Source of the DNA: a virus
Length of the DNA: 36,518 bases
Virus record (IMG/VR): IMGVR_UViG_3300022602_000011
Location: 1-36,518 of that record
Strand: one strand, 5' to 3'
Shown: one piece after another, positions 1 through 36,518 of the stretch
Position numbering within the stretch: position 1 is the stretch's first letter
How the letters are laid out: every line of letters starts with the position of its first letter
Program-made: the position numbers and the translations under genes
The notes under the pieces: model-generated
Told to the model about the DNA's origin: nothing
The model's database searches: none
What the model saw: only the letters and a program-made list of their open reading frames with translations

Positions 1-108
1 CGATTCTGTAGTTTGTTGCAATAATCTAATTACAATATTGGATTCACTTTGACATGTTTCATAGTGCTTGCAATCATGTTGATCGCAGTAGGGAAATATA
101 TCTTTCAT
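1..108 (-). CDS. N-terminal part of the 64-aa Cys/His-rich protein (repeat copy)
   Basis: This is the first 36 codons of the gene annotated complete at 36309-36503, duplicated by the terminal repeat. The ATG at 108 follows a near-perfect Shine-Dalgarno (AAGGAGG, 6 nt before ATG), and a consensus promoter sits just upstream at 143-171. The reading frame runs off the window edge. It is not a second gene if the genome is circular: the promoter here and the gene end at the right edge belong together. Confidence 0.8.
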   Translation of the reverse strand, partial: MKDIFPYCDQHDCKHYETCQSESNIVIRLLQQTTES

Positions 109-123
109 TGTAAGCCTCCTTAA
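1..123. repeat. Terminal direct repeat, left copy
   Basis: These 123 bases recur exactly at 36396-36518. The match stops at the window edge on the right and continues into unique sequence (from 124) on the left. This is what a circular molecule cut at an arbitrary point with an assembly overlap looks like; a short biological terminal repeat is the alternative. The repeat cuts through an ORF, and that ORF's promoter lies just outside this copy, which favours a circular or circularly permuted genome. Confidence 0.95.
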
Positions 124-142
124 TGTTCTACAATGTAAGTGT

Positions 143-171
143 ATTATAGCATTTCGTGTATTTAGTGTCAA
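143..171 (-). promoter_or_regulatory. Consensus sigma70 promoter with extended -10
   Basis: On the minus strand there is TTGACA (171-166), a spacer of exactly 17 nt, then TATAAT (148-143), preceded by TGC, which gives an extended -10 (TGnTATAAT). Every consensus position matches. The predicted start is near 136, giving a leader of about 28 nt that carries AAGGAGG before the ATG at 108. It should drive the genes that continue through the circular junction at 36503-36309 and 36273-36043, up to the terminator at 35995-36017. Confidence 0.9.
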
Positions 172-227
172 GTATTTTGGCAAATTAAGGATACCTAACC
201 TCCTCACCATTTCTCCATGCCGTCATG

Positions 228-251
228 AAAAAGCCCACCCGATAGTGGGCT
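228..251 (-). terminator. Rho-independent terminator
   Basis: The minus-strand transcript folds as AGCCCAC / loop UAUCGG / GUGGGCU followed by a U run (plus-strand A228-A232). It lies downstream of the 52- and 57-aa genes and upstream of the 143-171 promoter, so it insulates the two units. Its sequence is nearly identical to the terminator at 35995-36017. Confidence 0.85.
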
Positions 252-289
252 CAAATTTCAACACAGTAAGAAGAAGCGGGTTTTTATAA

Positions 290-463
290 TCAATCATTAT
301 TCACTTCAGTTGCTAATTCAGAAATTCGCATAAAAATGTATCTAATTTGATCAAGAGTTAGTAATTGATCTCTACTAATATGAACATGCATTTGTTTCCA
401 TAATCTATCAATAATCTCATCTGCTTGATCCTGTTCATGTTTTAATAAATCTATTGTTATCAT
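290..463 (-). CDS. Small hypothetical protein, 57 aa
   Basis: A 57-codon ORF opens with MITIDLLKHEQDQADEII and is mostly charged and helical (DQLLTLDQIRYIFMRISEL). I do not recognise a family. The start at 463 is supported by AGGA upstream (AGGAACCGAAATG) and by an ATGA overlap with a 9-codon ORF at 489-460, suggesting translational coupling. It is the second gene of the unit driven by the promoter at 700-728, and the terminator at 228-251 follows it. Its position suggests an early host-interaction role, but the sequence does not show one. Confidence 0.7.
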   Translation of the reverse strand: MITIDLLKHEQDQADEIIDRLWKQMHVHISRDQLLTLDQIRYIFMRISELATEVNND

Positions 464-489
464 TTCGGTTCCTGTTCGTCTTCTGTCAT
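460..489 (-). CDS. Nine-residue leader ORF
   Basis: A mini-ORF, ATG at 489, encodes MTEDEQEPK and stops with a TGA that overlaps the ATG of the 57-aa gene (ATGA). It has its own good Shine-Dalgarno (AAAGGA, 5 nt before the ATG). The SD of the next gene lies inside it. This arrangement fits translational coupling: ribosomes finishing the leader would restart on the next gene. It could also be chance, because nine codons carry little coding evidence. Confidence 0.4.
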   Translation of the reverse strand: MTEDEQEPK

Positions 490-505
490 TTTTCGTCCTT
501 TTTAT

Positions 506-664
506 TTAAATTATTTCACCATAACAAAGCATACTTAAAATCACATATTGTTCTGCTTTTTCTTGTGTTTCAAAGTGTATTGTAGTCTTACATAAATCGT
601 CTTCGACTGATAATTTCCATTGATAGCCTGGTTCTTTTTCAGGATGATAAGTTATTGTATGCAT
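506..664 (-). CDS. Small hypothetical protein, 52 aa
   Basis: A 52-codon ORF starts MHTITYHPEKEPGYQWKLSV and ends LSMLCYGEII. The start at 664 has a strong Shine-Dalgarno (GGGAG, 8 nt before ATG) and lies about 30 nt below the predicted start of the consensus promoter at 700-728, making it the first gene of that unit. The alternating beta-type pattern and short length are like small early phage proteins that bind host factors, but no family is recognised and no catalytic motif or membrane segment is visible. Confidence 0.7.
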   Translation of the reverse strand: MHTITYHPEKEPGYQWKLSVEDDLCKTTIHFETQEKAEQYVILSMLCYGEII

Positions 665-699
665 TATTTCGTCTCCCGGACTGTTTAAACAATAACTCT

Positions 700-728
700 A
701 TTATATATTATTTATGATTTCTTGTCAA
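700..728 (-). promoter_or_regulatory. Consensus sigma70 promoter
   Basis: On the minus strand TTGACA (728-723), a 17-nt AT-rich spacer and TATAAT (705-700) match the sigma70 consensus at all twelve positions. The -35 box lies within the last codons of the gene at 712-885. The predicted start near 693 leads into the 52-aa gene (ATG at 664). With the promoter at 143-171 this points to early transcription by host RNA polymerase. Confidence 0.9.
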
Positions 729-885
729 GTTCTTTTAGCACAATCTCTGCCCGAATAAGTGCAAACACCGCTGCAATTTGTTCTGCGGTCGAATCACTCG
801 AAGCCGCCTTGAGCACTGTGTCGAGTCTTGTGAGTTCGGGTGCAATACCCCGTGCCACAAGTTGAGCAGCCAATTCAGGTGTCAT
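712..885 (-). CDS. Small hypothetical protein, 57 aa
   Basis: The frame is open to an ATG at 936, but I choose the ATG at 885 because it has a good Shine-Dalgarno (AGGAG, 7 nt before ATG) and sits at the end of the preceding gene, overlapping it by 11 nt. The product (MTPELAAQLVARGIAPEL...) is predicted helical, with Ala/Leu-rich stretches and a Lys-rich end. No family is recognised. It is the last gene of the unit that begins near 2420, and no terminator follows before the next promoter, whose -35 box lies in its 3' end. Confidence 0.65.
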   Translation of the reverse strand: MTPELAAQLVARGIAPELTRLDTVLKAASSDSTAEQIAAVFALIRAEIVLKELDKKS

Positions 886-1147
886 GCCGCTGCTCCTGTT
901 CCAGATCGGTTTTCCTTGAGTGTCGGCCGCGACCATCTCGTGAGGTCAATCTAGGATAGCCCCGGGCTCCACCTGCACACACATGTGCATTGTAAAATAC
1001 AGCAGTCATGGCCCTATTGCATCCCGGGCAGCGGTATCTTGGTAGTGGCACTCCGGGTTCTCTTGAGGGTTCCGGCACAAAGAATCTATAATATTGTCGG
1101 TGTTCATGCCACTGTTGGGCTCGTCGTCGATATTCAGTTACTAGCAT
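875..1147 (-). CDS. Small putative zinc-binding protein, 90 aa
   Basis: The product has a very basic, aromatic N-terminus (YRRRAQQWHEHRQYYRFF), then CPGC (residues 41-44) followed by a second pair, H56-x-C58 (HVC). Four potential ligands in this spacing suggest a small zinc ribbon. The tail is Arg/Gln-rich and hydrophilic. Such proteins in early phage operons are often nucleic-acid binding, but that is inference. It sits 7 nt after the gene at 1155-1496 and overlaps the next gene by 11 nt. The family is not recognised. Confidence 0.65.
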   Translation of the reverse strand: MLVTEYRRRAQQWHEHRQYYRFFVPEPSREPGVPLPRYRCPGCNRAMTAVFYNAHVCAGGARGYPRLTSRDGRGRHSRKTDLEQEQRHDT

Positions 1148-1154
1148 TGAGTAT

Positions 1155-1496
1155 TTAAACTAGGCCCAATTGTGCCTTGCGAATATCTATGATTTGGTAT
1201 ATCTCACGTTCGGTTACCGGTGTCAACAGGCATGGATATGAATCAGCCGAAATCACCTGGAATCCATCCCGGTTTCGGCGTTGGGTGCGTATCAGTTGTG
1301 CGTATATGCCATACGGCGTGGGATCAGCAATGATTCTATCCCAGCCCGATCTCGTGTAATTTCTATAACTGGTATCAACCACGCAAGCATAGATGGTCAA
1401 GTCCTCGACGTCAAGAAAAGTCAAGTCATAGATATCTTCGTGATTGAGTCGTCCCTGTTTGCGTTCAATGTTGGTTAGTAAAAACTCGCGTGCCAT
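1155..1496 (-). CDS. Hypothetical protein, 113 aa
   Basis: The start at 1496 has a very strong Shine-Dalgarno (AAGGAG, 6 A residues, ATG). The sequence MAREFLLTNIERKQGRLNHEDIY is followed by mixed alpha/beta sequence with several Tyr and Asp residues. I see no catalytic motif, membrane segment or Cys cluster. It overlaps the 3' end of the 61-aa gene at 1465-1650 by 32 nt, the largest overlap in this tightly packed early unit. Function unknown. Confidence 0.7.
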   Translation of the reverse strand: MAREFLLTNIERKQGRLNHEDIYDLTFLDVEDLTIYACVVDTSYRNYTRSGWDRIIADPTPYGIYAQLIRTQRRNRDGFQVISADSYPCLLTPVTEREIYQIIDIRKAQLGLV

Positions 1497-1650
1497 TTTT
1501 TTCTCCTTGTATATGATTTACATGATTGCGACTGATCCAGGCCACATGCTTTTGGCATTGCACACAATACCATTGGGCTGCATGTGGTCCCGATCCCGAT
1601 CTAACTTCTACGTTGTGCCCAAAATGTCGTTGAAATGGCGTCGGTTTCAT
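1465..1650 (-). CDS. Small putative zinc-finger protein, 61 aa
   Basis: I start this at 1650, not the longer ATG at 1674, because its ATG overlaps the stop of the preceding gene (ATGA) and has GAGGA seven bases upstream. The core reads YCVQCQKHVAWISRNHVNHI: a CxxC pair and three downstream His residues that could complete a zinc site. C-x-x-C-x-x-H-[IV]-x-W is a recurrent motif of small phage zinc proteins, from general knowledge. A DNA- or RNA-binding role is inference. Its 3' end is embedded in the next gene in another frame. Confidence 0.65.
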   Translation of the reverse strand: MKPTPFQRHFGHNVEVRSGSGPHAAQWYCVQCQKHVAWISRNHVNHIQGEKNGTRVFTNQH

Positions 1651-2420
1651 ATCTGTTTCCTCTTCACTGTCCAAACTGTGGGTGCTTGGCTTTGTGTTCG
1701 AACTGTGCCTATTTCGCCACTGCTGTGATACAGTGTGCTTTGCAGTGTGGTCATTTGTCGGGTCATTGGGATGATATATTCTTCACCTTCAATGTTTAGT
1801 ATTACTTCTTGTATTTGATTTCCCGCAATTGTGGCCACTGCCAGTGCATTGGCAATCCAAGTGGTGCGTCGGCCTCGTTCATGTAATCTACCAAAACAAA
1901 ATGGTTTGCGATCCGCGGGATCTAGATCTTTGAGATCTCGACGAGTCTGCACAAAATATTCAGTAAATTCCGGCGAGTCATGTTTGTAGGGTTTGACTTC
2001 TCTCAATCTATTCCATCTTTTGAGTTCAGCAGTCAGGGCCAGTATTTCACCGCTCTGGGCCCATTCCTGCGTTTGTAAATTGATGGCCAGTTTAACTCCG
2101 CGTTCGGTTCTACAATGTTGCACACTGATGCCAGTGAAGGCGCGAGTATTAGTGCTCGCGGGCTGGGAGTTTATAACTTCTTCTGAATTTGGAGTGTCCC
2201 CGCTTTCCTCCCCAAAAGAAGGCGAAGCCAACCCATCTGTTTCTGCGTGACTGTGATCACGAGAAATATTGTTTTTTACTTTAATACTTTTATACTTTAA
2301 TAGTTCTCGCGCCTCCTGGCAAAAATCACTAGATTCTGCGTGAACTACTTCTCGCGTTTCTTGATCAAGTTCGACTTGTCTACGGCGTATCTGTTGTAAG
2401 ATTTCTTCATTGGTGCTCAT
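1647..2420 (-). CDS. Hypothetical protein, 257 aa; first gene of an early unit
   Basis: This is the largest gene of the left arm. The start at 2420 has AAAGGA 8 nt upstream and follows a sigma70 promoter at 2454-2481. The N-terminal 45 residues are a charged helix (IRRRQVELDQETREVV), residues about 55-90 are Ser/Glu/Pro-rich and probably disordered, and the remaining part is more compact (CFGRLHERGRRTTWIANALAV; EGEEYIIPMTRQ). I found no Walker, HTH, nuclease or primase motif. Because no replication gene is recognisable elsewhere, this is one candidate for an unrecognised replication or host-takeover factor, on position alone. Confidence 0.75.
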   Translation of the reverse strand: MSTNEEILQQIRRRQVELDQETREVVHAESSDFCQEARELLKYKSIKVKNNISRDHSHAETDGLASPSFGEESGDTPNSEEVINSQPASTNTRAFTGISVQHCRTERGVKLAINLQTQEWAQSGEILALTAELKRWNRLREVKPYKHDSPEFTEYFVQTRRDLKDLDPADRKPFCFGRLHERGRRTTWIANALAVATIAGNQIQEVILNIEGEEYIIPMTRQMTTLQSTLYHSSGEIGTVRTQSQAPTVWTVKRKQI

Positions 2421-2453
2421 TTTGTTTCCTTTTCCTATATACAGTATTTATGT

Positions 2454-2481
2454 ATTATACGCAAAAACACATGATTTACAA
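2454..2481 (-). promoter_or_regulatory. Probable sigma70 promoter
   Basis: On the minus strand TTGTAA (2481-2476), 16-nt spacer, TATAAT (2459-2454). The -10 is perfect and the -35 matches four of six positions. It lies in the 159-nt gap between the genes at 2580-2831 and 1647-2420, about 25 nt before the SD of the latter. I see no other feature in the rest of this gap. Confidence 0.7.
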
Positions 2482-2579
2482 CCATTTTGATAATTATTAT
2501 TGGCAGTTGTTAACCAGACCTCGGAGGATGCAGTGGAGCAATTTTTCTGGTTTCTACCACAATGCCAAATCCGGACTGC

Positions 2580-2831
2580 CTAGTTTATGGGATCGCCGTT
2601 GATGTTGACTATGGCGCTGACATCTGCCATGGCTTCATTGCGTTCCATTTGTTCGCGTAGTTCGATTGCTTGTGAGGCCATGCGTTTATAGTCTTCCGAA
2701 AACTCACCATCCACCAACCAATCATTTAGGGTAAGACTCACCAGACTGTAAATTTCTTGTTCGGTCATGTCAGCACCCAACAGTTCTCTAATGGTGTATT
2801 CAAATTTGTGTATTAGGTTTTTGTATATCAT
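2580..2831 (-). CDS. Small hypothetical protein, 83 aa
   Basis: The product starts MIYKNLIHKFEYTIRELLGADMTEQEIYSLVSLT and appears all-helical and acidic. No family, Cys pair or membrane segment is visible. The start at 2831 has a weak upstream AAAGAACTGAAATG, a variant of the GGAACTGAAATG start region seen before the genes at 5525 and 36273. A strong terminator at 2844-2884 lies between it and the upstream HNH gene, so it must either be expressed by read-through or have a promoter I cannot see. Confidence 0.65.
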   Translation of the reverse strand: MIYKNLIHKFEYTIRELLGADMTEQEIYSLVSLTLNDWLVDGEFSEDYKRMASQAIELREQMERNEAMADVSAIVNINGDPIN

Positions 2832-2843
2832 TTCAGTTCTTTC

Positions 2844-2884
2844 AAAAAAAGGTGAGCCCGAGAATTGTCGAAAAACTCGGGCTC
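2844..2884 (-). terminator. Rho-independent terminator after the HNH gene
   Basis: A perfect 9-bp stem (GAGCCCGAG / CTCGGGCTC, plus 2854-2862 and 2876-2884) has a 13-nt loop. On the minus-strand transcript it is followed by ACC and seven U residues (plus A2844-A2850). Orientation and U run fit termination of the HNH gene transcript coming from 3518. Confidence 0.85.
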
Positions 2885-2942
2885 GTGCAGTTGCACTCTG
2901 GAAAAGGATAGGTTAAAATGGCAAATAACCATGAACTGCATT

Positions 2943-3518
2943 TTATTTAGTGCCGTTCAACCAACGGTAGCCAACTTTTGCACCATAACGTAATGCATAA
3001 GCACGGCGCATGGACACTTTTAGTTTTTTAGCAATTTCGGCTGCAGTGGCAGTTCTAAACCAGCGCAGTTGCGCTTCGGTATACTTGTAGTTGCGATTCT
3101 GTCGGATCACATTGCCGGCAGCATCCACTCGTCGACCACCGGTGTTGTTGCCACCACTGCGTTGTGTGCCGCGTTGTTTCATGAATGCATTTCTGGTGTG
3201 TGCATCACCCAGCACCAAATGCGCCGGGTTCACACAACTGTCATTGTCACAACTGTGCATCACGAATTCATTTGAATCAATAGCACGACCCAGTTTCATA
3301 CGCATGGCCACTCGATGCACCACGGTCATGATTTTTTTGTTATCGCTTTTGCGTATGGCCGAACACATTCTATAGCCCTGTTGATGTCTACCGCCGGTGT
3401 GATTGATACAACCGGATGGTTGTGGATCTAGATATTTTTGCCAGTTACGTTCATTGATTACAATGTCACCGAGATCTAGCATGTTTTCATCGATGTTGAT
3501 ATGTAGCTTGCCTGCCAT
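2943..3518 (-). CDS. HNH endonuclease, homing type
   Basis: A 191-aa protein with a clear phage-type HNH core: VHR at residues 67-69, then MHSCDN (H88, C90), SCVNPAHL (C95, N97, P98, H100) and a conserved N110. An upstream Cys37/His40 pair (GCINH) belongs to the same family pattern. The C-terminal part (about residues 150-180, AAEIAKKLKVSMRRAYAL) looks like a helix-turn-helix DNA-recognition segment, common in HNH homing endonucleases. It would cut DNA and promote its own spread. The start at 3518 has GGAA 7 nt before ATG. It lies at the divergent junction with the plus-strand operon and is followed by a terminator, so it sits as an independent unit. A role in packaging is possible for HNH proteins but unlikely here, far from the terminase. 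Confidence 0.88.
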   Translation of the reverse strand: MAGKLHINIDENMLDLGDIVINERNWQKYLDPQPSGCINHTGGRHQQGYRMCSAIRKSDNKKIMTVVHRVAMRMKLGRAIDSNEFVMHSCDNDSCVNPAHLVLGDAHTRNAFMKQRGTQRSGGNNTGGRRVDAAGNVIRQNRNYKYTEAQLRWFRTATAAEIAKKLKVSMRRAYALRYGAKVGYRWLNGTK

Positions 3519-3546
3519 TGCATTTCCTTTCGTGTTCTATTATAAT
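3518..3546 (+). promoter_or_regulatory. Candidate divergent promoter region
   Basis: The 81-bp gap between the HNH gene and the plus-strand operon contains ATTATAAT, which gives TATAAT on both strands (plus 3541-3546; minus 3544-3539). On the plus strand TTGCAT (3518-3523) lies 17 nt upstream, a weak -35. No good -35 is visible for the minus strand. The plus transcript would start near 3553 and meet the SD AGGAAAGGA before the ATG at 3600. Confidence 0.5.
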
Positions 3547-3599
3547 ATTTAGTCATTTTACACATTTTACTAAATAAATGCAACAGGAAAGGAATAGCA

Positions 3600-4082
3600 A
3601 TGACACACACATGGGACGCACCCATCTATGCCGATGTAGATGAGATAGTGGCACTCATGGAACGGCATTATGAAATCGAAATCAATCAATTTTTCCAATA
3701 CAACCCTTCAAGATTGCGATATCATTTGTATCAATTGATTCTGGATCAGTCGTTTCAAATCAACAAAGAATTTCTTAGAGTGGCCAGGCAACATGGGCGC
3801 ATCATAGCTTGGAGTTGGCTCACACGTGACAAGTTCACTGTGTATGCTGATCAAGAAATGGCCGTGGCCGAATTCATACATATCAATTTAGAATTGCCTG
3901 TGCGCCAACGCATACAATTGATTCGCGAAGTATTACAGGATTGGATTACGTTGTGTGAAGCCAATTCAATACCAGTTCTATGCAGCACCACAATAAGAAT
4001 GGAACAACGAGCATTCATGCGTATTCATGAACAACTGGGTTTTGTGGTGCGTGGCAGTTTTGCATATAGGAGGATCATGTAA
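3600..4082 (+). CDS. GNAT-like acetyltransferase-fold protein
   Basis: A 160-aa protein whose C-terminus reads AFMRIHEQLGFVVRGSFAYRR, the usual end of a GCN5-related N-acetyltransferase (helix, then LGF and a final strand). Before it, VAEFIHINLELPVRQRIQLIREVLQDW lies where motif A should be, but the acetyl-CoA-binding R/Q-x-x-G-x-G/A loop is not intact, so activity is doubtful. Start: ATG at 3600 with AGGAAAGGA upstream. It opens the only plus-strand operon and is joined to the next gene by a TAATG overlap. Substrate unknown. The alternative is a structural protein with a GNAT-like fold. Confidence 0.6.
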   Translation: MTHTWDAPIYADVDEIVALMERHYEIEINQFFQYNPSRLRYHLYQLILDQSFQINKEFLRVARQHGRIIAWSWLTRDKFTVYADQEMAVAEFIHINLELPVRQRIQLIREVLQDWITLCEANSIPVLCSTTIRMEQRAFMRIHEQLGFVVRGSFAYRRIM

Positions 4083-4429
4083 TGTGGGATGAAATATTTG
4101 GTAAGGAACCTGATCGACCCATCGACTGGGCGGATGCAAAGCAGGTGCAGGAGGCCATTGCCGCAGCCAATTCGGGATTCAATGCTGCCTATCAAGCCGG
4201 AGGTGCGGCACAACAGGCGGCCATTTACAATTATAACATGCAGGCACTAAATGCACAGGCCGCACAACAGATTCAACAACGAGCACAACACATGAAACAA
4301 CGCACTTGGGGTCTCAAATGGATGTGGAATGGTGAGCCATGCACCATAGAACAGTTTGCTGAAGCCGCTTACGGAGACACCCCCGAGCGCACACATTTTT
4401 TATTGAAATACAAAGGACGAGACCAATGA
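4082..4429 (+). CDS. Ala/Gln-rich hypothetical protein, 115 aa
   Basis: The start at 4082 overlaps the preceding stop (TAATG) and has a perfect SD (AGGAGG, 8 nt before ATG). Residues about 20-70 are Ala/Gln-rich and helical (GGAAQQAAIYNYNMQALNAQ), a composition shared with phage internal virion proteins. The C-terminal 45 residues are different (GLKWMWNGEPCTIEQFAEAAYG) and look globular. It ends in an ATGA overlap with the GroES-like gene, so the two are probably translationally coupled. No family recognised. Confidence 0.7.
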   Translation: MWDEIFGKEPDRPIDWADAKQVQEAIAAANSGFNAAYQAGGAAQQAAIYNYNMQALNAQAAQQIQQRAQHMKQRTWGLKWMWNGEPCTIEQFAEAAYGDTPERTHFLLKYKGRDQ

Positions 4430-4671
4430 AAGCATTAGGAAAAAACATCGTGGTTCAACGCGAACAACCACAAGAAAGCACTGTAGGTGGAATTATTTAC
4501 ACCGACAACTCACAGGCCACAGTGGCTCTAGTGATATCGGTGGGTGAAGATGTCACAACTGTGAAACCTGCGGATAGACTTATCATTAACTGGGGTGCAG
4601 CAAATCAGGTAAAATACGGCGGCGAAACTGTTAGTATTGTGCACATAGATCAAGTTTTTGCGGTGGTTTAA
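4426..4671 (+). CDS. GroES-like co-chaperonin (Cpn10), miniature
   Basis: An 81-aa protein with the Cpn10 order of elements: MKALGKNIVVQRE (first strand, as in IRPLHDRVIVKR), a mobile-loop segment QESTVGGIIYTD with the GGI core that contacts GroEL, then VALVISVGEDVTTVKPADRLIINWGAANQVKYGGE and a final IVHIDQVFAVV. It is about 15 residues shorter than bacterial GroES, the loss falling mainly around the roof hairpin, where T4 gp31 also departs from GroES. The expected role is to replace or compete with host GroES as the lid of GroEL, for folding phage capsid or other proteins. SD AAAGGA lies upstream, with an ATGA overlap with the preceding gene. The GroEL partner would have to come from the host. 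Confidence 0.85.
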   Translation: MKALGKNIVVQREQPQESTVGGIIYTDNSQATVALVISVGEDVTTVKPADRLIINWGAANQVKYGGETVSIVHIDQVFAVV

Positions 4672-4673
4672 GC

Positions 4674-4877
4674 ATGAAATACCACACCGATTATACTGAC
4701 ACTACTAGAGGTAGTGATTTGCAAATAGAACAGTATGAAATAGTCACCGATGACGCAGATCCTGCGACTGTGGAAATTTATGTGCTGGATCAGCTGGGCA
4801 ATCGAATCGAAGGCGGCACATTTAGAATGGCAGACTTTGCCCATGCCGTTTATAGATTTTACAATACTTTTTATTGA
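4674..4877 (+). CDS. Small hypothetical protein, 67 aa
   Basis: Two bases separate the GroES stop from this ATG. Only a weak purine patch precedes it, so translation probably depends on coupling to the GroES gene. The protein is acidic and beta-rich (LQIEQYEIVTDDADPATVEIYVLD) with an aromatic end (AVYRFYNTFY). No family is recognised. It ends tail-to-tail with the minus-strand gene at 4871-5062, overlapping by 7 bp, and no terminator hairpin is visible at this convergence. Confidence 0.6.
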   Translation: MKYHTDYTDTTRGSDLQIEQYEIVTDDADPATVEIYVLDQLGNRIEGGTFRMADFAHAVYRFYNTFY

Positions 4878-5062
4878 TAGTCGTAGTCGGGGCCTTTTAG
4901 TGCGGATTTAATATCCAACACCAATTGCTCTATACGGTCTATTTTGGTATCCATTCGATCCAGGCGCTCGACTACGCCTTGATATCGTTCTTCACATTCG
5001 GTAAGATGATCTTCTAGCGTGGGAATTGTGAGTGTGACCACTTTATTCACTGTTGCGTCCAT
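4871..5062 (-). CDS. Small coiled-coil protein at the end of the late unit
   Basis: The frame is open further upstream, inside the Dps gene, but the likely start is ATG 5062 (63 aa) or, with a better SD (AAGG, 8 nt), GTG 5068 (65 aa). Both overlap the Dps gene slightly. The body, HLTECEERYQGVVERLDRMD and on to about residue 52, has heptad-like Leu/Ile/Val spacing typical of a short coiled coil. Phage XhlA-type lysis accessory proteins have a similar charged coil but end in a membrane helix, and no such helix is present here. Function unknown. Confidence 0.6.
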   Translation of the reverse strand: MDATVNKVVTLTIPTLEDHLTECEERYQGVVERLDRMDTKIDRIEQLVLDIKSALKGPDYDYQ

Positions 5063-5525
5063 TTGCACTGTGTCGGCCTTCTTGACCCAAGGTGGCTTCC
5101 AGTTGCCAGCAGTATTTGGCAATCCGTTGAATATGGTCGGCAGCCATGTTTGACACATCGGGATAATTAAAAATCTTGCCCGACTGATCCATTTCGTGGT
5201 AAACATCAATCAATTTATACAAGTCATCCAACACTGTTTGCATTAGGTCTTCGGCATCCAGTGCTGGTAAACTGTCATACACTTCACTGGTGCCCATTAC
5301 CATGCCAATGGTTTCTGGCACATGTGTGGCACCACAAGCCAGGATCTCTTCGGCCAAGACATCAATGTTGTCTTGTAAGTATTGATATATCTTTTTTAAC
5401 AACTTGTGATCTTGATAAAAATTGCGTCCACGCACATTCCAGTGTGCCATGTGTGCCTTGTAGTAGGTCACAAAGTTTGTGGCAAATACTCGTTCCAGTG
5501 TTGAGTATAATTCATTTAAATCCAT
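5043..5525 (-). CDS. Dps-like ferritin (DNA-binding protein from starved cells family)
   Basis: A 160-aa four-helix protein of normal Dps length. The signature AHWNVRGRNFYQDHK (residues 27-41) and DNIDVLAEEI (52-61) match the Dps ferroxidase region. Compared with E. coli Dps, H51, H63, D78 and E82 are kept as H28, H40, D55 and E59, but D67 is replaced by K44, so the iron site may be altered. Dps proteins form 12-subunit shells that oxidise and store iron using peroxide, and some coat DNA. Start: TAAGGAACTGAAATG, in which the stop of the preceding gene is fused to the SD. It therefore belongs to the late structural unit. The C-terminal tail (GQEGRHSANGRNSE) is hydrophilic. Confidence 0.88.
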   Translation of the reverse strand: MDLNELYSTLERVFATNFVTYYKAHMAHWNVRGRNFYQDHKLLKKIYQYLQDNIDVLAEEILACGATHVPETIGMVMGTSEVYDSLPALDAEDLMQTVLDDLYKLIDVYHEMDQSGKIFNYPDVSNMAADHIQRIAKYCWQLEATLGQEGRHSANGRNSE

Positions 5526-5534
5526 TTCAGTTCC

Positions 5535-6194
5535 TTATTGTGGTTGTATTGGTGTAATAGTTGGCGCCATTTGTCTACGACGAGCCAATTCGGCTTGTTC
5601 ATTGGCATTAGTTGTTGTTGGCATCATGCCTGCTAATCCTACTCCGCCTATTCTTGTTATTGGTGATGTTGCAATTGCTTTACCTGCATTAAGTGCAGAC
5701 TCTCCTGCTGATTGTAACATAGGTCTTGCACCATTAACAACTGTATGATATTTTTGTGCAATATTTTGTAAGAAAGTTTGTCCAACTTCACCTGCTTGTC
5801 CGCCAACTGAATTAGTTGGTGCAGATTTTAAAGCATTAAAAGTTTGTTGTTGTCCAATGTAACGATCATATAATGCTTGTCTAGCTGCGGTGATATCTCT
5901 AATTCCCGGAAGTCGATTAACTCCAGGAATATAAGATGCTGCTGCACCTGTTTCAATTGGATGTTGAACTGCAAAATGTGCAACTGGTTGTAATTGATTC
6001 ATTGCAGTTTGCACCGCACCCACAGCAGCAACCGGTGCACTTGGTGGTTGTGGTGTTTGTTGTGGCGGCGTAGTATCAACAGGTTGTTGTTGCACTTGAC
6101 TATGCAAATGTTGTAAACCTTCATCACTCAAGGCATCGGTGTTGCCGGCTTCGAGTGCTCGTAGATCTTCATCACTTAATTTGCTTAAATCCAT
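5535..6194 (-). CDS. Hypothetical virion-associated protein, 219 aa
   Basis: The start overlaps the stop of the M15-domain gene (TAATG). The N-terminus is short and acidic (MDLSKLSDEDLRALEAGNTD), resembling a small helical docking motif repeated as LSDEGLQHLHSQ. A Pro/Gln-rich linker follows (about residues 35-55), then an Ala/Gly-rich region with weakly hydrophobic stretches. No enzyme motif is seen. Its position after the ejection-type genes and its low complexity suggest a minor internal virion protein. It is translated just before Dps. Confidence 0.65.
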   Translation of the reverse strand: MDLSKLSDEDLRALEAGNTDALSDEGLQHLHSQVQQQPVDTTPPQQTPQPPSAPVAAVGAVQTAMNQLQPVAHFAVQHPIETGAAASYIPGVNRLPGIRDITAARQALYDRYIGQQQTFNALKSAPTNSVGGQAGEVGQTFLQNIAQKYHTVVNGARPMLQSAGESALNAGKAIATSPITRIGGVGLAGMMPTTTNANEQAELARRRQMAPTITPIQPQ

Positions 6195-8719
6195 TATTGT
6201 ATGCCTCTTCTTTTCTTTTCAGCAGCAATTTCTGCTTTGCTGGGTAAGTTACCCTTTAATCCTGCAGTGGCAGTTTCTCTATCTCGAGTTCGGCCAATAT
6301 TTAAAATCTGTTGTGCTGCTGGACCTAGATTGTTAGCAAAATCAGTTTGCTTGGTGGCATTTCGGTATTGGCGCTCCATTGCAGTGCCTTGGGCTGCCAT
6401 GAGTTCACGTGCTCGATCAAGAACTGCATGTAACTGTTGCGGACTATTAGCAGTTGCAAAGTCTTTTTGCAGAGCACCGCGTTCAGCACCTGTGCCGGCA
6501 CCACTGCCTAACACCGTCTTCATGATTTCATCGCCCACAATTTTCTTGGCAGCACTAAAATCAACTGGTGCAGTTTGTCCTGTGTTTTGTGCATACTCAT
6601 TTGCAATCTTGTTCCAGATTGGTAGATTGGTATTTTGCAAATTATCAATAACTGGACCCAGGCTGGCCACGTGTGCACTGGCTCGATCAAACTGTTGTAT
6701 CTGTTTGCTTTGTGCGCCACTAGTCCAATCTTTTCTTGCTTTCTCCACAGTCTTGAATGCCATGGCATCATAGGGTTTGCCTTGTTGTTGTGCAATTTCT
6801 TGCACACGAGCCTGTAACCATTTGTTACCAAGATTGTTGGCACCCATGCCGGTGGGCATGGGTTGTTCACCTCTATAAATTGCTTGTGCTTGTGCTTCAT
6901 ATGCAGGATTGCCCCTGCGTTCAACATCGCCCAATTGTCTTGCTCGTGTTTCGGCTGCTGCAGTTCTTTCAAAATGCCATGGTTCACTGGGCACCGTATT
7001 TCGAAATCCAGCTGCTTTTAATTTTTCAAGATTGGCCGGAGTGCGTTCTGATTCAGGAATATCAACTGCATTACGATTTTCGTGTGCACTTGTTCCTGGC
7101 TCTGCAGGACGTGTGCCCTTCATGCCACCAGCATACCATTGTGCTAATTGATTGGCTTGATCTTGATTGGTTCTTGTGCCACCATGTGGACTAATTTTAA
7201 TATCATTGGCACGTGCCCAATCTTCTGCGCTTTGTCCTGCGGCAGGAGCTGCTGCAGATGGTGTTGTTGCGGGTGCCGGTGTATTGGGATTGATTGCTCC
7301 GTTTTGATTTGCTTGTGTTTGTTCAGCAGCTCGATATGGAGCCAAGGCATTGGTCATTTCTGGAGCCAATATGCCGCCATTCAACAAGTGTGCTTTAACT
7401 GTATCTATATATTCATCACTGTAAATGGGTTGTAATCCGGCTTCAGTGGCCTTGATATTGCTGGCTCGCATGGCCTTGGCAGTGCTTTCGGCTTCGCTAA
7501 TTTGTGCTTTACCCACTGCCATCTTTTGCCAATCTTGTTGATTGATTGGAGCTAGATCTGTGGGAGCACTGGCTAGAGCTTGACCTGTGGTCAAGTTCAT
7601 GAGTCTTGGTTTGGTTTCACCTTTAACAAATGCAGCACTGATAATATCACCATTCTTGGTTTTATACAAGGTCTTACCAACTTCACTATCTTTCATGTAG
7701 TTGGCACCTGCACTGGCCAATTGATTGGCATCCAGTTCCTGTCCGGTTTTTAAATCAACACCGTGTGTGGCCACATTGTCTCCGCGCATACGCACAAGAT
7801 ATTGTTCGCCATTGGGCATGATCACCTGTTGCATGTGACTACCAGCACCCAATTTGATTTGTTCTTGGTGCGCTAGATCACTTAGTCCCAGTCTATGATA
7901 CATGTAGGCTTTTAGATAACTGCCTTCAGGTTCATTTCGATTAATGATATTGGCAATGCCTTTGCTGTCATTTGCGGCCAACAATGCCTTGGCTTTTTTC
8001 TCAGCATCCATTTGGCCTTGTGTTTGTTGGGTTAATTCAAGCAAACGTCGATTGGCAAGATCTTTGTGTTCAGGTGTTACACCCTCTTCATCACGAAGCT
8101 TCATTAATTCAGTTGGATTGTCTTGTGCTTGCAACAAGCGACCAGTAAAGTCACCCTGTGCGGCCACTGGAGCAGCAGCCGGAGCTGGAGCAGCAGCCGG
8201 AGCCGGAGCACCTGCCACTGTTTGATTGACCGGTAATGCCGCAACTGATGGTTCGGCAACAGCAGCAGGTTCAACTGGAGCAGCGGGCATAGCAGGCATA
8301 GCTGGCGCCGCACCCATGGGCACATTACTGGCAGCAGGATTTAGACCTGCTCCTGTGGGCATGGTGGGAGTTGGTGCAACTGCGGGCATGACAGGAGCTG
8401 CTGGTGCTGGAGCTGGAGCAGACATTTGTGGCATTGCAGGTTGTGCTGGCATTTGTGGTGCCGGCGCATAATTTGTTTGTGGCATGGGCGACTGCAAACT
8501 AGGCAACTGTTGTGCCATGGGCAATGCACTTGCTGTTGGTGCCACTGGTGCCATGGGCATGGCCTGTGCACTCTGTTGTGGTGCTTGATACGCATTGGCT
8601 TGTGGCGCAGTAGAAATTGCAGGTGCACCGGTTGCCCCACCAACTTGCATGTTACCTAGGAAACTACCAACGCTGGAATCACCAGACATTAAATTGTAGA
8701 TATCATTTACTGTTGTCAT
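6194..8719 (-). CDS. Large internal virion protein with M15 peptidase domain
   Basis: An 841-aa protein. Residues 30 to about 185 are Pro/Ala/Met/Gln-rich and probably disordered. Residues about 500-590 contain an M15 (VanY/D-Ala-D-Ala carboxypeptidase-like) zinc peptidase: GTSAHENRNAVD gives H546 and D553, and SEPWHFE gives the catalytic E579 and H582. The rest is helical (IADLARQLGDVERRG-type sequence, then a Gln/Ala-rich C-terminus). Such domains in ejected virion proteins open peptidoglycan during DNA entry, as the gp16 transglycosylase does in T7. It is the only cell-wall hydrolase seen in the genome and could also serve at lysis. Start: stop-SD fusion TAAGGACAACAATG. Confidence 0.85.
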   Translation of the reverse strand: MTTVNDIYNLMSGDSSVGSFLGNMQVGGATGAPAISTAPQANAYQAPQQSAQAMPMAPVAPTASALPMAQQLPSLQSPMPQTNYAPAPQMPAQPAMPQMSAPAPAPAAPVMPAVAPTPTMPTGAGLNPAASNVPMGAAPAMPAMPAAPVEPAAVAEPSVAALPVNQTVAGAPAPAAAPAPAAAPVAAQGDFTGRLLQAQDNPTELMKLRDEEGVTPEHKDLANRRLLELTQQTQGQMDAEKKAKALLAANDSKGIANIINRNEPEGSYLKAYMYHRLGLSDLAHQEQIKLGAGSHMQQVIMPNGEQYLVRMRGDNVATHGVDLKTGQELDANQLASAGANYMKDSEVGKTLYKTKNGDIISAAFVKGETKPRLMNLTTGQALASAPTDLAPINQQDWQKMAVGKAQISEAESTAKAMRASNIKATEAGLQPIYSDEYIDTVKAHLLNGGILAPEMTNALAPYRAAEQTQANQNGAINPNTPAPATTPSAAAPAAGQSAEDWARANDIKISPHGGTRTNQDQANQLAQWYAGGMKGTRPAEPGTSAHENRNAVDIPESERTPANLEKLKAAGFRNTVPSEPWHFERTAAAETRARQLGDVERRGNPAYEAQAQAIYRGEQPMPTGMGANNLGNKWLQARVQEIAQQQGKPYDAMAFKTVEKARKDWTSGAQSKQIQQFDRASAHVASLGPVIDNLQNTNLPIWNKIANEYAQNTGQTAPVDFSAAKKIVGDEIMKTVLGSGAGTGAERGALQKDFATANSPQQLHAVLDRARELMAAQGTAMERQYRNATKQTDFANNLGPAAQQILNIGRTRDRETATAGLKGNLPSKAEIAAEKKRRGIQ

Positions 8720-8727
8720 TGTTGTCC

Positions 8728-9450
8728 TTAGATATTAAAACCAAGTTGATTACCTTGCGTAGTAGTTGTTTGTGCTTGTGTGCCAGAGAAGTTGGGATTC
8801 CATGAAGCACTTGGAACGCCCATGAGTTGTTGTCCGTAAACACTGTATAACTGTTCGGGAGTCATGGCAGCAGTTACGCCTTGATTTGCATAATTTACTG
8901 CTTGTCCCAATCCGGCTTGTCCCAATTGTGCTAGACTTCCGCCAGCTGCTTGTTGTTGTTGAGCAATGTTTTGCAACACTTGTGCAGCTGCTTGTTGTTG
9001 TGCTGCCTGTGTGGCACCGGCAGTTTGTTGTTGTGCAAGAGCTTGACGTGCACTGCCGATTTCACCAGCACCACCAAAGCTGCTGTTCAATTGCGCTAGG
9101 TTCTGTTGATATTGTGCTTCGGCTGGCATTAAGGCCGCATTCATTTCGGCTTGTTGATAGGCCGGACTGGCTATGTTTTGTAGTGCATTGATACCGGATG
9201 TGAGAGCCGATTCACCGGTTTGACCGGCCACTGTTTGTGCTTGATTGGCAGTGCCAGCCAAATTCTGTGCTGCGTTGGTAACTCCGGGTGCAGCTTGATT
9301 ATACAAATTGGTAGCACCTTGTATTTCGGTTGCGTATGCTGGAGCAATTTGGCTGGTAAACAGGCCAGTTTGAGCCGCAATCATGGCATTTTGTTGTGGA
9401 CTTAGTGTGGGGATCATGGTGCTAGATCCGCTAGATTTGCCTCCGCTCAT
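8728..9450 (-). CDS. Ala/Gln-rich putative ejection protein, 240 aa
   Basis: The protein is nearly all Ala, Gln, Gly, Asn and Thr with helical periodicity (ALAQQQTAGATQAAQQQAAA). The stretch FGGAGEIGSARQALA resembles a motif seen in P22 gp7/gp20-like and podovirus internal virion proteins. The expected role is in the core or DNA-ejection apparatus, leaving the capsid with the DNA. Start at 9450 with GGAGA upstream. It lies between two other low-complexity virion genes. The call rests on composition and context, not on a diagnostic motif. Confidence 0.6.
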   Translation of the reverse strand: MSGGKSSGSSTMIPTLSPQQNAMIAAQTGLFTSQIAPAYATEIQGATNLYNQAAPGVTNAAQNLAGTANQAQTVAGQTGESALTSGINALQNIASPAYQQAEMNAALMPAEAQYQQNLAQLNSSFGGAGEIGSARQALAQQQTAGATQAAQQQAAAQVLQNIAQQQQAAGGSLAQLGQAGLGQAVNYANQGVTAAMTPEQLYSVYGQQLMGVPSASWNPNFSGTQAQTTTTQGNQLGFNI

Positions 9451-9489
9451 TGTTTGTCTCCGATTATGTTCATTATGTATTTAACCTTT

Positions 9490-10047
9490 TTATTGTGGCA
9501 CTGGTAACTGCGTGCCCGGTGTCATCAACAGTTGATTCAACAATTGTTGTGTCTGTTGTGGATTGGATGCATGTATGGTTGGCATTAACTGTGGTGGTGG
9601 TATCATGCCCGGTGGTGTGGTCACAGGAGGGGCTCCCACTGTAAAGGTGGGCGGTTGAACAGTTTGTGGCACAGTGCCACCTGTAATTATACCACCCAGG
9701 CTCATGGCTGGTGCTTGACCAGGTTGTTGATTGGGATTGGCCATCATGCCCGCTTGAGTGTTAAGATTGGTGTTGGGCATGTTGGCATTGTTGATCAAAT
9801 GACCAAATGCATTGATACCACCAAAATTGTTTGGTGTGGCACTGGGTTCTTGTGTTTGAAACATGGGATTGGTGTGTTGATTGATTGCATTTGACCCACC
9901 CATGGCAAATGAATTCCAATTGTTGGCACCTTGTGTGCTTAGAGTATTTGATCCCGGTGCCGGTGTGGGATTGTTGGTGCCGCTGGGCAACTGTTGTCCA
10001 GTGTTGGGAAAGTGAAATGGTAATCCGCCTTGTGTTCCTTGACTCAT
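9490..10047 (-). CDS. Pro/Gln/Asn-rich low-complexity protein, 185 aa
   Basis: Almost entirely Pro, Gln, Asn, Gly, Thr and Met with no hydrophobic core, and probably disordered. No catalytic or binding motif is visible. The start at 10047 follows a stop-SD fusion (TAAGGAACCAAGATG) with the 742-aa gene, so the two are translated together. It lies in the block of ejection-type genes, and a role as a flexible virion component is inferred from that position. Confidence 0.6.
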   Translation of the reverse strand: MSQGTQGGLPFHFPNTGQQLPSGTNNPTPAPGSNTLSTQGANNWNSFAMGGSNAINQHTNPMFQTQEPSATPNNFGGINAFGHLINNANMPNTNLNTQAGMMANPNQQPGQAPAMSLGGIITGGTVPQTVQPPTFTVGAPPVTTPPGMIPPPQLMPTIHASNPQQTQQLLNQLLMTPGTQLPVPQ

Positions 10048-10056
10048 CTTGGTTCC

Positions 10057-12285
10057 TTAAGTTGTTACTTGACCGTTTTGTGCAGCATTGGCATCTGCAG
10101 TTAATTGTGCTTGTAGTTGTTCGGGAGTGACTGCAAACAATGGTGTATTGGCAGTTTGTCCAGTAGGTTTCAAACTGGCCGGTGTGGTCACGTAATTTAA
10201 TCCTTGTCCCGTTTGTTGTGCATAACTTGTGCCCATGGCCGCTTGTTGTTGTGTGGGTGTTGCAAATACTGCTGCTGATCCCGGTATGGCTGGTCCCATG
10301 GTGTTCATTTGAACCGGATTGTTGTAGATATCATAACTCATATTGGCAAGACCTTGCAAACCGCCCGACAATGGTGTGCTGGTTCCTTGTGCGGCTGCCA
10401 GAGTTTGTAAGTTGGGACCTGTGAGTTGATTGGGTGAAATCAATTGGCCCAACTCACTCACTTGTCCATAAGGATTGGCCGGAGCTGCCGGATTGGATTG
10501 TCCCAATTGACCAAAATTTTGTGTGTAAGGTTGTGCACCCCAATAGTATTGGTCTTGGCCAGGGGCAACACCGGTGTAGGTGGCCGCGGGTTCGATCCAT
10601 CCGGGATTGACACCAGGATTGGCCAAATCTTGTCCCACATAAGTGGGTATTGGAAAAAATTGACTGTTATAGTTGGGAGCAGTGGGACCTGTGCCTGCTC
10701 CGGCAGCTGCCGCACCCAAGGTGCCACTTGCACCACCTGTGACAGCATTGGTGCCACTACCAACTGTGGGTGAGGTGCCAGTAGCAGTTGTGGTTGATCC
10801 GGCTGCACCGGTATTGGTTGCCGGAGTGGTTGAAATTACATTGCCATTTTTGTCTGTGGTCAGAGTTGATCCATCATCAAATGTTTGTGTGGTTGTGCCA
10901 TCCGGATAGGTAATTGTGCCAATGGTGGATCCTTTGGCGGCACCACCAGGTCCACCCACATCAGTGCTGGGTGTGGTGCTAACCGGATTGCCATTTGTAT
11001 CGGTTGTTAGGGTTGATCCATCATCATAGCTTTGTTGGGTTGTGCCAGTTGCAGGATTATAAACACCCACATTGGTTGTTTGGCCACTGGCAGTTGTGAC
11101 TGCTACCGGATTACCTGCAGCATTCACAGTCAGTGTTGAACCATCATCATAAGTGTAAGTGGTTGATCCGGCGGCGCCACTGGTAATGGCTTGTGCTCCT
11201 GCACTGAATGCTCCGCCTACCAAGGCCGCAGTGGCCACACTTTTTGTGGTAATTGGTGTGCCGGTGGCAGCATCTACTACCACTGTGGCGCCCACTCCGC
11301 TGGCAGCACCACTGGCAGCAGCACCTAAAATTGTTGAAGTTGGTCCAATATAATTGGATATACCTCCACCAATGGCTCCAGTTACTGCACCACGAATTAC
11401 ATCTTGTAAGGTAATTGGTCGACCAGTCAATACATCAACGCCGGCATTGATACCGGCACCAGTTGCGGCACCTATGCCCATGGCTCCTAGATATCCAGAT
11501 CCGGTTGCAGCAGCGGCTCCAGTGCCGGCCGCAGTGGCAGCTCCAGTGCCGGCCGCAGCAGTTCCAGTGGCGGGAGCTAGTGCACCCACTTGTTCGGGAT
11601 TTAATGCTGCAACAGGTTCGGCAGGTGCTGCTGGTGTTGGTTCGGCAGGAGTAACAGGCTCAGCAGGAGTAACAGGCTCAGCAGGAGTAACAGGCTCAGC
11701 CGTAGCAGCAGGAGGAGTATATCCTGCGGCTTCTGCAGCTGCTGGGTGATCAGCATAAAAACTATCTGCATTGGTATAACCTTCAGCATTGGCAGTGGCA
11801 TAATCTTCTGCATTACTAAAGCCCATGGCCTGCGCTTGTCCCCATTCGCTGGCACTACTGAATCCTGCTTGTTGTGCGGCCAAGTAGTCATCTACCGAAC
11901 TGAATCCACCTCCATCAGCTAAACTGGCCACAGTGCTGGGATCTAGTCCCATGGTCACAGCTTGACTGTATTGTCCCACACTCAATCCTGAGGCAGCAGC
12001 ATCATTGGTAACTTGATAAAGCCCATCTTGCACCAAGGTGGGATCAGCACCGGCACTTTCTATCATGTTGGGGGTTAATTCACCAGCATCGGCACTGCTT
12101 AATAATTCAGGATCGGCTATGCCCACAGCCAACAAAGTGGCAGCAGTAACTCCGGCCCAGCCTCCAGGAAAATTGTTGTCAACCCAGCTGCCCAGCTGGC
12201 CCAAAGCTGAACCCACTACATTGCCCCAGTGATCCAGTGTGCCACCTATGCTACCAAACGGGTCTTTAAGAAATCCTGAACTCAT
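10057..12285 (-). CDS. Large repetitive internal virion protein, 742 aa
   Basis: A mosaic of repeats. Residues about 127-182 are four 14-residue units (GFSSVDDYLAAQQA type), followed by three PAEPVT hexapeptides. Residues about 240-380 are Gly/Ala-rich with glycine-zipper character (GAATGAGINAGVDVLTG; GAVTGAIGGGISNYIG), which could insert in or pack against membranes. Then come three copies of a DDGSTLT...NGNPV unit. The C-terminal third is Gln/Asn/Pro-rich. Gly-zipper plus low complexity is typical of podovirus ejection proteins that form a channel across the host envelope; that role is inferred. Start at 12285, with only weak SD AAGAGA. Confidence 0.65.
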   Translation of the reverse strand: MSSGFLKDPFGSIGGTLDHWGNVVGSALGQLGSWVDNNFPGGWAGVTAATLLAVGIADPELLSSADAGELTPNMIESAGADPTLVQDGLYQVTNDAAASGLSVGQYSQAVTMGLDPSTVASLADGGGFSSVDDYLAAQQAGFSSASEWGQAQAMGFSNAEDYATANAEGYTNADSFYADHPAAAEAAGYTPPAATAEPVTPAEPVTPAEPVTPAEPTPAAPAEPVAALNPEQVGALAPATGTAAAGTGAATAAGTGAAAATGSGYLGAMGIGAATGAGINAGVDVLTGRPITLQDVIRGAVTGAIGGGISNYIGPTSTILGAAASGAASGVGATVVVDAATGTPITTKSVATAALVGGAFSAGAQAITSGAAGSTTYTYDDGSTLTVNAAGNPVAVTTASGQTTNVGVYNPATGTTQQSYDDGSTLTTDTNGNPVSTTPSTDVGGPGGAAKGSTIGTITYPDGTTTQTFDDGSTLTTDKNGNVISTTPATNTGAAGSTTTATGTSPTVGSGTNAVTGGASGTLGAAAAGAGTGPTAPNYNSQFFPIPTYVGQDLANPGVNPGWIEPAATYTGVAPGQDQYYWGAQPYTQNFGQLGQSNPAAPANPYGQVSELGQLISPNQLTGPNLQTLAAAQGTSTPLSGGLQGLANMSYDIYNNPVQMNTMGPAIPGSAAVFATPTQQQAAMGTSYAQQTGQGLNYVTTPASLKPTGQTANTPLFAVTPEQLQAQLTADANAAQNGQVTT
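10850..11160 (-). repeat. Three DDGSTLT repeats
   Basis: Within the 742-aa gene, three units of about 45 residues share [TSQ]-[YF]-DDGSTLT-[TV]-[ND]-x-x-GN-[PV]-[VI]. The DNA is also similar (TTGATCCATCATCA at about 10866 and 11014, and a variant at about 11135). The pattern resembles short beta-hairpin repeats of extracellular and virion fibres. Confidence 0.7.
11648..11700 (-). repeat. 18-bp tandem repeat encoding PAEPVT
   Basis: Nearly three exact copies of an 18-bp unit (plus strand GGAGTAACAGGCTCAGCA) encode PAEPVT repeats, a stiff extended linker. Near-perfect DNA identity points to recent expansion by slippage. Confidence 0.85.
11740..11907 (-). repeat. Four 14-residue tandem repeats
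   Basis: Four in-phase 42-bp units encode GFSSVDDYLAAQQA, GFSSASEWGQAQAM, GFSNAEDYATANAE and GYTNADSFYADHPA. The consensus G[FY][ST][SN]xxx[YWF]xxAxxx suggests a helical repeat. The DNA copies have diverged, so the expansion is old and kept at protein level. Confidence 0.85.
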
Positions 12286-12322
12286 ATATGTGTCTCTTTG
12301 TTCATTTAATATTTATTGGGTA

Positions 12323-15211
12323 TTAACTGGTGGTGTATTGTGTCAAGTTTACTTGGAAATTGCTGATTGACACATTGGCACTGCCTATAGGCGAACCGCT
12401 GGTGCCACCCATGACCAAGGCCAAGCCTACCACAATATAACTTTGACCTGCCCAGTATGTGGCCGGTATGCCCACGCTTTGTGCATTGAATGTATAGTAT
12501 CCAGACATGCTGGTGGTATTTTGCAACGATATATCTTGTGGCGCAAGAGCACTGCTGGAACCATTTAGATAATAACTGGTTCCACCGCCCACGGCACTGT
12601 TGATATACCATTGAAAATACGGATAATTGCTTTGACTGGTCCATGAGGCCGAATTGAAATTGGATACAAAACTGCATCCAACAGCTCGAGCATAGTATTG
12701 ATTTTGTTGAGCTGGCAATAAACAATAGCCCACAGTGGCCACCCAGCCCACACCCGACACATAGCCCGGATTGTATCCGGTGCCACTGCCATTGGTGACT
12801 ATGATATTGGCAAAACTGGTAGTGGCTCCTGCAGAGGGCAAACCAGGATTGTAAGTGAATGCCAATTGATTGGTGCTGACACTGCCATAAGCTATTTGTG
12901 CGCCAGTGACTGCATTGCCTGCAATCAAGGTTGTGGTAATTGCATTGTTCACAATGTTGGTGGTATTGACCACGCTGGGTGCCAAGGACCCACCTGTGAC
13001 CAGGCCCGTGATGTTAAGGTTGCCACCAATTACAGCATTGTTTCCCACGGTAAGGTTATTGCCCACACGTAGATTGTTACCGATGTTGGCATTCAAACCA
13101 ATGTTGGCATTGACTCCGATATTGATATTGGCACCCACAGTCAAATTGGTTCCAACAACGGCATTGTTGCCCACAACCAAACTGTCGCCAATGGCAGCAC
13201 CATTGCCCACCAACAAACTATTACCAATCGCAGAGTTGTTGCCCACTGTGAGATTGTTGCCAATTATCACATTGTTGCCAATTACACTATTATTGCCCAC
13301 ATAACTATTGTTGCCCACGTAGACATTGCTGCCAAACACTGCATTGTTGCCCACAATCAAATTATCACCGATGTAGACAGTGCCACCAAATCTAGCACTT
13401 CCGGTATTACTGGCCAACCAAAAACCGTGACTTTGGGTATTGCCCAATTGTGCATTGGTGCTTTGCAAATTGATTGTGTAGATACTGTCGGCATTTAGTT
13501 GTGCGGCAGTAATGGTTCCGGTGTAAATTACATCACCGGATACAACTTGTGCATTGACCGGACTCCAGACATTGCCTGATGTATATTCTAGCACACTGGT
13601 GACTCCACCACCAGCCACACTGATGTTGGGATAGAAAAACTGTGCCACATCATTTGTGGTTGGCACAACACCTACACCAATAGGAGGCAATGTGTTGCTT
13701 CTTGATGCTTCAAACATGGCAGTCAATACCGAAGTATTGGCAGTTGTGGGATCAGTGTTGGCCACAATAAATGCCAACGGAATTAGGCCCGGAGGTCCTT
13801 GTGGTCCTGTTGTGCCGTTGACCAATAATGCTTCGCTAATGAAATTGGTGACTGTGCCACCAACATCGGCATAACTGACATTTTGATACAGATTATATGT
13901 TGTAGAGATTGGAGTGCCAAATACCAAGGCATTGGCATTGAATGCAGTTGTGGGATCGGATTGAACTGTGAATCCGCCATTGGCAGTAAAATACAAAGTG
14001 TCTTGAGTCACTGCGGCCAATATGGTATTGCCACGCAGGGCCTGCACATTGGCTGTTAGAGTAACAACACCGCCCACTGGGGTAGGATTGTATGTGCCAC
14101 CATTATCGGTTATGTATTGACCTTTGGCATAAGCAATGGTCATGTTTGGCGCTGTCAGTCCCGAACTTATTACCGGTGTGCTCCAGGTCAAATTGGTCAC
14201 ATTGGCAGTTGGCGCAGCATTGCTGGTAGATGCTGTTGCACTACTGACGTAAACAGCTCGTGATGTTGTGATACTGGGTTGAACCAGGGTCCATACATTG
14301 CCATCAGTGGCAGTGGGCGCAGTGCCCATGCTGGTTCCAAAATTCCAACTTCCGGTATTGGCTGTGGGTGTTGCCGGTGTGGCATTGGCTAGAGTATAAG
14401 CATTCACAGTGAATGTGCTGATGCCGCTATTGGCCTGTGTTTGCACCAGCACTGCTCCACTAGTGGCAGCTCCGGTATTTTGCACAAAGTTAATGGTCAA
14501 ACTGTTGCTGTTTGTGGCCGAATAAGTGGTATAAACTGTGATACTGGGATCAATTGCAATTTCAGCAATACTCACAGTGCCATCAGTGTTGAGCGTGGCA
14601 GTGATATTGCCATATGCAACACTACTGGTGTTGCTGAAAAAACTGGCCGACATGCTCTGCGTGTTGGCAGTGTAAGTTTGATCTGCATTTTGTGCAAACA
14701 AAATTTGACTGGGACTGGTTGTGGCAGTGATGCCATTTGTGACATTGGCCGACACAGTGGCAGTAATAACATATAAATCAATGGCTTGATTATCTACAAC
14801 TTGTCGGTATTGGCTACTGGGTGCAGTGGCACTGACTGCAAAATTGATCTGCCCACCACCATAAGTGATATACCATAGATAATTGGTTGTGCCAAATCCT
14901 GGCGATACTTGTGTCCAAGTATAGTCTGCCGGATTGGTGCTTTCAACAGCACTGCTATTACTACGCACACCATAATAGGTGGCATTGGTGGGACTGAAAC
15001 TGAAATTGGCTCCGGTGGCACTAGTGCCATAAGCCACCCATAGATATCGATACAGATAGCTGTATGCGGCACCACTGGTGTAAACAATGCTGCCATTGTT
15101 GCTGACTGCCAATACATTTCCAGTCACTGACCCCAAATTGCTTAGGGCATAGTTTAATGATTGAATAACTGCCTGTGGATTTGAAGCTGATGTTAAGGCA
15201 AAATTTGTCAT
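12323..15211 (-). CDS. Tail fibre/spike with hexapeptide beta-helix shaft, 962 aa
   Basis: The ATG at 15211 is chosen over 15244 because it overlaps the stop of the nozzle gene (TAATG). The sequence is Thr/Asn/Ser/Ala-rich and beta-like. At about residue 475 a short collagen-like GPQGPPG appears. Residues 614-733 are exactly 20 hexapeptides of the form [IVF]-G-N-N-x-x, which fits a left-handed parallel beta-helix. A smaller beta-rich C-terminal domain (PATYWAGQSYIVVGLALVMG) follows and may be the receptor-binding or trimerisation tip. Expected location: tail, as fibre or spike. Receptor and any enzymatic activity are unknown. Confidence 0.75.
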   Translation of the reverse strand: MTNFALTSASNPQAVIQSLNYALSNLGSVTGNVLAVSNNGSIVYTSGAAYSYLYRYLWVAYGTSATGANFSFSPTNATYYGVRSNSSAVESTNPADYTWTQVSPGFGTTNYLWYITYGGGQINFAVSATAPSSQYRQVVDNQAIDLYVITATVSANVTNGITATTSPSQILFAQNADQTYTANTQSMSASFFSNTSSVAYGNITATLNTDGTVSIAEIAIDPSITVYTTYSATNSNSLTINFVQNTGAATSGAVLVQTQANSGISTFTVNAYTLANATPATPTANTGSWNFGTSMGTAPTATDGNVWTLVQPSITTSRAVYVSSATASTSNAAPTANVTNLTWSTPVISSGLTAPNMTIAYAKGQYITDNGGTYNPTPVGGVVTLTANVQALRGNTILAAVTQDTLYFTANGGFTVQSDPTTAFNANALVFGTPISTTYNLYQNVSYADVGGTVTNFISEALLVNGTTGPQGPPGLIPLAFIVANTDPTTANTSVLTAMFEASRSNTLPPIGVGVVPTTNDVAQFFYPNISVAGGGVTSVLEYTSGNVWSPVNAQVVSGDVIYTGTITAAQLNADSIYTINLQSTNAQLGNTQSHGFWLASNTGSARFGGTVYIGDNLIVGNNAVFGSNVYVGNNSYVGNNSVIGNNVIIGNNLTVGNNSAIGNSLLVGNGAAIGDSLVVGNNAVVGTNLTVGANINIGVNANIGLNANIGNNLRVGNNLTVGNNAVIGGNLNITGLVTGGSLAPSVVNTTNIVNNAITTTLIAGNAVTGAQIAYGSVSTNQLAFTYNPGLPSAGATTSFANIIVTNGSGTGYNPGYVSGVGWVATVGYCLLPAQQNQYYARAVGCSFVSNFNSASWTSQSNYPYFQWYINSAVGGGTSYYLNGSSSALAPQDISLQNTTSMSGYYTFNAQSVGIPATYWAGQSYIVVGLALVMGGTSGSPIGSANVSISNFQVNLTQYTTS
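13013..13372 (-). repeat. Twenty hexapeptide repeats (18-bp period)
   Basis: Twenty consecutive in-phase 18-bp units encode [IVF]G-x-N-type hexapeptides such as VGNNAV, IGNNLT, VGNNSV and IGLNAN. No insertion breaks the phase. The pattern matches hexapeptide left-handed beta-helix folds, where the aliphatic residue fills the core. A CRISPR array is excluded because the units are adjacent, coding and variable. Confidence 0.92.
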
Positions 15212-17760
15212 TATCTTGTGTCTTGAACCTGTGTTACTTGCCAAGTCAAGGCCGGCACTTGCCAGCTATCGGTTGAACTTGTGCTACTTATTTGAATGCT
15301 GGTTATTCTAGCTTCGTTTTGATTGATCTGCACCCAGGGATTGTTGGTCACTATATCCAGTGTTTGTGTGGTTTCATATGTGGGTGTTGATGCCACACTG
15401 TCGGCACCGCCCACAGTGATGTCGATGGTTCCGGTGCCATACACTTCGGGATAGACTCTGTGCACCAAGACCGATGCACTGTAGCTTTGACCAAAACTGA
15501 TATTGTCACGCTGGAACAGGGTTGATATGGGTTCATCGTTGACAAAACTGGTGCCAACATCTTTTTGTATCAATGGCACATTGCCTGCACCACTGCTATA
15601 AACCAAACCACGTGTGGCCAGGTTGGCCACATTGGCAAAAAATCTTGGTGCTTCGCTGGCGCTGGTGGCCTGTGTGACTTGGCGTGGTGGATTCCATACC
15701 TGCAAGTCATATCTATAACTCAACACCTGATTGCACTGACCAGTCGAATACAAATCTGGATAGTAAATTTCAATTTGGTATTTGGCAGTATTGTTGACCA
15801 TGAATACTTGATCGACATAATTGGCATTTAAATTATTGTAAAAATAATTCTTAACACGCTGATCACCAATAGGAGTAAAGGTGCCGCCATTAAAACTCCA
15901 AATATCTCTAGCATCAACACCGTAGGCGGTGCTATCTTGAATTGCAAAACAATTTTCATTCAACAGACCCCTTCCTTGTGTGACAAGCAATATGCCAAAC
16001 ACTGGAGCCGAAGTTGAAGTATATGCTATAGGTGAGAATTGAACACAGTCCCAATAACTAAAAACATAAAAGTTGCCATTTAAAGCAAAACCATCAATGG
16101 CTGGGCCACGCAAGGGAACTTCTACTTCGTTGGCCACGTTGGTGAGAGTAGGAGCCCAAGTTGTGGGTCCAGAATTTAATCCAAAATTTTGACTCCAACG
16201 AATAGTTGTTGGCAAATTCTGTATCGATCCCGGAGTTGGATATGTGACATTGCCAGCCACAACTCCGGTCAAGTTTCCTGATATCAACAAGGTGCCCACA
16301 TTGGGACTGTTGTAAACTCTAACAAAACCAGCACTGAGACTGCTGTATAATGGAATGAGATTACCAGTGCTGCTGGTAGTAACATCATAGTTCCAGATAT
16401 AGGTTTGGTCTGTGACCGGATCCGGATAACCAAATACTCCGATCTCGGTAGCAGTTGGTGTTAGATACATGGGCGGATTGGTTTGATCATTTAAGAACAC
16501 CGTTGATCCATTCCAGTCAGCAGTGATCACAGTGCTGTTGCTATACACTCCGGGACCAAACTTACCAATGTTGATGGTGCTGACGTTACCACCTAGAGTG
16601 AATGTCAAGTTGTTGGTAAAGTTTCCATTTAACACATTGCCCGAAATGGTCACAGTGTTGCCGACACCATATTGTTGTCCACCAGTCACAGTGGTAATGG
16701 TTGTAACATTACTCACTGCGGATTGTATTGTGAATGTTAGATCATTGTTGCTGGCATTGGCTAGAGTAAACACCAAGTTGTTGGTTGAGTATGCTCCACC
16801 AATGGTGTTGCCATATATGGTAAATGTATCTCCAACCACATAGTTGTTGCCAAAACTCTGCACAGTGACATTGGCATTGCCAGCATAAGGTGCGGCGTTG
16901 GCATTTACATAAACAGTAAATGTTCCACCTGTGCCAATTGCACTATTGCTTGTGGCAGTTAAATTGGTATATTTTCCTCGACTTGCGGCACCACTATTGC
17001 CGGTAAAATTCGAGAACTGTGTTGTGCTATTTAAATTGCCAGTGACTCCACCCAGCAAATTACCTGTAATGGTCACAGTATCATTTACTGCATAGTTTAT
17101 ACCACCATTGACAGCAGTGATTGAGGCAATGTTGGCATAGTTGCCGGAATTGTTATTGACCACAACTGTGTATCTTGAACCGGTGCCTGAACCTGAAGTT
17201 CGGATTCGAGAAATATTGCTGTAAATGCCTTGTGCAGTTGCACCAGCATTGCCCATAATGTTTCCAAATGTGGTAGAGGCACCTATTGCTCCAGTGCTGT
17301 TGTAAGGCACGCCATCACTGGTGATTGTGACGTTGAATGTGGCCTGTATTCCGCCGCCACTGGTTGTGATTGGAGCAACCGCAGTATAAGTTCCGGCAGC
17401 AACTGTGCTGCTGGTTCCACTTAAACTGTTGAATGTGGTGTTTGATGTGATTACGCCAGTCATGGGCACTGGTGTTATGTTGGCAATGCTGCCAGTTTGA
17501 TTCATGGCATACCATGAACCCTGTTCGGTGGCCATAATAAACCAAAACACATCATTGTTTCTAAATCCCGATGTCATGTAAATGATATTGCCGGGAATGG
17601 AACTAAGAATATACTGATCACCCAAAACTGATTTGACCGATCTTACATCAGTTTCTACATTGTAACCGGCATTGTATTCGTTGGCACTTAACACACTGGA
17701 TGGCACATCAGGTGTAAAGCTCATGTTGGTGAAAGGTGTTTTTACTGGATTAACGGCCAT
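15211..17760 (-). CDS. Tail nozzle/hub protein (P22 gp10 / T7 gp12-like)
   Basis: An 849-aa protein. The N-terminus (MAVNPVKTPFTNMSFTPDVP...AGYNVETDVRSVKSVLGDQ) and the region from about residue 510 on (GPAIDGFALNGNFYVFSYWD; GLLNENCFAIQDSTAYGVDA; RDIWSFNG) resemble the beta-propeller of podovirus nozzle proteins, which close the tail tube below the adaptor. Residues about 95-390 are a large insertion of Asn/Thr/Gly-rich beta repeats (VNDTVTITGNLLGGVTG, VGDTFTIYGNTIGG, VGNTVTISGNVLNG), perhaps a decoration domain. ATG at 17760, four bases after the preceding stop. The family call rests on remote resemblance and position. Confidence 0.7.
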   Translation of the reverse strand: MAVNPVKTPFTNMSFTPDVPSSVLSANEYNAGYNVETDVRSVKSVLGDQYILSSIPGNIIYMTSGFRNNDVFWFIMATEQGSWYAMNQTGSIANITPVPMTGVITSNTTFNSLSGTSSTVAAGTYTAVAPITTSGGGIQATFNVTITSDGVPYNSTGAIGASTTFGNIMGNAGATAQGIYSNISRIRTSGSGTGSRYTVVVNNNSGNYANIASITAVNGGINYAVNDTVTITGNLLGGVTGNLNSTTQFSNFTGNSGAASRGKYTNLTATSNSAIGTGGTFTVYVNANAAPYAGNANVTVQSFGNNYVVGDTFTIYGNTIGGAYSTNNLVFTLANASNNDLTFTIQSAVSNVTTITTVTGGQQYGVGNTVTISGNVLNGNFTNNLTFTLGGNVSTINIGKFGPGVYSNSTVITADWNGSTVFLNDQTNPPMYLTPTATEIGVFGYPDPVTDQTYIWNYDVTTSSTGNLIPLYSSLSAGFVRVYNSPNVGTLLISGNLTGVVAGNVTYPTPGSIQNLPTTIRWSQNFGLNSGPTTWAPTLTNVANEVEVPLRGPAIDGFALNGNFYVFSYWDCVQFSPIAYTSTSAPVFGILLVTQGRGLLNENCFAIQDSTAYGVDARDIWSFNGGTFTPIGDQRVKNYFYNNLNANYVDQVFMVNNTAKYQIEIYYPDLYSTGQCNQVLSYRYDLQVWNPPRQVTQATSASEAPRFFANVANLATRGLVYSSGAGNVPLIQKDVGTSFVNDEPISTLFQRDNISFGQSYSASVLVHRVYPEVYGTGTIDITVGGADSVASTPTYETTQTLDIVTNNPWVQINQNEARITSIQISSTSSTDSWQVPALTWQVTQVQDTR

Positions 17761-17763
17761 GTG

Positions 17764-18144
17764 TTACTCTTGTGTTGGTAGTGTGATTTCTTCCCACTCT
17801 TGTGTGTTCTCGTGCCAAATATAACTTTTTGTTGGATCAGGCATGGCAATGGGTGGATCCCAAGTCCATGTTGCAGTATTTAATCGCCAACTGGGAAACG
17901 GACTGGGCGGATAAAACACATCATGTTCGGCATCATAGATATATCCAATGCTGGCATAGTTGCCTCTCAGGGCCACCCCACCATCGGGAACACCATCAGC
18001 ACCATAGTGCACGCCACCTCGTGTGTTGTAACTGGTCTGTATCCAGGTGCCAGGTGTGGTATCCACAAATGTATCAAAAAATTCTGGTTCGGCCACAATC
18101 ACATGAACAACTCGTCCATTATTAACTTTTGCAAAATGACTCAT
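17764..18144 (-). CDS. Conserved small phage tail-region protein, 126 aa
   Basis: The pattern MSHFAKVNNGRVVHVIVAEP, NTRGGVHYG, ALRGNYASIGYIYD, FYPPSPFPSWRLN, WDPPIAMP and a final SYIWHENTQEWEEI is one I know from many marine and freshwater phage genomes, where it is an unnamed small protein near tail-fibre genes. It appears beta-rich with repeated aromatic W/Y residues. It may be a fibre-attachment or baseplate accessory protein, but the function is not established to my knowledge. Start: stop-SD fusion TAAGGAATAGAGATG with the large fibre gene. Confidence 0.75.
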   Translation of the reverse strand: MSHFAKVNNGRVVHVIVAEPEFFDTFVDTTPGTWIQTSYNTRGGVHYGADGVPDGGVALRGNYASIGYIYDAEHDVFYPPSPFPSWRLNTATWTWDPPIAMPDPTKSYIWHENTQEWEEITLPTQE

Positions 18145-18153
18145 CTCTATTCC

Positions 18154-21100
18154 TTAAGCTGTGTAACTACCGCTACCGGTAAATGTCAATATTGTGGCGG
18201 GCCCTGAAGTGGTAACTGTGACATTGCCGCCTCCAGTGTAGGTGCCAGGATAATTTGCAGTGGGAATTGACATAACAACAACTCCGGATCCACCATTGCC
18301 GGATTGTGCTACACGAGCAGTTGAATTACTGGTTCCACCAGCTCCACCTCCGCCTCCGGTATTGGGTGTGGCATTGGTTCCTGTTCCTGCCACACCACTT
18401 GGGCCACTATATCCACCAGCACCGCCGCCGCCTTTACCACCTGAAGCTGCTGGACCTGATCCTAGACCTTGAGTTCCTCCGCCGCCGCCGCCACCAAGAT
18501 AATAAACGGGTCCACAAGCAACGCCCGCAGTAGATCCTGCAATTGGGTTGGTTTTACCAGCTCCACCGCCGCCACCACCACCAGTTGTTGTAGATCCTGG
18601 CGCACCAGAACCTTGTCCACCACCAACAGCACTGGCTCCGCCACCGCCACCGCCTCCATAACCTGGTGCATTTTGTGGTGCTCCGGTTCCACCTGCGAAA
18701 CCTTGTCCGGAAGTGCCGGAATTGCCAGGCTGACCGCCGGCACCACCACCACCTGATCCACCTGATAGAGCAGTAACAGTGCCTGGAGTATTACCAGCTC
18801 CGCCTCCGCCTCCACCAATGACAGTTTGACTAAATGCACTAGAACAAGCACCAGATCCTCCCACATACAAGCCCGCTGTGCCGGGATTGGGAGCTCCACC
18901 AGCCCCGCCACCACCCACTATGATAGGATAGGAAGTGCATGGCGACAAAGTAACATTACCACTCACGAATCCGCCGGCTCCGCCTCCGCCTCCGCCTCCT
19001 AGTCCTGAACCACCACCAGCACCACCAGCCATAATCAAGTAATTGATACTGTAAGGAACTCTTGGATTCAAGGATTGACTAAACTTATACCATGTGCTAT
19101 CAACTCCGCTATACCATTCCGGGCTTTTAATATCGGTATTGAAACGAATCATGCCATTGGCAGCAAAAGTGGGTCTAGTGCTATTGCCACCAATTGGTAT
19201 TTGCCATCCATCGGTGTATCCGGTGGCATGTGGCAAGTAAGTGCTTACACACACGTTGGCATAACTGCCACCTCCACCGCCACCTGTGCTATAAGCAACA
19301 CCATTGCTCCAGAACACACCGTTAGTGGTAATGATGTTGCTAAATGCACTAACATTGTTGGCATAGATTGTGATGGCATCTGTGGCCGAATTATTTGTGA
19401 CCAAGTGTATCACATTGGCAGTTGTGGTGCCTAACACCAAGTCACTGTTTTGTCCATACACATAAGTGGCATTGGGTAAACCAAAACTGCCAGTGCCGGT
19501 GTTGAAACCCGAACTGTTGATACCAAAATCACCGTAAAATGCAGTGGCATTGCCCCGATCATTTGATACAACAAAGTCGGTAGATGCCGAACCACCTGAA
19601 TTGGTGTTTTGCATCACAACCTGTGCATAATTGTTTTGGCTGGTAGAGTAACTGGCAAATATGTCTACGTCTGCGTAATTCAAACGTCCATAACTGAATG
19701 CACCAATATTGCTATTGGTTAAAAATAAACCATCTAGGGCTGTGTATAGATTGGCCTGTATGTTGCCAGTATAGGTTGGCATGACCACATTCACATAAGG
19801 TGCACCATTGGGATAAAATACGCCATTTGTGGTTGTAATATTGCCTGCAGACACAGTGTTGGCAATTGTGACATATCCGGTGCCCAAACCTTGAACTGTA
19901 AGATTGCTGTTGATATAAACTGGTGCACTGTTAAACACTGTGCCACCGGTATATTGAAACACTGCCCAATTACCCTGTGCTGCGGTATTACCATACAATG
20001 AATTAATGGTCAAAGTATCGGCTGGACTGCCGTCACTGATTCGTAAAGTGATATTGGGTGCAAATATGTTGCCGCTGGTCAAGTTACCATTTAAATTGCC
20101 CACATAAGTTGGCAGATAAACAGCCACATTGGCATTTCCATAATTACCTTGCACACCGGATAAAATGTTTATACCATTGGCATAGGTAAATGCAGCGCCG
20201 GATACTGTGTTGGTGACAGCAATATTGTCCGATTTGATATTGGCATTGGCTATCACATTGTTTGCTATGACAGTATTTTGCACAGTAAGATTACCGGATT
20301 GCGTATTGCCACGAACCAGTAAATCGCCTGCATTGACCCACAAGGCGGGTGTGCCGGCCGCAATGGTTCCTGAACCGCCCACAGTTACATTGTTAGTAAG
20401 TGAAACAACACCATCAGCTCTTAAGGTTGTAAACCAAGCTGGATTTGCACCATTATCAATAAATGCTGCCACTTGTGTATTACCATAATTGCTCACAATA
20501 CCGGTCAATTGACTACCATTACCATAAAAGTAATTGGCAGTGATACCAGTAGCAGCAGTAATGTTAGCCACAGTGGTATTACCATTTAATTGTATAGGTT
20601 GTGCATTAACTATTAATGATCCACCATCAATTTGAACACCATTGTAAGCTGCCAATTCTATATTGTGAGCTGTTAGAGTTATGATACCAGAATTGGTAAT
20701 TTGTCCCGAATAGGCATTGATATTAACTATGCCTGGTCCAGTAGCAATATTACTTTGAATAGTTATAGGATTGGTGGTTATAATGTTGCCACCAAGAGCA
20801 CTAAATTGCACATTGGCATAAGTTTCAAATGCACCCACATTGGCGTCAAGCGTGTTAAGGTGTGTGTATATTGCACCCACATTGGCATTGCTGTAAATTT
20901 GGAAGGCACCCAAATTGGCCTGTGTGGCTATGTTGCCAAGATACAATGTTCCAATATTGGCATTGGCATAAATTTCATATGCACCCACATTGGCATTCAA
21001 GGTATTAAAATTTGTTGCTTGTGTGGACAAATTGGCATTGGCATAAGTTTCATATGCACCCACATTGGCATCTAGTGTGTTCAAATGATTATAGATACCG

Positions 21101-22572
21101 CCAATGTTGGCATTGGCATAAATTTCATATGCGCCCACATTGGCTGTGAGCGTGGCAAGATTTAATGAAATGGTTCCAATATTGGCATTGGCATAGGTTT
21201 CAAATGCTGCCACATTGGCCGAAAGAGCATTGATAGCAGTTTGTTGACTGGCAGCATTGGCATTGCTATAAATTTCAAATGCGCCCACATTGGCAGTCAA
21301 GGTATTCAAATTAGTGACCACTGTGCCTAGGTTGGCATTGGTTGCTGTTTCATATGCGCCCACATTGGCATTTAATGAATTAATAGCAACGGCTTGAACG
21401 GCAGCATTGGCATTTGCATAAGTTTCATATGCACCTAGATTGGCGTTAATGGTTGCTATTTGTGTGTTGGCATAAGTTGCATAACTGACAAGATTGGCCT
21501 GCACATTCACAATAGCGGCATTGGCAGCAGTGACATTGGCATCTATACCAAGTATTGTTGGATCGGTGCCGGCAGCCAAATATGCAGCCACATTGGCGTT
21601 GCCGTAATTGCTATCACCAAAATGTATATTGGCGTAAGTTTCAAATGCAGTCAAATTGGCCTGCACAGATACGATAGCAGCATTGGCAGCAGTGGTATTG
21701 GCCACAAGTCCAAGAATAGTGGGATCGGTGCCAGCAGCCAAATAGGCAGTGACATTGGCATTGCTGTAGGTGCTGGTGCCACCACCAAACACAACAGGTT
21801 GTCCATTGGCCCAAAGATAATTGTTGGTCAATACAGCACCAGCACTTACAGTTCCAGTGTATCCCGGTAAGAATGCTGCCACGTTGGCATTGCTGTAACT
21901 GCCTGCATTGCCAGTGGACACAATACCGGTCAAATAATAACCGTTACCACGAAAGAATCTTGCAGTCACATTGCTGGTGGCCGTGATGTTGTTGGCTGCG
22001 ATATTGCCAGTATACACAGGCAAATAGGCTGCCACATTGGCATTAGAATAGGTCACGCCCGGAATGCCGGTGATATAATAACCATTACCAGTAAAATAAG
22101 CAGCATTTACGTTGCCAGTATTGGTAATCAAATAGGCTGCCACATTGGCATTGCCATAGGTCTGTGCCGAACTGGGCACTGTGCTGATACTGGTTATGCG
22201 TCCATCTGCGCCTACGGTCAAGACTGGCACATCACCGGCGTCACCAAATGTGCCTGCGGTCACACCCGAAGCTGATATGATTGTGTTGATGGTGCCAGGC
22301 ACTGTGCCTGTGCCCACCACATTGCCTACAAGGGTCACAACGCCGCCTCCACCACCGCCTCCACCAGCATTGCCAGCGAAATAACTGTAAACTGTGGTAT
22401 AGCCAGTTGCGGGGTCTAGAGCAAAATTCACATTGCCATTGTTGTCTAGAATATTCAACAACTGTTGTGCTGAATTCAACACAGTGACATTGCCGGAACC
22501 GATATAAAGTCCGGGTGTATCATTCACAGAAACTGTGCTTGTGTTGCCTGTAAAGCCGTATAAACCTGCCAT
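18154..22572 (-). CDS. Giant tail fibre with repeat shaft and glycine-rich tip, 1472 aa
   Basis: The largest gene of the window. The N-terminal 270 residues hold repeats ending in GNGYYITGI/GNGYYLTGI, a known fibre motif. Residues 269-376 are two 54-residue tandem units and 377-576 are eight 25-residue units, probably a coiled shaft. The middle section has further GNGSQLTGI and beta-type segments. Residues about 1180-1425 are a glycine-rich domain (runs such as GGGGGGGAGG) with polyglycine character, as in phage adhesin tips like T4-type gp38, ending TYTGGGNVTVTTSGPATILTFTGSGSYTA. Expected role: host-receptor binding. Start: stop-SD fusion TAAGGATTTAGCATG. Confidence 0.85.
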   Translation of the reverse strand: MAGLYGFTGNTSTVSVNDTPGLYIGSGNVTVLNSAQQLLNILDNNGNVNFALDPATGYTTVYSYFAGNAGGGGGGGGVVTLVGNVVGTGTVPGTINTIISASGVTAGTFGDAGDVPVLTVGADGRITSISTVPSSAQTYGNANVAAYLITNTGNVNAAYFTGNGYYITGIPGVTYSNANVAAYLPVYTGNIAANNITATSNVTARFFRGNGYYLTGIVSTGNAGSYSNANVAAFLPGYTGTVSAGAVLTNNYLWANGQPVVFGGGTSTYSNANVTAYLAAGTDPTILGLVANTTAANAAIVSVQANLTAFETYANIHFGDSNYGNANVAAYLAAGTDPTILGIDANVTAANAAIVNVQANLVSYATYANTQIATINANLGAYETYANANAAVQAVAINSLNANVGAYETATNANLGTVVTNLNTLTANVGAFEIYSNANAASQQTAINALSANVAAFETYANANIGTISLNLATLTANVGAYEIYANANIGGIYNHLNTLDANVGAYETYANANLSTQATNFNTLNANVGAYEIYANANIGTLYLGNIATQANLGAFQIYSNANVGAIYTHLNTLDANVGAFETYANVQFSALGGNIITTNPITIQSNIATGPGIVNINAYSGQITNSGIITLTAHNIELAAYNGVQIDGGSLIVNAQPIQLNGNTTVANITAATGITANYFYGNGSQLTGIVSNYGNTQVAAFIDNGANPAWFTTLRADGVVSLTNNVTVGGSGTIAAGTPALWVNAGDLLVRGNTQSGNLTVQNTVIANNVIANANIKSDNIAVTNTVSGAAFTYANGINILSGVQGNYGNANVAVYLPTYVGNLNGNLTSGNIFAPNITLRISDGSPADTLTINSLYGNTAAQGNWAVFQYTGGTVFNSAPVYINSNLTVQGLGTGYVTIANTVSAGNITTTNGVFYPNGAPYVNVVMPTYTGNIQANLYTALDGLFLTNSNIGAFSYGRLNYADVDIFASYSTSQNNYAQVVMQNTNSGGSASTDFVVSNDRGNATAFYGDFGINSSGFNTGTGSFGLPNATYVYGQNSDLVLGTTTANVIHLVTNNSATDAITIYANNVSAFSNIITTNGVFWSNGVAYSTGGGGGGSYANVCVSTYLPHATGYTDGWQIPIGGNSTRPTFAANGMIRFNTDIKSPEWYSGVDSTWYKFSQSLNPRVPYSINYLIMAGGAGGGSGLGGGGGGGAGGFVSGNVTLSPCTSYPIIVGGGGAGGAPNPGTAGLYVGGSGACSSAFSQTVIGGGGGGAGNTPGTVTALSGGSGGGGAGGQPGNSGTSGQGFAGGTGAPQNAPGYGGGGGGGASAVGGGQGSGAPGSTTTGGGGGGGAGKTNPIAGSTAGVACGPVYYLGGGGGGGTQGLGSGPAASGGKGGGGAGGYSGPSGVAGTGTNATPNTGGGGGAGGTSNSTARVAQSGNGGSGVVVMSIPTANYPGTYTGGGNVTVTTSGPATILTFTGSGSYTA
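18240..19040 (-). repeat. Glycine-rich adhesin-tip region
   Basis: The 3' part of the large fibre gene encodes long Gly runs separated by short Ala/Ser/Thr/Asn and Pro-rich loops (VIGGGGGGAGNTPG; GGGGGGGASAVGGGQ). This matches polyglycine-helix receptor-binding domains of phage fibres. The DNA has repeated CCACCGCCGCC-type tracts, prone to slippage and therefore to rapid host-range change. Confidence 0.8.
20845..21444 (-). repeat. Eight 25-residue (75-bp) tandem repeats
   Basis: Eight in-phase units of consensus ANVGAYExYANANIGxxxxx (25 residues in full) run without a gap, and a ninth partial unit starts at 20844. A 25-residue period equals 7+7+11, a spacing that can form a nearly straight coiled coil. 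The fixed Tyr/Phe at unit position 6 and aliphatic residue at position 14 are likely core positions. Confidence 0.9.
21445..21768 (-). repeat. Two 54-residue (162-bp) tandem units
   Basis: Two adjacent units start Y[SG]NANV[TA]AYLAAGTDPTILG and continue AANAAIVxVQANL. They abut the 25-residue repeats exactly at 21444/21445. The DNA is also similar (GATCGGTGCC on the plus strand at 21561 and 21723, 162 bp apart), indicating duplication. Confidence 0.9.
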
Positions 22573-22581
22573 GCTAAATCC

Positions 22582-23313
22582 TTATCTGGTTGAGAAGCGT
22601 TGATTTCTTCTTGGTTGGAAAATGCTGGTCAATTTGTTATGACCACCGCTCCATTTGCCTTTGTTGTTTTGATCTTCCACAGTGTCATAGGCAAGGTTGT
22701 ATTTGGCCAACCATTTGTCAGCATCTTCCATCATCTTGCGTTTGTAATAGTAGTTGTGCAAGGTTCCATACACATATCCCTCGGGAAATGATTGCAGGAC
22801 CACGTTGGTATCTATCATGTTACCCGTGTTGTCTGTGGTAAACAACAAAGGCCATGTGGTATAGTAATACATGTTGATTTGATCACCTTCGGCAATTTGT
22901 GGACTGAATTCATAATTTTGTCCCACTTCGCTGAATTTGCCATGATACACCTGCGGTATGTTGACCGGAGTAAGATACAGTTGCTGATCCAAAATTTGTT
23001 CAATGATGTCTCGATCACCAATGCGATCATACACTATCCAAGGCCCGGCCGCGTTGGGTCCACCACCAGTGCCTTGGTTAAAAAACAAAATGGGTCTATT
23101 CATGTTGGAGGGAATGGGCATTTGTCCATAACTACCAGCAACCCCAATTGTGGTCCAAGGATCGGTTCGCAAGGCCGGCAATTCGATGTTACGCATCATC
23201 ATTTCAGTAAGATACACACACTGTTGTATTTCACTGGCATCGTTGCTGCCGGTAAACTGTTGCACAAACTGCACTAGATCAGTGCCGGTAGTGATTGGTA
23301 AACTGTTGCTCAT
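22582..23313 (-). CDS. Head-tail adaptor (SU10-adaptor-like)
   Basis: A 243-aa protein starting SNSLPITTGTDLVQFVQQFT, with ALRTDPWTTIGVAGSYGQMP and the stretch INMYYYTTWPLL...FPEGYVYGTLHNYYYKRKMMED...YNLAYDTV. This layout (N-terminal helices, an IPSNM strand, a YYTTWPL strand, then helices beginning at the pdlllYaaL-type position) matches podovirus adaptor proteins such as the SU10 adaptor family, which sit between portal and nozzle. The basic C-terminus (SIFQPRRNQRFSTR) is unusual. Start: ATGA overlap with the preceding gene; SD AAGGGG is 10 nt away. Confidence 0.72.
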   Translation of the reverse strand: MSNSLPITTGTDLVQFVQQFTGSNDASEIQQCVYLTEMMMRNIELPALRTDPWTTIGVAGSYGQMPIPSNMNRPILFFNQGTGGGPNAAGPWIVYDRIGDRDIIEQILDQQLYLTPVNIPQVYHGKFSEVGQNYEFSPQIAEGDQINMYYYTTWPLLFTTDNTGNMIDTNVVLQSFPEGYVYGTLHNYYYKRKMMEDADKWLAKYNLAYDTVEDQNNKGKWSGGHNKLTSIFQPRRNQRFSTR

Positions 23314-23933
23314 TGGAAATTGGCCCCTTTAAAAAATGCTGTTTGCCCTACCTTAGCCGGATAGGGAACTTCAATCGGAATTGGCAACTTTCCACCTGGA
23401 TAACAAACAAATGCCGGATACTCGGTTTCCACAACTCGATAGAATTGTGCTTTTAGAGTCTTGTCTAGTTTAATGGTCTGCCAGCTCATGCCACCAAAAT
23501 AATCATTGCTGATTTGAATTGCAATAGTGTCGGGCAGTTCCATCCATTTGTAACCGATCTTGCCATCAGGCATGAGTGGCGCTAGTGGATCTACATAACC
23601 AGCTTCGGCTCGTTTGCGATAGTCAGCACAAACTTCAGCAATGTGTGCAATGTTGTATTGTTCACGTCGGATAAAGAACTTGCCATCTTGTCTGCCGGTA
23701 GTGACCTTGACATTGCGACTTTTGTTAAAGTCTTCGCGTGTCCAATCACCTTTTAAATGATTAAATAGTCGGTCGTTTTGTAATAGTCTATCAGCAATGC
23801 CATTGTCTTTTGTTACAAGTCCACCCACATCTTGGCGGTGTGCACCTTCGTTGTATACAGGTTCTGTGCTGTCATCTAGATAGCTTTTGTCCTGATAGTT
23901 TTCAAATTCATTGTAATTGGTATTAGTAATCAT
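23310..23933 (-). CDS. Hypothetical head/neck protein, 207 aa
   Basis: It lies between the endonuclease-like gene and the adaptor, overlapping the adaptor gene by ATGA. The N-terminus is acidic and Asn/Tyr-rich. The middle (FFIRREQYNIAHIAEVCADYRKRAEAGYVDPLAPLMPDGKIGYKWMELP in pieces) seems helical, and the C-terminus is rich in Pro, Tyr and Lys. It is probably a structural protein of the head-tail joint, by position only. Its upstream region has no clear SD and starts only 21 bp after a hairpin, possibly because the endonuclease gene inserted here. Confidence 0.65.
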   Translation of the reverse strand: MITNTNYNEFENYQDKSYLDDSTEPVYNEGAHRQDVGGLVTKDNGIADRLLQNDRLFNHLKGDWTREDFNKSRNVKVTTGRQDGKFFIRREQYNIAHIAEVCADYRKRAEAGYVDPLAPLMPDGKIGYKWMELPDTIAIQISNDYFGGMSWQTIKLDKTLKAQFYRVVETEYPAFVCYPGGKLPIPIEVPYPAKVGQTAFFKGANFQ

Positions 23934-23953
23934 ACAGTATTTACCAATCGTGA

Positions 23954-23975
23954 CAAAGCCCCGTTAGGGGCCTTG
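23954..23975 (-). terminator. Hairpin after the endonuclease-like gene
   Basis: Minus-strand RNA can form a 9-bp stem (CAAGGCCCC / GGGGCUUUG, one G-U pair) with a UAAC loop, just after the stop at 23981. No U tract follows on the minus strand; on the plus strand a U-rich stretch follows but the stem has a mismatch. It may be a weak terminator, a processing site or a cassette boundary. Confidence 0.5.
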
Positions 23976-23980
23976 TTTGT

Positions 23981-24562
23981 TTAATCTATTTTACTTTTTC
24001 TATTCTCTGGATAATTGTCAGCATATGCGGCAACACGGCTATTGGTGGCTCGGGTAAGACCTTTGTTCCAAGCCTGTCGGTGTGCGGCTCGCCTTGCCTC
24101 ACTCCATGGTTGACCTTTATTGGCTAAACTTTTTTTAAGTCTTGTCTCATCACTTTGTTTGTGTCCTATTTTAGCTTGTCGTAATTTTTCTTTATGCTCT
24201 TCTGACATTTTTTTGCCATTCCAATGACCAGGTTTTCCTTTTTTAGCATCTGATGTATTTTTTGATACCACTACTATATCAACATTATCAGGGCTATATG
24301 GTCCAATATCACCTCGACGTGCCATGCAGTATTGACCTTTTTTACGACCACGCTCATTCCATTTACCAGAGTCACACCACATCTTCCACCAGGTGTCAAA
24401 TGTAAACAGCCAATCTATTTTTCTTTTGTCTGCTTGACATTTTTGTTGTATGTAACGTTGTCTAGGTATTTGAGTAATATCTAATTGTTTGTCTAAGCGA
24501 ACTTTTTCTTTAAGTTGTCGAAGTTCTATTTCAAGTTCTTTAATTCTTTGTAATTCATTCAT
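23981..24562 (-). CDS. NUMOD3-containing putative homing endonuclease
   Basis: The start at 24562 (193 aa) is chosen over 24601 because GGAG lies 7 nt upstream and the longer form would begin inside the terminator hairpin. The N-terminal 30 residues form a coiled coil. The core WWKMWCDSGKWNERGRKKGQ, then YCMARRGDIGPYSPDNVDIV, is a pattern I know from HNH-associated phage proteins. Residues 115-169 hold three NUMOD3-like DNA-binding motifs (GKKMSEEHKEKLRQAKIGHK; SDETRLKKSLANKG; SEARRAAHRQAWNKG). No full H-N-H triad is visible, so the nuclease centre may be degenerate or of another type. The gene is visibly more AT-rich than its neighbours and sits between hairpins, as expected of a freestanding mobile gene next to the capsid gene. 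Confidence 0.78.
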   Translation of the reverse strand: MNELQRIKELEIELRQLKEKVRLDKQLDITQIPRQRYIQQKCQADKRKIDWLFTFDTWWKMWCDSGKWNERGRKKGQYCMARRGDIGPYSPDNVDIVVVSKNTSDAKKGKPGHWNGKKMSEEHKEKLRQAKIGHKQSDETRLKKSLANKGQPWSEARRAAHRQAWNKGLTRATNSRVAAYADNYPENRKSKID

Positions 24563-24577
24563 TTCTAATCTCCAATA

Positions 24578-24609
24578 AAAAAGGAGCACTATTTCTAGCA
24601 CTCCTTTTT
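24578..24609 (-). terminator. Strong terminator after the major capsid gene
   Basis: Minus-strand RNA forms AAAAAGGAGUGCUA / GAAA / UAGUGCUCCUUUUU: a 14-bp stem, with two wobble pairs that exist only on this strand, capped by a GNRA tetraloop and followed by U. It lies 47 nt after the capsid stop, so it should limit read-through to the downstream genes and boost the relative output of capsid. Confidence 0.9.
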
Positions 24610-24627
24610 ATTTAGTTTTAATTACTA

Positions 24628-24649
24628 ACTAATTATTTTTTTAATTAGT
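24628..24649. repeat. AT-only inverted repeat 3' of the capsid gene
   Basis: ACTAATTA, six T, TAATTAGT: a perfect 8-bp inverted repeat, with further imperfect pairing outside it. It lies between the capsid stop codon and the terminator. It could protect the capsid mRNA end or be a scar of insertion of the neighbouring endonuclease-like gene. Confidence 0.7.
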
Positions 24650-24655
24650 AGTTAA

Positions 24656-26017
24656 TCAAAACGAGTTGTTGTCCCATGCATTCAAGCGAACAACATTGCT
24701 TGCAGCACGAGTGCCACCAACGATAGTTGATGCACCACCATTGCCTGAACCAAAGCTAACAGATTGACCTGTTGAGCTGATGTCATGCAATACTGCAACG
24801 CCAGCTGGGTTACGAACAATTAATGTTCCTTCTAGAATGAACTGGTCCAAACTAGCGTCAGCGTTCGAGAACACTTCGTTGTTTGGTCCTAGGTCACGCA
24901 ATGAACCCCACTGTAGAACTTCTTCGTCCAAGAAGTAGATCTGGTTACCACTACCTACTTGATCCATGATCCAAGAATCGAAAATCTGGTATGTGTAGTT
25001 GAAGTCGCCTTCGTATGTGGCAATTGTGTCACCACGCTCGCTGTTTACACGGTTGATACTACGGCTTGTAGGCATTGTGTCGCTTAGGTGTGTGCGTAGG
25101 CTTGTTGGGCAAACGATTGTGCGGATTTTCGCATTGAAACGTTGCTCAGCAGTTGTAACCAATTGCTTATACAAGCTAGGTGCAAATTGTTGCAATGTGC
25201 CTGTGTAACTATAGAAGCTGCTTCCTAGGCCTTCACCTGTGTTGCTTAATGAACCACTTGATAGTGAACCACCAACAGTCCAAACGTTTGCATTGCCTTG
25301 TGTGGTAACATCGCTTGACTCAGTGTTGAACACTGTGTAATATGTGCTTCCTGCGGCAGGGTTGAAACTGTGTGTTCCAGCAAATGCATTCAATGAACCC
25401 ATTCTACGACCCAATGCGCTAGAGTAAGTTGTTACTCCAACTGTGTAACCTGCAACTCCATAAGCACTACCAACTGTTACGTTAGCATTTGTGTTATTTG
25501 GGTTTGCATCGCCTGTGGGATATGTGAACACTGTTGCAGGAATACCAATACCAGCAGCAATACCGCTTTGGCCTGAATACTTGGTTCCGATTTGGTCAGC
25601 ACGAACGATTTGTGCTTCAACGTCGAACATCAATTCGATCAATTGCTTGACTTCTTGATATGCTTGTGGATCTCCACCTGATTGCTCAACTGCACGAGCT
25701 GTGCCAGTTGCACCAACTACAGTCGAGAAAATCTGTGTGTAGTTGCCCAAGTTAGCACGTTGGTTTTGTTCAACTTGAGCTGAACTAACTGCTGCACCTT
25801 CTTGTTGTGCTTGAGTTTGTGGTAAACGATATACGTCATTTGACCACAATGGTAGTGTGCTAACTACTTTACGCTTTTTGGCCATACACATGTTCAATAC
25901 AGGTGTATCGTCTTTAACGCGATTACTTACATCTAAATCTAAATCTTTAACAACGATATCGGTTTGGTATAGACCTGTTCCATTGCCGATAGCGGATGTG
26001 CTAATAAAACTTGACAT
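24656..26017 (-). CDS. Major capsid protein (SU10/DUF5309-like)
   Basis: A 453-aa protein directly after scaffold and portal genes, as expected for a capsid gene. The C-terminal region GDTIATYEGDFNYTYQIFDS, then NQIYFLDEEVLQWGSLRDLG and DQFILEGTLIVRNPAGVAVL, matches the layout of the SU10 major capsid family (DUF5309), an HK97-fold group. The N-terminal region (VKDDTPVLNMCMAKKRKVVSTLP) and ANLGNYTQIFSTVVGATGTA fit too. Residues about 165-265 carry a Gly/Thr/Asn-rich insertion. The SD is the best of the unit (TAGGAGAACCAAATG), in keeping with high output, and a strong terminator follows. It assembles the icosahedral or prolate shell. Confidence 0.88.
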   Translation of the reverse strand: MSSFISTSAIGNGTGLYQTDIVVKDLDLDVSNRVKDDTPVLNMCMAKKRKVVSTLPLWSNDVYRLPQTQAQQEGAAVSSAQVEQNQRANLGNYTQIFSTVVGATGTARAVEQSGGDPQAYQEVKQLIELMFDVEAQIVRADQIGTKYSGQSGIAAGIGIPATVFTYPTGDANPNNTNANVTVGSAYGVAGYTVGVTTYSSALGRRMGSLNAFAGTHSFNPAAGSTYYTVFNTESSDVTTQGNANVWTVGGSLSSGSLSNTGEGLGSSFYSYTGTLQQFAPSLYKQLVTTAEQRFNAKIRTIVCPTSLRTHLSDTMPTSRSINRVNSERGDTIATYEGDFNYTYQIFDSWIMDQVGSGNQIYFLDEEVLQWGSLRDLGPNNEVFSNADASLDQFILEGTLIVRNPAGVAVLHDISSTGQSVSFGSGNGGASTIVGGTRAASNVVRLNAWDNNSF

Positions 26018-26040
26018 TTGGTTCTCCTAAAATATGTCTT

Positions 26041-27246
26041 TTATCTTCCACCTCTTTGTGACCGCAATGCATTCATTTTGGCTACTAAGAGATTGTCTTG
26101 GGCATTCTTGTCGCCCGCTCTGGCTTTTTGTTGAAGATCAGACATCTGATTGTTTTCACGGTTCTGGATTTGTGTTCCGCTACGCTTTTGGGTCAATGCA
26201 GCAATACTGTTGCCAGCTTGCCGAGTTTTGGGTCGATCTCGATATCGTAATCCATCACGCAACAAACTCATCAAGTGTTCGTCTGCGGATATCAAATCAA
26301 TATTCCGGATACCGGGAACCAATTGTCCTTCTGCGCCTGCCCATCCTTTACTAACATTGTCACGAATCTCATTATAAATGTATTGGTTTTTAAGATCTTT
26401 GTCTTTGAAACCTCGACGATTGCTTTCTAATATCTCATTAACCTGTTGGCTTCTCAGTTGATAAAACTGATCCAAGTTTGGCTTCAGTTGATTGATCGTT
26501 GCACTTTGTTGTGCAATGTATCGCTCGTTCTGTTGCATACTGGCCTGGATCCTTGCTCGTGTAGCCGGATCCTGCGCTTGTGCCAACTGTTGCTGAAAGG
26601 TAGTTTGAAAACCCTGCGTCTTTATAATTTCATCGTAGGCCCGTTGTATCTGAGGAGCTACGGTAAATTCCATCGCCAATAAAAGACCTTCTGTTTCAGC
26701 TCGCTTCTTACCTAGGTATTCATCGAACTCGGCTTTTTCAATCTTTAATTGTCTTGCATCTTCACTTATCGCTGCACCTTGGCCCAAAATGGCTGCTGCC
26801 TTTTTCGCGTCAATTTCGATTGTTTCTCCATTGCGTTTGAACTTGAACTTGGCGTTCGGGTTCTCTTCGGCAAATTCGAGAAAGTCAATGATATCTTCAC
26901 TACTGGAATCTGTGGTGCTTACAGGAGCATCCTGGGCATTCACTTCATCTTGGCTCGGACCGCTTTGATCTTCTTGTGCGTCGACTTCTGGCTCTACTAA
27001 ATCGGTATCATTGTCAACAACAGTGGTGTCGCTGATTTTGACTCCTTCTGGGGCCACAGGTGCCGCCGTTGCTGCCGCTTGGGTTGAACCTGCTTCAGGT
27101 GGTTCAGTATTTCTCATTTGGTTACGCAATGTTTGTTCTTTCATCGCGGCCATCTTCTGAGCAATAGCATCTAAACCAGTGCTGACGTTTTGGACCGGGA
27201 CCGTCTCAGGTGTGAGATTAGGGCGATCCGTTACTATGTTTTCCAT
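26041..27246 (-). CDS. Putative scaffolding protein, 401 aa
   Basis: Located between portal and capsid genes, the usual place for a scaffold. Residues 50-125 are acidic, Asp/Glu/Ser/Pro-rich and likely disordered. Then FAEENPNAKFKFKRNGETIEIDAKKAAAILG, in the style of phage scaffold head domains, leads into long Gln/Glu/Arg-rich helices (KAEFDEYLGKKRAETEGLLL; QQNERYIAQQSATINQLK) and a basic C-terminus (MNALRSQRGGR) that would bind the capsid protein. It directs procapsid assembly and is normally lost before packaging ends. Start: TAA of the preceding gene fused to AAGGAG. Confidence 0.78.
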   Translation of the reverse strand: MENIVTDRPNLTPETVPVQNVSTGLDAIAQKMAAMKEQTLRNQMRNTEPPEAGSTQAAATAAPVAPEGVKISDTTVVDNDTDLVEPEVDAQEDQSGPSQDEVNAQDAPVSTTDSSSEDIIDFLEFAEENPNAKFKFKRNGETIEIDAKKAAAILGQGAAISEDARQLKIEKAEFDEYLGKKRAETEGLLLAMEFTVAPQIQRAYDEIIKTQGFQTTFQQQLAQAQDPATRARIQASMQQNERYIAQQSATINQLKPNLDQFYQLRSQQVNEILESNRRGFKDKDLKNQYIYNEIRDNVSKGWAGAEGQLVPGIRNIDLISADEHLMSLLRDGLRYRDRPKTRQAGNSIAALTQKRSGTQIQNRENNQMSDLQQKARAGDKNAQDNLLVAKMNALRSQRGGR

Positions 27247-27258
27247 AGTGTTTCTCCT

Positions 27259-27612
27259 TTAAGTGTTGGGGTCTTGGACTTTGTGATCCTGTTGACTTAC
27301 CACACGATTTTTAAAATACACTGCTCGTTTAAGCAGTGATATAAAACCTTCGATACCCGCAAGCTGATTACTGACAGCTATGCGTGTAGCGTTTTCATCT
27401 GGTGAATGTCCTTTTATATCTAAAAGAACATCGGTCATTTCAAATTTGTATTGATGCACAAACATAGCAAAGTCTCTATTGGCCAATAGATTCTCGGCTT
27501 GTGAGCCCCAGGTCTTGACTCTATCCTGTTGGCTGGCGGTCATTTTCTTTATGGTATTCAAGTCCACCCTGGGGCGGGCATTGAAGGCATCAATTACCTC
27601 TTGTTCTATCAT
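27259..27612 (-). CDS. Hypothetical protein, 117 aa, portal-scaffold interval
   Basis: A helical, charged protein (MIEQEVIDAFNARPRVDLNTIKKMTASQQDRVKTWG) with no diagnostic motif. ATG at 27612 with upstream GGAACGGAAATG. It stops in TAAAGGAG, the SD of the scaffold gene, so the two are coupled. Podoviruses often have a small gene of this size between portal and scaffold, but I cannot assign it a function. Confidence 0.65.
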   Translation of the reverse strand: MIEQEVIDAFNARPRVDLNTIKKMTASQQDRVKTWGSQAENLLANRDFAMFVHQYKFEMTDVLLDIKGHSPDENATRIAVSNQLAGIEGFISLLKRAVYFKNRVVSQQDHKVQDPNT

Positions 27613-27647
27613 TTCCGTTCCAATCTTGTTCTAAATTTATTTATACT

Positions 27648-29951
27648 TTAGAAAGCACGGGCTTTGTGTTCGCCCACTAGGCTGAAGCCATCCAACTGCA
27701 TCTTGGCACTGTTGCCAGCAACATCGGCTTCGATCTGTTGTGCTCGTGCAGCATCCAATTCGGTCTTGGCCTGTTTGTTTTGTATGTCAGCTTGTTGTGT
27801 GGCCTGTGCCATCTGCATCTGTTGTTGATGTGCCTGTTGTGCTGCCTGTTGTGCCTGCTTGACCATGTCTGTGGCTTCTTGCTCGGTTGGCAAATAGTTG
27901 TCGGCATCTTTAACGCCCAGGACATACAACATGTCTTCGTAAGGCTTGCGCAGCTTCTTGAATCCTGTGGGTGTAAGTGCATTGGTCTGTGCCAATTGTG
28001 CAATTTCACCTGCCATGCCTTGTTGTGCTTGTTTAATGATCTGCAAGCGTTGTAGACTGTTTTCTTCCGACTTCATGCCTAGTGCAAGATCAACATGTAT
28101 GGTCTTGCGTTCGTTAAAGTTCATGTCATCAAATGCCTTGTAGTCCATGAATTCCGGCTTGCCTTCGGGATGGAACTGTGCAGCCAATTGCTTGACACCG
28201 TAATCATCGCCGTGTGCTATTAGAGTTCTCCAGATCAACCAGATGGCATCCTTCAAGCCTTCAGCACAGTTCTTAACAGTGTTGTCTTGGATCACTTGAT
28301 TGGGGCTTAGGGCCAGATTCAATTTGGCACCGCTGTTGCCGGGATCCATTACTTCAGGATTGAACACATCTTGTGGACTTGTCATGCCCACCATGGCCAT
28401 TTGATCCTGTTGGATACGATTCATGGCTTCTTCAATAAAGGTGATGTTGCCTGAAGGTGGAGGAATTTGATATATGTCAGTTGCAGGATTGAACTTGCTG
28501 TCTAGGATAAAGATTGCAGCATCGCCATCGGCCAGTTCTTCAAAGTCCAAGCGGTCAGGTTTGGCACCAATTCTAGGTGTTGCAGTCAACAGGCCTAAAC
28601 TTAATTCGGCTCTATAACCCGATGTCATGTATTCCTGCATGGGAATTACTGATTCAGCAATGGCCATACCGTAAAAGTTCTGTGACAATGGTTTCGGAAC
28701 CATGTTGGCCACTGGGATGAATTCTACTTCCCTAGCAGAGATAACATATTGTCCACTGTAGATGAGTTCAACAAGTTCCAACTCTCCATCATTATCAATA
28801 TCGTAACGATTCCAAACAGTAAGAACAGTGACTTGTCTTGCTTCAGGCTCCTGAGCACTATAGCCTTGTGCAGGAAGTCCGTTAATAGGCACACTATCCC
28901 GAGCATGAAGAGCCAAATTGTTAAGGAGTGATCCAGCTTGATATGAACCAACATTGGAATATTCGGCATAGACTTTAAACTCCTCTAGGTCAATGTCAGG
29001 ATACAGTTCATAGGCTTCCTGTATGCTCATGGGCTTGTAGAATCCACAGAAGGGTTGTTCTTCTATCGAGATCACAGTAGGGTCGCACATCCAATAGTGT
29101 TGTGCAATTGGGCGGAACCGGATGTTTAAATTGAATCCAGTTAGTTTGTATTTGGCTTCGTAAATGGTGTTGCGTGCAATACTGTCTTGTATGTGATCTT
29201 GTGCTGGTTCCAGACTTTGGCGATCAGCTGGAGTGGTGTCAGGTGCGGTTCCAGACTCGGGATCAAATGCTTCGGATTGATCAATGATCTTTTGCAAGTT
29301 GGCTTCGTGTTGTGCACGTGGTAGGTCTTGCACAAACTGATGTGTTTCTTGTGCAACCTTGGTCAGGTCCACATGTTTCTTTCTACGGCTTGAGCGTAAG
29401 GCAGTTAGGCCTTTGTCAGCAGCCTGTTGCTCAAATGCTCGCAACTGATCCAAGGTGCCTTCGGTGGTGATATAACGCACAAAACTTTCACGCATGGGAG
29501 CAACCAACATCTCACCATTCTTGTGCAAGCAAGCATCCATGACCCAGTGTTGTAGGATAAAGTGTGGATCATTGTTTTGGTTGATCAGCTTGTGCACCAT
29601 GTTGGTGGCCTGTCGTGCTGCCGCTTCGTCGTCTTCGTTGTCGGCTACAAATTCAAAATTGATCTCGCCATTTTGTGCAATACCTTTTGTGATCACTGCT
29701 GTTGCGTAATCAACTACTGGTTTTACAACGGGATGAATATAGTCCAGGCCATTAACAGGATCAGTAGAATCATTAACTGGCAATACTAGATAGTGATAAT
29801 CACTGGTTCTATTGATGTTGTTCTTGGTAGCAAGTAAACGCAAGTTAGCAGCACACTTTTGATCCAGCAAACTTTTCATTTTGACAAAACGGGCCATCAT
29901 GCCTGAATGTCCATTTAAGTTACTGATCACAACATTTTTTAAATCTAACAT
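27648..29951 (-). CDS. Portal protein, 767 aa
   Basis: A large protein immediately after the large terminase gene. The N-terminal part (residues 1-250) is mixed with acidic helices. The central part (FNLNIRFRPIAQHYWMCDPT; SIEEQPFCGFYKPMSIQEAY; VLTVWNRYDIDNDGELELVE; PLSQNFYGMAIAESVIPMQE; PSGNITFIEEAMNRIQQDQM) matches podovirus portals, with the conserved YGMAIAESV wing/stem region. The last 80 residues are a Gln/Ala-rich helical barrel (QAQQAAQQAHQQQMQMAQAT), as in P22-type portals with a long C-terminal barrel. A ring of 12 subunits at one capsid vertex binds the terminase and adaptor. The SD before 29951 is weak (GAGA). Confidence 0.88.
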   Translation of the reverse strand: MLDLKNVVISNLNGHSGMMARFVKMKSLLDQKCAANLRLLATKNNINRTSDYHYLVLPVNDSTDPVNGLDYIHPVVKPVVDYATAVITKGIAQNGEINFEFVADNEDDEAAARQATNMVHKLINQNNDPHFILQHWVMDACLHKNGEMLVAPMRESFVRYITTEGTLDQLRAFEQQAADKGLTALRSSRRKKHVDLTKVAQETHQFVQDLPRAQHEANLQKIIDQSEAFDPESGTAPDTTPADRQSLEPAQDHIQDSIARNTIYEAKYKLTGFNLNIRFRPIAQHYWMCDPTVISIEEQPFCGFYKPMSIQEAYELYPDIDLEEFKVYAEYSNVGSYQAGSLLNNLALHARDSVPINGLPAQGYSAQEPEARQVTVLTVWNRYDIDNDGELELVELIYSGQYVISAREVEFIPVANMVPKPLSQNFYGMAIAESVIPMQEYMTSGYRAELSLGLLTATPRIGAKPDRLDFEELADGDAAIFILDSKFNPATDIYQIPPPSGNITFIEEAMNRIQQDQMAMVGMTSPQDVFNPEVMDPGNSGAKLNLALSPNQVIQDNTVKNCAEGLKDAIWLIWRTLIAHGDDYGVKQLAAQFHPEGKPEFMDYKAFDDMNFNERKTIHVDLALGMKSEENSLQRLQIIKQAQQGMAGEIAQLAQTNALTPTGFKKLRKPYEDMLYVLGVKDADNYLPTEQEATDMVKQAQQAAQQAHQQQMQMAQATQQADIQNKQAKTELDAARAQQIEADVAGNSAKMQLDGFSLVGEHKARAF

Positions 29952-29985
29952 AAGGGATTTCTCGGGTTTATCGTATTATTTAGCG

Positions 29986-31623
29986 TCACCTAACTCCACC
30001 GTCTGTTGTCCATGCACGTTTCCAAATAGGTCGATTGTTGTCGCGTTGTGCTTGATGCACTTTAAAATTGTGCTTGGCTGCTGCAAATCTTGCTTGTGGA
30101 CTGCGATTGTCCCAGGGTTCGGCCAAGCCCTGCAAACAACCTATAAGCGCATAACGTGCTGAATCTATGCAATCGTCGGGATCACTAAAGCGACCTTTCT
30201 CGTCCACATAATAATTTTGTGCCTCACGCAAAAACTCCACACAGTTTTCATTCACATGCAGGGTGCCCAGTTCCAGCATTTGGCGCATGACATTGATACC
30301 AAAACTTTTATGATTGGTTCTGCGTCCTTGATCGTCCGGTGGGTTCATGATGGCATCGGGATGCACATTGAGTTCGTATTCTTCAAAGAACTCGCGCAGG
30401 CTTTGTGCACTCATGGTGTATCTTCCTTGCGAGTTGGCATCAGCTGGTAGCATGATGGGTGTGCCAAACACTTCGGGTCGCATGAGGTGATTGATATAGT
30501 TCATGGGATTGGCTTCTTCGGTGCCTTTCACAACAACCTGTGTGTGCAACCAAGCTTCTTGTTCTTCAGGATGCCAATACATTAGGCTAATGACTGTCTT
30601 GTCATTTACCAAGCCCAAGTCCAAGGCAATGATCCTGTGTAGACCATGTGTGTTGCGGAAGTCGTAGTCGCCGGTTCGATAAGTGGGCCAATTGCGTATT
30701 TGAAACACTGCACCTTTGCCCATTACCGGAACACCATTGCGTCTAGCATCACGCTCGTGTGGCAAGTAATCTCTTTCCAGTTGCAAACGTGTGGCCATCA
30801 ACAAGAATGGTTCGCCCCAGGGATCGTATTCGGGCACATCATCCCAGCTAACTCGAATGTGTTCATAGCCTTCTTCCTGGTGCCAGAACTTTGACACTAA
30901 TCCATTTAGACCTTTAAGCGGTGTGAAACTGCAAAGCACTTGACCTTGTGTGGTGGCAGTTCTAGTTACAATTTCTGAGAAGAAGTCATCGGGTGGTTGT
31001 TCATCAAACACTGCCAGGTTCAATTTAAAACCCTGCATCTGACGAACTTCTTGTGTGTAGTTGGCAAATAGCAAATAGCTATTGGCTCCGCTTGTATGTC
31101 GAATTTCTACACCAATACAGTTGGCACCATCCGAGCGCATGGTGTCGAACCTTATGCAGTCTCTGGGAATGGCTCCAGTGCCGATGTTTTCTCGTATCTT
31201 GACATCGTTAGTGCCCAGCAATTCATTCTGTAATACTAGAGCAACTTGGCTCCAACCTTCGCCGGCTACCATGGCAGTCACCGGCTTCGTGAAACGTTTG
31301 GCCTTGGCCGGCCACCACGCAGGATATCGACCAGTTAGGTGCATGGCAGTTTCATAACAGGTCGAAACAGTTTTACCAATTCTGTTTGCAGCTAGTATGC
31401 CTCTACGATCACTTGCGCCAGTTTCAAAGAAACGCATCTGATGTGCAAATGGTCTGAAATACTTGAGCTGATTGAACTGCATATCATCACGTATGGCAAT
31501 GCAGGCTTCTTCAAAGCGTGTCTTGGCCTCAAACGGCATGTGATGCAGGTTGTTGACTGCAAGATGATTTTCATCGCACACACTGCGAACAGCATGGCGC
31601 ATCAACACTGCGGGATCTAGCAT
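29986..31623 (-). CDS. terL: Terminase large subunit
   Basis: A 545-aa DNA-packaging motor. Walker A: AANRIGKT at residues 78-85. Walker B: LNLAVFDEQ at 201-209, with D207 and E208. A coupling segment VLCSFTPLKG follows at about 229-238. The nuclease domain begins IIALDLGLVNDKT (D335), with DPDDCIDSARYAL (D484, D487) near the C-terminus. All key residues are present. It cuts concatemeric DNA and pumps it into the procapsid through the portal. ATG at 31623 overlaps the preceding stop (TAATG). If DNA is packed by the headful mechanism, this fits a circularly permuted genome. Confidence 0.96.
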   Translation of the reverse strand: MLDPAVLMRHAVRSVCDENHLAVNNLHHMPFEAKTRFEEACIAIRDDMQFNQLKYFRPFAHQMRFFETGASDRRGILAANRIGKTVSTCYETAMHLTGRYPAWWPAKAKRFTKPVTAMVAGEGWSQVALVLQNELLGTNDVKIRENIGTGAIPRDCIRFDTMRSDGANCIGVEIRHTSGANSYLLFANYTQEVRQMQGFKLNLAVFDEQPPDDFFSEIVTRTATTQGQVLCSFTPLKGLNGLVSKFWHQEEGYEHIRVSWDDVPEYDPWGEPFLLMATRLQLERDYLPHERDARRNGVPVMGKGAVFQIRNWPTYRTGDYDFRNTHGLHRIIALDLGLVNDKTVISLMYWHPEEQEAWLHTQVVVKGTEEANPMNYINHLMRPEVFGTPIMLPADANSQGRYTMSAQSLREFFEEYELNVHPDAIMNPPDDQGRRTNHKSFGINVMRQMLELGTLHVNENCVEFLREAQNYYVDEKGRFSDPDDCIDSARYALIGCLQGLAEPWDNRSPQARFAAAKHNFKVHQAQRDNNRPIWKRAWTTDGGVR

Positions 31624-31886
31624 TAGAAACCTTGTCTGATTCGATTTAGTCGTTCGGCTGCGTCAGCTAGGTCAGCAATCTCCACTGTGCTCATGCGCCA
31701 AGTGTCGGGACGGCTGGGATCAACGCCATCGCGCTTGTCCAGTCCGGCTTGCAAGCGTTCCATCACAAGACGCAGGCAGTGTTCGACCTGACCCGGAAAC
31801 TTTTCTGCAAAGGCTTCGCGATGCACACGATTCACCTTTTGCAAAATGCGTGTTTCACTTATGAGTTTGATTTGTTCTTGATCCAT
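31623..31886 (-). CDS. Small protein upstream of terL, 87 aa
   Basis: The frame is open to 31937, but the ATG at 31886 overlaps the stop of the SOD gene (TAATG) and is preferred. The protein (MDQEQIKLISETRILQKVNR... to MSTVEIADLADAAERLNRIR) is all-helical and charged. Its place directly before terL is where small terminase subunits often lie, but it is short and shows no helix-turn-helix, so this is only one possibility. The protein at 35574-35933 is the other candidate. Confidence 0.6.
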   Translation of the reverse strand: MDQEQIKLISETRILQKVNRVHREAFAEKFPGQVEHCLRLVMERLQAGLDKRDGVDPSRPDTWRMSTVEIADLADAAERLNRIRQGF

Positions 31887-32392
31887 TACATTAACGCCAA
31901 GCGGTCCTCGATGTGTGACCAATTCATAATCTTCCAAATGTTATCTAAGTATTCGTCCTTTTTCCATTCATAGTCAAGGGCGTAGGCATGTTCCCACATG
32001 TCAATTAATATTAGAATATCATTTTCAATTTTATGATTGTGTATGGTTTTAACTTTGCCATCTGTGCTCAAATAGACCCAACCACTTCCCTGCAGTTTTA
32101 ACGCTTCATCTTTTATTATGGCTCGTAATCCAGTTAGACTATTAAAATGTTTTTTGATTAGTTCTAGTGTTAATGGTCCGGGCGTGCCGCCCGCTCCAGG
32201 ATGACAAAACTGTGTAAAATAAATGTCGTGTAAAAATGCACCTGCATGATTGAATGCGGGACTGATGTGTTTATTATAGTTGTCCACATAGCGTTTATAC
32301 AAATGACCCCAATGATAGTTTAGGGTCTCGGCACTTTTCACAGGCTCCAATGCAGTTTCACTGTAGGGCAAGGGTGTGCGTTTTAATTCCAT
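31886..32392 (-). CDS. Fe/Mn-type superoxide dismutase
   Basis: A 168-aa SOD, somewhat shorter than the usual 190-210. LPYSETALEPVKSAETLNYH (residues 8-27) matches the family N-terminus. The four metal ligands are H27 (YHWG), H55 (FLHDIYF), D131 and H135 (DMWEHAYALDY). Y35 and the GSGWVYL segment (W105) are kept. At the second-sphere positions, G51 replaces FeSOD Gln69 and H120 takes the place of MnSOD Gln146, the Gly/His pattern of mycobacterial and archaeal enzymes. It converts superoxide to peroxide and oxygen, in the cytoplasm since no signal peptide is visible. Start: TAATG at 32392 rather than 32407. It is coupled by TAATG junctions to both neighbours in the packaging unit. Length loss is in the loop after about residue 42. 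Confidence 0.93.
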   Translation of the reverse strand: MELKRTPLPYSETALEPVKSAETLNYHWGHLYKRYVDNYNKHISPAFNHAGAFLHDIYFTQFCHPGAGGTPGPLTLELIKKHFNSLTGLRAIIKDEALKLQGSGWVYLSTDGKVKTIHNHKIENDILILIDMWEHAYALDYEWKKDEYLDNIWKIMNWSHIEDRLALM

Positions 32393-33138
32393 TATGCAAC
32401 ATTCCAAGGATTGTCTAGACCATTTGTGGCATCACCAATAAAGAACTCTCTATCGATCCAAACATCCCAGTAGCTTTTGTTGTTGATCTTGGCCTTTGAC
32501 ATTTGTGCCTTGAGTCTTGTGCCCACTGGAGTCAGCATGCCGGTGCTGTTTCTAATCAATTGTTCACCAGTTCTTGGATCAACCCAGGTATACTTTTCTG
32601 GCACTTCCTTGCCAAACTTGTTTACTCTTGTGCCCACTGCACGTGTGCTTATGGGACCAATGATTTCATAAGTGATGGCATTGTTCACATACTTGCGGAA
32701 TACAACTTCACATTTTTGTCCTTGGCTGGCCCATTCTCTGTCGGGATGTGGAAATGTTTTGGAGATGTAACTCGAAACACATTGTTCATTAACAACTTCA
32801 ACAGGTCTAGCCGGCAAGCGTTTGAGTTCATCAACCGGTATTAGATCATTCTTATCCAAGTAAGGATTCTCGGTGCCCTTCATGTATTCTTCAGGTGCCC
32901 GGCCATTTAACACATCCATGGCAGTCTGATACTTGAACTTGTTGCTTCGACCTTTTAGATTCAACACATGGCCGGTCTGATCAAACACAAACTTCTCCAG
33001 CTCTCGGGCTGTGGGAAAGTCGGTCATTAAACCTTCTAGGTCATAAAGCGGTTCAGTTTCTACTGCGGTAGTGGCGGTGGTGTGTGCTGTATCTGACCAA
33101 GGATTGGTAGTAGCTGTGGTTTTTTTGGCTGTGGCCAT
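32392..33138 (-). CDS. Hypothetical protein, 248 aa
   Basis: The N-terminal 30 residues are Thr/Ala/Lys-rich and disordered. The remaining part (LEGLMTDFPTARELEKFVFD; YQTAMDVLNGRAPEEYMKG; LIPVDELKRLPARPVEVVNE; VGTRLKAQMSKAKINNKSYW) is globular, with mixed alpha/beta character and a C-terminal WDVWIDREFFIGD. No family is recognised and no catalytic motif is apparent. Start at 33138 with AAAGGA 9 nt upstream. It ends in TAATG with the SOD gene. Position in the packaging unit suggests a virion or packaging role. Confidence 0.65.
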   Translation of the reverse strand: MATAKKTTATTNPWSDTAHTTATTAVETEPLYDLEGLMTDFPTARELEKFVFDQTGHVLNLKGRSNKFKYQTAMDVLNGRAPEEYMKGTENPYLDKNDLIPVDELKRLPARPVEVVNEQCVSSYISKTFPHPDREWASQGQKCEVVFRKYVNNAITYEIIGPISTRAVGTRVNKFGKEVPEKYTWVDPRTGEQLIRNSTGMLTPVGTRLKAQMSKAKINNKSYWDVWIDREFFIGDATNGLDNPWNVA

Positions 33139-33169
33139 AATATGATTCCTTTCTAGTTAATTCAATATT

Positions 33170-33222
33170 GGCGCCAGTCTGTTTACCATTGGACCCTGGC
33201 GCCCCAGTCTGAGATTAATCTC
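33170..33222. repeat. Inverted repeats before the packaging genes
   Basis: GGCGCCAG (33170-33177) and CTGGCGCC (33196-33203) form an 8-bp inverted repeat with an 18-nt loop. GGCGCC-AGTCTG and GGCGCC-CCAGTCTG are also direct repeats. Next to it GAGATTAATCTC (33211-33222) is a perfect 12-bp palindrome. This is the only real gap (about 76 bp) in this part of the late unit. It has no U run, so it is not a typical terminator; a protein-binding, processing or packaging site is possible. Confidence 0.6.
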
Positions 33223-33556
33223 GATAACGATTTTTCTTAGCGGCAAATCTTTTCACTTGACTGTTGGAGTCAATGCCACCAGACTCTGGCACTTCATGCT
33301 CACCAGGGTTGGCTTCTAGTTCTCGTGCTCGTGAGCTGAATGCGCTCAACACTTGTTCAGCAAGTGGCTCGCGTTCGGCTTTGGCATCCAAGAAGTTTCC
33401 ACGCTTGGCTGTGTGTGCTCCCTCGTTACCGGTTCTTGGTCCCATGGGTGCATTCACATTCTCCACTGCATGTGGATTGCCTGAGAAGCGACCTAGATAG
33501 TGTTCGCCCCCAACGTCCTGGTCACTACTGGCCTTTTTAAGTGTTCTTGTTTTCAT
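33215..33556 (-). CDS. Small disordered basic protein, 113 aa
   Basis: Hydrophilic and rich in Arg, Lys, Glu, Gly and Asn without a hydrophobic core (MKTRTLKKASSDQDVGGEHY; FSGNPHAVENVNAPMGPRTG; SNSQVKRFAAKKNRYRD). The GNPHA motif resembles NPHAGRVGNPDSINAG in the protein at 33897-34304. Start: stop-SD fusion TAAGGATAACACAAATG. One of a row of small, probably disordered proteins of unknown role. Confidence 0.6.
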   Translation of the reverse strand: MKTRTLKKASSDQDVGGEHYLGRFSGNPHAVENVNAPMGPRTGNEGAHTAKRGNFLDAKAEREPLAEQVLSAFSSRARELEANPGEHEVPESGGIDSNSQVKRFAAKKNRYRD

Positions 33557-33567
33557 TTGTGTTATCC

Positions 33568-33894
33568 TTAAGCTACTGGTGTGAATACTACTGTGGGCGT
33601 GCCACCAGCGGCTATTACAGCAATAGTAATGTTGCTATCAAAGTTATTGACCTGATTCATGTTGATCACCATGGGGTAATATGGACTTACTGGAAAGCCC
33701 ACATTGCTGGCAGTTACTGATCCTGAGTTGGCCCAGTTAACATAAACTGTGTTGGTGGCATCTAGATTAGTTACCAAAACGCTACTGATGGTGTTAGCAC
33801 TACCAACATCCAGGTAGAATTGACTACTCGAAGTTGATGCAGTAACAGTTCGACTGGCATTCTGCGGTAATGGTGTATAAGCGTTTGCACTCAT
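33568..33894 (-). CDS. Small beta-rich protein, 108 aa (possible capsid decoration)
   Basis: Unlike its neighbours this protein is a Ser/Thr/Val/Asn-rich beta-type sequence (ASRTVTASTSSSQFYLDVGS; ISSVLVTNLDATNTVYVNWA; ITIAVIAAGGTPTVVFTPVA). The pattern of short strands fits a beta-sandwich such as those of head-decoration or minor structural proteins, but no family is recognised. SD GTAGGAAA lies in the end of the preceding gene, 3 nt before this start codon region. Confidence 0.6.
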   Translation of the reverse strand: MSANAYTPLPQNASRTVTASTSSSQFYLDVGSANTISSVLVTNLDATNTVYVNWANSGSVTASNVGFPVSPYYPMVINMNQVNNFDSNITIAVIAAGGTPTVVFTPVA

Positions 33895-33896
33895 GA

Positions 33897-34304
33897 TTAG
33901 TTTCCTACATTGATTGCGTCAGGATTGGCAAACTTCCGAGGTGCCTTCATGGCACCAACATTGCGTCCACCTGCAGCAGTTGCAATGGTCATCCGCATCT
34001 CATCGCGTGTGGCACTGGGGCCTACCCGTTCCATTCTGTCGCGGCTTTGGTCGCTGGTGTTGCCTCTACGGCTTGCGGCCGACTCACCTGCATTAATACT
34101 GTCAGGATTGCCAACCCGGCCAGCATGTGGGTTTGCACAAATGCCCGCACGACTCTCATCGCGGTTGACACCATCGCCCATTTGGCCATTGAACGCAAAG
34201 TCTGCGCCATCGCCCTGTTGGTCACGTGCTGTGCGTGGCTTGTATAAGCCTTCATTCTTTTTCAAGGTGTTGCCACTTTTGCGGCTCAAGGTTGTGTTTT
34301 TCAT
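33897..34304 (-). CDS. Small disordered basic protein, 135 aa
   Basis: Rich in Arg, Asn, Gly, Asp and Ser (TLSRKSGNTLKKNEGLYKPR). It contains an internal repeat: ANPHAGRVGNPDSINAGE and FANPDAINVGN share NPDxIN-x-G. Probably disordered. Start at 34304 with AAAGGA upstream. The motif is partly shared with the 113-aa neighbour, suggesting a family of related proteins within the same unit. No function known to me. Confidence 0.6.
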   Translation of the reverse strand: MKNTTLSRKSGNTLKKNEGLYKPRTARDQQGDGADFAFNGQMGDGVNRDESRAGICANPHAGRVGNPDSINAGESAASRRGNTSDQSRDRMERVGPSATRDEMRMTIATAAGGRNVGAMKAPRKFANPDAINVGN

Positions 34305-34307
34305 AGT

Positions 34308-34673
34308 TTATTTTCCTTTTGCCATTCTAACGGCGTGGTGATGATCTTCATGCTTACGGCCATCTGCGTGTGTCTTGTTACGAGCATGTGCTGCTCGAGT
34401 TTGCATTGCTGGATGTGCAGTGTGGTGCACTTGGTTTTCAACTCCGTAAAAGTCACTGATGTGTGCTTCACCACCAGCCAGGCTTTTTGCCTTCCGGGCT
34501 GAACCCAGGTTGGCAGTATCGGCAGCAGTCTCATGTGCTAGTGGCATGCCGGTGCCACCAATGCGCTCTGGTCCTGGTTTATTGGCTTCACGTTGTTGCT
34601 CACCGCCCAGTTTCATAACTGCGTCGGTGGGGTTTAGGTTGTAAACACCTTTTAGTTCTCGTGCTCGTGTCAT
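34308..34673 (-). CDS. Small disordered His/Arg-rich protein, 121 aa
   Basis: The N-terminus MTRARELKGVYNLNPTDAVM is followed by low-complexity sequence with a His-rich C-terminal third (NQVHHTAHPAMQTRAAHARN; HADGRKHEDHHHAVRMAKGK). The His cluster could bind metal; this is inference. Start: TAATG overlap with the 62-aa gene. It lacks any recognisable domain. Confidence 0.6.
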   Translation of the reverse strand: MTRARELKGVYNLNPTDAVMKLGGEQQREANKPGPERIGGTGMPLAHETAADTANLGSARKAKSLAGGEAHISDFYGVENQVHHTAHPAMQTRAAHARNKTHADGRKHEDHHHAVRMAKGK

Positions 34674-34861
34674 TATACTGTTTCACTTTCATTTGCTTGT
34701 TTTAAAATATGATCAGCCCAGGCCTGGACTGTGGTCCAGTATTTGACAACTTCAGCTCTTGTCATTTGTTCGTCGGCAACCAGTTGCTCAAGTAAAGCAT
34801 CAACATCGCGCTGAGCACGATCATATCCATAGTCTTGGCCTGTTTGGTATTGAGTTGTCAT
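34673..34861 (-). CDS. Small helical protein, 62 aa
   Basis: A compact helical sequence (RAQRDVDALLEQLVADEQMT; RAEVVKYWTTVQAWADHILK), unlike the disordered neighbours. Both its start and its end are TAATG overlaps, so it is translationally coupled on both sides. Family not recognised. Confidence 0.6.
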   Translation of the reverse strand: MTTQYQTGQDYGYDRAQRDVDALLEQLVADEQMTRAEVVKYWTTVQAWADHILKQANESETV

Positions 34862-35112
34862 TATAGTTTATGTCCTTTTTCGCTCATGTCTTCGTCATTG
34901 TTCAACTGATGTTCGGCTTGTGTCATTTTGGTCGAACTTGGACGAACATAAGAGGGTTCAATCGCAGCGTGGTATTGCGCCGTGCGTCGAGCATTTCGTG
35001 CACTATGTGGCACCGGCATTGGTTGCATCACATAACCTTTACCGCTTTCGGGATTGGCCGTGCTGGTGTTGCTGGCACGCATTGTGATAGGGCTTTCGCC
35101 ACGGTTGGCCAT
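34861..35112 (-). CDS. Small disordered basic protein, 83 aa
   Basis: The start at 35112 is chosen over 35127, which would overlap the preceding gene; the chosen ATG lies just after that gene's stop (TAAAATG) with GAGAAG upstream. Arg/Asn/Ser-rich. It contains HSARNARRTAQYHA, the same 14-residue pattern H-S-A-R-x5-[AV]-Q-Y-H-A found in the protein at 35317-35577. It ends in TAATG with the 62-aa gene. Confidence 0.6.
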   Translation of the reverse strand: MANRGESPITMRASNTSTANPESGKGYVMQPMPVPHSARNARRTAQYHAAIEPSYVRPSSTKMTQAEHQLNNDEDMSEKGHKL

Positions 35113-35113
35113 T

Positions 35114-35287
35114 TTACTTCTCACCACGCTTCTTCATTGTGGCGCTGATCTTTTTACCAGTCTTCTTGGCTTTGCCTGCTACACTGTAAGCAATGGCCAC
35201 AGCCTGTTTAATGGGCTTTCCGGCTTTTACTTCTCGTTTAATATTCTCTCGAAAAGCCCCGGGGCTTTTACTTTTTGTTAATGGCAT
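35114..35287 (-). CDS. Small Lys-rich protein, 57 aa (DUF6496-like)
   Basis: Start at 35287 with a strong SD (AGGAG, 5 nt). The sequence runs MPLTKSKSPGAFRENIKREV then KAGKPIKQAVAIAYSVAGKA and ends in a Lys-rich tail (KKTGKKISATMKKRGEK). The pattern [RK]-x-N-I-[RK]-x-E-[VIM]-x-A-G-K-P-x-K-Q-A-V-A-I-A-x-S belongs to a widespread small phage/bacterial protein type (DUF6496-like, from memory). Function not known. The strong positive charge suggests nucleic-acid contact. Confidence 0.75.
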   Translation of the reverse strand: MPLTKSKSPGAFRENIKREVKAGKPIKQAVAIAYSVAGKAKKTGKKISATMKKRGEK

Positions 35288-35316
35288 AACGTCTCCTGCT
35301 CATTTATTTATATCTA

Positions 35317-35577
35317 TTACAACCCGGGAAAGCTGCGTCCGGTCTTATTGGCTAGACTGACTGATCTATCAGGATTCAATTGGTCTGTCACTCTTGCACT
35401 TGATTGTCTGCCACCAAAGTGTCTAGCATGATATTGCACTGAACCTGATTCGGTTCGTGCACTGTGACTTGTGGTATTGGCCTGTAGTGTGCTACCGCGT
35501 GGCCGACGATTGAGCGACTGTTCGGGCATGGGATTCATGTTCTTGCCCGTTTGATTCAAGGGCTTTATGGGTATCAT
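35317..35577 (-). CDS. Small disordered basic protein, 86 aa
   Basis: Start by ATGA overlap with the preceding gene. Rich in Asn, Arg, Ser, Gly and Pro (MIPIKPLNQTGKNMNPMPEQ; RVTDQLNPDRSVSLANKTGR). It contains HSARTESGSVQYHA, matching the pattern of the 83-aa protein at 34861-35112 at the same spacing. Likely disordered; the function is unknown. Confidence 0.6.
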   Translation of the reverse strand: MIPIKPLNQTGKNMNPMPEQSLNRRPRGSTLQANTTSHSARTESGSVQYHARHFGGRQSSARVTDQLNPDRSVSLANKTGRSFPGL

Positions 35578-35933
35578 TGTTTTATTCCTGTGATGTCTCT
35601 AAGAGCTTCGGCAAAGGCCGCTTTCTTTTGTTCTAGTGCATCGGTGTTGTCTTCGACTTCCACATGTTGACGGTCTGCTATAATCTTGCCCAGGAACACC
35701 TTGTCATAGTCTCGCACACCAGCCCAGTCTTTGCGATCAATTGACTCAACATAGTTGCGTGCTATCTGTGCCGAATAAGGTATACCCAGTTCCGCATCAA
35801 GGTCGGCCAGTAGGTCTTCCATCTTTAATTTGTTTGTGCCACCTCGAGGTCTACCGGCACCAGGCCTTGCACCGCCACGGCTTGACACTCGGGGTCGGCC
35901 AGTCTTTGCATTTAATTTCAATTTGGTTTCCAT
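35574..35933 (-). CDS. GGARPGAGRP-motif protein, possible small terminase subunit, 119 aa
   Basis: I start at 35933 (METKLKLNAKTGRP); the longer frame to 36005 would begin inside a terminator hairpin. No clear SD precedes it. Residues about 17-30 (SSRGGARPGAGRPRGGTNKLK) are a basic Gly/Arg/Pro motif often seen at the N-terminus of phage DNA-binding proteins, including some small terminases. The rest is helical (LLADLDAELGIPYSAQIARN; DKVFLGKIIADRQHVEVEDN). It is the first gene of the late unit. Small terminase is a guess from motif and placement. Confidence 0.6.
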   Translation of the reverse strand: METKLKLNAKTGRPRVSSRGGARPGAGRPRGGTNKLKMEDLLADLDAELGIPYSAQIARNYVESIDRKDWAGVRDYDKVFLGKIIADRQHVEVEDNTDALEQKKAAFAEALRDITGIKQ

Positions 35934-35994
35934 AATTTTATTTATGGTCACGGCGAGGTTGAAACCTTTTCCGTTGCGCTGGCGATCGCGCATG

Positions 35995-36017
35995 AAAAAG
36001 CCCACCTAGTAGTGGGC
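35995..36017 (-). terminator. Rho-independent terminator
   Basis: Minus-strand stem GCCCAC / loop UACUAG / GUGGGC followed by UUUUU (plus A35995-A35999). It closes the unit driven by the consensus promoter at 143-171 through the circular junction. It is nearly identical over about 25 nt to the terminator at 228-251, including the following CAUG. Confidence 0.85.
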
Positions 36018-36042
36018 CAAAACCTAATACATTTTAGGAGGT

Positions 36043-36273
36043 TTAGGTTTTCTTTTCGTTTTCTCGATATTCATCAATCCATTGTCTCGCAACTGCAAGT
36101 TCGTCTCGAATATACTTTTCAGATTTACCATCTAGTGTGCAATATCGGATGAATTCAATAGGGTCCACTTGATTGTAAACATCATCATACATTCTTTCAA
36201 TGACCGATCTAATTTCCTGGTATTTTTTACCTTTACATCCCAGTGCTAATTCTATTTTATCAATCAAATTCAT
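36043..36273 (-). CDS. Small hypothetical protein, 76 aa
   Basis: Helical and charged (MNLIDKIELALGCKGKKYQE; YIRDELAVARQWIDEYRENE), no family recognised. Start at 36273 with TAAGGAACTGAAATG, a strong SD and the same start region as the Dps gene. It is the second gene of the unit from the 143-171 promoter, and the terminator at 35995-36017 follows it. Confidence 0.7.
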   Translation of the reverse strand: MNLIDKIELALGCKGKKYQEIRSVIERMYDDVYNQVDPIEFIRYCTLDGKSEKYIRDELAVARQWIDEYRENEKKT

Positions 36274-36308
36274 TTCAGTTCCTTATAGAAGGCCCTCGCG
36301 TGCCTTTG

Positions 36309-36503
36309 TTATTTCTTTGTTCTTTGTAATACTTCTCTTATATGATTGTCCCACATTGATTGCATAATGTCTCTACACACATTGTGCAATTTAATCGATT
36401 CTGTAGTTTGTTGCAATAATCTAATTACAATATTGGATTCACTTTGACATGTTTCATAGTGCTTGCAATCATGTTGATCGCAGTAGGGAAATATATCTTT
36501 CAT
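36309..36503 (-). CDS. Small Cys/His-rich protein, 64 aa, spanning the junction repeat
   Basis: The N-terminus MKDIFPYCDQHDCKHYETCQ has C8, H11, C13, H15 and C19 in a short span, a likely zinc site. The rest is helical (SNIVIRLLQQTTESIKLHNV; DIMQSMWDNHIREVLQRTKK). The SD is perfect (AAGGAGG), but its promoter lies only in the left-hand copy of the repeat (143-171), so this gene is expressed normally only if the genome is circular or permuted. Family unknown; probably early. Confidence 0.75.
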   Translation of the reverse strand: MKDIFPYCDQHDCKHYETCQSESNIVIRLLQQTTESIKLHNVCRDIMQSMWDNHIREVLQRTKK

Positions 36504-36518
36504 TGTAAGCCTCCTTAA
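36396..36518. repeat. Terminal direct repeat, right copy
   Basis: Exact copy of 1-123. It covers the first 36 codons and the SD of the 64-aa gene, and stops just before the promoter that would lie upstream. See the left copy for interpretation. Confidence 0.95.

Follow-up and report, generated by a model that had tools for sequence, protein, structure and literature searches.

The DNA analysed here (the window: a viral record of 36,518 bases whose source is described as a small, water-borne bacterial virus) carries on its minus strand an open reading frame at 31886..32392, with its ATG at 32392 and its TAA at 31888-31886, that encodes a protein of 168 aa. Superoxide dismutase (SOD) is an enzyme that cells use against toxic oxygen, and the original prediction, which named no strand, had placed a cytoplasmic-type Fe/Mn SOD with a complete metal site at these positions. 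A plus-strand reading is full of stops and was rejected; the minus-strand product, judged on its sequence, bears the assignment out. Both Pfam profiles of the family score over their cut-offs—Sod_Fe_C (PF02777) at 1.6e-21 (76.7 bits against 20.9) and Sod_Fe_N (PF00081) at 6e-8 (33.5 bits against 27), the latter match being confined to profile positions 6-42 of 82—and a PDB search returned 155 distinct sequences at E<=0.001, those listed being SODs or SOD-family proteins. The NCBIfam Fe-SOD model fell far under its cut-off (92 vs 348 bits), and no PHROGs family matched even at E 0.1, so that this library cannot classify the protein. Pairs with estimable dS gave a dN/dS of ~0.07-0.18, indicating purifying selection and hence a gene kept functional while present; together with recurrence of the SOD in independent metagenomes, this excludes a chance ORF or an assembly artefact.

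The gene is embedded in a co-directional packaging and head operon. Upstream lies a gene for a conserved 248-aa protein of no known family (32392..33138, minus strand), and downstream an 87-aa ORF, likewise without a known family (31623..31886, minus); in relatives it always sits immediately or almost immediately ahead of terL, a location that hints at a small terminase subunit. Beyond it come terL, the terminase large subunit (29986..31623, minus; Terminase_6N 9.6e-14, PHROG terL 3.6e-25), and SU10-type genes for the portal protein (27648..29951, minus; 8.8e-46) and the major capsid protein (24656..26017, minus; 6.2e-31). Three TAATG stop/start overlaps on the minus strand join the 248-aa gene to SOD (32390..32394), SOD to the 87-aa gene (31884..31888), and the 87-aa gene to terL (31621..31625). 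The first two are the overlaps originally predicted, and the same gene order recurs in several independent contigs of related phages. SOD had also been described as directly upstream of the terminase genes, but its direct neighbour is the 87-aa ORF, with terL next.

An AlphaFold2 model of the protein, built from a 44-sequence alignment of the window and its IMG/VR homologues, reached a mean pLDDT of 96.4 and superposed closely on solved SODs. VIA-align paired 167 of its 168 residues with 4br6 (Z 25.0, rmsd 1.3 Å), and comparisons with E. coli SodB and the P. gingivalis SOD gave Z 24.1-24.3 (Foldseek, VIA-align); the two-domain fold is the one common to cellular SodFM1-5 enzymes (P. gingivalis 1ues/1qnn, E. 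coli SodB 1isa, C. elegans MnSOD-3 3dc6; Z ~24-25). The four metal ligands (H27, H55, D131, and H135) are complete and, as predicted, occur together with Y35 and the GSGW segment (G102-S-G-W105). Across the 44-member phage alignment the ligands, Y35, and W105 are invariant, as are H120, W133, and E134, and phage and cellular enzymes alike have the four ligands and the equivalents of Tyr34, the GSGW Trp, Trp161, and Glu162. By model superposition, nearly the whole protein is SOD fold, with parts removed and none added. This bears on the idea that the SOD is packaged in or attached to the virion, acting at entry or shielding the particle from oxidants, which we regard as very improbable: expression from the packaging/head operon, as read from gene order, would suit it, poxviruses are reported to package redox proteins in their particles, and the record of the PA5oct homologue (EST35_0261) bears an ESI-MS/MS note, but the SOD fold accounts for all 168 residues and leaves no added virion-binding region, and the large-phage gene sits among metabolic genes. 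Moreover, the thymidylate synthase, GTP cyclohydrolase, ligase, and FtsH of PA5oct bear the same note, which therefore does not mark structural proteins only.

What the original prediction missed is that this is no standard SodFM protein, most of a hairpin, His30, and Tyr166 (human numbering) being gone. At 168 aa, compared with ~190-210 aa in cellular SodFM1-5, the compact form does without ~20 residues of the N-terminal hairpin and ~9 residues before the Asp ligand. Ligands 1 and 2 are thus separated by 27-29 residues in 91 of 93 parsed viral sequences—the exceptions being a full-length SOD (L034) and a sequence whose first ligand was probably mis-parsed (L221)—and by 47-63 residues in 53 parsed cellular ones, while the distance from the GSGW Trp to the Asp ligand is 26 residues in 92/93 parsed viral proteins versus 34-38 in the 53 cellular proteins. 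The changes extend to the second shell. Published outer-sphere residues of SOD include Tyr34, Trp123, Gln143, Trp161, and Glu162 (PMC5836015, PMC9208312); in the window protein Tyr34, Trp123, Trp161, and Glu162 are kept, Gln143 is replaced by His120, His30 by Leu31, and Tyr166 by Ala138, and the equivalent of Trp78 is Phe59. The His30 assignment is unambiguous, since helix 1 is free of gaps from the ligand His to Tyr34, and the position is Leu in 91/93 parsed viral sequences and in 0/53 parsed cellular ones. Tyr166, present in 53/53 parsed cellular proteins, is found in 2/93 parsed viral proteins, and loss of both residues together occurs in none of the 53 parsed cellular relatives. A further difference from cellular SodFM1-5 lies at the XD-2 position, where the 93 parsed viral SODs have Leu (88), Ile or Val (4), or Gly (1).

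Because the SodFM family is defined by fold and ligands, an incomplete outer sphere leaves membership intact; full catalytic equivalence does not follow. Within the family, the compact form was compared with the SodFM groups under the residue rules of Sendra et al. 2023 (PMC10172142). The C-terminal Gln of SodFM1 and SodFM5 is absent, its position being taken by the invariant His120, nor does a Gln precede ligand 2 by four residues, as the N-terminal Gln of SodFM2 does (E. coli Gln69); that stretch has Gly or Ala. His120 is the C-terminal residue that would hold the metal-bound water, and a C-terminal His at this site is shared with SodFM3 and SodFM4. The HXXXHH motif of SodFM3, or HXXXH with the last His lost as in SodFM4, is absent, however, and becomes HXXXLY or HXXXLA in 91/93 parsed viral sequences, while the hairpin that makes the SodFM3/SodFM4 tetramer contact is mostly gone through the ~20-residue deletion. 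Of 13 characterised enzymes considered in that study, 9 pair a C-terminal His with a preference for Fe, and Gly/Ala at XD-2 is Mn-favouring. By these rules the compact SOD would prefer Fe or be cambialistic, a soft prediction because Leu at XD-2, not being Gly/Ala, falls outside the residues covered by the rules applied here.

The loss of His30 is real evidence for doubt about catalysis. Fe/Mn SOD is among the most studied metalloenzymes, and an outer-sphere His with which this phage clade has dispensed is reported to be essential for its normal rates. In human MnSOD, k1 falls from 1.5 nM-1 s-1 in the wild type to ~0.005 in H30V, 0.2 in Y166F, and 0.1 in H30N/Y166F, with the H30V defect put down to steric blocking of the gateway (PMC9208312). 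Given that the His30/Tyr166 pair changed together and that the hairpin was mostly lost, the gateway may be built differently in the phage proteins, whose activity cannot be read from sequence.

Compact SODs form a large group in viruses, with homologues in at least 580 IMG/VR stretches by alignment-based search. In a tree of 119 SODs, which samples SodFM1-5 unevenly, the compact proteins fall on one side of a branch of length 1.2 with support 100, and the SODs from the slot before terL (described below) constitute one sub-clade nested among them (support 98); the window protein, >70% identical to L002, was thinned from this tree, with L002, L003, and L075 as its stand-ins. E. coli SodA and SodB served as reference rows in the alignment and the tree. 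We also scanned 84,980 bacterial and archaeal species (one genome each) using peptide patterns typical of the clade only and keeping the best 80 of 438 matches, a design in which rare cellular members are possible, and the best matches were full-length SODs ~26-35% identical. A single compact SOD emerged from these species genomes (L125; 42% identical, with its N-terminal part outside the same open frame), on an 89.5-kb contig (G040:C2) of a Methylophilaceae MAG that also carries a terminase, ClpS, a PTPS-like gene, and phage-like genes. This contig is probably phage DNA binned with a Methylophilaceae bacterium, which gives a hint of a host. Recent capture of the SOD from a bacterial host is accordingly unsupported, the species genomes offering full-length proteins at 26-35% identity and a sole compact match on a terminase-bearing contig; the best plasmid match, by identity alone, was 32% identical. 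The compact SODs thus form a large clade apparently confined to phages, as far as these comparisons reach. Separately, an 80-kb viral contig (L036) encodes at 6001-6390 a highly divergent SOD-like ORF (27% identity) that keeps DMWEH and LH though not the GSGW context, and is unlike both the compact and the cellular groups.

Phage SODs as such have already been reported: SOD, ferritin, and other ROS-defence genes are known from freshwater phages (PMC6802176), SOD from Microcystis viruses (PMC12542629), and Dps and Mn-catalase from gut phages (PMC8008677), and SOD is annotated in the records of MIJ3 and Callisto (as sodB in both) and of Vibrio phage 2.275.O. Isolates with the compact form include the PA5oct/MIJ3/Paride group and Vibrio phage 2.275.O; the PA5oct and Vibrio phage homologues have Leu at the His30 position like the window protein, on which a protein of an uncultured member of the Caudovirales (A0A6J5L7W0) superposes at TM 0.96. 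Recorded phage Fe/Mn SODs are 36-40% identical to that of the window, and none occupies the terL slot. The full-length SODs of some phage contigs (L034/L035, MW462191) belong to the same family but are of normal length, keep His30 and Tyr166, and group among cellular SODs in the tree, whereas the Cu/Zn SOD of lambdoid prophages (SodC, PMC2569942), also phage-borne, is periplasmic and has an unrelated fold and metal. In the open literature, with subscription journals mostly outside the search, we came across no account of the compact architecture or of the missing His30/Tyr166 pair, nor of the association with Fe-S carriers set out below.

The position of the gene before terL had been read as evidence that it is "not a stray cargo gene," and here the comparison with relatives points the other way. 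With the best 80 of at least 129 relatives in the terL search kept, 52 distinct junctions between the 248-aa gene and terL were recovered, and 7 contain SOD; most span ~270-360 bases with the small ORF only, and in others there are N6_N4_Mtase DNA methylases, TylF-type methyltransferases, or ORFs without an assigned function, inserted most often after the small ORF and ahead of terL. On the terL tree, SOD presence has to change 10 times, and well-supported branches force at least 7 of these changes; these counts include a few loci found via SOD itself, and the frequency of the gene is that of the junctions, 7/52. Two loci with nearly identical TerL proteins (L099 and L100) differ in SOD. At empty sites (L046 and L048) the two flanking genes meet in TAATG, and at filled sites (the window and L206) the arrangement is a scarless TAATG-SOD-TAATG, which is what exchange at an overlapping stop/start motif would yield. 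Since empty sites also carry TAATG, the coupling belongs to the slot itself and is no evidence of a functional link to terL. The SOD is therefore optional cargo at a conserved variable slot, dispensable in that most near relatives lack it, and the slot statistics and terL tree lead us to reject a core gene of the packaging operon. That SOD is coupled with the packaging genes holds insofar as it is co-directional and stop/start-coupled into the packaging/head operon; more generally, stop/start coupling beside terL should not be taken as evidence against cargo status.

Other occupants of the slot (L041, L052, L054, L069, L073, L074, L088, L098, and L106) include N6_N4 DNA methylases, TylF-type methyltransferases, and ORFs of 211-228 aa, the last with no Pfam match. 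Two contigs (G003, 54 kb, and G004, 50 kb; L037, L038, L004, and L005) each contain two different terL copies at a distance of ~35.3 kb, only one of which is accompanied by SOD. Such contigs either were assembled as chimeras from two related genomes with circular permutation or reflect a true tandem.

A second gene relevant to oxidative stress is present in the window. This Dps-like ferritin (160 aa; 5043..5525, minus strand) matches PF00210 at 2.1e-10 and aligns H28, H40, D55, and E59 with the ferroxidase residues of 1ji4; the NCBIfam Dps model matches it only under the curated cut-off. It occurs in 13 of the 24 other lineage records searched, including every other one >23 kb and SOD-less records such as G059-G062. 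The Dps-like ferritin is thus near-core in this podovirus-like lineage, and SOD is optional.

In other, mostly large phages the compact SOD has different company. An A-type (IscA/ErpA) Fe-S carrier (PF01521; 9.3e-18 for a representative) lies downstream of it in 46 of 73 non-redundant loci, mostly at positions +1 to +3, and NifU/IscU is nearby in 9/73. The linkage recurs in two gene orders, IF-1 / SOD / IscA / tail fibre and QueD / UvdE / SOD / IscA. Of the 8 contigs >130 kb that have the carrier, 7 place one copy no more than ~370 bp from SOD (6 or 7 cases, as G041 and G046 are possibly near-copies). In L125 and L298, SOD directly precedes SufB. The carrier was searched for in the window and eight slot records, several of them short, with no PF01521 match, and SOD-IscA linkage was therefore rejected as an explanation for the window. 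Superoxide destroys exposed [4Fe-4S] clusters and releases their iron, so that the pairing of SOD with Fe-S repair in large phages agrees with its pairing with Dps in the window's lineage. Around these loci, large-phage compact SODs are often near UvdE, IF-1, PTPS/QueD-like, and ClpS genes (L211-L279). On L125 (5326-10159), SufB, an ABC ATPase (SufC-like), a cysteine-desulfurase-like ORF, SufE, and glutaredoxin follow downstream, and the SufB of this phage-like contig matches 40 viral loci (L284-L323).

Taken together, these observations favour, with a probability of roughly 0.62, a minimal, metal-loaded, and catalytic SOD of SodFM fold that would be made late in infection to detoxify superoxide, carried as optional cargo. 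Judging from gene order, it would be made late as part of the head/packaging operon, through re-initiation at the TAATG stop/start overlaps. The product would adopt the two-domain SodFM fold with the hairpin and one C-terminal loop cut back, most likely as a dimer held by the conserved Glu134-His135' contact, given that little is left of the hairpin through which cellular enzymes make their tetramer contact. H27, H55, D131, and H135 would bind Fe or Mn, and His120 would hold the metal-bound water, following the rules in PMC10172142. Acting in the host cytoplasm, the enzyme would then turn superoxide into H2O2 and O2 and so protect Fe-S enzymes and others sensitive to superoxide during virion production, with H2O2 and free iron presumably handled by the phage's own Dps-like ferritin. 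The compact SOD may have reached the podovirus-like lineage from a large-phage pool and been exchanged at the slot before terL.

The main rival is a SodFM-fold metalloprotein without fast dismutation (for example, an iron donor, a metal-sensing partner for Fe-S assembly, or a protein of slow peroxide/superoxide chemistry), which we consider unlikely. Clade-wide Leu at the His30 position with loss of Tyr166, a combination foreign to the cellular relatives, fits it, as does the frequent linkage to IscA/IscU-type genes and, twice, to SufB; on the other hand, invariance of the ligands, Tyr35, both Trp residues, and the dimer-bridge Glu is more than metal binding alone needs, and the slot phages searched (the window and eight records, several of them short) carry SOD without the PF01521 carrier. 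With the His30/Tyr166 pair replaced by Leu and a small residue, the hairpin cut away, and His120 at the metal water, the clade could also, though this is doubtful, be an enzyme of SodFM fold that differs in function, relying on another proton route or running another reaction; in large phages it would then work within a superoxide-proof cassette devoted to Fe-S assembly, made up of SOD and IscA/IscU or Suf genes. An active compact SOD would represent a second solution for proton delivery and a smaller SOD scaffold, and a protein inactive as SOD a repurposed metalloprotein.

The gene set of compact SOD, Dps, and Fe-S carriers offers a handle on whether infection itself makes superoxide and iron stress. 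Alternatively, the SOD could guard the infected cell not against superoxide that infection generates but against outside or defence-related oxidative attack, be it from a grazer phagosome, from photochemical ROS, or from an abortive response linked to ROS. Superoxide crosses membranes poorly, and a cytoplasmic SOD cannot clear it externally; nothing in the window genome speaks directly for such attack, which makes this role improbable in our view, even though patchy SOD among near-identical phages fits a condition-dependent benefit and a role of this kind has been put forward for freshwater phages that encode SOD and ferritin among their ROS genes (PMC6802176). Host SOD can matter for infection, if weakly: on C. 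jejuni mutated in sodB, a T4-like phage plates at 0.30, a mild dependence that was not separated from peroxide stress (PMC6024767).

Elsewhere in the window, an HNH endonuclease is encoded at 2943-3518 (minus strand), and a NUMOD3-containing ORF at 23981-24601 (minus) lies directly behind the major capsid gene, where homing endonucleases are often found. The gene at 18154-22572 (minus) likely specifies a tail fibre: its 1472-aa product contains numerous diverged NANVAAYL / LxANVGAYETYANAN repeats and is rich in glycine in its C-terminal part.
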